Source of the DNA: Populus alba
Lineage: Eukaryota > Streptophyta > Magnoliopsida > Malpighiales > Salicaceae
Reading direction: 5' to 3'
Length of the DNA stretch: 64,000 nt
Assembly: GCF_005239225.2 (NCBI RefSeq)
Contig: NC_133294.1
Coordinates: 23,366,527-23,430,526, forward strand
The notes under the pieces were generated by a model that was not told where the DNA came from, made no database searches, and saw only the letters and a list, made by a program, of their open reading frames with translations. Shown one piece after another: positions 1 through 64,000 of this stretch. Each line of letters opens with the position of its first letter. Position 1 is the first letter of the stretch. The position numbers and the translations under genes are program-made.

Positions 1-1860
1 AAACCAATGATGGAGGAAATGGATCAATAAAATCTATACCCCAACAATCAAAGATCTCAAGGATAAGAATAGGATTTAAAGGCATCATAGATCCCAACTT
101 TTGACAATTTTCAAAAGTCTTACAGAATGCATGTGAGTCCTTGAACATGGTGGGCCAGTAAAATCCACTTTGTAAGATTTTTGCAGTTGTTTTTCTTGAT
201 GAGAAATGACCCCCATATGCTTCAGAATGACAAAATTTAATGACACTACTTACCTCATTGTCAGGAATGCATCTTTTAAATATTTGATCAGGACAATATT
301 TGAATAAATAAGGGTCATCCCAATAAAAGTTCTTCACTTTGTTTAAGAACTTTCTTTTATCTAGGGTACTCCAATGAGCTGGCAAATGTCCTGAAACAAG
401 AAAATTAACAATATTAGCAAACCAAGGTATTGTAGAGATAGAAAATAAGGACTCATCAGGAAAGTAGTCATCGATTGGTGTGATGTTAGATCTCAAATCT
501 GTTGTCAATCTTGACAAATGATCTGCGACAACATTTTCGGTGCCTTTTTTTGTCTTTGATTGTGATATCAAATTCTTGAAGTAACAAAATCTATCGTACT
601 AGTCTAACCTAAGAATCCTTTTTTGAAAGAATATATTTCAAAGCTGCATGATCACTAAAAACAACAACAGGTGAGCCAACAAGATAAGACCTGAATTTTT
701 CACACACAAATACTACTGCAAGTAATTCTTTTTCAGTGGTGGTGTAATTCATTTGAGCACTATTTAAAGTTTTACTTGCATAGTAAATCACATAAGGTTT
801 CTTATCTTTTCTTTGTCCTAAAATAGCACCCACGACATAATCACTAGCATTACACATTATTTCAAAAGGTAATGACCAATCAGGAGGTTGAATGACAGGA
901 GCAAAAGTAAGCAAGTTTTTAAGTTTAACAAAGGTTTTTTCACATTATTCAGTCCATTCAAAAACATTTTCCTTAGAAGGTTAGACAATGGCTTAGATAT
1001 GGCATTAAAATCTTTGATGAACCTTCTATAAAAACCAGCATGTCCTAAGAATGATCTAACATTAACAGATTTTGGTATTGGCAAGTTGGTAATTAACTTG
1101 ATTTTAGACTTGTCAACCTCAATTCCTTTCGATGAAACAACGTGACCAAGTACAATGCCATTTGTTACCAGAAAATGACATTTTTCCCAATTCAGCACAA
1201 GATTCTTCTCTTCACACCTGCTCAAAACCTTTTCTAAGTTAGTTAAACAATCATCAAATGAATCACCAAAAACAGAGAAATCATCCATAAAAATTTCAAG
1301 AAAATGTTCAACCATATCACTGAATATGCTAAACATGCATCTTTGAAATATGGCTGATGCATTACATAATCCAAAAGGCATCCTTCGATATGCAAAAGTA
1401 CCAAATGGACATGTAAAAGTAGTCTTCTTTTGATCTTTTAATGCAATTTCAATTTGATTATAACTTGAATAACCATCTAGGAAACAATAAAATTCATGAC
1501 CTGCAACTCTTTCTAGTATTTGATCCATGAAAGGTAAAGGGAAATGATCTTTTCTAGTCATTGAATTAAGTTTCCTGTAGTCAATGCACATGTGCCAACC
1601 AGTAATAGTCCTAGTTGGAATTAACTCATTTTTCTCATTTGTTATCACAGTGACTCTAGACTTCTTGGGTACAACTTGGGTAGGACTTACCCATTTGCTG
1701 TCCGAAATAGGATAAATGATTCCATTATCTAGAAGCTCAATAATTCCACTCCTCACTACTTCTTTCATATTAGGATTAAGCCTTTGTTGCATTTCTCTAG
1801 AGGGTTTAGCATTTTCCTCTAAATAAGTCCTGTGTGTGCAAATCAAAATGGTCCATCATA
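1..1860 (-). pseudogene. A1 pol remnant: RT, RNase H, start of integrase
   Basis: On the minus strand the RT runs from about 1846 to 950 with CIDYRKLNS, the MPFGLCNAS stretch and the catalytic box FMDDF. RNase H follows at 914-609 ([32 protein letters not shown]). The linker and zinc-binding part of integrase then occupy roughly 600-60, and the first catalytic segment (WGIDF) lies near base 20. RT and RNase H lie in different frames, with a frameshift near 910-960. Further stops lie between RNase H and integrase and upstream of RT (a TGA at the position of A2's KNALGW segment). The first Asp of RNase H is Asn here (CNASD against CDASD in A2). This copy cannot make an active polyprotein. Confidence 0.9.
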
Positions 1861-4362
1861 ATGCATTTTTGTACATTTTTAGAGTTTTTAATAACTTACC
1901 TTTTTGATGTGCATTAAGTTTAGAAGAAATTATTACCGAAAAAGTTTCATTTTCTCCAAAAAATTAGTATTTCAGATTGAATGGTAACTGCTTCAAATCA
2001 GGTTTTGGTGGTTGAACACTTGAAGGTATAGACTCAATTGATCGTGGTGGCAATTCTTCAATTTGTGGACTCTAATTACTTGCCTTTGATTCTTCTTGAA
2101 AATAAACAATTTGCAAATCTTCAAATCATTAAACTCAATTTCACTGGAAGTAGTTTGAAATTGATGATAAACTAATTTTTCAATAAAGTCCACTTCCTGT
2201 AAATCATTATTATCTCTAGGTTGCTTGCAAATGTTGAAAATATTCATCTCTAATGTCATGTTTCCAAATGATAACTTCATCAGTCCATTCCTACAATTAA
2301 TCAATGCATTAAAAGTTGCAAAAAATGAATGTCCTAAAAAAACAGGAATTGAATTACATGCTTCAACATGTTGTCTATCCAAGACAATAAAATCCACAGG
2401 ATAAATGAATTTATCAACTTGTACTAACACATCTTTAACTATTTCTCTAGGCACTTTTACAGATCTATCGACAAGTAAAAGAGTTACAGAAGTTGGTTTT
2501 AACTCACCTAGATTGAGACTCTGAAAGACTAAATATGGAAGTAAATTCACACTAGCTCCAATATCAAGTAAATCTCTCTTAATTTTATGTTCTCCAATAA
2601 AGCAAGAAATTGTAGGACAACCAGGGTCTTTATATGTCAAAGTAGTATTGTTATGAAGAATGACACTTAATTGTTTGGCTAAAAAGGCTTTCTTTTTCAC
2701 ATTCAGTTTTCTCTTCACAATGCACAGATCTTTTAAAAATTTAGCATAAGAAGGTACCTATTTAATAGCATCTAACAAAGGTATATTGATCCTTACCTAT
2801 TTGAAAGTTTCAAAGATTTCAGAGTTGTGATTAACTTTTCTTTGTTTGGTCATGACATGAGGAAATGGAAGTGCTGGCGGGGAATCAGTCTTTTCTTTGC
2901 AATGTTCAGCTTCAATCCCTTCATTACCCTCGAATATTAACTCATCATCTTTCTTATAAGGTTCAATAATGGGTTTTTCAATAACCTTACCACTGCGAAG
3001 AGTGATGACTAATTTGACTTGATCCATGTGATGGCTTCTGGAACTACTTGCATTTGCATTGTATAGCTCCTTGGGATTTTGCTGTGGTTGAGATGGAAAC
3101 TTACCTTTCTCTTGAAAACTGAGAGTAGATGTGAATTTTGCAAGAGCATCTTTTAGATCTGCCATGGTTTGAGCATTTTGAGTGTTGATTGTCTCTTACT
3201 TTTCAATGAATGCATGCAATGTTTCCTCAATATTTCTTCTAGGAGGTGGATCATAAGGAGGTGCATATCCATGAGAGTTTTGGAAATTATGGTGTGCTTG
3301 AAATGGTGGCTGTGAAGTTTGTGCATTATTATTACCACTCTTCCAATTGAAATTTAGGTGATTTCTCCAACCAGGGTTATATGTTTGCGAGTATGAGTTA
3401 TGATTGGGCCTTTGGAAACTATTTAAAGTATAGGCTTGTTCATGGAGGCATTCCCTAAAAGAAGGCAAAGTTGGACAATCATTTGTTGCGTGTTCATTGG
3501 TTTCACAGATTTGACACAATATCTTGAACAGATTTAATTGACCACTCTTTTTCAATTCAAGTGCTTCGACTTTTCTAGCTAAAGATGCAAACTTAGCTTG
3601 GAGGTCATGATCTTCCCTAAGGTTGTGCATACCTCCATTAGATGTATGAGGTTGAGTCTTACCTGGTGCCTCATAAGTACTTGTAGTGTCCTAATTTTGA
3701 GCATTTTCAACTAGCAAGTCTAGATACTCCATTGCTTCATCATGGTCTTTATTTTCAAAAGTTCCATTGCACATCAATTCCACCATTTGCCTATCTTTAG
3801 GTGTTAATCCTTCATAAAAATGTGAAACCAATCTCCATGTTTCAAAACCATGATGAGGGCAAGTATTAATCAAGTCTCGATACCTATCCCAACATTGGTA
3901 AAATGTTTCTCCTGGTTTTTGAGAGAAAATGGTGATTTGTCTTTTGAAAGAGTTTGTTTTGTGAGATGGGAAAAACTTCTTTAAAAATTGTTGTTGCATT
4001 TCATCCCAAGCATGAATAGATCCTAACCTAAGATTTTATAGCCATGTTTTAGCTTTATCTTTTAATGAAAAAGGAAAAAGCTTTAATCTGATGGTGTTCA
4101 TGCTACAATTTAAGTCATTATAGGTGTTACAAACTTCTTCAAATTCTCTCAACTGCAAGTATGAATTTTCTAGATCTAAGCCTTGTAAAGAAGGTAAAAG
4201 TTGAATAATGTCTGGCTTAAAATTAAAGTGAGATGCATCAGGAGGAAAAATTATACATGAGGGTGCACTTGTTCTTGTAGGATTTATGTGGTCTCTAAGT
4301 GTTCTAACTCGGTTATTCTCATTATTCTCATTATAAAGAGACTTGTTATCTTCTTCGGCCAT
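1861..4362 (-). pseudogene. A1 gag-protease remnant
   Basis: The minus-strand start at 4362 (MAEEDNKSL) matches the gag start of A2 (MAEEDNQSL). The gag core, a zinc knuckle of form C-x2-C-x4-H-x4-C near 3515-3475 and a retroviral-type protease region (LLDIGASVNLLP, about 2580-2530) can all be followed. The frame is interrupted by stops near 4035, 3690, 3197 and 2795 and by shifts between about 1900 and 2090. The coding remains are collinear with A2, so this is point decay of a once complete gag with no rearrangement. Confidence 0.88.
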
Positions 4363-4543
4363 TTTTTCTAAAAATGATGAGGATACCCTACAAACTCTAC
4401 CACTTAATGTACGTGACCAAACTCTTATGCACGTATAGGAAGAAAATAAAAGGAAGAAGGAAACAGAACAAAAAAAAAAGTTAGATACAAGAAAAGTGAA
4501 AGTGAAAATAAAATAAATATTATAATTTATACAAGAATTTACC

Positions 4544-4561
4544 TCCCTGGCAATGACGCAA
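4544..4561 (-). other. A1 primer binding site, decayed tRNA-Asp type
   Basis: Lying just inside the LTR edge, these 18 bases match the tRNA-Asp primer site of A2 at 14 of 18 positions. The mismatches are mostly C-to-T or G-to-A transitions on the element strand or its complement, the kind expected from methylated-cytosine decay. Confidence 0.75.
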
Positions 4562-4567
4562 AAAACT

Positions 4568-6010
4568 TGACACGGTCAAAGAGTTGATGTCTTATCCCAA
4601 GTGCAGGAGTGTCAAAGTAATAAATAACCCTACAAGATCAGGGTCGAACCATAGGGAGGTGGACTATATAAATTATAAATAATAATAATAATAATAAGAA
4701 CAATAACAACGATGATGGTGGTGGTGGTGGTGATGATGATGAGTTAAAGAGGACTTTGAGATGTAAGATAATTATGAAGATTAAACAATGATAAAAACAA
4801 ATGTCAAGGTTAGAGGATCCACTAATAGTATTAGAGATAAGTAACGAATAAACTCTTTATAAATTATCAACATGATCATATTAATCATCTTATTTACGTA
4901 ACACCATACTTATAAATTTTATTAGGTATTCATGATGCTAACTTATGTTGACAACAAATCAAGTTTCTCTCATAACAACGATGTCGGCCGAAGACTATGC
5001 AGAATCAAGTATTTGATGTATCAAGTGTTATACAACACCAATCTAGATTAACCATTTAACAAGCAAGGTATTAAGAATTAATAAAATAAAAATGATAAGA
5101 CATGTTAATAGCAAGTTGTTTAGGATATAAGTATTAATGTCCATATTGAGTTTATATTATACTTATCCTAACACAATTAGTGAAACCTTTTCACCTTGAC
5201 ATAATTAACTTAGCTAGACATTATGAAGAAGAAAAACATAAATAAACAATATAAGAATATAAACATGATATAAGTTAACTAAGTATAGTACAGGAAATGA
5301 AAAGCATGAACAAAAGATTAATGAAAGCAAAACTTAAGCATTACAAAAATATAAAGAGAGAGAGCAAGAATATGATCTTCATCTGAAAAAAAAGATGCCT
5401 AAATGAATGACAAATACCACTTTTTATAGGCTAAAATTCAGAACTATTCATTTGGTAATTGATTATTGATGTAGTGGCCAACTATTGATTTAGTGGACTT
5501 TGTGGACAACAACACTCAAACATTTTGGCTGGATGAAATGACATTGATGCAATCAAAATTTGGCAAAGTGTTCTTCATAACAGTTGTTCAAAATTGCCTT
5601 GTACTTCCACCCATAAATTTTGAGAGCATTTGGATCACTATAGCTCGAGATATGTCTAAAATACTGAGTAGTGCTGCTAGTGGACGTGGTGGATAGCCCT
5701 CAAGCTCGTCTGGATGAAATGTCATTTCTACTATTAGAATTTAAGCATGTCTTCTACATGAAAGTTGTTGAAAATTGTCTTTTCCTTCCACCCACCAAAT
5801 TTCACGTCATTTGGCCTTCTAGAACTCTAGATATGAGTAATATTTTGAGATATACCTGTATTTAAAATGAGCATTTGCCATAAATTAAAGGTACCTTATA
5901 ATATCAGACTTGTTATTATAAAACATGCTCTAGTTAAGGAGTTATTGATACTTCAAGTGTAAAATAATTATATAAAACCTTGATAAAAATACACTTTTAA
6001 GTACTAATCA
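4568..6010 (-). repeat. A1 5' LTR
   Basis: A minus-strand LTR of the same family as the A2 LTRs, starting TGATTAG (6010) and ending in CA (TGACACGG on the plus strand at 4568). At 1443 bp it is shorter than the 1747-bp A2 LTRs. It carries the usual microsatellite tract (about 4677-4745, AAT/GGT/GAT repeats) and the U5 hairpin near 4625-4640. Short frames inside it are not genes. Confidence 0.88.
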
Positions 6011-6046
6011 TGTATCTATTAGTATTTTACAATTTATCGGTATTTC

Positions 6047-7864
6047 TGATTAGTATTTAAAAGTGATGTTTATCAAGGTTTTATATCATCATTTTGCACT
6101 TGAAGTATCAATAACTCCTTAGCTAAAACATGTTTTATAATAACAAGTCTAATACTATAAGATACCTTAATATATGGTAAATGTTCATCTTAAATATAGG
6201 CCTATCACATAAATCAAAGGATTGATTGATGAATTCAACCACTGAAATTTTGAAGATAAAGAAGGGTGAAGCTTAGAAAAGAGATGTTAGTGCAATCCAA
6301 ACTAGAATACTATTTGGTAATTGGGTCATATCTCGAGTTCTAGATGTCCAAATGATCTCAAATGTTTACACAGATTTAGTAAGACATAGGCCTACAACTT
6401 TCATGTGGACACCAAGAACTATGAAGGCAAGTCCAAATTATAGCAACAATGGAGAAGTCCGAATCTGTCCTGCAGCCCAGACACTGTTCAGTGTTCAACC
6501 CATATCTTGAGTTCTAGAAGTCCAAATGACCTCAACTTTTTTTTCCTAGAAAGCTAAGAGAATTTCCTATAACTTTCATGAGTACATATGGTTCCAGTTC
6601 TGATGTTAGCAATGATGTTTTATTCAGACAAGAAGATAAGGATTTTCACCAAGTCAAGATGTGGCCACCCACTCAACAATTATTCATCAAATCAATAGTT
6701 CTAAATTTTGGCCTATAAAAGGAGGCATTTGCCATGCATTTAGGCATCTTGGTGTTCAAATAAAGATCATGCTCTTGCTCTCTTTCTTTGTATTTTGTAA
6801 TGTTTAAGTTTTATTTGATGTTATATTAATCTCTTGTTTATGCTCTTCATTTCCTTTCCTTTATTTGTATAATTATGTTCTTATCTTGTTTATTTATGTT
6901 TCTTTCTTTCATTATGTTTAGCTAAATCTATTATGTCAAGGTGAAAAGGTTACATTAATGGTGTAAGAATAAATATAGTATAAACTCAACATGGACTTTA
7001 ATGCTTGATATTAACATTTTTTATATTTATTATCTTGCTTGCTCTTAATACCTTTCTTGTTAAATGGTTAATCTAGATTTGTGTTGAACAACCCTTGGTA
7101 CAACAGATGTTTGGCACTTTCATAGTCCAACCGTATGGTATAACCTATACCTGTGCTATGAAAGGAACTTGATTTGTTGTTAACATAAGTTATCACCATG
7201 AATACCTGATAATATTTACAAGTATTGACATTACTCGAATAAGATAATTAATGTAATCATGTTAACAATTATAATCTGATTGGAACCTCCTTTGTGTGTG
7301 CTTTCCAGTTGAATAATAAGAGTTTATATTATACCTTGACATTTGTTTTTATCATTGTTTATTCCTTTCAGTAATCTTCCATCTCAAAGTTCTCATTAAT
7401 TTCTTCCTCTTCTCCTTTTTTACTACTACCACCACCACCACCACCACCACTACTACTATGTACATTCTTGTCATATTTTATGTACATTAAGTATGCTCTG
7501 TGTTTGATCAAGGATCCTGACATTGTTGGTCTTGCCTTGTTCATTCGCATCATAAATCTATTTATATTATATAATATATCTCTTTGATCTTTTCATAAAC
7601 TCAGTATATAGGCTGGAAACTTGTGAGCTGATCTTTTAGATCATTCTCAGGTATAACAACGCCACGTACTGAGTATTATTATTATTATTACTATTACTAT
7701 TATTGTTATTATTATTGTTGTTATTATTATTGTTGTTGTTGTTGTATTGTTATTTATAATTTATACAATTAACCTCTTTGTGGTTTGACCCTGGTCTTGC
7801 CGGGTTATTTATTACTTAGACACTCCTTCACTTGGGAGAAGACATCAATCTTTTGGTCGTGTCA
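6047..7864 (+). repeat. Solo LTR, Athila-type family, with TSD ATTTC
   Basis: Begins TGATTAG and ends GTCGTGTCA. ATTTC occurs immediately before (6042-6046) and after (7865-7869), so this is one complete insertion reduced to a single LTR by LTR-LTR recombination. A TATA box (CCTATAAAAGGAGGC) lies near 6713-6727, and a GTT/ATT microsatellite at 7676-7745. It lies head to head with the A1 LTR, only 36 bp apart. Confidence 0.93.
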
Positions 7865-7869
7865 ATTTC

Positions 7870-9476
7870 CATCGGTGTACAACAATTTTTATTACCAGAT
7901 TGTACATGTTTTCGTTATCTATCCATATTATAAATACTTAAAATCACAGCAGGATATACAAACAATAACACCAATTCTATTTATCATATTAAAATCACAT
8001 AAAATTAATATTTCCTTGTCATGTAACAATAAATTAACGTCATTACCATTACATTAAAGTTAATTTTGTCCATAAATATTATATTATAATTTATGGCATT
8101 ACACATTCATGTTGTGTAAATTAATCAAAATTCTCTTCTATTTTTTCTTTAATTTCATCATCGTCATCTCCATCGCAATATTCTACATTGATTTCATCGC
8201 TATCATCATGTTTATCGACTTGTGTATGTCCATTGCTTCTTAAAACACCATTTAACTCCTCAAAATCAACATCAACATCAACAAAAGTATTCTCAGCAAC
8301 TTGAAAATTTGAATTTTCTTCTAAATCGTTAGACAAAGCAACTTGATATGGATTAACTAACTCATCAAGTTGAAAGACATCATTTCTCACAGTTAATTCA
8401 TTATTGCCATCCTGAACAACCTAGACATGACCTTTGAGTTTGGTTTTCACTACGTATAACTAATCAACTCTTGAACGACCCTTTCTAAAGGAAGAAATTT
8501 ATGTGTAATAAACTTTTTGGCATTGCTTGGAGAAAACAAAGACATTATCGACATTAAGGAGTCTAGCCTTTGTATTAATTTCAATCAAACCATGATGAGG
8601 ATCTACTCTAATTCTTCTGTCAATGATATCATACCAATAACATTTGAATAAAAAGACTCTATTCTACTCGCTATGATATTACAACTCAATGACCTCTTTT
8701 AACTTCCCATAGTAGTCAATTTTAAACTCATTAGAAGTCGATTATTTAATATAAACTCCACTGTTATATGTCTTTCTACTATGACCATATTCTTCAGTAT
8801 AAAACACATGTCCAATGATAAAATATCTGTTATAGCACTTCACCTTTGAATTAGGACCCAAGCCTAGTAAATTCAAAGTAACACTAAGATTCTCACTCAA
8901 TTGATAAACTTGGTACATGAGCTACATCTCCATCATAATTAACAAGAAATATGTAATGAAATTAAGTATCTTGAGAGATAAGAATAATTAAATGGTCCTT
9001 ACATATGTTCTAAACCATGTGGAGAATTATTCATCTTGTAATTGAAAGATTTATGATTTAGTCAGTTATGAGTTTTGGGATAGTAAAAATTGATGATATT
9101 GAATATGAGGAATTCAATAATCTATCAATTTATAATAGTACAAGAGATAAATTATTCAAAAGTAATGACATTTAAGTATTATACTTACTGAATAAAGGAT
9201 CTCAATTCATCATAGTTAAATAACACATAATTATGCGCTTGTCTATATTCTATTTTTATCAAATATCTTCCCTTCACAATATTTTTTGGTACGGGTCATC
9301 CAGGATGGGAGAATATTGATAAGTTCTCACTTGAAGGCACTTCCATACTATTGTCAATCTTGGAATGCGGTTAATTCTTATTCTCAAGTGAGGCTCGAAA
9401 TAATATGAGATAAACATTGAAGGTCATATTGAAGCTTCAACATTCACCTTGTTTTTTTTACATTTTCCTTAAGGTT
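7870..9476 (-). pseudogene. CACTA (En/Spm) transposase, C-terminal part, decayed
   Basis: Minus-strand translation from 9476 leftwards gives a degenerate tnp2-type C-terminus. One part resembles the end of DUF4218 (LSIFSHPG, then QAHNYVLFN around 9350-9215). A DUF4216-like part follows (FKCYWYDI, about 8650, then LIEINTKARL), and an acidic tail is still open at 8390-8121 (89 codons, ending in many D and E). Several stops interrupt it. It continues the transposase part at 16922-19200, from which it is separated by the Tat-type insertion. The stretch 7870-8120 is AT-rich and non-coding. CATCGGTG near 7871 resembles subterminal repeats of CACTA elements. Confidence 0.7.
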
Positions 9477-11228
9477 TGTTGCTACCTAATTTTTGACTCA
9501 TGTTTTGATAAATTTTCAGAAAAATCCAAAAATAGAGAAAAACAACGAAAATCTAAAAAATATGTTTTTTTAATATATTTTCATCATTTTAGCATTTTCA
9601 ACGTCGTCTAAAAAAGAATTTAAATTTTTAAGGGTCTTTCGAACGCGTTCGAATTTTCAAGCGTCATTTTTAAAATCATTGATTTTCCTCATCGAGTCGA
9701 CGTTGATATTGCTCGTTTTTTAAAAATACAAAAAAATAAGAAAAATCAAAATTTACAAAATAAAATAAAATTGGGAGACCTAACAACATATTTGCCTATA
9801 AATAGTAGTTTCCAACACTTGAATAAGGAGAGGGCAATTTTGAAAGAAAAAAAATACAAAAAAAAAGAGGGGAAAACCTAACCCTAAAATCTATCTCTAC
9901 CAAGCCGGCCGCCCCCCCTCCCTTGGCTTTGAATTTTTTGATCTCTACCAAACCTTCAGCCTTACACTATCTCCTCCTCCCTTGCCCTCTGCCAAACGGA
10001 CACAAACTCTTAACACCTCACCTCATAGAAGACAACCCCTCTCTCCCTCTCAGCTGCTCCTTTTTCTCTAGCTAAAGCCAGCCAAGAAAAAAAAACCGTT
10101 GTCCCATTTCATTGTCCCCCTCAAACCAACCTCCATTGTTTCCCCATTTCCTTTCTCCCTCAGCATCGGCGTCTCCTCTCATCGCTGAACACAGCTACAC
10201 TACCAGCTGTAGCACCATCATCACCGGAGATCTAGCGGCCGACAGATCTTCCCTCAATAGTAACGACCCAGCTTCAATAGTACCCACAGATCCGCCTCTA
10301 GCAGCGACACCCATCTCATCCGTTCCTCTTCCTTGCCGGAGACCCGAAGTGGAGGAGAAGAAGACGAAACCCATAACAACTAATCCGCAGTGAAGCAAAT
10401 CCGAAGAAGGAGAAGGGAGAAACAGACAGATCTAAAAAAGAAAAAAAGCTGAAGCAGATTTTAAAGACAAATGAAATAAAAAAACTAAAACCAACTGGTT
10501 GTTGTGGTTTTGGTTGTTTTTTTTCAGGTCACCTCTTGCGAAGAAGATGTTTCCGATCCACTGTTTTGTGGCCTTCATCGGCGGCAGCGTGTGAACCCAT
10601 GTGCCGCCAGAGGCGGTGGCGCGTGGAGCAACTCGCCACCACTGTTCATACGGGTCCAGAAGGTCTTCCATGCAATTTCTGGAATTTTTAGGGGTTATTT
10701 TGTAAATTTGAAATTGTGTAATGTGATTTTTGCTTAGTTGTTTTGAGTTGTAGATGTAAAAAAAGAAAAGAAAAAAAGAAAAGAAAAGAAAAGAAAAGAA
10801 AAAATATAGTGAAAGTGTATGTCTGTGTTTGTATTTGTTTTATGGATTTGTTATTTTTTTATATATATTTTTTATGATAAAATTGCAAAGGCAAAAGAAG
10901 AATTTAATATTTTGATTGGCTCATGGTCCAAAATTATTAACTTATACGTAAGTTGTATTTCTAATATCCGATGAAAAAACAAAATTTTAAAACTTCTTTA
11001 ACCCGTCAAAGCCACGAAGTAGCTTACCTCAGGTAGGGTGCGTTAGGGGTGCTAATACCTTCCCTAACTACAACCAGTCGCTTACCCACGAATCTCTAAC
11101 AAGACCAGTACATCCGGTTTCCTAATAGCCTTCAATAAATTACTAGGTGGCGACTCCCAATGAAATCAAAGGCAAATGCATAACGAAAAAATCACCAGCC
11201 GATGCCGCGCTGATTTTGACGTGCGACA
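9477..11228 (+). repeat. 5' LTR of non-autonomous Tat-type element
   Basis: Starts TGTTGCTACC and ends GACGTGCGACA. Contains a likely TATA box (CCTATAAATAG, about 9794-9804). A conserved U5 block (about 11010-11150), read in reverse, matches the LTRs at 37730 and 49813. Compared with the 3' LTR it lacks about 50 bp near 9945 and about 20 bp near 9770, and shows many substitutions, so the insertion is clearly older than A2. A 93-codon frame at 10112-10393 opens from TTG, not ATG, and I do not call it. Confidence 0.9.
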
Positions 11229-11231
11229 GAA

Positions 11232-11249
11232 TGACGACTCCGCTGGGGA
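11232..11249 (+). other. Primer binding site, tRNA-Arg type
   Basis: TGACGACTCCGCTGGGGA is complementary to the 3' end of a plant tRNA-Arg (ending CCCCAGCGGAGTCG plus CCA) except for one base (A for G at position 3). A tRNA-Arg primer is typical of Ogre/Tat elements and differs from the tRNA-Asp primer used by the Athila-type elements here. Confidence 0.85.
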
Positions 11250-13070
11250 AGGTACTGTTTCTAACAATATTGGACTAAGCTTTGTGTATTTGATGTGTTT
11301 AAGTTTTTTCAATTTTATCTCTCTTTTTTAATATTTGTTTCCATGCATTTTATATAATTGTTTCATGCATCACTTGTTTTAATTTTGAAAGCACACACAA
11401 GCTTCTAGGTTAGGTGGGGAACTAGCGATCTGTCCTAAGACTATTGGTCAGGGTTCAGATGCGTGAAATAGCTAACTCATATCTGAGTGCCTGCTTGGTA
11501 ATGATGGGTATACGTGCCTTAACTATTCATTACAACGCCCCCCATACTGTCTTTATGAAGAACGTCACTAGGCAGATATGAGACCCTTTTGAGACCAGAT
11601 AGAAAACCTACCCATGTTCACATAATGAATAAAACTTGTCCTTAGGATGTATGTGCTATCATTATTTGCATAAGGGCAAACCCTTCTTGAAGCATCTTGA
11701 ACTCAAGACTTGTGGGTGACACAATGGCTGTCACTTAGAAAATTTTCATTGTAGAGTTTGGGCAAAAATCATGATTTTTGTTCCATCATACAAGAGTTAC
11801 GACCATATTGTCACCCCTCGAAGGGCGAGTTCATCATATAGATTACATGTTCATACATTTGTCATGCATGCACTGGAATGAAAAGTAGGTCCCCTGCGAG
11901 TCTACAACACCCGACTTTGAATGAAAAAACACGAAAGATGAAGAGTGTGCTTGCCGTAATGTGCATTTTTAAGAAGAGTTGGAGTTTCTGAAGACATGTG
12001 TGACTCGTCGCTAGCTTACTCGAGCAAATACTAAAAAATAACTTTGGGGAAGTTCCTTCCAACTGACCGTTCATCTTTGTTCAAAACCTAACAATGACTC
12101 TGCCAGAAGAAATTGGGGGCAAACATGGTCAAGAGCCTCGACACAATCATGCATTTCTGCAAAAGCTTTGGTGGGAAGGCCAACCGAAGGGGAATTACAC
12201 CATCGGTGCATATTAGAGCCTATTCTTGTTCTGCAAAAAAAAAAAAAAACTACCTTTGTTTGATCATGCCTGCAAAACTTATTGATTTTTTGTTTCAACC
12301 TTTTCTAGTTTTTGTTGGTAATTTGGCTCAAAATTCCACAACACTTTCCTTGTCAAATGAGCCTTTATTGTTAATAAGATCATGTGCTTATAACATGCCT
12401 TCATTTTTGTTGTTGTTTCATGCAAATAACACATTGAGCATAACCGTTAAGCATGAAACCATCACACCAAGAATCTTTGGGTGTGTTTTCCTTTTCTTCC
12501 AAAACTATGCATGATCGCACAGGTTCACAAGGATTTTTGGGAATTCAAAGTTTAGTACAAAAACAGAAATCATGTTGATGTTTGTCCAAAACAAACGAGT
12601 TCTGGAAATTTAGGTGATTCTTTAGAAAGGTAACCATACACCTAGAAAACCTAAAAAAAAAACAAAAAAACAAAAACAAAAACAAAAAGAACCCATGAAG
12701 TGACTTCAAAAGCTGAGTTTTATTTGAATGAATAATGAGAAATCACATTATATACTCACATGAAAACAAGGCTTACCGATCCTAAATGCATGAGTTTGAA
12801 ATGAAGAAGGCCATCTTTGATAATCTTTTCACGAGGCTAAAATATATCATTTGCAATCCCCTTTTGAACCTAATGCTTCTCTTGAGATAAATAACCTTGG
12901 CTAGGATCACACCCCATACTGGGGGCAAGTGCGATGACATAGAGAAAACCCCAATAATTGAAAATGCCTAAGCAATACTAGGGGGCATAAGAGAAAATTC
13001 GTAATCATCAAAGGTGCCCAAACAAAGCTAGGGGGCATGAAGAAAAATCCAAAGGATCCAAAAGTTTTGA

Positions 13071-13107
<37 letters not shown>

Positions 13108-13717
13108 GATGATGCTCAAAACAATATGAAGAAAACAAAAGCAAAGAGAAAGAGCCCAAGCCCATCACTAGGGGGCATGATAGATAATTTTCGAAAGACA
13201 TTCAAATGACAAAAGGTCAAGAAACAAGCACAAGTGATCCTTAGTCTTCAAATCCCTTAAATACTTTTCGAGCTTGTAAATATCCTTTTTCTTTATGACC
13301 AATAGCCCAAGCCTACATTACGTACCTAATCAAGCCCTTTCTGATCAAAGGCAAGCAATTTGGATCGGTAGGCAATGCTTTCTCATGCGAGCCAAATCAT
13401 TATTCATGCAAATAAAATAAATGCTTCAAAAATCGGTTCTCTGTAACCCTTAAATTGAAATTTGAACCATATTTGACCAACCAAATGTCACTTCGTATTT
13501 TTCACCACAAGCAAAACAAAAGGTTTTCATCACCTCTGATAACCTCTCCATAGGAATCACTTGAATTTCTTCAGAATGAGTTCACTTTGAATCGACATCA
13601 AAATGATTTCTGTGTCTGGAATAGCTTTGAAATTCCAAAATTTTTTGCATGAAAACAAACTCATATTGACCATAATGCATTGTTTTCAACATTGTCAGAT
13701 CGGTGTTTCATCATCAT
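11250..13717 (+). other. Non-coding interior of non-autonomous element
   Basis: No gag or pol similarity in any frame. The frames of 70-133 codons around 11862-12514 and 12907-13119 have no recognisable domains and no counterpart elsewhere in the window. A 31-bp AT microsatellite lies at 13072-13102. The phrase CTAGGGGGCAT or a variant recurs near 12980, 13030 and 13170, a weak dispersed repeat. Confidence 0.6.
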
Positions 13718-13985
13718 CTCTTGGGTAGTGCATTTTCTAACCCTACCTCATTTCGAGTGCGCCTTTGAGTCCTTACCTTTTTTTGTGGGTGACTTTGAGC
13801 CCTCACTTCTCGGGTAGTGTGTTTTTTAACCCTACCTCATTTCGAGTGTGCCTTTGAGCCCTCACTTCTCGGGTAGTGCGTTTTCTAACCCTACCTCATT
13901 TCGAGTGCGCCTTTGAGCCCTCACTTCTCGAGTAGTGCATTTTCTAACCTTACCTCATTTCAAGTGCGCCTTTGAGCCCTCGCCA
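13718..13985 (+). repeat. Tandem repeat, ~60-bp unit (block 1)
   Basis: Units start at about 13718, 13808, 13867 and 13928 with a GGGTAGTGCGTTTTCTAACC-like head and a GAGTGCGCCTTTGAGCCCTC-like tail. The first unit is stretched by an extra segment. Spacing of the later copies is about 60 bp. Confidence 0.85.
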
Positions 13986-13989
13986 ACAT

Positions 13990-14340
13990 TTTTCTGGGTA
14001 AGCACCCATTACAACGCGGCCAATTCTCCATGTTTTTTTATCTGGGTAGGTCACCCATTACAATGAGACCATTCTTCCATTTGGGTAGTCACCCATCATA
14101 ATGAGACCACTCTTTTCTTTTTCTTGGGTAAGTCACCTATTACAACGCGATCAATTCTTCATGTTTTTTTACCTGGGTAGGTCACCCATTACAATGAAGC
14201 CATTCTTCCACTTGGGTAGGTCACCCATTGCAATGAGACCGCACTTCACATTTTTTCCATTTAGGTAGGTCACCCATCACAACAAAACCGCTTTTCATAT
14301 TCTTTCCACCTAGGTAGGTCACCCACTACAATAGACCACT
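13990..14340 (+). repeat. Tandem repeat of GGTAGGTCACCCATTACAA units (block 2)
   Basis: About seven degenerate units of 40-65 bp, each with a TGGGTAGGTCACCCATTACA-like core followed by a GAGACC or GACC tail. Reversed, the core equals that of the long array at 53400-55320 in the coding Tat/Ogre-type element. Confidence 0.87.
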
Positions 14341-14359
14341 TTTTACACTTTTTTTGGTT

Positions 14360-14900
14360 TTTGTTTAATGAGGTCGCCAATGTAGCTTTGGTTAAAGGGA
14401 ATCTCCAGATGGGATTTCAGGTTAATCAAATTACACACATTTGTTTTTTTTTGGTTTAATGAGGTCGCCAGATGGGATCTCATGTAGCTTTGGTTAAAGG
14501 GAATCGCCAGATGAGATTTCAGGTTGATCGAGCTACACATATTTTTTAGTTCCAGTTGAATGAGGTCGCCAGATGGGATCTCAGGTGGCTTTGGTTAAAG
14601 GGAATCGCCAGATGAGATTTTAGGTTAACCGAGACACACACATTTTTTTAGTTCCAGTTGAATGAGGTTGCCAGATGGGATCTCATTTAGCTTTGGTTAA
14701 AGGAATTGCCAGATGAGATTTCAGGTTGATCGAGCTACACACATTTTTTAGTTCCAGTTGAATGAGGTCGCCAGATGGGACCTCAGGTGGCTTTGGTTAC
14801 AGGGAATCGCTAGATGGGATTTCAAGTTGACTGAGCTACACACATTCTTTGGTTTTGGTTAAAGGAGGTCGCTAGATGGGATCTCAAGTTAACCAAAAAA
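14360..14900 (+). repeat. Tandem repeat, ~100-bp GAGGTCGCCAGATGGGATCT units (block 3)
   Basis: Five to six units of about 90-110 bp. Each holds a GAGGTCGCCAGATGGGATCT half and a GGTTAAAGGGAATCGCCAGA half, followed by CTACACACA. Related sequence, reversed, occurs at 53210-53400 next to the 53-55 kb array, so blocks 2 and 3 keep the same order in both elements. Confidence 0.87.
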
Positions 14901-15058
14901 AGAGAGAGAGAAAAAAAAACTTAGAGAAAGTGATAAGAAAAAAGAAGAAAAAGAGATTAAGGTCTTTAGATAAGTGGATTTAACAAGTTAGGAAGACAAG
15001 TTTTTGTTTACAAAGCTTACTAGGCAAAACATTGAGGAGTTTTGCTTCGTAAGCATTG

Positions 15059-15073
15059 TAAAGAGGGGGCATC
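15059..15073 (+). other. Polypurine tract of non-autonomous element
   Basis: TAAAGAGGGGGCATC directly precedes the 3' LTR start TGTTGCT. The same tract and about 40 bp upstream of it recur, reversed, at 52905-52960 in the coding Tat/Ogre-type element. Confidence 0.85.
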
Positions 15074-16916
15074 TGTTGCTACCCAATTTTTGACCTATGT
15101 TTTGATAAATTTTCAGAAAAATCCAAAAATAGAGAAAAACAACGAAAATCCAAAAAATATGTTTTTTTTAATATATTTTCGTCATTTTAGCATTTTCAAC
15201 GTCGTCTAAAAAAGAATTTAAATTTTTAAGGGTCTTTCGAACGCGTTCGACTTTTCACGCGTCATTTTTAAAATCATTGATTTTCCTCATCGAGTCGACG
15301 TTGATATTGCTCGTTTTCAAAAAATACAAAAAAATAAGAAAAATCAAAATTTACAAAAAAGAAGAAGTTGAGGGACCAAGTTGGGAGACCTAGCAACATA
15401 TTTGCCTATAAATAGTAGTTTTCAACACTTGAATAAAGAGAGGGAAATTTTGAAAGAAAAAAATACAAAAAAAGAGGGAAAAACCTAACCCTAAAATCTA
15501 TCTCTACCAAACCGGCCGCCCCCCCTTCCCTGGCTTTGAATTTTTTGATCTCCCACAGCCCCTGCCATTTCGGCTCTCTTCATCTTCCTCACAACAGCTG
15601 ACCGAAACCTCCAGCCTTACACCATCTCCTCCTCCCTTGCCCTCTGCCAAAGGGACACAAACTCTCAGCACCTCACCTCACAGAAGACAACCCCTCTCTC
15701 CCTCTCAGCTGCTCCTTTTTCTCTAGCCAAAGCCAGCCAAGAAAAAAAAAAGCCGCTGTCCCATTTCATTGTCCCCCTCAAACCGACCTCCATTGTTTCC
15801 CCATTTCCTTTCGCCCTCAACATCAGTGTCTCCTCTCACCACTGAACATAACGACACCGGTAGCTGCAACACCGTCATCACCGAAGATCTAGCGGTCGAC
15901 AGATCTTCCCTTAACAGTAATGACCTAACTTCAACACTACCCACAGATCCACCTCTAGCAGCGACACCCATCTCGTCCGTTCCTCTTCCTTGCTGGCGAC
16001 TCGAAGTAGAGGATAAGAAGACAAAACCCATAGCAACTAACCCGCAGTGAAGCAGATCCGAAGAAGAAGAAGGGAGAAACAGACAGATCTAAAAAAGAAA
16101 AAAAGTCGAAGCAGATTTCAAAGACAAATGAAATAAAAAACTAAAACCAACTGGTTGTTGCGGTTTTGGGTTTTTTTTTAGGTCATTGCCGACGTAGGAA
16201 GACAAAGAAGAAGAAGAAGACGTTTTTGATCCACGGTTTTGTGTCCTTCATCGGTGGCGGCGTGTGAACCCACGCACCGCTAGTGGCGGTGGCATGTGGA
16301 GCAACGCGCCACCACTGTTCATACGGGTCTAGAAGGTCTTCCATGCAATTTCTAGAATTTTTAGGGGTTATTTTGTAAATTTGAAATTGTGTAATGTGAT
16401 TTTTGCTTAGTTGTTTTGAGTTGTAGATGTAAAAAGAAAAAAAAGAAAAAAAGAAAAGAAAAAAAGAAAAGAAAAGCAAAGAAAAGAAAAAATATAGTGA
16501 AAGTGTATGTCTATGTTTGTATTTGTTTTATGAATTTGTTATTTTTTTTTATATATTTTTTATGATAAAATTGCAAAGGCAAAAGAAGAATTTAATAATT
16601 TAATTGGCTCACGGTCCAGAATTATTAACTTATACGTAAGTTGTATTTCTAATATCTGATGAAAAAACAAAATTTTAAAACTTCTTTAACCCGTCAAAGC
16701 CATGAAGCAGCTTACCTCAGGTAGGGTGCGTTAGGGGTGCTAATACCTTCCCTAACTACAACCAGTCCCTTACCCACAAATCTCTGACAAGACTAGTACA
16801 TCCGGTTTCCTAGTAGCCTTCAATAAATTACTAGGTGGCAACTCCTTACGAAATCAAAGGCAAACGCATAACGAAAAAATTACCAGCCGATGCCGCTCAG
16901 ATTCTGACGTGCAACA
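15074..16916 (+). repeat. 3' LTR of non-autonomous Tat-type element
   Basis: 1843 bp, TGTTGCTACC to GTGCAACA, with TATA-like CCTATAAATAG near 15405-15415. It keeps the C/T-rich segment around 15555-15610 that the 5' LTR lacks. The 93-codon frame seen in the 5' LTR is also open here (15769-16050), again from a non-ATG start and with many substitutions. Confidence 0.9.
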
Positions 16917-16921
16917 AGGTT

Positions 16922-19200
16922 GAACAAGTATAAGTACCTGTATGGAATTAAATGAATGTTTTGAATTAAAAAAAACTATATAATTCTAATTACAATGCAT
17001 GTGTAATCCCTAATCTCTTGAATGGATCTAGCTATATATATTGGATTGGGCCTCTAACTTTTACCTCAAATGGTAGATGTATGGATAGATGCTCTATTGA
17101 GTTGAAGAACGATGAAGGGAATATTATCTTAAGTTTGTAGCTTGTCTAGACGATATTCATTTCAAGTCTCTCTATGTGTTGTGTCTATAACTTTTTGAAG
17201 CATATATCTTAAAGAATTGACTTATCTTTATGAGTGCATCCCATATCCCATTTGATAATAAATCCTAGTAAGCTAGTGGAATGAGTATTTGCATAAACAT
17301 ATGGTAGTCATGACTCTTTATTCCATACAATCTATAATTTTCCAAATTCACCAACATTGATATGTTCGAAGCTTGTCTAATAAGAAAACACAGACTCTTA
17401 AGCCATTGGTAGAAAAGCAACTGTGCATTCTTGTCTTAGATGAATTTGGTTATAGGCTTTGCGACTCGTAATCCATCATAAACCAACTCCATATTTTTAT
17501 GGTGACAAAATAAAGATATATCCTTCTAACCTTGATGTTGTCATTTATCTTTCCTTTCACATCTATAATCATGTTAAACATATTTTCAAACATGTTCTTT
17601 TCAATGAGCATGACATCATGGTTATGGAAGAGAAGATTGGTCTTTCAATAATGAAGCTCTCAGAAAATACTTCTCTTTACCCAATTATAGATCAAACAAA
17701 AACTAGAAAACTTCTGCTTATTGGAATAGAAACCAAATACAATGTCATCGTACTAAGACACCACATCATACAATTCTTCACCCGACAGTAGTGGTTGTAC
17801 AACATCCCTTTCAACTATACCAATAAAGAAGTCGTTACTATACTTATGATTTGTTGGTAAGAACTACTGGTGGAAAAAAAAAACATGTTTTACCATCATT
17901 TGTTAATGTGAAGACTTTGTTATTTTGCATACAGTATAGACATGTTAGTTTTCCATACATGCTTCAACTAAAAACCATTCCATACATATAAAAATAATTG
18001 CTAATCCACATTACAGCTCCCTTCATCTAAAAACTCTATTTCCTTGATAAATCATAAGTCAAGCCTCGAATGATCACAATTGTCTTAACTCATTAATCAA
18101 TGGTTATAGACAAGCATCTATATTCCAACCCGGATTATTAGGACTGAGTATGACTGTAGATAAAAACATGAATTCTGACCATATACATATCCCTAGTGGC
18201 AAGTTGTAAACCATGAGTATTACTGACTAACAAGAATAAGGAGCAATAAATTACCCGAATGTATGAAATCCATTTATACATAATCCAAGACACACGTTTC
18301 TTGATTCCACTAAAAAATAAGGATGAAATCTATTAAAATGTTTCCAGGCTTTACCATTAAAATGGTGTACCATCACTCCATCCACCGTATCATGTGAATG
18401 ATGCCATGCCATGTGCTAAACAATCTTTGGTGGCATGAGTAACCTTTGTAGTATAGGTGTGGTTGAGAAGTATCTAGTTTTCTATGTGCAACAAGAGTCC
18501 TTCCCCTACCAGTTCTAGGTTTATAATGAGCATGCTCACATGTTTTGCACTCGGTCAACTTTGTATTTTCAAGGTAGTACAACTTGCAGAGGTTTGAACA
18601 CATGTTAATTTTTTGGTATTCTAGGTCATGTGGTTTCATCATGGATTTAACAAACATATAAGTTCTTTTTCAACTTATTTCTTTTAGGTAAAATGCTTTT
18701 TACCCATTCAATAATTCTATGATAACTGGCTTTACTCAACCCATGGTGAACACTTGTGTAATGACTAATAATTTACTGTGATTTATACCCATCCTATAAT
18801 GGTTCATTGAAATCTTTCGAAAGATAAGAAACCTTGGTCGTGTCTGTATTGGGTTTTTCATTTATGATTACTATTGTTATCTACAACTCTATGCACATTG
18901 CTAAAAATAAAAGTTGACTTAACCATCCTTTTTACCATGGTCTTGTGAGGAACATATGGTTCTCCATATGCAAACCAACAAAAGTATTTTTCCATGAACC
19001 TTTTTTTTATATAGAAAATGCATCGTTATAATAGCTAGATTGAGAAAGTTTTTATTCTTACACCTCTTACATGGACATCTAATAACGGTTCCATTAATAT
19101 TTCTTGGATTAGATAGTGTGTAATTAATAAAACCTTGAATCCCATTACAATAATACATCCTATGCAACCCTTCGGGTGAATCTCAATACATCCATGAATG
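16922..19200 (-). pseudogene. CACTA (En/Spm) tnp2-type transposase, N-terminal and central part, decayed
   Basis: Read on the minus strand, it begins with a transposon-associated domain at about 19157-18919 (NGIQGFINYTLSNPRNINGT, then CPCKRCKNK). A tnp2 segment follows (18657-18373: KLTECKTCEHAHYKPRTGRG, with a degraded HRKLDTSQP stretch). A region near 17610 resembles the usual HNxDVMHxEKN motif, here HNHDVMLIEKN. Stops and frameshifts interrupt it, for example around 17690-17790 and 18370. The C-terminal part lies at 7870-9476 beyond the Tat-type insertion. Such transposases cut out and insert CACTA elements; this one is inactive. Confidence 0.8.
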
Positions 19201-20091
19201 ATCATCCATTATTTATATAAAACCTATATAGAATATTGATGACAACATGTATAAATTAATTACATAAACTAAATAAATTTGAAAACATTGGTTTAACTCA
19301 AACTTATTTAATCTATTTTAATAGTATTATTAATTCATTATCAATTATCTATATAAATTTAAATATCTATATATTTACCAAAAATTTCAACTCAACAATA
19401 AAACTAAAAAAATATAAAACATACTCGTTAAATAAGTCATTATTCCTTTCATCACAAAACACTTAAGCATAAATTCAAAATAAACTTCATCAATTTACAA
19501 ATAAATATAATTTTATAAAATCTCAAACAAACCCTAACATGTACAAATCATACATTCATACAACAAATTTCTATGGAAAAAAGCTATAAAATAAGTAAGC
19601 ACTTAAATAAAATACATACACTACACAAATATACAATAAAAATCAACGCGGAAATCCTCAATAAAATTTGAATTAGAATAGGGATGCTCATAAACTAAGT
19701 GTTGGGGTGGCTATATTTATAGCGGAAGGTTGATTTGTGAATTTTTTTTTTAGGGGGGGTTGTGTTGTTTGTTACAAAGAAAAATGGAGGAAGAAGAAGA
19801 AATGAGGGAGGGGAGAGAAGGGTCGCTTGCCAGGTCATAAATTAAAATATTATAGATGGATTTACTGATGGAATTAACTCGCTGATATTTTTATCTATAA
19901 AAGTGACATGTCATCATACTTTTTTATTTTTTTTTCATTGTAATTCCTTTGGTATATACCGAGAAAATATTTTTGTTGTTGTTTACTGATGGATACAACG
20001 AGAGAATAGTCTATCGGTAAAGTTCACCGTAATCTACTAACAAAAAATTTCATAGGCTGGTCCTTTTATATTTTCTAATTTTCTGGTAGTG
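19201..20091 (-). mobile_element. CACTA element 5' end: leader, subterminal repeats and terminus
   Basis: The terminus reads CACTACCAGAAAATTAG on the minus strand from 20091, matching the CACTA terminal motif. Subterminal motifs related to TACTGATGG and TATCGGTAA recur at 19850-20040. The flanking TTT (20092-20094) is the expected site of a 3-bp target duplication. The other end is not visible and should lie left of base 1, because A1 and the solo LTR sit in similar subterminal sequence (TTATCGGTATTTC near 6035). The stretch 19201-19840 is AT-rich and non-coding. Confidence 0.75.
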
Positions 20092-20202
20092 TTTATGCAA
20101 CCCGTGATGAAGCACACGCACCAAGTCAATATATATATATATATATATAGTGTTGCATACTTTAACCTTTCATATTAGCTTTAAATTTACATCACAACTA
20201 AG

Positions 20203-20377
20203 ACACCATTTGGTAATGCGTCAGCTTCTATTTTTTAGAGTGACTTTTGCTTGAAAAAAACAATAAATTGATTTTTTTTAAGTATTTTTTGATATGCTGA
20301 TATAAAAAAAAAACATCAAAAATTACTTTGATGTGTTTTCAATTGAAAAACACCATACATCACATTACCAAACACAC
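20203..20377. mobile_element. MITE-like element, hAT-like termini
   Basis: The left end CACCATTTGGTAATGCG and the right end CACATTACCAAACACAC form an imperfect terminal inverted repeat (shared core TTTGGTAATG). ACTAAG flanks both sides (20197-20202 and 20378-20383). The interior is AT-rich and has no coding frame. Size and ends fit a short non-autonomous hAT-type element. The exact ends and TSD length are uncertain by a few bases. Confidence 0.55.
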
Positions 20378-20383
20378 ACTAAG

Positions 20384-20814
20384 TTACTTCATGTAAGATG
20401 GGCATTCTTTAATTATATGGCTTTTGTTTTTAGGAAAATAACAACTTTGAGGGTGAACCTTAGCAAGTAGGTATATTGCTCATTTTACCAGTTTAGGCTC
20501 AAAGTTTAAGGTTTGTTCATGAGAACATATTAAAAAAAAGATGAGAAAAATAGGAAAAAAAAAAAGAACAAGGGAGATGGAAGTAGAATAAAGTAGAGGG
20601 GTAGGGGGTTGAAATTTGTTTGAATATATACTTTCCTATTTTAACTTTTGACTTTGATTGTTAAAAACTAGCTAGCAAGTATATATATTGAGGAGAATGT
20701 CTTCCTTTTTTTTTAATCTCTTTTTATGTTATTGATGAACCATGTTTTTATTAGTATATCTTTACCAAAAAAATGTTGAATCAATAAAGATTTACATGTA
20801 TAATTTTTCTGGAA
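20384..20814. other. Intergenic stretch without recognised features
   Basis: AT-rich sequence with homopolymer runs and no convincing coding frame, RNA gene or repeat relationship to the rest of the window. Confidence 0.5.
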
Positions 20815-21560
20815 AACAAGCACGTCCTAACGAGGATGTGCTGGGTCTGGCGCTAGACAGTCCCATCCATGATTGGGCATGTCAATGTGCCAAGCCTCGG
20901 GCATGCCCAGGGGAATGACCATCCTCTGTTAGACACACTTAAGGGATGAACCAAGCATCTCTTGGGCTCATCCAAGGGACGAACCCACCTCTTTTAAGCT
21001 CACCAAGGGAAGGACCCACCTCCCCTAGGACTAGCCTAGGGGAAGGGCTTAACCTTCATGAGCTCAACTACATATGGCATCTTGAACCCTAATTTTCCCA
21101 CACCTTTTAGGTGTATAAAAGTCCCTTAGGGACCCACCATATTTCCATCAAACATTAATACAGATGCAAGAGATATCTTTCCCTCATTAAATGCTATTAA
21201 GGTAAAATTACACCTAAAACCCTCATCTTCACAAAAGGACAAGTCTCATGGGCTATAAATACACCATGCGACCTTTAGAACAACGATTCACAATCTTTAT
21301 TTTCTACTACATTTATATTTTTAGAGCATCTCTCTCTAGAATATTCTTGTATTTTCTCTCTCTCTAAAAAGATACTTAATATACTTATTTAAGCTTGGAG
21401 AGTCCCCACCTCCACCAAAGAAAACCTTTTGAAAGTATTAGCCACGAACCACCTTATCCTACTAAGAATTTAGTATAAACTATCAACCTCATTGGCTAGG
21501 GAGAATGGATGAGATTGCTAAGACCAATTGATTAACCAATTATCCAACCTGAAAGCCCTA
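20815..21560 (+). repeat. Probable LTR or LTR fragment of an unclassified element
   Basis: Has the layout of a plant LTR U3-R-U5: repeated GGGATGAACCAAGC/AAGGGACGAACCCACC-like phrases (20940-21020), two TATA-like sites (GTGTATAAAAG near 21112 and GCTATAAATACACC near 21252), then a C/T-rich leader with CTCTCTCTAGA and CTCTCTCTCTAAA. No paired LTR, PBS or coding interior was found, so the family and exact ends are unknown. A2 inserted just downstream, at 21630. Confidence 0.4.
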
Positions 21561-21629
21561 TTCTTAGACTACTTGGATTTTTAGGACTTCATCAATTATG
21601 CCATTAGATTCCTCTCACAACATACAAAG

Positions 21630-23376
21630 TGATTAGTACTTAAAAGTGCATGTTTATCAAGGTTTTATATCATCATTTTGCACTTGAAGTATCAATAACT
21701 CCTTAACTAAAGCATGTTTTATAATAACAACTTTGATATTATAAGATACCTTAATTTATGGTAAATGCTCATCTTAAATGCAGGCCGATCACATAAATAA
21801 AAGGATTGATTGATGAGTTTAAGTATTGAAAGTTAAAGGACAAAGAGATGGCCAAACTTAGAAAAGAGATGTCGGTGCAGTCCAAACCGGAACATTGCTC
21901 GGTAATTGGATCATATCTGGAGCTCTAGATCTCGGATTTAGGTCCATTTTATATGGATGGAAAGGTAAGACAAAGGCCTACAACTTTCATGAGGAGCCCA
22001 AGATCTAAGAAGGCCGTTTTGAAGTCCAAATTGAAGGAACAACGAAGAAGTCCGAAGCTGTCCTGCAGCCCAGACACTATTTAGTGTTCAGCCCATATCT
22101 AGAGTTCTAGAAGTCCAAATGACCTCATCTTTTTTTTGTTGGAAAGCTGAGACAATTTCCTAGAACATTCCTGAGGATTCTGGGCAAATTATGATGTTAG
22201 CAATGACGTTTTGTTCAGACAAGAAGATAAGGATTGTCACCAAAGTCAAGATGTGGCCACCCACTCATCAATTAGTCAACAAATCAATAGTTCCAAATTT
22301 TGGCCTATAAAAGGAGGCACTTACCATGTATTAAGGCATCTTGGTTTCCAGATCAAGATCATGCTCTTGCTTTCTCTCTTTGTATTGCTTATGTTTTGCT
22401 TTCATTAATATCAAGTTTATGCACTTCATTTCCTTTCCTTTGTCTAGTTAACTTCTTTCTCATTTATGTTCTTGTCTTGCTCATTTATGTTTCTTTCTTT
22501 TATTATGTCTAGCTAAGTTAATTATGTCAAGGTGAAAAGGGTACACTAATGGTGTAAGAACAAGTATAATATAAACTTAACATGGACCTTAACGTTGGAT
22601 ACTAACATGTTTTATATTTGTTATCTTGTTCACTTTTAATACGTTGCTTGTTAAATGGTTAATCTAGATTTATGTTGTGTAACACTTGGTACAACAAATA
22701 CTTGGTACTTTCATAGCCCATACTGTATGGTATAACCGACACCTGAGCTATGAAAGGGACTTGATTTGTTGTTAACATAAGTTATAATCATGAATGCCTG
22801 CCAACATTTACAAGTATTAGCTTTATTCGAATAAGATAACTAATGTAATCATGTTAATAATTTATAATCTGATTGGAACCTCCTTTATGTGTGGTTTCCA
22901 ATTGAGGAATAAGAGTTTATATTATACTTGTTTGAAGTACCATTAGTGGATCCTCTAACCTTGACATTCGTTTATATCATTGTTTAATCCTTACATTAAT
23001 CTTCCAACTCAAAGTTCTCATTAATTTCTTCATCTACTTCTATTACCACCACTACTACTACTATTATTTTTATTATTATTGTTGTTGTTGTTATTTACAT
23101 TCTGTAATATATCCCTTTGATCTTTTCATAAACTCAGTATATAGGCTGGAAACCTGTGACCCGATCTTTTGGATAATTCTCAGGTGTAACAACGCCACGT
23201 ACTGAGTATTATAATAATTATTATTGTTATTGTTATTGTTATTGTTGTTGTTGTTGTATTGTTATTTATAATTTATACAATTAACCTCTCTGTGGTTCGA
23301 CCCCGGTCTTGCCGGGTTATTTATTACTTCGACACTCCTGCACTTGGGAAAAGACATCAAGCTTTTGGTCGTGTCA
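21630..23376 (+). repeat. A2 5' LTR
   Basis: TGATTAGTAC to GTCGTGTCA. TATA box at 22306-22312 within CCTATAAAAGGAGGC. A GTTT/ATT microsatellite and the ACGCCACGTACTGAG stretch lie in the last 350 bp. A hairpin (CCCGG-TCTTG-CCGGG) lies about 65 bp before the end. The frames at 22211-22512 recur in the other LTR copies and are not genes. Confidence 0.97.
22306..22312 (+). promoter_or_regulatory. A2 LTR TATA box
   Basis: TATAAAA in the context GGCCTATAAAAGGAGGC. The same sequence is kept in the 3' LTR (32453-32459), in the solo LTRs and, reversed, at about 46330, so it is the likely core promoter for genomic RNA. Confidence 0.75.
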
Positions 23377-23382
23377 AGTTTT

Positions 23383-23400
23383 TGGCGCCGTTGCCGGGGA
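23383..23400 (+). other. A2 primer binding site, tRNA-Asp type
   Basis: TGGCGCCGTTGCCGGGGA is fully complementary to the 3' 18 bases of plant tRNA-Asp(GUC) including CCA. It lies 6 bp after the LTR, a spacing also seen in A1. Confidence 0.93.
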
Positions 23401-23604
23401 GGTAAATTCTTGTATAAATTATAATATTTAATTTATTTTCTCTCTTCACTTTTCATTTTATCTAACTTTTGTTTTGTTTTGTTTTGTTTCTTTTTGTTCT
23501 CTTTTCTTTTCTTCCTTTTATTCTCTTTTTACACGTGCATGCGAGTTTGGTCACGTACATTAAGTGGTCGACTTTGTAGGGTATCCTCATCATTTTCAGA
23601 AAAT

Positions 23605-24270
23605 ATGGCCGAAGAAGATAATCAATCGCTTCATAATGAGAATAATGAGAATAACCGTATGAGAACACTTAGAGACCACATGAATCCCACAAGAACAAGT
23701 GCACCCTTATGCATAGTTTTCCCTCCTGATGCATCTCATTTTAATTTTAAGCCAGGCATTATTCAACTTTTACCATCTTTTCATGGCTTAGACTTAGAAA
23801 ATCCATACTTGCATTTAAGGGAATTTGAGGAGGTCTGTAATACCTATAATGACTCAAATTGTAGCATGAACACCATTCGATTAAAGCTTTTTCCTTTTTC
23901 ATTAAAAGATAAAGCTAAAACATGGCTACAAAATTTAAGACCAGGATCTATTCGTGCTTGGGATGAAATGCAACAACAATTTTTAAAGAAGTTTTTTCCA
24001 TCTCACAGAACAAACTCTTTCAAAAGACAAATCATCACTTTCACTCAAAAACCAGGAGAAACATTTTACCAATGTTGGGATAGGTATCGAGATTTACTTA
24101 ATACTTGCCCACATCATGGTTTTGAAACATGGAGATTGGTTTCACATTTTTATGAAGGTTTAACACCTAGAGATAGGCAAATGGTTGAATTGATGTGCAA
24201 TGGAACTTTCGAAGATAAAGACCCTAATGAAGCAATGGAGTACCTAGACTTGCTAGCCGAAAATGCTTAA
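23605..24270 (+). pseudogene. A2 gag, N-terminal part up to an internal stop
   Basis: Starts at the ATG in AAATATGGCCGAAG (MAEEDNQSL). The longer open frame upstream uses a TTG and is leader sequence. The capsid-like gag core includes KAKTWLQNL, PGETFYQCWDRYRDL and the CPHHGFETW segment typical of plant Athila-type gag (retrotransposon gag family). It ends at TAA (24268-24270) after LLAENA. The related copy A3 reads AQNYDTTGTYEAP through this point, so the TAA replaces a Gln codon (CAA to TAA) and the frame simply continues. Gag would package element RNA in cytoplasmic particles. As it stands only a 221-residue fragment is made unless the stop is read through. Confidence 0.9.
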
Positions 24271-26112
24271 AATTGGGACACCACAGGTACTTATGAGGCA
24301 CCAAGTAAAACACAACCTCATACATCTAGTGGAGGTATGCACAACCTTAGGGAAGATCATGACCTTCAAGCAAAGTTTGCATCTTTAGTTAGAAAAGTCG
24401 AAGCACTTGAATTGAAAAAGAGTGGTCAATTAAAATCTGTTCAAGACATTGTGTGTCAAATCTGTGAAACCAAGGAACACTCAACAAATGATTGTCCAAC
24501 TTTGCCTTCTTTTAAGGAATGCCTCCATGAACAAGCCCATGCTTTAAACAGTTTCCAAAGACCTAACCATAACCCATACTCCCAAACGTATAACCCTGGT
24601 TGGAGAAATCACCCAAATTTCAGTTGGAAGAGTGATAGCAACAATGCACAAACTTCACAGCCACCGTTTCAAGCACACCATAATTTTCAAAATTCTCATG
24701 GATATGCACCTCCTTATGCTCCACCTCCTAGAAGAAATTTTGAGGAAACATTGCATTCATTCATTGAAAAGCAGGAGACAATCAACACTCAACTTGCTCA
24801 AAGCATGACAGATTTTAAAGATGCTCTTGCAAAATTAACATTTGCTCTCAGTTTCCAAGAGAAAGGTAAGTTTCCATCTCAACCACAACAAAATCCAAAG
24901 GGGCAATACAATGCAAATGCAAGTGGTTCTGGAAGCCAACACATGGATCAAGTCAAATCAGTCATCACTCTTCGTAGTGGTAAGGTTATTGAAAAACCCA
25001 TTCTTGAACCTTGTGAGAAAGATGATGAGTCTATCTCTGAGGGTAAGGAAGGGGTTAAACCTGAACATTGCAAAGAAAAGACTGATTCCCCGCCAGCACT
25101 TCCATTTCCTCATGCCATGACCAAACAAAGGAAAGTCAATCACAACCCTGAAATCTTTGAAATTTTCAAACAGGTAAGGATCAATATACCGTTGTTGGAT
25201 GCTATTAAACAGGTTCCTTCCTATGCTAAATTTTTGAAAGATTTGTGCACTGTGAAGAGAAAACTGAATGTGAAAAAGAAAGCCTTTTTAGCCGAACAAG
25301 TAAGTGCCATTCTTCAAAACAATAATGCTTTGAAATATAAAGACCCTGGTTGTCCTACAATTTCTTGCTTTATTGGAGAACATAAAATTGAAAGAGCCTT
25401 ACTTGATCTTGGAGCTAGTGTGAATTTACTTCCATATTCAGTCTTTCAAAGTCTCAATCTAGGTGAGTTAAAACCAACCTCTATAACTCTTTTACTTGCT
25501 GATAGATCTATAAAAGTGCCTAGAGGAATAGTTGAAGATGTGTTCGTACAAGTTGATAAATTCATTTACCCTGTAGATTTTGTTGTCTTGGATACACAAC
25601 CTGTTGAAGCATGTAATTCAATTCCTGTCATTTTAGGACGTCCATTTCTTGCCACTTCTAATGCATTGATTAATTGTAGGAATGGACTGATGAAGCTATC
25701 ATTTGGAAACATGACATTGGAGATGAATATTTTCAACATTTACAAGCAACCTGAAGATGATAATGATTTACAGGAAGTGGACTTTATTGAAAAATTAGTT
25801 CATGATCAATTTCAAACCACTTCCAGTGAAACTGAGATTGATGAATCTGATGATTTGCAAATGGTCTACTTTCAGGAATCAAAGGCATGCAATTGGAGAC
25901 CACAAATTGAAGAATTGCCACCACGATCAATTGAGCCCATACCTTCAAGTGTTCAACCACCAAAACCTGAATTGAAGCCGTTACCATTTAATCTCAAATA
26001 CTCATTTTTGGGAGAAAATGAAACTTTTCCGGTAATAATCTCTTCCAAACTTAATGCACATCAAGAAGGTAAGTTATTACAGATTTTGAAAATGCACAAA
26101 AAAATGCATTAG
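24271..26112 (+). pseudogene. A2 gag C-terminus and protease, open after the stop
   Basis: In frame with the upstream gag fragment. A zinc knuckle CQICETKEHSTNDC (C-x2-C-x4-H-x4-C, about 24460-24500) is followed by an Asn/Pro/Gln-rich linker. The retroviral-type aspartic protease then has its active-site region at LLDLGASVNLLP (about 25400-25435) and later ILGRPFLATSNA. The frame runs to a TAG at 26110-26112. Just before it an A7 run (26098-26104) puts the rest of pol into another frame; the homologous site in A1 has A5. The protease cleaves Gag-Pol. Confidence 0.9.
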
Positions 26113-28868
26113 GATGGACCATAGCTGACATAAAAGGAATTAGCCCTTTGATTTGCACACACAGGATTTATTTGGAGGAAAATGCTAAACCCTCTAGAGA
26201 AATGCAACGAAGGCTTAATCCTAATATGAAAGAAGTAGTGAAAAATGAAGTCATTAAGCTTCTAGATAATGGAATCATTTATCTTATTTCTGACAGCAAA
26301 TGGGTAAGTCCTACCCAAGTTGTACCCAAAAAGTCTGGAGTCACTGTGATAACGAATGAGAAAAATGAGTTAATTCCAACTAGGACTGTTACTGGTTGGC
26401 GCATGTGCATTGACTATAGGAAACTTAATTCAATGACTAGAAAAGATCATTTCCCTTTACCTTTCATGGATCAAATCCTAGAAAGAGTTGCAGGTCATGA
26501 ATTTTATTGTTTCCTAGATGGCTATTCAGGTTACAATCAAATTGAAATTGCATTGGAAGATCAAGAGAAGACTACTTTCACATGTCCATTTGGTACTTTT
26601 GCATATCGAAGGATGCCTTTTGGATTATGTAATGCACCATCCACGTTTCAAAGATGCATGCTTAGCATATTCAGTGATATGGTTGAACGTTTTCTTGAAA
26701 GTTTTATGGATGATTTTTCTGTTTTTGGTGATTCATTTGATGATTGTTTGACTAACTTAGAAAAGGTTTTGAGCAGGTGTGAAGAGAAGAATCTTGTATT
26801 GAATTGGGAAAAATGTCACTTTATGGTAACAAACGGCATTGTACTTGGTCACATTGTTTCATCGAAAGGAATTGAGGTTGACAAATCTAAAATCGAGTTA
26901 ATTGCCAACTTACCAACACCAAAATCTGTTAAAGATGTTAGATCATTCTTAGGACATGCTGGTTTTTACAGAAGGTTTATCAAAGATTTTAGTGTAATAT
27001 CTAAGCCCTTGAGTAACCTTCTAACAAAGGATAATATTTTTGAATGGACTGAACATTGTGAAGAAGCCTTTGTTAAACTTAAAAACTTGCTTACTTCTGC
27101 TCCTGTCATTCAACCTCCTGATTGGTCATTACCTTTTGAAATAATGTGTGACGCTAGTGATTATGCCGTGGGTGCTGTCTTGGGACAAAGAAAAGATAAG
27201 AAACCTTATGTGATTTACTATACAAGTAAAACTTTAAATAGTGCTCAAATGAATTACACCACCACTGAAAAAGAATTACTTGCAGTAGTATTTGCTTGTG
27301 ATAAATTCAGATCTTATCTTGTTGGCTCACCTGTTGTTGTTTTTAGTGATCATGCAGCATTGAAATATCTTCTTTCTAAGAAAGATTCTAAGGCTAGATT
27401 GGTGCGGTGGATTTTGTTACTTCAAGAATTTGATATCACAATCAAAGACAAGAAAGGCACCGAAAATGTTGTTGCAGATCATTTGTCAAGATTGACAACA
27501 GATTCGAAATCTGACATCACACCAATCGATGACTACTTTCCCGATGAATCTTTATTTTCCGTTTCTACGATGCCTTGGTTTGCTAATATTATTAATTTTC
27601 TTGTTTCAGGACAATTGCCAGCTCATTGGAGTACCCAAGACAAAAGAAAGTTCTTGAACGAAGTGAAGAACTTTTATTGGGATGACCCTTATTTATTCAA
27701 ATATTGTCCTGATCAAATATTTCGAAGATGCATCCCTGACAATGAGGTAAGTAGTGTCATTAAATTTTGTCATTCTGAGGCATGTGGGGGTCATTTCTCA
27801 TCAAGAAAGACAACTGCAAAAATCTTACAAAGTGGATTTTATTGGCCCACCATGTTCAAAGACTCACATGCATTCTGCAAGACTTGTGAAAATTGTCAAA
27901 AGTTGGGATCTATTTCAAAACGTCACATGATGCCTTTAAATCCTATTCTTGTCATTGAGATCTTTGACTGTTGGGGTATAGATTTCATGGGTCCATTTCC
28001 TCCATCATTTGGTTTCGTGTACATATTAGTCGCAGTAGATTATGTTTCAAAATGGATAGAGGCAATTCCAAGTCGAAACAATGATCACAAAACAGTGATA
28101 AAGTTTTTAAAAGACAATATTTTGAGTCGATTTGGAATTCCTCGAGCCATAATAAGTGATGGTGGAACACATTTCTGCAACAAGCCATTTGCTTCTTTAA
28201 TGAAGAAATATGGAATCACACACAAAGTTGCCACCCCTTATCACCCTCAGACAAGTGGACAAGTAGAGCTTGCTAATAGGGAGATCAAACAGATCTTGGA
28301 GAAAACGGTGAACCCTAATCGGAAAGACTGGTCTTTAAGACTTAATGATGCACTTTGGGCTTATCGAACTGCATATAAAACATCATTAGGTATGTCACCT
28401 TATAGACTAGTCTATGGAAAACCTTGTCACTTGCCGGTGGAAATTGAACATAAAGCTTATTGGGCTATTAAAGCTTTCAATTCAAACATTGATGATGCTA
28501 GTCAGCTGCGAAAATTGCAAATAAATGAGCTTGAGGAAATTAGAAATGATGCATATGACAATTCAAGAATTCATAAAGCAAGAATCAAAGAGTTTCATGA
28601 CAAGAAAATACTGAGAAAAACATTCAATGTTGGTCAAAAAGTCTTGCTTTATAATTCTCGACTCCATTTATTTCCTGGAAAACTAAGATCAAGATGGAGC
28701 GGTCCTTTTATTGTGAAACATGTGTATCCATATGGGGCCTGTGATATTGAGAATCCAAAGAATGGCAATGTTTTCAAGGTAAATGGGCATCGGTTGAAAG
28801 TTTATTTTGACAATTTTTCAGTTGAAAATGACTCTACTGAATTGAGTGATCATATATATAAAGATTGA
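26113..28868 (+). CDS. pol: A2 pol: reverse transcriptase, RNase H, integrase
   Basis: One open frame to TGA at 28866. No ATG start is assumed, because it should be made as a Gag-Pol fusion. [31 protein letters not shown] and catalytic FMDDF (26703-26717). RNase [34 protein letters not shown] and DHLSR. Integrase: the zinc-binding H/H-C/C set ([18 protein letters not shown]), then the catalytic Asp of WGIDFMGPF, the Asp of IISDGGTHF and the Glu of QVELANREI. The C-terminus ([16 protein letters not shown]) has no chromodomain, as in Athila elements. All catalytic residues are present. It copies element RNA and inserts the DNA. The break lies only upstream, at the A7 run near 26100. Confidence 0.94.
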
Positions 28869-29078
28869 TTCTTTTTCTCACATTGTTTTGTGTTTGTTTT
28901 GGTGTATCTTTTGTTTTGCTAGTTTCTCTCACCCCGGTCAAATGGCGGATAACGGTACTCCGTGACTCTTAAGTCGGTTCTTTCAGTTTCCCATGATAAC
29001 TGATATCTGTGTATATAATTGTGCAATTCTCTGCTCTTTCTTCTTTCTTTGAATCTCCCATCCAATTCTCATTTAAAA
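28869..29078 (+). promoter_or_regulatory. Spacer with core promoter for the NABP-like ORF
   Basis: TATATAAT lies at 29012-29019, followed by a pyrimidine-rich patch (CTCTGCTCTTTCTTCTTTCT) and the ATG at 29079. A polypyrimidine run ending TTTTGCTAG (28914-28922) could alternatively be a splice acceptor for a subgenomic RNA. Either would allow the downstream ORF to be expressed apart from gag-pol. Confidence 0.5.
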
Positions 29079-29627
29079 ATGGACAGCACTCTTGAAAAGT
29101 TGAAAATGTATTTTCCCGCTCTGCCTCAGAATGCGATTACAAAAATTTACCGTGCTAGGTGTGAAAGATTACGGTTGTTAATGAATCATGGAATTCCTGA
29201 AGATATTCGCTGGCTAATTGAAGCAAAGGTCCGATTATCAGGTGAGTCCTCCAATTCTTTCATTTCACACATGCCTGGAACAGGTAAAAGCACTTTTGCA
29301 AAGAAACGTTGTGCAAAACGACTGAAAGTCTGTCACAGATGTGCCAGATGGACTTGTAATGCGACATGTCGTTCTTTAGGAATGGTATCTGTAAACCGTG
29401 AAGATAAAATACAATTCATTAAGGATGGCCTGAGTAAGGGGTCTTTAGATAATCTTTTATTGACCCTTGAGACGCATCCTAGTGGAGATGTGCATCGTGT
29501 AATTCATGATTTATGGCCACAATTCCATAAAGAACATGATCGACTTAGTCTTGGGAATCTGACTAAAAAAGACCCTGTTTGCCAGTTTTTAAGAAAACTG
29601 GATGGGAAGCTTATCCCCGACCCATAG
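29079..29627 (+). CDS. NABP-like ORF: basic Cys-cluster protein between integrase and LOG
   Basis: 182 codons from the ATG at 29079 (context AAAAATGGAC, favourable). An in-frame upstream extension opens only from TTG. The N-terminal ~60 residues are mostly helical in character (LEKLKMYFPAL, IPEDIRWLIEAKV). A basic run at residues 70-83 (KSTFAKKRCAKRLK) leads into C85-x2-C88-x4-C93-x3-C97, followed by REDKIQFIKDG. A Lys/Arg block running straight into C-H-R-C resembles the cysteine-rich nucleic-acid-binding proteins of carla-, allexi- and vitiviruses, several of which affect RNA silencing. The second half of the Cys cluster is spaced more tightly than in those viruses. The role in the element is unknown. 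Host or Athila env-like origins remain possible. A decayed relative of its C-terminus lies at 47826-48019. Confidence 0.6.
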   Translation: MDSTLEKLKMYFPALPQNAITKIYRARCERLRLLMNHGIPEDIRWLIEAKVRLSGESSNSFISHMPGTGKSTFAKKRCAKRLKVCHRCARWTCNATCRSLGMVSVNREDKIQFIKDGLSKGSLDNLLLTLETHPSGDVHRVIHDLWPQFHKEHDRLSLGNLTKKDPVCQFLRKLDGKLIPDP

Positions 29628-29865
29628 AGGGCGTTTAAGCCGTTCTTGGACGTAAAACCAAGGGAAGATGTGAGCCACAATCACAACTACCTGTACATAC
29701 ATACTTTGTCAAAATAAATAAATAAAGAGAGAAAGTGTGAGACGACAGCTGGCCTACATATAGGTGGTATGATTGCATTTTCACTTTTTCATCTATAAAT
29801 TCTTCTCTTCCTTCCCTTCATTTCTACTCATCCCATACATTCATCAAATATAGAAGTGTGTAGAA
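29628..29865 (+). promoter_or_regulatory. Poly(A) signals and core promoter between NABP-like ORF and LOG
   Basis: Three overlapping AATAAA signals (29713-29726) lie about 90 bp after the NABP-like stop. A TATA box (CTATAAAT, 29793-29800) and a pyrimidine patch (TCTTCTCTTCCTTCCCTTCA) follow, then the LOG ATG 66 bp after the TATA. The older copy A3 keeps the same TATA (rc of 47666-47674), pyrimidine patch and spacing (about 64 bp). This suggests LOG was captured with, or acquired, its own transcription unit. Confidence 0.6.
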
Positions 29866-30519
29866 ATGGCAGGTTCCTCAAGTCATCACATAAAAAATAT
29901 TTGTGTTTTCGGTGGATCCAGTCCTGGGAAAGAAAAAGAGTTTTTAGAATCAGCAAATCATCTTGGTCAGGTACTAGCTGAGAGAAAGATTCATTTAGTG
30001 TATGGGGGAGGTAGCCTTGGGTTAATGGGAGGTGTGTCAATAGCTGCATTTTTGGGAGGCAGTCAAGTTTTGGGGGTTGTCCCCAAAGCTTTAGCACACG
30101 GGGACATCATTGGAAAAACAATTGGAGAGGAACTACAGGTCCCAACAATGTCTGACCGACTGAATACCATGTTTAACCATGTTGATGCCTTCATTGCCTT
30201 ACCAGGTGGTCTGGGCACATTGGAAGAGATCTTTCATATTTCATCTTGGGCCCAACTGCACATTCACCATAAACCTATAGGTTTGTTAAATGTTAATGGT
30301 TTTTATGATAAGTTGCTATCTTTCTTTGATCAAGCTGTGGAACAGGAATTTCTAACATCTTCGGCACGACAAATCATAATCTCTGCTGCTACTGCTGAAC
30401 AATTGATTGACCAACTACAATCTTTCATCCCTGTCATTGATCCTTGCATGAGTCGCCTAGATTGGTCAGCTAAGGAAAGTCGTAAAAAGCTTAGATTAGA
30501 TTTGAGCCTTCATCTGTGA
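29866..30519 (+). CDS. LOG: LOG-type cytokinin riboside 5'-monophosphate phosphoribohydrolase inside a retrotransposon
   Basis: 217 codons, ATG at 29866 (GAAATGGC) to TGA. LOG enzymes hydrolyse cytokinin riboside 5'-monophosphates to free active cytokinin bases plus ribose phosphate, in cytosol and nucleus. A Rossmann-like fold is indicated by ICVFGGSSPG (residues 12-21) and LVYGGGSLGLMGGVS (44-58). Arg98 (MSDRLNTM) and the PGGLGTLEE motif (113-121, catalytic Glu121) are present, then SWAQLHIH and KPIGLLN. Length is normal for plant LOGs. It differs from LOG1-9-type proteins in the segment around Arg98 (SDRLNTMF instead of HxRKAEM), like a divergent plant LOG paralogue. It has no introns, unlike plant LOG genes, which suggests capture of an mRNA. 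It is intact although gag is broken. A decayed copy lies at 45213-47602. Confidence 0.93.
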   Translation: MAGSSSHHIKNICVFGGSSPGKEKEFLESANHLGQVLAERKIHLVYGGGSLGLMGGVSIAAFLGGSQVLGVVPKALAHGDIIGKTIGEELQVPTMSDRLNTMFNHVDAFIALPGGLGTLEEIFHISSWAQLHIHHKPIGLLNVNGFYDKLLSFFDQAVEQEFLTSSARQIIISAATAEQLIDQLQSFIPVIDPCMSRLDWSAKESRKKLRLDLSLHL

Positions 30520-31161
30520 AACCTTGTGTCTTTTGTGTTATTAATAGTATATTATTTTGTTTTGTTACTTCTTATATTTGTTTAAGTGTGTTTCAGGTTT
30601 GTCATTGTTCACTGTTTCAGGTGATGTCTTCTATACTCTATCTTTCTACCTTAGGACATTGAGGACAATGTCTCGTTTTGGTTGGGGGGAGAGGGTAGTA
30701 GTTTAAAAAAAAAAAACTAACCAACTAACTGTTGTTGTTTTTAAAAACCATTTGGCAAAACTGTTATTACTAGGATGGCAGAGTAAAGAGGAATTATTCT
30801 TGAGACGCATCGTAGTAAAAATTTTCTAATGGTTATTTGCAATATTCATAACAAGGCCTATTAGAATACTTCTTGAAATATTCAGGTTTACAAACTCTCG
30901 CATTGTTATCACTTGATTCTGCTCATATACTCATTTAACAAGTATTATTAAACCTTCATTTTCACACACACACTTTAACATATGATTGTGGGTTGCACAT
31001 TGGATTATTACATTATTTATGTTCTTTTGTTGAAGGTAACAACTAAGGGTAAGGGTTAGTATATAATTTGCAAAAAAAAAAAAAAAAAAAAAGATGATAA
31101 TATTGATGATAATAAAAACGTAGATAAGTTTGGTTTCGTAGCCTCCTTAACCTAAGCAATT

Positions 31162-31400
31162 AAGCCCGAAGGGGTGTTTTAACACCTAATACCCTAAAGT
31201 CAACTGACTTGGGAGTTATTGGCCCAAAGCTTGTTACATGGGTTAAGGAGAAAAGCTTAAGGGAATCAAACATTGCACTATCTACGTATCAGTATCTGCA
31301 ACCCGAGTTGTTAAGCTCGTAGGGGTGTCTCAACACCTAATGCCCTAAGACCAACTGGTCTGGGAGTCATTAGCCTAAAACTCGTTACATGGGTTAAAGA
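31162..31400 (+). repeat. Duplicated hairpin unit in the 3' tail, period 151 bp
   Basis: Each unit has a small hairpin (GGTGT-TTTA-ACACC at 31173-31186 and GGTGT-CTCA-ACACC at 31324-31337, with one more pair possible in the first) and then a longer one. Unit 1 pairs CTAATA (31186-31191) with TATTGG (31217-31222) and AAGTCA (31197-31202) with TGACTT (31205-31210). Unit 2 pairs CTAATG (31337-31342) with CATTAG (31368-31373) and AGACCA (31348-31353) with TGGTCT (31356-31361). Both end in GTTACATGGGTTAA. The stems differ by paired changes, which suggests a conserved RNA structure. Confidence 0.7.
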
Positions 31401-31760
31401 TACATTATGTTTTAAGTTGTATGTGTATATAAATAAAATTAAAAAAAGAAAAAAAAAAAAAAGAAAAAAAAAGAGTAATAATAATAATAATCCCAACCCA
31501 AGGAAGTTCACCTTAAACATTTGAACATAATATTTTTTTCATCCAACAAAAGCCCCATCATCTATGTTTTCATATATTGAGCACGTAAAAAAGAAGGTTT
31601 ATTAATATCTTGTTTAAGAAGTATGAAGCAGTAATATAAATTTAGTGAGAGTTTGTTTATCTGAATAGATTAATAGAAGTTGAATGATGAATGCCTTGCT
31701 TTGTGATACTTGCAAATTGTTTCGCTATTTTAACGCTTTAGATTACTAGGGACTAGTAAT

Positions 31761-31776
31761 AAGCTGGTTGGGGGTG
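31761..31776 (+). other. A2 polypurine tract region
   Basis: AAGCTGGTTGGGGGTG directly precedes the 3' LTR. The G-rich core GGTTGGGGGTG is the likely primer for plus-strand DNA synthesis and recurs, reversed, next to the A3 LTR at 43948-43962. Confidence 0.8.
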
Positions 31777-33523
31777 TGATTAGTACTTAAAAGTGCATGT
31801 TTATCAAGGTTTTATATCATCATTTTGCACTTGAAGTATCAATAACTCCTTAACTAAAGCATGTTTTATAATAACAACTTTGATATTATAAGATACCTTA
31901 ATTTATGGTAAATGCTCATCTTAAATGCAGGCCGATCACATAAATAAAAGGATTGATTGATGAGTTTAAGTATTGAAAGTTAAAGGACAAAGAGATGGCC
32001 AAACTTAGAAAAGAGATGTCGGTGCAGTCCAAACCGGAACATTGCTCGGTAATTGGATCATATCTGGAGCTCTAGATCTCGGATTTAGGTCCATTTTATA
32101 TGGATGGAAAGGTAAGACAAAGGCCTACAACTTTCATGAGGAGCCCAAGATCTAAGAAGGCCGTTTTGAAGTCCAAATTGAAGGAACAACGAAGAAGTCC
32201 GAAGCTGTCCTGCAGCCCAGACACTATTTAGTGTTCAGCCCATATCTTGAGTTCTAGAAGTCCAAATGACCTCATCTTTTTTTTGTTGGAAAGCTGAGAC
32301 AATTTCCTAGAACATTCCTGAGGATTCTGGGCAAATTATGATGTTAGCAATGACGTTTTGTTCAGACAAGAAGATAAGGATTGTCACCAAAGTCAAGATG
32401 TGGCCACCCACTCATCAATTAGTCAACAAATCAATAGTTCCAAATTTTGGCCTATAAAAGGAGGCACTTACCATGTATTAAGGCATCTTGGTTTCCAGAT
32501 CAAGATCATGCTCTTGCTTTCTCTCTTTGTATTGCTTATGTTTTTCTTTCATTAATATCAAGTTTATGCACTTCATTTCCTTTCTTTTACTTAGTTAACT
32601 TCTTTCTCATTTATGTTCTTATCTTGTCTATTTATGTTTCTTTCTTTCATTATGTTTAGCTAAGTTAATTATGTCAAGGTGAAAAGGGTACACTAATGGT
32701 GTAAGAATAAGTTTAATATAAACTTAATATGGACCTTAACGTTGGATACTAACATGTTTTATATTTGTTATCTTGTTCACTTTTAATACGTTGCTTGTTA
32801 AATGGTTAATCTAGATTTATGTTGTATAACACTTGGTACAACAAATACTTGGTACTTTCATAGCCCATACTGTATGGTATAACCGACACCTGAGCTATGA
32901 AAGGGACTTGATTTGTTGTTAACATAAGTTATAATAATGAATGCCTGCCAACATTTACAAGTATTAGCTTTATTCGAATAAGATAACTAATGTAATCATG
33001 TTAACAATTTATAATCTGATTGGAACCTCCTTTATGTGTGGTTTCCAATTGAGTAATAAGAGTTTATATTATACTTGTTTGAAGTACCATTAGTGGATCC
33101 TCTAACCTTGACATTCGTTTATATCATTGTTTAATCCTTACATTAATCTTCCAACTCAAAGTTCTCATTAATTTCTTCATCTACTTCTATTACCACCACC
33201 ACTACTACTATTATTTTTATTATTATTGTTGTTGTTGTTATTTACATTCTGTAATATATCCCTTTGATCTTTTCATAAACTCAGTATATAGGCTGGAAAC
33301 CTGTGACCCGATCTTTTGGATCATTCTCAGGTGTAACAACGCCACGTACTGAGTATTATAATAATTATTATTGTTATTGTTATTGTTATTGTTGTTGTTG
33401 TTGTATTGTTATTTATAATTTATACAATTAACCTCTCTGTGGTTCGACCCCGGTCTTGCCGGGTTATTTATTACTTCGACACTCCTGCACTTGGGAAAAG
33501 ACATCAAGCTTTTGGTCGTGTCA
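31777..33523 (+). repeat. A2 3' LTR
   Basis: Same length as the 5' LTR. By eye about 21 substitutions separate the two: only one in the first ~765 bp, and about ten between 32585 and 32665. Ends GTCGTGTCA followed by the target duplicate CAAAG. Confidence 0.97.
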
Positions 33524-33916
33524 CAAAGAATCCTAAAAAAGAAAACAAAAACAACATAAACATGATGGTGAGAAAAAAAAATACTAAAAAGAAAAGTAAT
33601 TACTGTTCAGGATATGATCATGAGTTGATTATTGGTGATCAAAGAGGGAAGTATGTATGTGAATTAGGAAGATGTCACTATGATCAGAGACTAGCATGCT
33701 AGGAATATTAAGCTACAATGATTATTATAGAATATATATATAAGAAATATTATAGGCACTATTCTAGTATTGTAATCTGTACCTTTACTATTGTATATTG
33801 CTAACATATATAAATAGAAAATGATTAGTTAACTAATAGGTTAAGCCTCCTACTTCTTCTCAACTTGGTATCAGTGTTTTCTGCCATTAGAACTCCCTAC
33901 TACTCCCCCCCCCCAA

Positions 33917-35000
33917 ATGGACTCTACTGTTGCTGACTTCTCCCTTAACCAAACTAGCATTGCAGCCGAGCCGGCCAACCACTCACAGGTAGCTGCTAGT
34001 GGTGCCTTCCCACAACAGCAGCCTCCTTCGCTAGTAGAGCAAAACAATGACACTTTTTCTCATGTTTCTATCATCCCTCTTCATATTATAGGGACATCAA
34101 CTCCAGCTATAGTTGCTTTGTCCAACACTCAACAAGTTGTTTTGTTGAAGCTTACGAACATAAATTATCTCTATTGGTGAATGTAGATGAAGCCATACCT
34201 TATTGGTCAGGGTGTTTTTCACTTTGTTGATGGCTTAGTGCCATGTCCTCCCTCTCATGTTTCTGACAATTATGCTAGTTTCTCTTTGATAAGTAACCCC
34301 TCTTTTCTTCATTGGAAGTAACATGAATAACTTATTTTGAGCGCGTTACTCTCCTTTCTCTCCATGGATGTGTTGCACCTTGTGGTCAATTGTCATACCT
34401 CACATTATGTTTGGCGCACTCTTAAAAAAGCTCTAGCATCTCCGTCTAATTCTCATATTATGCAACTTCATGGGTCTTTTCAATATCTTTGGCAATGTGA
34501 TGCTCCGGTTGCTATGCATATGCACCAAGCAAAATTGTCATTTGATGAATTGGCTGCTGTTGGCCGACCTATCTCTCTTGAAGATTTCAATCTACATGTG
34601 TTTTATGGCCTTCATGGTAAGTTCAAAGACTTAGTAACCAACCTCATTAATAAGGCAGAACTGCTATCATACACTGACCTTCATAACCATCTCCTTACCC
34701 ATGAATTTCTGCAGAAGACCTCCCTTCAATCCATGGATACAAGCTCACCTCTACTGCCTCAACCACTGCTATTACCAATGCCTTCTACTCACCATGCTAC
34801 ATCTCAGCAAAACCCTAATTTTAGCAGTAACAAGGGATGTTATAATGGTAATTGGCGTCTTAACAGGCACCACCACAACCATCAAAATCGGTCTAAATAC
34901 CATGGCTTCTATTCCTTTGCTCTTGCTAACTAGAGGCAAAATAAATAGCAAGAGAACATGTGCCCCTCTGATCTAAACAGTGGTCCTCTCACTAGTTTTT
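33917..35000 (+). pseudogene. Copia gag remnant
   Basis: Starts at the ATG at 33917 (MDSTVADFSL), a Ser/Gln-rich leader, with the LTNINYLYW motif of copia gag at the end of the first open part (stop at 34178). After stops at about 34318-34335 the frame is open again at 34337-34933: a UBN2-type gag core (TSHYVWRTLKKALAS, MHMHQAKLSFDELAAVG, LHNHLLTHEFLQK) and an Asn/His-rich tail. The stops make it inactive. Confidence 0.8.
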
Positions 35001-35099
35001 TGAGCAGAATGTCAAGTGTCAATTGTGCTCCACCTTAGGCTGCACAACTCCACAATGTGCACAACTTCGAGGGTAGTGGCCAATAGCCCTCTGCCAACC

Positions 35100-36690
35100 T
35101 TGCTGTTGGTAATGTTTCTGACAGTACTTGGTTCTTGAACACTGGCACGAACCAACATGTTATACCTGATCTTACAACTTTAACCGATTCTACATCCTAT
35201 CTTGTTAATGATAATTTATATATTGGTGAAGGTAAGGGCCTTGCCATATCCTATATTGAACATACCATATTACATTCCCCAAAACACATTTTTAAATTAT
35301 CTAATGTTCTTCATGAGCCTCATATTACCAAACCAATGCTTTTTGTTTATAAATTTTATTATGATAATAATGTTCATTTTGAATTTCAAGCATCTGTGTT
35401 TTATGTAATAGAACTCATCACTAAGGAACTGTTGTTTTTTCAGTCAGAGTAACGATGGTCTCTATGTTCTATTTGAGTCTTTTGCCACGTCCATCCCTCA
35501 GGCTTATTGGTCTCCTTGTGTTTCTGCAACTACTGATCTATGGCATCGTTGATTGGGTTATCCTACTTCTCGCATTTTAAATTTGTTACTTTTCAAAAAT
35601 AAAATAGTTTGTACTTTTAGATGCTCTTTTTGTCAATGTCAAGCTTGTTTGCTAAGCAAGTCATCGTGCTTGTTATTGAGATCTACGGATCACAAAACTA
35701 CTACCCCACTTGATTTGATATTTAGTGATGTTTGGGGCCCTGGTCCTATGTTTTCTTCTTATGGTTTTCATTACTTTGTTATATTTATCAATGCCCATAC
35801 CTAACATAAATGGTATTATCCTCTTGTTGCAAAATTCGATGTGTTTTCTACATTTCATCGCTTTCAAACACTTGTTGAGCATCAGTTTTCATGTAAAATT
35901 AAATATGTTCAAACTGATTGGGGTGGCGAATATTATAAGTTAAACCGATTCTTTTAGATTATTGGTTTTCATCACAAGTTAATATGTCCTCATACACACA
36001 AATAAAATGACATAGTTAAGCGTTGCCATCGGCACATTGTCGAAATTGGCCTTACCCTTCTAAGACAATATAGTGCCTCATTAAGATTTTAGAACTATGC
36101 ATTTGAATCATTAGTATATCTTATTAATCGCATGCCTACTCTTGTCCTCTAAAATAAATCTTTGTTGAGTGTCTATTTCCTCGTACTCCTGATTATGATT
36201 TTTTGTATAATTTTAGGTGTCTTTGTTTTCCTTTTTTGAATCCATATCATGCTCATAAGTTGGATTTTTTGTTCATCTCCATGTGTGTTCTTAGGATATA
36301 GTTCCTATCATCATGGTTATTAATGTTTTGATTTAGTGTCTCAACGTATTTATGTCTCCCATCATGTTCATTTTCATGAAGATGTGTTTTCTTTTGCAAA
36401 TTCTAAACATAGAGCCAACAATCATTCACCTACTCACAACATACACACCTCGTAATCTTGAATCCTTCCCTAAAGTTTCACCTTACTACCCCACCAATTC
36501 ACCAAACCAGCAACTCTAACCAGCCACCTACCACACCCCTTCAGATCCACCTCTCCTACCATGTCTGCCACCATCCCATTGCCACGCAGGCCTGCCCCTC
36601 TATCACCATTTGCTTGTTTTTTCTAGCGATCATTGTTCAAGGACAAGTTCTCCTTCTTCAAAGTTGCATGCTTCCAATTCTGCTACTGTA
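35100..36690 (+). pseudogene. Copia protease-integrase remnant
   Basis: A decayed protease site (WFLNTGTNQHVIPDLTTL, from about 35128; copia proteases normally have a DSGA-type core) is followed by a GAG-pre-integrase segment (LWHR, LGYPTSRILNLLL, CQCQACLLSKS). The start of the integrase core comes next (LDLIFSDVWGPGPMFSSYGF, about 35710-35770), and later fragments such as VHFHEDVFSF occur near 36370. Multiple stops and frame changes interrupt it, and it is not functional. The tail 36458-36690 is Pro/Thr-rich linker sequence. Confidence 0.75.
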
Positions 36691-37436
36691 GAGAAGACTA
36701 GTTTTACCGTAGGTTCTCTATAACTCTTGGGTAAATCCCTATATTTTGATTTAAAATAAAAAAGGAAAAATAAATTAAATAAATAATAATAATAAAAATA
36801 TATATAGAAGTTAATGTAGTGGAAATTATTATCTAATAAGGTGAATGTGGGACAATGATTAAACTGAATAAGTCAAACTTTAGGGCCAAATGGTTTTAAA
36901 ACAAAACAAAGAAGTACTTAAATGAAAAGGAGGGGGGGGGGACTTGAATATATATAAACAAGTGTGGAGTGGAATAAAACGGGCATGTTGACCGGCCATT
37001 GGAGGGCTTAAGAGGGATAAGAAATTGAGTGGAAAATTATCAAGGTGCATCCAAAATAAATCACAAAAAAAAGGGGTAGAACTAGTGATTAAGACATACT
37101 AGGAAGGGTTTTGAACAATGAAATCTCAAAAGGGAAACAATGAATTTTTCTTTTAAAGGAGAGGCATTGAGAGGAAAATAAGGGGGGAAGGCAGAAATAA
37201 ATTTTTGTGGTGATTTCAAGCTTTCCATTTCTTATTTCTTTGGGTTAGAAGGTAACAAATCCTTTTCTCTTAATTAAATTGATGCATTTAGTGGATTAAG
37301 ATTTCATTTAATTGTGCTAGTGTATAGTTATGGCATGAGTTGTGAGGTTGATTGGGTTAATATATGAAATTGTGATGAATTACTATTTAAATAAGTGAAA
37401 TAAGAGTGGGTAATGTTTTAATTTGTAAAATTAAAA
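36691..37436. other. AT-rich stretch without recognised genes
   Basis: Non-coding; purine-rich runs (GGAGGGGGGGG near 36930) and A/T tracts. It could be part of another LTR, but I found no partner, PBS or ends. Confidence 0.4.
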
Positions 37437-37729
37437 AAATTATATTAGTGATGAATTGATATTGTGGTAGGTTAATTTAATGGGTTGTGTGGTGAAGAAA
37501 TTATATTAGTGATAAATTGATATTGTTGTTGGTTAATTAAATGGGCTGTGTGATAATGTTGATGATGAAGAAATTATATTAGTGATGAATTGATATTGTT
37601 GATTGTTAATTAAATGAGTTGTGTGGTAATGTTGATGATGAAAAAATTATTTAAGTGATGAATTGATATTGTTGATTGTTAACTAAATGAGTTGTGTGGT
37701 AATGTTAATGATGAAGAAATTATATTAGT
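37437..37729 (+). repeat. Tandem repeat, ~72-bp unit
   Basis: Units start at about 37437, 37498, 37571, 37643 and 37717 with AAATTATATTAGTGATGAAT, then TTGATATTG and GAGTTGTGTGGTAATG. The fifth unit is cut after 13 bases by the Tat LTR at 37730, so the rest should lie beyond the right edge of the window. Confidence 0.85.
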
Positions 37730-40200
37730 TGTCATACCCTCTCGAGAGCTCGACGTCGAGGCGACCCTTCCTGGAGCGGGAGATTGATGTCGAGGTCTTT
37801 GTTTTGTGAAAAAGAGAGTCGTCACCTAGTATTATGGTCACTAAGAACCCTAATTGGTCTTTTAGAGATTCTAAGGTAAGGGACTGACTGCGTAAAGGGA
37901 AGGTTTTAGCACCCCTAGTATGCCCTACCAAAGGTACATTGCTTGGTGTTTAGTTTGCTTTATCATTGCTATGGTGTTGGTGTCTTCTAATCAGTTTTCT
38001 TGGGATGAGTTTGCTATGATGAATGGACTTGGGTTCAAAGTCTAAAAGAAAAAAAAAACCCTTGGCCAATATGGATTATACCTTTAGATATGTCTATAGT
38101 GTGCCAAGAAGAACCAATGCAAATCTCTTGAAATTTGTGTTTGATTTGAAATAAATTTACAACCTATGAATTAAGAGACAACTAAAATAGAAATCTAAGG
38201 AGATTAAAAGCTCATTTTCCCTTTAGTATTTCAAGTGTTTGTGACTCGTAAATCACAAGGAAAAGAAACAAAAAAACTAAGAAATTTAAGGAAATTCAAG
38301 GTGCTTTAAAAGCCTATTTTTGCCTTAGTATTTCATACTTTCATGACCCATAAACCGTTGAATCAAAATTTGAAATGTCCTCAATTATAATTGAGGCTTC
38401 TTTCAAGGATGTGCAATTAAATTGTTCTAAATAACATTTTGGGCATAAACCTACCATTATATTAAAAATGAACAAGTTAGATTACTCTTAACAAAATTTC
38501 AGACATTTACCTTTCATAAGTTTTTTTTCCCTTATATTATTAACGGATAATGACTTATTATTCCTAGAAAAGTATTTTGAATATTAACCACTTGGGGTTT
38601 TTTTTTATTCAAATATTAACAGTGAATAATATCAAATTATTTCCAATAATATTTTGGACTTTAACCTCTTTGGGATTTCTTTATCAAAATATCAATGGTG
38701 AATAAAATTATTCCCATTAATATTTTGGAGAGTAACCCATTTGGGATTTCTTTATCCAACTATTAATGGTGAATAAAGATGAATTCCCTAAAAATAAGAT
38801 TTATATATTTTTGAAATATTGGCCAACACCCTTTGGATTAAACATGTTGCAAAATCCAAAATGCAAGAAAATAATTTTTGTGTTTAAGAAATCCATGCTA
38901 AAAACACATTTTCTTTTAAAACTTTGAATATTTGTTTTTTTTTTTTAAAGAGAAATGTTCAAAATATGTTAGAGTATTGACCGTATGCAACAGGCAAGAA
39001 AACATTTTTTATAATAATCAAAACACAAGCATCACAACAATCACAATTAAAACCACAAACCATCACATATATTTCTAACATCACAACACTTAAACAATGC
39101 ATGTAAAACAAAGCAGGAGGAACTCGACAGAGGAAAAAAAACTTTCAAAAGCCAAATCTCATCAAACAGACTTCGGTCCATCAACTCAAACTCAGAACCT
39201 AAACATAACATGACCCATTATTTTCAACATAAAGGAGTAAGTCTGCGTACACATGAAATTCACAGCTTTGAACCCAATCCTATAGCAGAACCCGTGACTC
39301 ACGCCCCCCTTTTCTTAATCTCAGGTATTGCCATGTTTGTTTCATGTAAAAAGGAAAGAACTTGAACAACATGCCTTTGTACTATGTATGTTAAAGACTA
39401 TAACTATAGACCAATGGCTAGCTATCTCCCTTCTCACAGAAACATAAATGAAAATGTGAACCAAACCCCTGCCAAAAGACCCCCTCTCGCATTTTTCTTT
39501 ATGGATAAAACTAAAATCCATGTGGAAGACATTCCTATAAAAATCCCAATCAAGAAGGCATTGAGTAGAGGGAGGAAGGGACAATGAAGAACTTTAAAAC
39601 CCACGGTCTCTCATAGTAATAGAATAAGAAAAGAGCACACAACTTTAACATAAACAATAATCAAAACTCAAAATCATGGAAGGAACATTGGGTAAGCATA
39701 ACACCTTTTATCAAAACAAAGACTGAATATCTAGAGCAAAAGAAGAAATAGGTTTTGGAATAGAACAAATCACAGATGCCAAGTTTAAATATAGCAAGGA
39801 TGAAGAAACTGGAAACTAATACTTGCGGATCCTGCTTGTTTGAATGCAGAAGATGAAGTACAGACAAATGGAAAAGACTTTGCCTTTCTACCTCTGAAAA
39901 CCAAAGAAAGCTTCCTTTTTTTGCTGTTAGGAGTTTTAAAAAACCCTTAGATTTTGTGAACTCCTTTTTGGCAATGTAGGATAGACTGGAGATAATCTTC
40001 CCTCTTGTTCTCATCTTTTTTTTTTTTTTTTTTTTTTCTGTTTCTCTAACCTCAGCCTTATGCTTGTTCTCTTTGTTTTTCTTCACTCTTTCTGTACGTC
40101 TCTCTTTACTTCACCTCTTTATTATTTTTCTTTAGCAACTCATTTATATAGCCAAACGAAAACTTGGAGACTACCCTAACGCCCTCTCATCCCAGCCGTT
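37730..40200 (-). repeat. Tat-type LTR, 3' part, interrupted by A3
   Basis: Read from the plus strand it begins TGTCATACCCTCTCGAG, the reversed end of a Tat-type LTR. Its U5 block (37810-38000) matches 49870-50060 closely (GTCACCTAGTATTATGGTCA, GGTTTTAGCACCCCTAGTA). A TATA-like site lies at about 40143-40152 on the minus strand (CTATATAAATG). It breaks off at 40200, where A3 begins, so the LTR start should lie beyond the right edge of the window. The last bases, CCGTT (40196-40200), are the presumed target duplication of A3. Frames within it (such as 39661-40086) show no domains. Confidence 0.75.
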
Positions 40201-40911
40201 TGACATGATTAAAGAGTTGATGTCTTCTCCCAAGTGTAGGAGTGTCGAAGTAATAAATAACCCAACAAAACCGGGGTTGAACCACATGGAGGTTAACTAT
40301 ATAAATTATAAATAATAATGATGACGACGACGACGACGGTGTAAAGAAGACTTTGAGATGTAATATTAATGTGGAGATTAAACAAGGATAAAAGCAATTG
40401 TCAAGGTTAGAGGATGCATTAATAGTATTAGAAATAAGTATAGTATAAACTCTTTTTATTAATCAAATGGAAACCACACACAAAGGAGGTTTCAATCCGA
40501 TGATTTATCCTTAATAGTTCATTATAAATTTTTATCATGATCATATTAATTATCTTATTTTAGTAACACCATACTTTTAAATATTGTTAGGAATTCATGA
40601 TGTTAACTTATGTTAACAACAAATCAAGTTCCTTTCATATCACATGTGTAGGTTATACCATACTGGTGGCTATGAAAGTGCCAAGAATTTGTTGTACCAA
40701 GTGTTATACAACACAAATCTAGATTAACCATTTAACAAGTAAGGTATTAAGAATTAGTAAGATAAAAAGATAAGACATGTTAATAACAAACTTTCTTAAA
40801 TATAAACATTGAAGTCCATGTTGAGTTTATATTATACCTATTCTAACACCATTAGTGAAACCTTTTCACTTTGACATAATAAACTTAGCTAAACATAATG
40901 AAGAAGATAAA

Positions 40912-42925
40912 TGATTAGTACTTAAAAGTGCATGTTTATCAAGGTTTTATATCATCATTTTGCACTTGAAGTATCAATAACTCCTTAACTAAAGCTTGTT
41001 TTATAATAACAGGTCTGATACTATAAAATGCCTTAATATATGGTAAATATTCATCTTAAATGCAGGCTTATCACATAAATCAAAGGATTGATTGATGCAT
41101 TCAACTACTGAAATTTTGAAGATAAAGAAGGGTGAAGCTTAGAAAAGAGATGTTGGTGCAGTCCAAACTAGAACACTATTCGGTAATTGGGTCATATCTC
41201 GAGTTCTAGATATCCAAATGATCTCAAATTTTTAACAGATTTAGTAAAACATAGGCCTACAACTTTCATGTGGACACCAAGATATAAGAAGGCCGTTTTC
41301 AAGTCCAAATTATAGCAACAACGGAGAAGTCCGAATCTCTCCTGTAGCCCAGACACTGTTCAGTGTTCAGCCCATATCTTGAGTTCTAGAAGTCCAAATG
41401 ACCTCAACTTTTTTTTCCTGGAAAGCTAACAGAATTTCCTAGAGCTTTCATGAGTACATATGGTTCCATTTCTGATGTTAGCAATGATGTTTTATTCAGA
41501 CAAGAAGATAAGGATTTTAACCAAGTCAAGATGTGGCCACCCACTCAACAATTATTCATCAAATCAATAGTTCCAAATTTTGGCCTATAAAAGGAGGCAT
41601 TTTCCATGCATTTAGGCATCTTGGTGTTCAGATCAAGATCATGCTCTTGCTCTCTTTCTTTGTATTTTGTAATGTTTAAGTTTTATTTGATGTTATATTA
41701 ATCTCTTGTTTATGCTCTTCATTTCCTTTCCTTTATTTGTATAATTATGCTCTTATCTTGTTTATTTATGTTTCTTTCTTTCATTATGTTTAGCTAAATC
41801 TATTATGTCAAGGTGAAAAGGTTACACTAATGGTGTAAGAATAAGTATAGTATAAACTCAACATGGACTTTAATGCTTGATATTAACATGTTTTATATTT
41901 ATTATCTTGCTTACTCTTAATACCTTTTTTGTTAAATGGTTAATCTAGATTTGTGTTGAACAACCCTTGGTACAACAAATGCTTGGCACTTTCATAGCCC
42001 AACCGTATGGTAAAACTTACACCTGTGTTATGAAAGGAACTTGATTTGTTGTTAACATAAGTTATCACCATGAATACCTGATAATATTTACAAGTATTGG
42101 CATTACTCGAATAAGATAATTAATGTAATCATGTTAACAATTATAATATGATTGGAACCCCCTTTGTGTGTGGTTTCCAGTTGAATAATAACAGTTTATA
42201 CTATACTTATTTGAAGTACCATTAGTGGATCCTCTAACCTTGATATTTTTTTTTATAATTGTTTATTCCTTACAGTAATCTTCCATCTCAAAGTTCTCAT
42301 TAATTTTCTTCCTCTTCTCTTTTTTACTACTACTACTACTACTACTATTTACATTCTTGTCATTTTTATGTATGTTAAGTATGCTCTGTGTTTGATCAAG
42401 GATCCTGACATTGTTGGTCTTGCCTTGTTCATTCGCATCAGAAATATGTTTATATTATATAATATATCTCTTTGATCTTTTCATAAACTCAGTATATAGG
42501 CTGGAAACCTGTGACCCGATCTTTTAGATCATGCTCTGTGTTTGATCAAGGATCCTGACATTGTTGGTCTTGCCTTGTTCATTCGCATCAGAAATATGTT
42601 TATATTATATAATATATCTCTTTGATCTTTTCATAAACTCAGTATATAGGCTGGAAACCTGTGACCCGATCTTTTAGATCATGCTCTGTGTTTGATCAAG
42701 GATCTTGACATTGTTGGTCTTGCCTTGTTCATTCGCATCAGAAATATGTTTATATTATATAATATATCTCTTTGATCTTTTCATAAACTCAGTATATAGG
42801 CTGGAAACCTGTTACCCGATCTTTTAGATCATTCTCAGGTATAACAACGCCACGTACTGAGTATTATTATTATTATTATTATTATTACTAGTAATATTAT
42901 TATTACTATTACTATTATTGTTATT

Positions 42926-42957
<32 letters not shown>

Positions 42958-43077
42958 ATTGTTATTTATAATTTATACAATTAACCTCTCTATGGTTCGA
43001 CCCCAGTCTTGTTGGGTTATTTATTACTTAGACACTCCTGCACTTGTGAGAAGACATCAAGCTTTTTGGTCATGTCA
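40912..43077 (+). repeat. Solo LTR with TSD ATAAA and an internal triplication
   Basis: TGATTAGTAC to GGTCATGTCA, flanked by ATAAA (40907-40911 and 43078-43082). At 2166 bp it is longer than other copies, mainly because of three 150-bp tandem units (42381-42830) and a long GTT tract (42928-42956). TATA box near 41586 (CCTATAAAAGGAGGC). Confidence 0.94.
42381..42830 (+). repeat. Three tandem 150-bp units in the solo LTR
   Basis: Units begin at 42381, 42531 and 42681 with ATGCTCTGTGTTTGATCAAG and differ at only a few bases (for example CCTGAC/CTTGAC and GTGACC/GTTACC). The homologous solo LTR at 7490-7650 has a single unit. Near identity means a recent local duplication. Confidence 0.95.
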
Positions 43078-43947
43078 ATAAACATAAATAAACAACATAA
43101 GAACATAAGTATAGTAATGGAAATGAAAAGCATAAACAAGAGATTAAAGAAAATATAACATGAAATAAAACTTAAAACATTACAAAAATATAAAGAAAGA
43201 AAAAAAGAGCATGATCTTGATATGAAAGCCAAGATGCCTAAATGCATGGAAAATGCCTCCTTTTATATGCCAAAAATTTAGAACTATTGATTTGATGACT
43301 AATTATTGAGTGGGTGGCCACATCTTGACTTGGTGACAATCCTTATCTTCTTCTGTAAACAAAAACATCATTGCTAACGTCAGAATTTGAACAGATTTAT
43401 GTCATTAAAGTTCTAGTAAATTGTCTCAGCTTTCAAACAAAAAAAATCGATGCATTTGGACTTCTAGAACTAGAGACATGGGTTAAACACTGAACAGTGT
43501 CTGGGCTGTAGGACAGATTCAAACTTCTCCGTTGTTGCTATAATTTGAACTTAAAAATGGTGTTTTTGAATCTTGCACTTCTCATGAAAGTTTTAGGCCT
43601 ATGTCTTAGCTTTCCATCCATATAGAGCAGACCTAAATCCAAATTCTACAACTCTAGTTATGAACCAATGACTGAATAGTGTTTCATTTTGGAATGAATT
43701 AGCTTCTCTTTTCTAAGCTTAGCCCTCTCTTTGCCTTCTCAATTTCAGTAGTTAAACTAATCAATCAATCCCTTGATTTATGTGATAGACTTGCATTTAA
43801 GATAAACATTTACCATAAATTGAAGGTATCTTATATTATTAGATATGTTATTATAAAACATGATCTAGTTAAAGAGTTATTGATACTTTAAGTGCAAAAT
43901 GATGATATATAAAACCTTGATAAAAATACACTTTTAAGTACTAATCA

Positions 43948-45212
43948 CACCCCCCAACCAGCTTATTACTAGTCCCTAGTAATCAAAGCGTTAAAATAGA
44001 AAAAAATAATTTGCAAGTTCCACAAAGCAAGGCATTTATCATTCAACTTCCATTAATCTATCCAAATAAATAAACTCTCATTATATATAGATATATACAT
44101 ACATACATAAAAAGACAGGTTTATTAATATTTTATTTAAGAGGTATTACCTTTTAAATAAAATATTAATAAACCTGTCTTTTTATGTGCTTATTGTATGA
44201 AAACATAGATGATGGGACTTTTATTGGAAGAAAACAATATTCTATTCTAATATTTAAGGTTGACATCCTTGGGTTGTGATTATTATCTTCTTTTTTTTAA
44301 TATATATACATATAACTTAAAAACACAATGCATCTTTAACCCATGTGACAAGCTTTCAACTAATGACTCCCAGACCAGTTGGTCTTAGGGCATTAGGTGT
44401 TAAGACACCCCTTATAAGCTTAGTAACTCGGGTTGCAGATACTGATACATAGATAATGCAATGTTTGATTCCCATAAGCATTTCTCCTGAACTCATGTAA
44501 CAAGCACTAGGCCAATAGCTCCCAAGTCAGTTGACTTTATGGTATTAGGTTTTAAAACACCCATTCAGGATTAATTGCATAGGTTAGGGAGGCTACGAAA
44601 CCAAACTTATCTACGTTTTTATCATCATCAATATTATCAATTTTTTTTTTTTTGCAAATTATATACTATCCATTTCCCTTAGTTGCTACCTTTAACAAAA
44701 GAAAATAAATAATGCAATAATCCAATGTGCAACCCATAATCATATGTTAAAATGTGTGTGAAAAATAAAGGTTTATAAATACTTGTTTAATAAGTATATG
44801 AGCAGAAACTATTGATAATAACGCGAGAGTTTGTAAACTTGAATATTTCAAGAGAAGTATGTGATAGACCTTGTTATGAATATTGCAAATAACCATTGGA
44901 AAATGTTTACTAAGATGCGTCTCAAGAGTCAATAAAATTCTCCCTTACTTTACCATCCTAGTAATAACAGTTTTGTCAAATGGTTTTAATAATAGCAAAA
45001 ACAGTTAGTAAGTTGTTTTTTAATGTCAACTACTACTCTCTCCCCCCAACCAAAATGAGACATTGTCCTCAATGCCTTAAGGTAGAAAGATAAAGTATAG
45101 AAGACATCACTTGAAACAACGAACACTAACAAACCTGAAATACACTTAAATAAATATAAGAAATGACAAAAAAAAATAATAAGCTATTAATAAAACCAAA
45201 AGACACAAGGTT
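43948..45212 (-). other. A3 3' non-coding tail
   Basis: Collinear with 30520-31776 of A2. The PPT (reversed, CACCCCCCAACCAGC) is next to the LTR. A unique inverted duplication around 44121-44185 (TTATTAATATTTTATTTAAG and its complement) is not in A2. The hairpin pair lies at about 44361-44415 and 44517-44575, and the internal PPT-like CTCTCCCCCCAACC at 45039-45052. Confidence 0.8.
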
Positions 45213-47602
45213 TCATAAACGAAGGCTCAAATCCAATCTAAGCTTTTTACGGCTTTTCTTAGTTGACCAATTTATGCGACTCTGACACGACCAAAAGCTT
45301 GATGTCTTCTCCCAAGTGCAGGAGTGTCGAAGTAATAAATAACCCGGCAAGACCGGGGTCGAACCACAGAGAGGTTAATTGTATAAATTATAAATAACAA
45401 CACAACAACAACAACAATAACAATAATAACGATAATAATAACAATAGTAGTAATAGTAATAGTAATAATAATAATAATACTCAGTACGTGACGTTGTTAT
45501 ACCTGAGAATGATCTAAAAGATCGGGTCACAGGTTTCCAGCCTATATACTGAGTTTATGAATAGATAATAATAATAATAATAGTAATAATAATAACAATA
45601 ATAAATAAAAGAAGGAAGAAATTAATGAGAACTTTGAGTTGGAAGATTAATGTAAGGATTAAACAATGATAAAAACAAATGTCAAGGTTAGAGGATCCAC
45701 TAATGGTACTTCAAATAAGTATAATATAAACTCTTATTACTCAATTGGAAACCACACATAAAGGAGGTTCCAATCAGATTATAAATTGTTAACATGATTA
45801 CATTAGTTATCTTATTCGAATAAAGCTAATACTTGTAAATGTTGGCAGGCATTCATGATTATAACTTATGTTAACAACAAATCAAGTCCCTTTCATAGCT
45901 CAGGTGTCGGTTATACCATACAGTATGGGCTATGAAAGTACCAAGTATTTGTTGTACCAAGTGTTATACAACATAAATCTAGATTAACCATTTAACAAGC
46001 AAAGTATTAAAAGTGAACAAGATAACAAATATAAAACATGTTAGTATCCAACGTTAAGGTCCATGTTAAGTTTATATTATACTTATTCTTACACCATTAG
46101 TGTACCCTTTTCACCTTGACATAATTAACTTAGCTAAACATAATAAAAGAAAGAAACATTAATGAACAAGACAAGAACATAAATGAGAAAGAAGTTAACT
46201 AAGTAAAGGAAAGGAAATGAAGTGCATAAACTTGATATTAATGAAAGAAAAACATAAGCAAAATAAAGAGAGAAGCAAGAGCATGATCTTGATCTGAAAA
46301 CCAAGATGCCTGAATACATGGTAAGTGCCTCCTTTTATAGGCCAAAATTTGGAACTATTGATTTGTTGACTAATTGATGAGTGGGTGGCCATATCTTGAC
46401 TTGATAACAATCCTTATCTTCTTGTCTGAACAAGACGTCATTGCTAACATCATAATTTTCCTAGAATCCTCAGGAATGTTCTAGGAAATTGTCTCAGCTT
46501 TCCAACAAAAAAAAAGATGAGGTCATTTGGACTTCTAGAACTCAAGATATGGGCTGAACACTAAATAGTGTCTGGGCTGCAGGACAGCTTCGGACTTCTT
46601 CGTTGTTCCTATATTTTGGACTTGCAAATGGCCTTCTTAGATCTTGGTGTCAAAATGAAAGTTGTAGGCCTATGTTTTACCTTTGCATCCATATAAAATG
46701 GACCTAAATCCGATATCTAGAGCTCTAGATATGATCCAATTACCGAGCACTGTTCCGGTTTGGACTGCACTGACATCTCTTTTCTAAGTTTGGCCATCTC
46801 TTTGTCCTTTAACTTTCAATGCTTAAACTCATCAATCAATCCTTTTATTTATGTGATAGTCCTGCATTTAAAATGAGCATTTACCATAAATTAAGGTATC
46901 TTATAATATCAAACTTGTTATTATAAAACATACTTTAGTTAAAGAGTTATTGATACTTCAAGTGCAAAATGATGATATAAAACCTTGATAAACATGCACT
47001 TTTAAGTACTAATCAGACTCATAGAGGGATCAATTCTAGGGATGAAAGATTATAGTTGGTCAATCAATTGTTCAGCAGTAGTAGTAGAGATTATGATTTA
47101 TCATGCCAAAGATATTAAAAATTCTTGTTCAACATCATGATCAAGAAAAGACAACAACTTAGCATAAAAAACAATTAATATTTAACAGACCTATGAGTTT
47201 ATGGTGAATGTGTAGTTGAGCTTAAGAGAAAATATGAAAGATCTCTTCCAATGTGCCCAGACCACCTGGTAAGGCAATAAAGACATCAACATGGTTAAAC
47301 ATTGCATTCATTCGATCAAACATTGTGGAGACCTATAGTTCCTCTCCAATTATTTTTCCAATGATGTCCGTTTTTGCTAAAGCTTTGGGGATGACCCCCA
47401 AAACTTGACTACCTCCTAAAAATATAGCTATTGACACCCCCCATTAACCAAGGCTACCTTCCCCATATACTAAATGAATCTTTCTCTCAGCTAGTACTTG
47501 ACTAAGATGATTTGTTGATCCTAAAAATTTCTTTTCTTTACATGGACTGGATCCATCGAAAACACAAATATTTCTTATTTGATGTCTTGAGGAACATGCC
47601 AT
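45213..47602 (-). pseudogene. LOG: LOG pseudogene of A3, interrupted by a solo LTR
   Basis: The start codon is at 47602-47600, with the same upstream TATA and pyrimidine patch as in A2, and the stop is at 45215-45213. The match to the A2 LOG is collinear, including the LPGGLGTLEEIFHI segment that holds the catalytic Glu. Damage: a small deletion at the GGGSLGLMGG motif, several in-frame stops, frameshifts in the last third, and a 1.7-kb solo LTR between GAGTCG and its upstream part. It is not functional. It shows that LOG was already in this family before A2 and A3 diverged. Confidence 0.92.
45283..47015 (-). repeat. Solo LTR inserted in the LOG pseudogene, TSD GACTC
   Basis: Minus-strand LTR, start TGATTAG at 47015 and end TGTCA at 45283, flanked by GACTC (45278-45282 and 47016-47020). 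It resembles the A2 LTRs more than the A1 or A3 LTRs, for example in the CGGTAATTGGATC and GCCACATC segments. The TATA box is at about 46336 on the minus strand. Confidence 0.94.
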
Positions 47603-47825
47603 TTCTACAGGCTTCTATATTTGTTAAATGCATGGGTTGAGTAGAAATGAAGGAAAGGAGGAGAATATTTTATAGACGAGAAATTAAAAATGCAATCAAA
47701 CTACTTATATGTAGGTCAACTAGAGTCTCTCTCTCTCTCTGAAAAAGCATGTGTGTGTACAGGTAGTTGTGATTGTGGCTCACATTTTCTTTTGGTTTTA
47801 CGTCCAAGAATGACTTAAATGCCCT
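47603..47825 (-). promoter_or_regulatory. A3 spacer between NABP-like fragment and LOG
   Basis: Contains the minus-strand TATA-like TATAAAATA (complement of 47666-47674), a pyrimidine patch, and a CTCTCTCTCTCT run at 47727-47741 on the plus strand. The AATAAA cluster of A2 is not kept. Confidence 0.5.
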
Positions 47826-48019
47826 CTATGGGTTGGGGATAGACTTCCCATCCAGTTTTCTTAAAAACTGGCAAACAAGGTCGTTTTTTAGTCAGATTCC
47901 CAAGACTATGATGATCATGTTATTTATGAAAATGGGGCCATAAATCATGAATTGCAAGATGCTTATCTCCATTAAGGTACGTCCTAAGAGTCAATAGAAG
48001 ATTATCCAAGGACTCTTTA
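47826..48019 (-). pseudogene. C-terminal fragment of the NABP-like ORF in A3
   Basis: The stop lies at 47828-47826, in the same context as in A2 (CCCATAGAGGGC). The match covers roughly the last 60 codons (SLDNLLLTLE to the end). The basic and Cys-cluster part is gone: near 48019 the sequence jumps to integrase sequence (CENCQK region), a deletion of about 1.5 kb relative to A2 (27921 to about 29437). Confidence 0.85.
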
Positions 48020-48500
48020 TGTTTTGAAATAAATCCTACCTTTTGACAATTTTCAAAGGTTTTGTAGAATGCATATGTGTCCTTGAACATGGTGGGCTAA
48101 TAAAATCCACTTTGTAAGATTTTTGCAGCTATCTTTTTAGACGAGAAATGATCCCCACATGCCTAAGAGTGATAAAATTTAATGACACTACTTACCTCAT
48201 TGTCAGGAATACATCTTTGAAATATTTGATCAGGACAATATTTGAATAAGTAAGGGTCATCCCAATAAAAATTTTGCACGTCGCTCAAAAACTTTCTTTT
48301 GTCTTGGATATCCAAATGAGTTGACTAAAATCTTGAATCAAGAAAATTGATATTTTTAGCAAACCAAGGCATTGATCTAAGAGAAAGTAAAGATTCATCA
48401 GGAAAGTAATCATCAAATAGTGTGATGTCGGATGCCAAATCTATTGTCAATTTTAACAAATGATTCACGACAACATTTTCAATGCCTTTTTCATCGTCGA
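48020..48500 (-). pseudogene. A3 RNase H end and integrase zinc-binding fragment
   Basis: Minus-strand matches to A2 from the end of RNase H ([11 protein letters not shown] in A2) through the linker and the integrase HHCC region (FWRCIPDNE-like to CENCQK-like), with stops. RT and the rest of RNase H are missing: at about 48507 the sequence passes directly to the protease-upstream part of gag (EIFETFK). Confidence 0.85.
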
Positions 48501-49812
48501 TTTCTTCCTGTTTGAAAGTTTCAAAGATTTCAAAATTGTGATTGACTTCTCTTTATTTGGTCATGGCATGAGAAAATGAAAGTGCTTGTGGGGAATCAGT
48601 CTTTTATTTGCAATGTTCAGGTTCAACCCTTTCCTTACTCTTAGAGATTAACACATTATCTTTGTCACAAGGTTCAAGAGTGGGTTTTTCAATAACCTTA
48701 CCACTATGAAGAGTGATGATTGATTTAACTTGATCCATGTATTGGCTTTTGGAACTACTTGCATTTGCATTGTATTGTCCCTTTGAATTTTGCTATGGTT
48801 GAGATGTAAACTTACCTTTCTCTTGAAAACTAAGAGCAGATGTGAATTTTGCAAGAGCATCTTTAAAATCTGTCATGCTTTGAGCAAGTTGAGTGTTGAT
48901 TGTCTCTTGCTTTTCAATGAATGCATGTAATGTTTCCTCAAGATTTCTTCTAGGAGGTGGAGCATAAGGGCATGCATATCCATGAGAATTTTGAAAATTA
49001 TAATGTGCTTGAAATGGTGGCTGTGAAGTTTGTGCATTATTATTAGCACTCTTCCAATTGAAATTTAGGTGATTTCTCCAACTAGGGTTGTATGTTTGCG
49101 AGAATGGGTTATGATTGGGTTTTTGGAAATTTTTTAAAACATGAGCTTGTTCATGGAGGCATTCCTTGAAAGAAGGTAAATTTAGACAATCATTGGTTGA
49201 ATGTTCATTAGTTCACAGATTTGACACATAATTTCTTGAATAGATTCTATTTGACCACTTTTTTTCAATTCTAGTGCCTCGACTTTTCTAGCTAAAGATG
49301 CAAACTTGGCTTGGAGGTCATGATCTTCCCTTAGGTTGTACATTCCTCCACTAAATGTATGATGTTGAGTTTTACTTGGTGCCTCATAAGTGCCTGTAGT
49401 GTCATAATTTTGAGCTTTTTCAGCTAACAAATCTAGGTAATTCATTTCTTTATCAGGGTCTTTATTTTCAAAAGTTCCATTGCATATCAATTCTACCATT
49501 TGTCTATCTTTAGGTGTTAACCCTTCATAAAAATATAAAACCAATCTCCATATTTCAAAACCATGATGAGGGCAAGTATTAAGCAAGTCTCTATACCTAT
49601 CCTAATATTGGTAAAATGTTTCTCTTGATTTTTGAGTGAAAATGGTGATTTGTCTTTTGAAAGAGTTTGTTTTGTGAGATGGATAAAACTTCTTTAAAAA
49701 TTATTGTTGCATTTCATCCCAAGCACGAATGAATCTTGGTCTCAAATTTTGCAACCATGTTTTAGCTTTATCTTTTAATGAAAAAAAGAAAAAGCTTTAA
49801 TTTGATGGTGTT
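48501..49812 (-). pseudogene. A3 gag remnant, cut by the Tat/Ogre-type element
   Basis: Gag from KAKTWLQNL (about 49770) through CPHHGFEIW (49575) and the zinc knuckle region (about 49225) to the linker near 48510. Open pieces at 49586-49182 and 48860-48648 are separated by frameshifts. The site equivalent to the A2 gag stop reads AQNYDTTG here. The N-terminus lies beyond the nested element. Confidence 0.87.
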
Positions 49813-52800
49813 TGTCGCACCCTCGCAGCGGAGCGCGGCGTCGCGATGACTTTCGATTGATTTCAGGTTTTTTTTTTGTATAAAGGGAGTCGCCACCTAG
49901 TATTATGGTCACTAGGAACCCTAACTGGTCTTTCAGAGATTCTAAGGCAAGGGACTGGTTGCGTAAAGGGAAGGTATTAGCACCCCTAGTACGCCCTACC
50001 TAAGGTAAGCTGCTTGGTGTTTGGTTTGCTCTATAATTGCTATGGTGTTGGTGTTTTCTAATCCCATCAATTTTCCTAGGTTTGATTCAAATAAAATTTA
50101 TTTGGATAGAAATCCAAGGAGATTCCATGTGCTTTGAAAGCTTATTTTTTCCTTTAGTATTTCAAGAGTTTGCGACTCGTAGATCGCAAGGAAATGGGAC
50201 AAAAAAAATTAGAAATCTAGGGCGCTACAAAAAAACCTATATTTTTTTAATATTTTATACTCTCACGGCTCGTAAACCGTGGAGTAAGAAATTTTTTGAA
50301 ATGTTTTCCATTATAATCAAGGCTTCTTTCACGGATGTGTGCGGATTTATTATTGCCAATAATATTTTGGATATTCGTCCTTTAAGGATTTCTTTATCCA
50401 AATATTAGCGGTGAATAATAGATTAATTCCCCCCAAAATAGGATTTTTTATATTTTTGAAATATTGGCCAATACCCTTTGGAATTTTACAAACATGTTGT
50501 AAAATCCAGAAATGCAAGAAAATAATTTTTTTGTTGTGTTTACGAAATCCATGCGAAAACACCTTTGTCGAAACTTCAAATTTTTTTTTTTTATACATAT
50601 ATAAAAAAGGAATTCAAAACATGTTAGGGTATTGGCTGTATGCAACACATAAGAAAACTTTAAAATTTTTTTTTATCGAAACACATAACATCACAATTAA
50701 ACTTAAACACCAAAATGGAAAGTAGCAAGCTGTCATTTACATTACAAGAACTGCAAGAAGTTTGAAACAATTCGTGACAAAAATTGTTCAAAGCCAAATC
50801 TTAAAAAAATCTATACACTGGAAAGGACTAAATCCATATGGATGAGGGAACCAAAGTTTTGAAAGTAAAATTTTGAAATCCACATCCTGCTACATATGTC
50901 CATGAATCATGACCCATTTTTTTCACGTCATCCAGGAGAAACTGCCATACTTCATACAAAAAGGAAAAGCTTGGGACGGCATGCTGTTATAATACAATTA
51001 ATTTTGCTGCCCCCGTTAGGTCATTAAAGGGGCTTATATATAGTCTAAATATGTCTCCATTTAGGAAGGATTCAATGCATTAATCCTAGGACGTAAATCC
51101 CTACTGATTTGCAATAAAAAAAACGCAAAAGGAATTTGCAATATTCTGATTTTATGCTGGTGCTTTACGTCTGATTTCTTTCCAGTTTTAGAGGAGGGTG
51201 TGACTATTTTCTTTCCTTCCATAGGGCCAGCTGCTCCCTTTAGAATGAGGCAAGAAAAAATGTGGTTGCAGCTCCAAAATTCAAGCATGATGATAAAGGA
51301 AAAAACAGCTGGAATTTGCAGCGAAAAAGGAAAGAAATCAGATGGAGGGTGCAGCTGCAATGTCTCATTTTCCTTATTTCGGTATGGAAAAAATCCTGTC
51401 ATTTATGATGATCCAGCCCCCTCTCCAGCTTTCAATATCCTTCTTCAATTAAATCCCTCATTTTAACAATTTTCAATTCAGTCCTTGGTCCAAAAAAATC
51501 CTTCGAATCAGCCCCGTGAACTTGGGCTATATTCTTCCCGCGACAGAATTTTCTGCCTTCACGTTAGATATTCAAATGGGAATATCTTGAGCTTCTGATA
51601 TCGGAATCAAGTGATTCAAAAGCCAAAATTATTCTACGCATCTAGGACTACAACTTTGATGAAGGAGTCGAAGTGAGATAAAATCTTTTTACAGAACAGA
51701 ATCTAATAGTAATTTGGTTGGTCAACAGGGATCTCCAGGTCTAACTCAAAAACTGACGAATGCTGAGAATCCTGATATGACTAAGAGTATGAACTAAGAA
51801 CAAAAATCATAAAAACTAGGCCAAAAATAGAGTTCTTTTAGTGTAGACTCGGGTCAATATCCTTCTCGCGGTAGAATTCTCTGCCTTTACGTTAGATATT
51901 CAAACGGGAACATCTTGAGTCTCTTATATCAAAATGAAGTGATTCAAAAGCTTAAATTCATCTACACGTCTAGGACTACAACTTTGATGAAGGCATCGAA
52001 GTGAGATAAAATCTTTTTACAGAATAGGAACTGGCAGTAATCTAGTGGGTCAAAAGGGATCTCCAGGTCTTACTCAAAAACTGACAAATATCGAGAATCT
52101 TGATATGATTGAGAGTATGAAATAAGAACAAAAATCACAAAAACTAGGCCAAAAATAGAGTTTTTTTTTTTAGTGCAGACTCGAGTCAATATCCTTCTCG
52201 CGGCAGAATTCTCTGCCTTCACGTTAGATATTCAAACAGGAATATTTTGAGCTTTTGATATTCAAATCAAGTGATTTAAAAGTCCAAATTTATCTATGCG
52301 TCCAGGACTACATCTTTGATGAAAGAGTCGAAGTGAGATAAAATTGTTTTAGAGAACAGAATATGGCAGTAATCTAGTTGGTCAAAAAGGTTCTTGATTC
52401 GACAATGTTGAGCATCCAAATCTGACTAAGAATCTGCTCTAAGGACAATGATGCCTAGGACCTATTAAAGGTGTACGTCAATTTTTCAAAATGTAATGAG
52501 TGACAGAATATACCTAGGATGGTCAGATATCATACGAAACTGAGTCAGAATCAGAGGCTAAGTTGGAACAAAAAATTTCAACAGCAGTATAACCATTTTT
52601 TTAGTGCAAATTTTGAAGGATTTATTCAACCTTAAAGACCAGATAAATAAATAAATAAAAAGGAACAAATTTAGCATTATGACAACTCCTGATCAACCTA
52701 AGAAAAACCTGATGATTTTGGTAGTAAAGGGGAAGGCTAAAAAGAGCAGAAACAACTTAAACAAGGTTTTTGAAAAAAAACAAAAATATTTATTTTTGTG

Positions 52801-52904
52801 CTTTTGTCAATTTTCTGGCGAATATGAGCTAAACTCCTACATTCTCTTCAAAAGAGGTATACACCATCTCCAGCACGTGGGGGGTCCAAAAATGAGTAAC
52901 AACA
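49813..52904 (-). repeat. 3' LTR of Tat/Ogre-type element
   Basis: 3092 bp. On the minus strand it starts TGTTGTTACTCATTTTTGG (52904) and ends GGGTGCGACA (49813). The U5 block at 49870-50060 is shared with 37730-40200 and with the 9477 element. A TATA-like site (TATATATAAGCC) lies near 51030-51041 on the minus strand. U3 contains three ~330-bp tandem units. Frames inside show no domains. Confidence 0.87.
51530..52470 (-). repeat. Three ~330-bp tandem units in the LTR U3
   Basis: Read on the plus strand, units start near 51530, 51860 and 52190 with TTCTCGCGGCAGAATTCTCT-like sequence. They share ACGTTAGATATTCAAA, CTAGGACTACAACTTTGATG and GTGAGATAAAATCTTTTTA. The last unit is diverged and shortened. 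Confidence 0.87.
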
Positions 52905-52921
52905 GATGCCCCCTCTTTACA
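52905..52921 (-). other. Polypurine tract of Tat/Ogre-type element
   Basis: The complement reads TGTAAAGAGGGGGCATC, the same tract as at 15057-15073, directly before the LTR start. The upstream 40 bp (GCAAAACATTGAGGAGTTTT on the minus strand) are also shared. Confidence 0.87.
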
Positions 52922-53039
52922 ATGCTTACGAAGCAAAACTCCTCAATGTTTTGCATAGTAAGCTTGTAAAGAAAGAAAGAAAGAAAAAATCTTCTTTGCT
53001 GGCTGAGTGATCCACTCATCTAAGGACTTCATTTAAAAA

Positions 53040-53400
53040 AAAAAAAAATGATCTCGTTGTCATAGGTGACCTATCTTTTTTTTAAAGAAAATTTGGTTTA
53101 TTTTCAAGGGCAACCTGCCCACACATACTCAAACCTGGTCTATTTTCAAGGGTGACCTGCCCACATATGCGTGCTGGTCTATTTTCACGGGCGACCTGCC
53201 TTTTTTGATTGGGTTAACCTAAGATCTTATCTGGCGATCTCCTCTAACCTGAAGCAAAGTCAGTGTGTAACTTGGTCAACCTGAAATCCCATCTGGCGAT
53301 TCCCTTTAACCAAAGCTAAACTAAGTGTATGGTTGGGTTAACCTGAGATCCCATCTAGCGATCTCCTTTAACCACAACCAATACAAAAATGTGTGTGTGG
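53040..53400 (-). repeat. Degenerate repeats of the GATCTCATCTGGCGA type
   Basis: Contains CTGGTCTATTTTCAAGGG repeats (53095-53200) and about three units with GAGATCCCATCTGGCGATCT-like cores (53210-53400). These match, in reverse, block 3 of the non-autonomous element (14360-14900). Confidence 0.82.
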
Positions 53401-55320
53401 TCTCATTATGATGGGTGACCTACCCGAATGGAAAAAAGGGAAGAATGGTCTCATTCTTATGGGTGACCTACCCAGGGGAAAAATGGCCTCATTATAATGG
53501 GTGACCTACCCAGGTAAAGAAATATGGAGAATGGTCTCATTCTAATGGGTGACCTACCCAGAAAAAAAATGATGGTCTCATTGTGATGGGTGACCTACCC
53601 AAGTGGAAAAGGGGAAAAGTGGTCTCATTCTTATGGGTGACCTACCCAGGGGGAAGAATGGCCTCATTATAATGGGTGACCTACCCAGGTAAGAAAAGGA
53701 TGGAGAATGGTCTCATTCTAATGGGTGACCTACCCAGAAAAAAATGATGGTCTCATTGTGATGGGTGACCTACCCAAGTGCAAAGGGGGAAGAATGGTCT
53801 CATTCTTATGGGTGACCTACCCAGGGGGAAGAATGGCCTCATTATAATGGGTGACCTACCCAGGTAAAAAAAAGATGGAGAATGGTCTCATTCTAATGGG
53901 GACCTACCCAGAAAAAAATGATGGTCTCATTATGATGGGTGACCTACCCAAGTGAAAAGGGGGAAGAGTGGTCTCATTCTTATGGGTGACCTACCCGGGG
54001 GAAGAATGGCCTCATTATAATGGGTGACCTACTCAGGTAAGAAAAGGATGGAGAATGGTCTCATTCTAATGGGTGACCTACCCAGAAAAAAATGATGGTC
54101 TCATTGTGATGGGTGACCTACCCAAGTACAAAGGGGGAAGAGTGGTCTCATTCTTATGGGTGACCTACCCAGGGGGAAGAATGGCCTCATTATAATGGGT
54201 GACCTACTCAGGTAAGAAAAGGATGGAGAATAGTCTCATTCTAATAGGGACCTACCTAGAAAAAAATGATGGTCTCATTGTGATGGATGACCTACCCAAG
54301 TGGAAAGGGGGAAGAGTAGTCTCATTCTTATGGGTGACCTACCAGGGGGAAGAATGACCTCATTATAATGGGTGACCTACCCAGGTAAGAAAAGGATGGA
54401 GAATGGTCTCATTCTAATGGGTGACCTACCCAGAAAAAAATGATGGTCTCATTGTGATGGGTGACCTACCCAAGTGCAAAGGGGGAAGAGTGGTCTCATT
54501 CTTATGGGTGACCTACCCAGGGGAAAAAATTGCCTCATTATAATGGGTGACCTACTCAGGTAAAAAAAAGATGGAGAATGGTCTCATTCTAATAGGGACC
54601 TACCTAGAAAAAAATGATGGTCTCATTGTGATGGGTGACCTACCCAAGTGCAAAGGGGGAAGAGTGGTCTCATTCTTATGGGTGACCTACCCAGGGGGAA
54701 GAATGGCCTCATTATAATGGGTGACCTACCCAGGTAAAAAAAAGATGGAGAATGGTCTCATTCTAATGGGGACCTACCTAGAAAAAAATGATGGTCTCAT
54801 TGTGATGGGTGACCTACCCAAGTGGAAAGGGGGAAGAGTGGTCTCATTCTTATGGGTGACCTACCCGGGGGAAGAATGATCTCATTATAATGGGTGACCT
54901 ACTCAGGTAAGAAAAGGATGAAGAATGGTCTCATTCTAATGGGTGACCTACCCAGAAAAAAATGATGGTCTCATTGTGATGGGTGACCTACCCAAGTGCA
55001 AAGGGGGAAGAGTGGTCTCATTCTTATGGGTGACCTACCCAGGGGGAAGAATGGCCTCATTATAATGGGTGACCTACCCAGGTAAAAAAAAGATGGAGAA
55101 TGGTCTCATTCTAATAGGGACCTACCTAGAAAAAAATGATGGTCTCATTGTGATGGATGACCTACCCAAGTGGAAAGGGGGAAGAGTGGTCTCATTTTTA
55201 TGGGTGACCTACCCGGGGGAAGAATGGCCTCATTATAATGGGTGACCTACCCAGGTACAAAAAATAGAGAATGGTCTCATTCTAATGGGTGACCTACCCA
55301 GATGGAAAATGGTTTTATAA
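53400..55320 (-). repeat. Higher-order tandem array, ~175-bp unit of four ~40-50-bp subunits
   Basis: About eleven units. The CTCATTCTTATGGGTGACC subunit recurs near 53449, 53622, 53796, 53970, 54144, 54320, 54493, 54667, 54841, 55016 and 55190, a spacing of 173-176 bp. Each unit has four subunits with the core ATGGGTGACCTACCCA. They differ before the core (CATTCTT, CATTATA, CATTCTA, CATTGTG) and after it (GGGGGAAG, GGTAAGAAAAGG, GAAAAAAATGA, AGTGCAAAGGGGG). No long open frame exists. It lies between integrase and the PPT. Confidence 0.95.
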
Positions 55321-56116
55321 TGGAAGACCTATCCGTTTTGAAATTTGAAAAGGATTTTAAAAGGGGTCTCAATATCTGGAGACCATCCCTTTATATATAT
55401 ATATATAGAAAAACTCCACGCTTCATATTCTTTTCTGTAGCTACGTTGACTTGAGATTCTGTCTCTTTAGTGATTCCCAAAAACTTGGAACTAATTTGGC
55501 TTTTGTCCCACCTTTCCTACCAGGTTAGTGTTATGACAATATAGCATGCATGTTTGTGTTACCTATCTTTCCCCCTTTCGTTGTAAACTTCTTCGAGCTC
55601 TTGTTTCCATTTGTTTGTTCAACCTTTTATCTTGAACTGGAATATGATCCGCACACTATACTTCATATCCTCTTGGTGAAGAGATCTCTGGTTTCTTATG
55701 GGGCCCTTTCTTGCTCCATTGAGTATTGTCCTTTATTATTATTTTAAAAAGAAAACTCAAAAGTTTTGGTTTTGTTCATGAAAACTGGAACCTTCAATGC
55801 AATTAACAATTCTCATAAAAAAAATTCAGAAGTTTTTATGATGATACCCTTTTGGGCTTTGGTTCAATATGGACCTCTATGTGCATTTTCTTGCCCCCAG
55901 TGTGGTGTGGAATACTTGTTGGTTTTAAAATTGGTTTGGTTCCCTCCAATTGATGGAGTCGTTTCCTTAGTCATGTGTAAGAAAAAAAATTTGTTTAAGT
56001 AAAATATTTCAAATGCTATGAGATCATGCGTTTTATGAAGAAGAAGAAAAAAAGTTTTTTCCATAGAGAATTCATGGCTAACCTTTATTTTATTGATTGG
56101 GAAATTACAAAATATA
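55321..56116 (-). other. Spacer between integrase and the tandem array
   Basis: AT-rich, with a TA microsatellite near 55394-55406. Short frames (55550-56064) have no recognised domains. This is the 3' untranslated part of the element. Confidence 0.6.
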
Positions 56117-57247
56117 TCAAGCGTAATATTTCCTTACAGAATCAGAATTCACGGGCCTAACTAGATCTTCTCCATTCATTCTAGATAACAACAAAGCTCC
56201 TCCCGAGAATGCTTTCTTCACCACGTAAGGCCCCTTATAGTTAGGCGCCCATTTACTCTGATCTTCTCTAGGTAAAGGCAATATTTTCTTCAGTACAAGA
56301 TCTCCTTCGTGGAATCCTCGAGGTCGAACCTTCTTCTCATATGATTTAGCCATCCTTCTTTGGTAGAGTTGATGATGACAGATTGCGACTATCCTCTTTT
56401 CACTGATCAGATTCAGTTGTTCATATCTAACTTTTGCCCATTCTACCTCTTCCAGCTTAGAGTGTAACAACACTCTCAATGATGGGATTTCCACTTCTAA
56501 AGGCATCACCGCCTCCATTCCATATACCAACATGTACGGGGTGGCTCCTGTTGAGGTTTGAACTGCGGTGCAATATGCATGAAGGGCAAATGGCAACATC
56601 TCATGCCAATCCTTATAGGTGACTACCATCTTCTAAATAATCTTTTTGACATTCTTGTTAGCAGCTTATACCGCACCATTCATCTTTGGTCTATATGGCG
56701 AAGAATTGGAATGCTTGATTTTCCATTTAGTGCAGAGCTCTATTATCATCTTGCCGTTGAAATTCTGGGCATTATCAGTTATAATCTTTTCTGGTGGACC
56801 ATACCGACATATCAAATCTCTCTCAATAAATTTCTTCACCACTTTTTACGTCACATGAGCAAATGACCCGGCTTCTACCTATTTTGTGAAGTAGTCAATA
56901 GCCACGAGAATAAACCTATGACCATTGTTGGCTTTTGGGTTTACAGGTCCAATCACATCAATTCCCCACATCGCGAAGGGCCACGGAGATGTCAAGTTAA
57001 ACAGAGGAGCTGGAGGGACATTGATTTTGTCATTGTATACTTGGCACTTATGACATTTTCGAACATAGTCGATGCAATCTTTCTCTAATGTCATCCAGAA
57101 GTACCTGACTCTTTGTATCTTTCTAGCCATCACATGTCCACTAGCATGGGTTGAGCAAATCCCTTCATGGACTTCCCGTAAAGTGCTTTTTGCCTCGAAT
57201 TCATCCAAACATCTCAACAAAGTCCCGTCAGATGATTTCTTATACAA
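56117..57247 (-). pseudogene. Tat/Ogre-type integrase, frameshifted
   Basis: Minus strand. The zinc-binding segment (HEGICSTHASGHVMARKIQR, CHKCQVYND, about 57185-57030) and the first catalytic segment (MWGIDVIGPVNPKANNGHRF, from about 56977) are in the open frame 57247-56879. The central catalytic part (56866-56640) is degraded by stops. The C-terminal part resumes at 56629-56117 (WHEMLPFALHAYCTAVQTST, LVYGMEAVMPLEVEIPSLR, then GPYVVKKAFSGGALLL) with no chromodomain. The catalytic core is therefore not in one open frame. Confidence 0.87.
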
Positions 57248-57850
57248 AATCTCCCAACAAGATAAAAATCCATTACCAACCTCCTCAAGGTCTTCTTGTC
57301 GATTTTGGATGCCCCAATGGGATATGCCTGGTTTTGGATGAAATTCTTGATATCATAGTACCAAGGGTTTCCATCCACTTCTCTTTCGACTGAGCAGCAA
57401 TGAGCTGGGTTATTTTTGATATTGATATGTACCGGCTGTACCTTGTGCCCAAAGTCTATCTTGGCCATAGATGCTAGTGTGGCCAAAGCATCTGCAAACT
57501 GGTTTCCTTCCCTTCCCAGATGGGTGAACTCTATTTCCTCAAATTCTCTAGCCAATTTAGACAGGTATTCTTGGTAAGGCCTTAACTTCTCTTTTTTGGT
57601 TTGCCATTCTCCTTTTACTTGGCAAATGATCAGCATTGAGTCTCCATACACATCTATCTTTTTGATGTTCATCTCTAATGCAGCCTCTAAACCCAGAATG
57701 CAAGCTTCATACTCAGCCGTGTTGTTGGTGCACCCGAACTGCAGCTTAATTGAAACCGGATACTACTTCTTATCAGGAGAGATTATCACTTCACCCGCTC
57801 CGTTACCACATATATTTACAGCACCATCAAAATACATAACCCACCAATCT
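57214..57850 (-). pseudogene. Second RNase H (aRH) of Tat/Ogre-type element, one internal stop
   Basis: WWVMYFDGAVNICGNGAGEV (from about 57843) carries the first catalytic Asp. TAEYEACILGLEAAL follows with the Glu (about 57712-57674), then KKIDVYGDSMLIICQ with the second Asp, and finally GREGNQFADALATLA with the last Asp. A TAG at 57762-57760 splits the frame. An extra RNase H after the usual one marks the Tat lineage. Confidence 0.88.
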
Positions 57851-58410
57851 AATTTCTCTTCCTCGATTGCAAGCACATCTTCATCGGGAAAGTCAAAGTT
57901 TAACGACTCATAATCTTCCATAGCATGGTCAGCCAGGTGATCGGCAATAACACTCCCTTTCACGGCTTTCCTTGTCATATATACTATGTCATACTCAACC
58001 AAAAGAACTTGCCATCTTGCAATTCGGCTAGATAGATAAGGCTTTTCACAAATGTACCTCAAAGGATCTAATTTGGAAATTAACCATGTAGTGTGATACA
58101 ACATATACTGACATAATCTCTTTGTAGCCCATGTTAGTGCGCAACACAGTTTCTCAATCACAGTATACCTAGACTCACATTCCGTGAACTTCTTGCTTAG
58201 ATAATAAATAGCCCTTTCCTTCCTTCTGGTTTCATCATGTTGCCCAAGCACACATCCTATTGTTGTTTCGGTTACTGTTAGGTACAATATCAATGGCCTT
58301 TCTGGTACAGGAGGAACCAGTAGAGGTGGATTTAGCAAGTACTGCTTGATTTTCTCAAAAGCCTCATCACACTCTTCATTCCATATTCCAGGGTTCTTCT
58401 TCCTTAACAA
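57763..58410 (-). pseudogene. First (retroviral-type) RNase H of Tat/Ogre-type element
   Basis: LILYLTVTETTIGCVLGQHD (a degraded version of the usual L-x-VSxxAVGAVL segment, with the first Asp changed to Thr), IYYLSKKFTECESRYTVIEK, and a KGSVIADHLA end. In Tat elements this domain is often catalytically degenerate and the second RNase H is thought to take over. A frameshift separates it from RT (58430-58560). Confidence 0.8.
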
Positions 58411-58551
58411 ACGAAAGATCGGGTCACAAGTTGAGGTTAATTAGGATATAAACCGAGCGATGTAATTCAACCTTCCTAAGAAACCTCTCACCTGCTTCTC
58501 AGTCTTGGGGGGTGACATAGATTGAATAGCCTTTACTTTTTCAGGATCCAG

Positions 58552-59298
58552 TTATATTCCTTTGTCACTCACCATAAATCCCAACAACTTACTGGATTTC
58601 ACCCCGAATGAACACTTTGCTGGGTTAAGCCTCAACTTATATTTCCTTAGCCTTTCAAATAATTTCTTCAATATTTGGACATGATTCTCTCCCTCTTTAG
58701 ATTTAGCAATCATGTCATCCACATATACTTCAATCTCTTTGTGCATCATGTCGTGAAACAAAGTCACCATAGCCCTTTGGTAGGTGGCCCCAGCATTCTT
58801 TAAACCAAATGGCATGACTTTGTAGCAAAAGGTTCCCCATAGTGTTACAAAGGTTGTCTTCTCCTTATCCTCTTGCGCCATTTTTATCTGATTGTAGCCT
58901 GAAAACCCATCCATGAAGGAATATGTGGAGCTGCATGCTGCATTATCAACTAATATATCTATGTGTGGTAAAGGGAAATTATCTTTAGGGCTAGCCCGGT
59001 TTAAGTCCCTAAAGTCCACACAAACTCTGATTTTACCTTCCTTTTTGGGTACCACCACTATGTTTGGCACCCATTGTGGATACTTGACTATTTTCAAAAA
59101 ACCAGCGTTCCATTGTTTTTCAATTTCTGCCTTTACTTTGATTAAGATCTCCGGATGAGTTCTCCTTAACTTCTGCTTAATCAGCTTGCATCCTTCCACC
59201 AGTGGTATCCTATGTACTACAATGTCCGTATCCAAACCAGGCATATCCTCGTAGGACCAGGGAAAGACATCTATATAATCTTGGAGCAGTGCGATCAA
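58552..59298 (-). pseudogene. Tat/Ogre-type reverse transcriptase
   Basis: Open for 248 codons. YEDMPGLDTDIVVHRIPL precedes the RT, then CVDFRDLNRASPKDNFPLPH, FMDGFSGYNQIKMA, MPFGLKNAGATYQRAM, the catalytic box VYVDDMIAKS and LRLNPAKCSFGV. All core RT motifs are present. It loses frame near 58550, before the thumb and RNase H. On its own this segment looks intact. Confidence 0.9.
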
Positions 59299-60346
59299 CT
59301 CTTCCTTCGCTTTAGGGTGATCAAAGTCCCTATTTTCAGCTCTCGCTTGATTTCTTCATTGCCTATATTTATGGTTTCAAGTTCCTCTTTAGCGGGCCTC
59401 CAAGCCTGTTCGTGCTATTCTATTAATTTTGTGAATTCCTATATGTTTTTCTCCTTACATTCCTTATCTTCTACAACTACTATGTATTGTTTAAAGTTTG
59501 TTCATTCATTCTCAATGTAAAGTGCAGGTGCTGTTGTGGAGGATCCACTTTCAGGGTTCCTGAAAGCGGAAAGTGATGTGTAAATGCATAGTAAGACATC
59601 AAGATGAATTTTGAAAATGCATGATCTCATTAAAAGCAAAAGATTGGCTCAAAAACAAAATAAAATCCAATTGACATCTTGAGCTTCGATTGTCAATGAA
59701 TAAAAACAAAACAAAAAAAGGCAAACAACATAGATAAAATTATAATCCAACAATCATTGTTGATTACATTTTAAAAACCAATGGAGCTTCTTGGGTCTCC
59801 CAATTCTGGAACTTCTCTCCTTCGGCTAGCTTTCGAATAAAAGTCTTGACGGTAACTTTTTCCAAAGTGTGGATGGTTAATTGTGGCAGCTCTTCATCCC
59901 TTCTTTCGGATTCAATTTTCTCAGCAATGTACTTGACTTGGTTTTCCTCCAGAGTGTTTATGTTCATTGAAGAAAGCTTCTGAAGGAGGTTTCCATGTCC
60001 CATATCAGGTTGCATCACATATACGGCCTTTGGAAATGAAATCCTGATTGGAGGGATGGCCAAGCTTTCTTCTTCAGGCTTCCTTCCTTCAATCCTAGCC
60101 ATTCTTTTCTCCCTTCTTGCACCAGCAGCTCGCTTGTAATCCTCCCTCTTGGGCTTATATCCAAGCCCAAACCTCTGTTTTGTAGCTTTCAATTTGATTA
60201 TATCCATCCATTCAAGCCTTCTTTACTCAATGTCATATGGGAAAGGAATCTTGTTTTTCAAAAAGCTTTTAGCGGCCATTTTGGTGGCCTCTGAGATTTC
60301 TGGCTTCCTCACCACATGTTCTCGGGCACCCACTCGGTATTCATAA
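59299..60346 (-). pseudogene. Protease-RT linker with G-patch motif
   Basis: The open part at 60207-59764 holds QRFGLGYKPKREDYKRAAGA, a G-patch-like motif common in plant Tat elements between protease and RT, then a Glu/Lys-rich stretch. A TAA at about 60225, after the PFPYDIE segment, separates it from the protease frame. The part 59763-59299 is mostly degraded. The motif may bind RNA, or helicases, as in other G-patch proteins; that is known of the family, not shown here. Confidence 0.75.
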
Positions 60347-60893
60347 CCTCAAATGCATGAAGGTTTCCATCCTTACAATCTTCTACTTCAATGAATGGAA
60401 CCGCCACATTTCTTACCATTGATATAGTCTCCTCAGCCTTAACAGTAACTAGGACACCATTGGCAATGTACTTCAAACATTGATGTAGCGAGGAGGTGAC
60501 AGCTCCCGCGGAATGTATCCATGGCCTTCCTAACAACATGTTATAGGAAGGGTGGATATCCATCACTTGAAGGGTTACTAGAAAGACTTGTGGACCCATA
60601 GCTAGTTCGACCTCTATTGACCCTATCACTTGCCTTGGTGAGCCATCGTACGCTCTCACCATCATCACACTGGGTTGCATGTGTGAGGGATCTACCGACA
60701 TTTCATCCAGCATATGCCTTGGTAACACATTAAGGGCCGAGCCGTTATCGATGAGAACCTTACCGATGAGATAATCTTTGCATCGGACCATGACATACAA
60801 GGGCTTGTTATGTCCAGTTCCTTCAGCGTCAAGTTCATCTTCCATGAAATATAAGTAATTGGCAGCATGGATCCTCCCTACTAGATGCTCCAT
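60309..60893 (-). pseudogene. Tat/Ogre-type aspartic protease region
   Basis: Active-site region KVLIDNGSALNVLPRHMLDE (DNGSALN in place of DTGA, normal for Tat proteases), followed by SYNMLLGRPWIHSAGAVTSS. One open frame of 194 codons from 60893. It continues upstream (61370-60912) beyond a TAA. Confidence 0.87.
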
Positions 60894-60911
60894 AGTCTTT
60901 TGTTCAATATC

Positions 60912-62360
60912 TTAGGGTACGTAGGCCTCATTTAGTACTTTTTGCAAAGCATTACGATACGGCTCAGAGCTGAGTATTAATGACATGATGGAGATCTTGG
61001 CAGGGGTCTTCTTCAACTGATCCACTATATAGTACTCACTATGCTTCATCAATTTTAGGAACTCATTTGTTTCTTCCTCAGTCACAGGTTTATTCATCTC
61101 AAACTCTTTATCGAGGTCCAACACCTCCTTGCCCTTAGCCTTTCTTTGTTTCTCTAGTTCTTCAGGTGTGAAACAACGACCACTCCGAGTTAGCCAACTT
61201 ATCTCAGTTCGGAACAACGACAAAGGAGTTTCAATATTCGAGGTATAACCATAATCTCCAGGCATCACTCCATAGTCTACTTTGTTTGCATATGAGGGCT
61301 TAGTTAATACCAATTTTGAGAACCCATTAGCTGTTGATTGGATTCTACATTTCTCTCGATTCTCTATCACCTCTATCTCTTCATTGTCATTTACGGCCTC
61401 AATCCTTAACTATCCTAGAGTTAGCATTCTTGCAACCTTTTGATGAAATTCAATGCATTCATCAATGTGATGCCCTTTCTTTTTATGGAAGGGGCAAAAG
61501 TTACTTTCCCATTTATAGCATTCAGTTGATTTTTCCAAATGTCCAGACTGTACCAACATAAAGTATAGCTTTGTCATGGTCACTTTTAACACCTTCTCTT
61601 TGCTACCGATCTCCATAGTATTCACTCCACTACCACTAGCGACATGTTTGAGTAAAGGGTTTGAATTCATATTAGGCGAATCCTTGAAAGTGACCCATCC
61701 AACTTTGATCAGTTGCAACACCTTTCTTTTAAAAGCAAAGCAAGCCTCAATGCTATGACTCGAATGACCAGCATGGTATTCACAAGTCACCTCGGGGTTG
61801 TACCAGGTAGGGAAAGGTGGTTGCATAGGTGGTACGGGTAGGGGAGCTAGCCGCCCAATACTCAACAGCTTGGCATAGGGAGCTATCCGCCCAATACTCA
61901 ACAGCTTGGCATACAACTCTTTTAAGGTTATTGGTAAAGGTGGTAATTGTTCTTCCGATGATCGGTTGTCTCTACTTTGGTAATTGCTTTGGTTATTTGC
62001 TGGAAATTTTGTTTGATTGGGTTGGTTTGGGATGTAGGGTTTGGCAAAATTGATACTGGTGACTTGGTGGTAGGTGTTTGGTAGTTTTTGCTTCTCCTTT
62101 CTAGGTTATTCACCTCATTTTCTTTCTTTTTCCTAATGAAACCTCTCTTCTCTATATGTTCTGCAATTCTCCCTCTTTGGATTCCTTGTTCAATCCTCTC
62201 AGCAATCCGCACAACATCATAGATGATGGGTGAACTACCATCGCAGTTAACATCATGTTATGCTGAACTACCCATCAGGTGTTCATAGTATGGAGCCCTA
62301 AAAGTATTAGCAAACAGTGTCACCATCTCCGTCTCTATTAGTGGAGGTTGTACATTGATA
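60912..62360 (-). pseudogene. Tat/Ogre-type gag C-terminal region
   Basis: Three open pieces. 62212-61928 has a Lys/Arg-rich stretch. 61916-61410 has CEYHAGHSSHSIEACFAFKR and CPFHKKKGHHIDECIEFH, two CxxH-type zinc-binding segments typical of Tat gag. 61370-60912 has TRSGRCFTPEELEKQRKAKG and YYIVDQLKKTPAKISIMSLI, a usual sequence before the protease. A 30-bp duplication near 61830-61915 doubles KLLSIGR. Stops separate the pieces. Confidence 0.82.
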
Positions 62361-62362
62361 GC

Positions 62363-63040
62363 TTAGTCACGCCACCTTTGAGCATAAACCCTCACGGACT
62401 CTTGAGTTCCTTTCTCCATGGTAATCAGACTGATCCTATCAGGAGCAATCTCAAGATTAAACTTGTATTGCTTTAAGAAAGCATCTGCCAGGTCCGTCCC
62501 CTTCTTGATCCTAATGTTGTCTAGCCTCTTATACCAACTGAGGGCCAATCCTGTCAGGCTATCCTGGAAGAAGTAAATTAACATTTTATCATCATGGATA
62601 ACTTCTGCCATTTTGTTATAGTAGGAACGGAGATGGGTCTTTGGGCATTCCATCTCGGTATACTTAACAAACTCTGGCACTCTAAACTTCTTTGGAATAA
62701 CAATGTTAGGCACCAAACATACTTCAGCGGCCCTAATTGGGTCAAATAAATCATTTCCTTCAATTGCCCTTAGCCTCTCTTCTAGTGCAGTCCACTTATC
62801 ATACCCTTCATGATTAGAGAATTTGACGTCATATGGATCCTCGTTTGTTAAATCCATTATAATAGGGATTTGGATGGGCTGAGTGGGATTAGGATGCTGC
62901 TTATTTGGTGTATTTGCCCCCATGTTTATAGGTGCGACAGGAATTTGAGCTGTTGCTGGTGCTTCATCAGGTTGAGTAGACGTTCCCTCTCCATCTCTGG
63001 CTCTCAACATTTGCTCTAACATACTGGTTAGGTGCGCCAC
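62363..63040 (-). pseudogene. Tat/Ogre-type gag N-terminal and capsid region
   Basis: 225 codons from an ATG at 63040. A Pro/Thr/Gln-rich leader is followed by WTALEERLRAIEG, the VPEFVKYTEMECPKTHLRSY segment and a capsid-like end (LTGLALSWYKRLDNIRI, DLADAFLKQYKFNLEIAPDR). A TAG at the end of the piece (62365-62363) splits it from the rest, which continues in the same sense to 61400. Confidence 0.87.
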
Positions 63041-63417
63041 ATCATTTCAAACTCCTTCAAGTTCTCTTTGGTACTGAACTTCTGGTTGTGACCTTTCTTT
63101 ATTTTCCATTCTTTTTCTTTGTCGAGTGTTGTGGATTTTAGAAGGGGGACCTATGTTTCTTAATCTGCATATGCGTGCGTAGATGTATGAGAAAAATGCA
63201 TGATTGTGATAACAATGCTTTGTTCATTGGGTATGGATGCAACCTTCTTGTGAACGAATAATAGTCACATTGCTTTGATAGGAGTTCTGCCTTTCGAGTC
63301 ATTTGCTTGAATCATATTCACCAAGAGACAGATTTTGCATAAGAAGATGGGTCAACGCCCTTTTCATTAATGCTTGATAAATTTATTACATTTAGAAATA
63401 AAAAGAAATACAACATG
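63041..63417 (-). other. Spacer between ORF1 and gag of Tat/Ogre-type element
   Basis: No coding similarity. This position between ORF1 and gag is where the primary transcript of Ogre elements is spliced. I could not fix splice sites by eye. Confidence 0.5.
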
Positions 63418-63978
63418 TTAATCCCTTTCCTCCATAAACTCTTTAGCCAAAGGTAAGAAGGCAAAGCCGCGATTCTCAATCTTCCCTAGAAAGGCATTGG
63501 TTTTAGCTAGGCTTCGGCGATAGCAAATGATGTCTCCTCCCACATTCCGCGTATTGATTCTAATAATTCGAGCATGTGCAGCAGCTTCGTCCATTTGCTC
63601 ATCTGTCTTGGTCATCTTTTTTATGAGCAACATGTTGGTTCTGTTCAAAGCAGTGTTGTTGGCGTCGATTTGATCCTTGTGTCTTTCCATTGCTACTAGC
63701 TTCTCATCTAAATACTTCACCTTTTCACGCTCTTTGTCAAGTTTTATCCTCATAACTTTTATCTCATTCTTCTTAACCGCTAACTCTGCTTCAACATCCT
63801 CGAAACCTCTCCTTTTACTTTCTTTTGCAATCCCCATTGAACATTTTTCTAACTCCATATATTTCTTGTTCAAATTCTCATACTTCCCAATCCTATCCAT
63901 CAATTCGAACTGCACTTGCACAAATTTTTCTTGGTAATATTCTGCACTTCCTTGGCAATTGTTAAAGTCAATCTCCAT
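63418..63978 (-). CDS. ORF1 C-terminal coiled-coil region of Tat/Ogre-type element
   Basis: 186 codons open from the ATG at 63978 to TAA/TGA at about 63420. Rich in Lys, Glu and Leu with heptad-like spacing (EAELAVKKNEIKVMRIKLDK, YLDEKLVAMERH), so a coiled coil is likely. Ogre-like elements carry an ORF of unknown function before gag, and this matches in position and order. The frame probably begins upstream of the window edge. Identity as ORF1 is inferred from position. Confidence 0.6.
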   Translation of the reverse strand: MEIDFNNCQGSAEYYQEKFVQVQFELMDRIGKYENLNKKYMELEKCSMGIAKESKRRGFEDVEAELAVKKNEIKVMRIKLDKEREKVKYLDEKLVAMERHKDQIDANNTALNRTNMLLIKKMTKTDEQMDEAAAHARIIRINTRNVGGDIICYRRSLAKTNAFLGKIENRGFAFLPLAKEFMEERD

Positions 63979-64000
63979 CGCTTCAAGTTCAGAGCAACTT

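Follow-up and report, generated by a model that had tools for sequence, protein, structure and literature searches.

A LOG gene within an LTR retrotransposon

The window analysed here, a 64,000-nucleotide stretch of Populus alba DNA, contains an LTR retrotransposon (21630-33523, forward strand) that carries, downstream of pol, an intact gene for a LOG-type protein. The element is flanked by a CAAAG target site duplication (21625..21629 on the left and 33524..33528 on the right, both read at the LTR edges). Its 5' LTR (21630..23376), which is 1,747 bp long and of the form TG...CA, is paired with a 3' LTR (31777..33523) at 98.9% identity--that is, with 18 mismatches and 2 gap positions over 1,749 aligned columns--so that, using generic rates, the insertion is roughly 0.4-2 Myr old. 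Located 6 bp past the 5' LTR is a primer-binding-site-like stretch (23383..23400, read by eye), which is probably of the tRNA-Asp type. This is followed by a gag-protease frame (23479..26112), recognized from the list of open reading frames (ORFs) and from Pfam (Retrotrans_gag, E = 2.6e-21; aspartyl protease, E = 3e-5), and by an open ORF for reverse transcriptase (RT), RNase H and integrase (26148..28868; RVT_1, RT_RNaseH, Integrase_H2C2 and rve). The stop and the frameshift that an earlier note on this DNA had attributed to gag are both borne out: the frame has one stop at 24268-24270 and, past 26112, pol reads on in a different frame from gag-pro.

Between pol and the 3' LTR are found, in order and on the forward strand: (i) a T-rich tract ending in CTAG, which resembles a splice acceptor and lies immediately 3' of the pol stop (28870..28922); (ii) an ORF of 182 residues, counted from the first ATG, that resembles viral nucleic-acid-binding proteins (29079..29627; termed here the NABP ORF) and that harbors a basic stretch and a four-cysteine motif; (iii) a TATA-like box, TATAAAT, located 66 bp 5' of the LOG start codon (29794..29800, read by eye); (iv) the intronless LOG ORF of 217 residues (29866..30519), identified as an ORF, by Pfam and by a solved relative; and (v) two G-rich, polypurine tract (PPT)-like tracts, one internal (30680..30695) and one adjoining the 3' LTR (31766..31776), both read by eye. 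The arrangement reported in the earlier note--an intact 217-codon LOG frame between integrase and PPT, within paired LTRs and a CAAAG duplication--is thus confirmed. The noncoding stretch from LOG to the 3' LTR also contains an imperfect direct repeat (78%; 31149-31249 versus 31300-31400), for which cross-matches occur in most of the fetched family copies as well.

The CTAG of the T-rich tract is kept in 18/18 aligned rows, corresponding to 17 distinct copies including that in the window (the remaining LOG-ranked loci being unalignable at 28870..28922), and the TATAAAT is kept in 21/21 aligned rows, corresponding to 20 distinct copies including that in the window. Together these signals suggest that the downstream genes may be expressed from a spliced or an internally started message; this conservation is weak evidence, however, because the aligned copies are closely related.

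The paired TG...CA LTRs, the target duplication and the order gag-protease-RT-RNase H-integrase are those of a Ty3/gypsy element. Additional ORFs downstream of pol occur in Athila elements as well, a trait that is not exclusive to Athila; within Ty3/gypsy, the lineage is probably Athila-like. The Athila label itself goes back to the earlier note and to literature on LOG-bearing elements: Steinbauerova et al. (2011) reportedly described two Athila-like elements with a LOGL4-like extra ORF.

Several other elements surround this one. A decayed, older LOG-bearing relative lies on the reverse strand (43077..49812; LOG remnant at 47017-47602) and is split by a full LTR copy of the same family (45283-47015); this copy sits inside LOG, where an overlap of 5 bases is compatible with a target duplication, and the decayed relative also carries an old pol deletion junction. 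Another family relative on the reverse strand (1-6010), truncated by the window edge, retains a readable RT domain (857-1846); its identity is ~90% over 1-4709, with the LTR part more diverged. LTRs of the family, apparently solo, also occur at two more forward-strand sites, 6047-7868 and 40912-43078 (~80-87% identity). A Copia-type gag fragment directly follows the LOG element (34337-34933, forward strand), and another Ty3/gypsy pol, with RNase H and RT domains, is present in pieces at 57763-59298 on the reverse strand.

Copies across the genome

A search of the 416-Mb Populus alba assembly, in which the window belongs to contig C11, yielded 1,780 LOG candidates at first look, of which the best 150 were scored. 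These best 150 match the window LOG at 94-100% identity over 217 residues (over 216 in one case), with 140 of them stop-free and 10 having one stop, and are distributed over contigs C1-C19 and two further contigs. The count rests on the window LOG as query and older LOG subfamilies, such as those resembling the P. trichocarpa protein P0093, fall outside of it. The NABP ORF likewise yielded 1,695 candidates, the best 150 at 95-100% identity; 60 of these 150 adjoin a best-150 LOG match. Twenty stretches were fetched via LOG, 19 of them 10 kb in length (their 3' LTRs being beyond these stretches), and in all 19 LOG lies between the pol/NABP region and the 3' noncoding stretch of the element. LOG is real, multi-copy, element-borne cargo, as opposed to the single-copy gene that the earlier note had considered as an alternative outcome.

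These data also bear on whether LOG is a host gene in or beside which a retrotransposon has landed. The plant origin of the sequence agrees with that explanation, and nothing further does, whereas the spread of the best matches over the contigs and the constant placement of LOG in the 19 copies contradict it; moreover, the sequence before the 5' LTRs differs between fetched family copies, which argues against segmental duplications of one host locus. Ordinary LOG exons, recognizable by the pattern MH[QE]RKAEM, are encoded at 18 other genome sites (a reversed control pattern matches none). Given the fixed position of LOG within the element across copies, a host LOG beside an insertion was rejected as extremely improbable.

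The LOG protein and its origin

The LOG frame contains zero internal stops and matches the Pfam Lysine_decarbox profile with E = 3.8e-37; its top solved relative is 2A33 (AtLOG3), with E = 4.7e-59. Its motifs include GGSSPG (residues 16-21), YGGGSLGLMGG (46-56), the catalytic arginine (Arg98) and PGGLGTLEE (113-121), an instance of the PGGxGTxxE motif ending in the catalytic Glu121. The least variable 50-bp window inside LOG, among the LOG-ranked copies, spans PGGLGTLEE. Among 25 'LOG-blind' copies, which were picked along the list of NABP matches as described below, Arg98 is kept in 24 (and is replaced by Gln in one) and Glu121 in all 25; Pro113 of the PGG is altered in 5.

Beside these catalytic residues, the active site departs from that of other LOG proteins. 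The MHxRK shared by AtLOG3, AtLOG8, 5ZBJ and YvdD is MSDRL in the element LOG, in which the adenine-site lysine beside Arg98 is replaced by leucine (residue 99, Leu in 25/25 LOG-blind copies) and the histidine two residues ahead of Arg98 is also gone. This change is not peculiar to one copy: the motif could be read by script in 95 of the 120 database relatives listed, of which one was misread and 94 were usable; 86 of those read fit M[SFY][DE]R[LM], and lysine occurs in none of the remainder. According to a study of CgLOG (PMC4979012), the equivalent of the missing lysine, Lys100, is part of the adenine site, and changing AMP-site residues to alanine, Ser19 excepted, almost abolishes activity. 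Hence, with both the lysine and the histidine missing near Arg98, the usual LOG activity may have been lost or changed. The proposal in the earlier note that the element can raise active cytokinin retains the support of Arg98 and Glu121, and is weakened by the leucine next to Arg98.

The element LOG has 50% identity with AtLOG3 and 45% with AtLOG8 (these two being 68% identical), and is 40-50% identical, over 35-40 residues, to six host LOG exons fetched through the MH[QE]RKAEM pattern--which itself includes the lysine and so is silent on whether every host LOG keeps it. This divergence implies that the capture is not recent. In 6/6 of the fetched host exons similarity to the element LOG ends directly after the PG of PGG, much as at an intron, whereas the element LOG runs uninterrupted across the PGG; most likely, judging from this difference, it was derived from a spliced transcript. 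Two proteins named 'LOGL10', P0093 (Populus trichocarpa) and P0115 (P. nigra), have the length of the element LOG and an MSERL motif. These may be retrotransposon ORFs annotated as host genes, a caution for annotators of Populus proteins bearing that name.

One explanation for these features is that LOG has been re-purposed: having lost the adenine-site lysine, it would have ceased to produce free cytokinin and may cleave or bind another nucleotide, for example so as to clean modified AMPs out of the pool used for reverse transcription, or it may partner Gag or the NABP structurally. The replacement of lysine by Leu or Met beside Arg98, while Arg98, Glu121 and PGGxGTxxE are mostly kept, points in this direction, as does the far divergence from AtLOG3, AtLOG8 and the host exons; the near-universal retention of both catalytic residues among the LOG-blind copies speaks against the structural version, which needs neither. 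Re-purposing is best regarded as a somewhat doubtful possibility, and cytokinin release as plausibly the leading role for LOG.

Carriers without reverse transcriptase

Eight of the 19 ten-kb copies are colinear with the window element from gag through LOG. Another eight share a double pol deletion, joining window position 25878 to 27440 and 27905 to 28631, which removes the RT and integrase-core domains and whose breakpoints agree within a few bases. Two copies (L027 and L032) have the common first breakpoint together with a second deletion, from 27921 to 29435, by which the start of the NABP ORF is also lost; this junction is old, since it occurs as well in the decayed relative within the window. 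A further copy (L026) joins the leader directly to 27395. In total, 10 of the 19 copies are without RT and integrase core and yet carry LOG, which is free of stops and frameshifts in 9 of these 10 (a count confined to copies located through LOG, and so no measure of the LOG-bearing fraction among all deleted copies). That RT-less members carry LOG suggests that it may be needed by each copy in cis. Because gag-pro too has a low dN/dS in the RT-less copies (0.20), LOG is not singled out there.

Selective constraints on LOG and its neighbors

Pooled dN/dS for LOG is 0.17 in the LOG-ranked copies. Ranking by LOG score, however, favors conserved proteins, and for this reason the LOG-blind sample is relied upon here. 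It consists of 33 stretches of 851 bp, hand-picked along the NABP match list from two strata, namely 13 of the 60 LOG-linked and 20 of the 90 unlinked NABP matches. A LOG match is present in 27 of the 33 stretches and absent from 6; the 25 stretches with at least 70% LOG coverage were used (the 6 matchless and 2 partial ones being dropped). LOG is open from its ATG in 16 of these 25 and broken in 9; among the 16 intact copies, two carry in-frame insertions, of 3 bases and of 27 bases, and the Arg98-to-Gln change occurs in one.

Variants private to one LOG-blind copy comprise 22 synonymous changes, 60 amino-acid changes and 4 stops, as neutrality would predict, whereas variants in at least two copies comprise 19 synonymous changes, 13 amino-acid changes and 1 stop (Fisher P = 0.0022 versus private). 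Against a null that preserves the kinds of base changes and takes the window LOG as reference, 19/33 shared variants are synonymous where 10.2 are expected (P = 0.0012), and 20/86 private variants are synonymous where 22.1 are expected (P = 0.74). Taken separately, the two strata contribute few shared variants, with 12 synonymous and 9 nonsynonymous ones in the unlinked copies and 12 and 11, respectively, in the linked ones. Shared changes are thus depleted of amino-acid replacements while private ones look neutral, which implies that the LOG protein helps those elements that spread. Such a pattern is expected if inserted copies decay freely and copies that yield other copies must encode a working protein. 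We consider it very probable that LOG is an accessory gene under selection. The earlier note had raised the prospects of a dN/dS near 1 and of a frame left open by chance on a young insertion: the first is at odds with the amino-acid depletion among shared changes, which disfavors the second as well. A chance open frame was rejected.

The same contrast between private and shared variants was applied to the LOG-ranked copies, rows having more than two frameshifts being excluded. It is significant for gag-pro (11 rows, P = 4e-5), for NABP (18 rows, P = 5e-4) and for pol (7 rows, P = 0.008), and is not significant for LOG itself in these copies (P = 0.23) or for gag-pro when confined to the five rows from RT-less copies (P = 0.43).

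The absence of significance for LOG in that sample is one of three observations consistent with LOG being a passive hitchhiker, i.e., a LOG mRNA that was captured and owes its conserved look to recent amplification from one or a few masters; the others are that the scored copies are 94-100% alike and that the LTRs of the window copy differ by ~1%. Recent amplification does not account, however, for the deficit of amino-acid changes that the LOG-blind copies show in shared variants and lack in private ones. Nor does it sit easily with the 98 of 120 listed database relatives that are exactly 217 residues long, down to ~82% identity, even though such databases favor open frames. Passive carriage is therefore considered improbable.

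A virus-like reading frame next to LOG

Two viral Pfam families are recognized in the NABP ORF, Viral_NABP at E = 3.7e-6 and Carla_C4 at E = 2.5e-4, each of which clears its curated cut-off. The match extends to its relatives: at E = 0.01 or better, 39 of 42 family rows match the former and 37 of 42 the latter. Residues 38-120 align with positions 117-202 of the 227-position viral profile, with the last ~60 residues unmatched. Those relatives that are named, among the matches listed, come from Populus, Xanthoceras, Acer and Rhamnella, most rows being nameless.

AlphaFold models of the NABP are of low confidence (pLDDT 55.6 with 42 rows and 62.0 with 84 rows), and a Foldseek comparison of such a low-confidence model with viral folds gave 36 matches, all of them weak (best E = 0.14). 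Of these, 22 are from viruses of the Betaflexiviridae or Alphaflexiviridae. Twenty of the 22 are named as silencing suppressors or as nucleic-acid- or RNA-binding proteins, including that of chrysanthemum virus B. Among solved structures no convincing relative was found (one chain at E = 0.65), and a scan of a viral contig set with LOG and with NABP found relatives of neither. Judged by its profile matches, the NABP ORF is homologous to the nucleic-acid-binding proteins and silencing suppressors of the Betaflexiviridae; that it also acts as a silencing suppressor is a prediction we lean toward accepting. PMC7588395 describes the p12 protein of chrysanthemum virus B as both a nuclear transcriptional activator and a cytoplasmic silencing suppressor. 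The presence of a virus-like ORF beside LOG alters the functional story of the element; the earlier note had overlooked this ORF, as well as the decayed LOG-bearing relative in the window and the high copy number of the family.

A proposed role for the two accessory genes

The explanation favored here, to which we assign a probability of about 0.5, is that this is a high-copy white poplar Ty3/gypsy family with two 3' accessory genes, encoding the NABP and a LOG-derived enzyme, that raises cytokinin and damps silencing. Spliced or internally started element messages would yield the NABP and the LOG protein. The NABP would then damp small-RNA silencing, perhaps in addition to a nuclear role like that of carlavirus p12, and the LOG protein would split N6-modified AMPs, leading to more free cytokinin in the expressing cell. 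Cytokinin, in turn, could keep that cell dividing and meristem-like, thereby favoring integration and inheritance of the element.

The components of this scheme differ in their standing. That LOG works chiefly via cytokinin release is, given the altered active site, slightly less than an even bet. Still more tentative is the idea that the two genes constitute a host-manipulation module, a silencing suppressor combined with a hormone enzyme, that is convergent with the strategy of carlavirus p12, which curbs silencing and redirects host development alike. If the explanation is true, then a mobile element has been selected to keep an enzyme of growth control beside a homologue of viral suppressors. 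In that case two questions become testable: whether retrotransposons steer host cell fate so as to be passed on to offspring, and how plant retroelements escape small-RNA silencing.

Comparison with known systems

The earlier note knew of no described family with a LOG cargo, a statement that published work overturns: section 12 of PMC9289625 (Alvarado-Marchena et al. 2022), citing Steinbauerova et al. 2011, mentions that Gypsy consensuses from Citrus and P. trichocarpa contain YgdH/LOG domains. The P. trichocarpa element and the window family are probably the same family. The LOGL4/YgdH elements of that paper resemble those described here in having a LOG/YgdH domain within a Gypsy element; in the portion of it available, domain presence alone is given, without a selection test, RT-less carriers, an NABP neighbor or an active-site comparison. 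The main texts of PMC7264820 and PMC6317226 yielded none of the words sought for LOG or for carlavirus domains, and no report of a virus-type NABP in retroelements was found in the literature, as judged by titles and the openings of abstracts. As far as searched, with subscription literature mostly uncovered, the LOG cargo is known, while its selective upkeep, its RT-less carriers, its active-site change and its virus-type partner are undescribed.

Among Athila-related elements, Diaspora and Tpb1-1, the latter from Populus, are likewise Ty3/gypsy elements with long LTRs and are reported in PMC1142308 to be without a recognizable ORF in the stretch from pol to the 3' LTR. A parallel to the capture itself is a Ty3/gypsy group of Phalaenopsis with an ORF for an AlkB-type demethylase, which is also a captured and amplified enzyme gene; there the enzyme is a different one and, according to PMC9289625, its activity has been demonstrated in vitro.

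At the protein level, the element LOG is like AtLOG3 and AtLOG8 in sequence family, in length and in having PGGxGTxxE and the catalytic Arg and Glu; it is unlike them in being intronless, in being only 45-50% identical and in having MSDRL in place of MHxRK. In addition, the cysteine of the plant LOG motif VFCGSS is glycine in the window copy and is retained in some relatives, such as P0093. The element NABP, for its part, shares with those of carlaviruses and other Betaflexiviridae (such as p12 of chrysanthemum virus B) a basic stretch and a four-cysteine motif; in contrast to them, it matches only in part, it is carried by an LTR retrotransposon, and suppression of silencing is, in its case, predicted.
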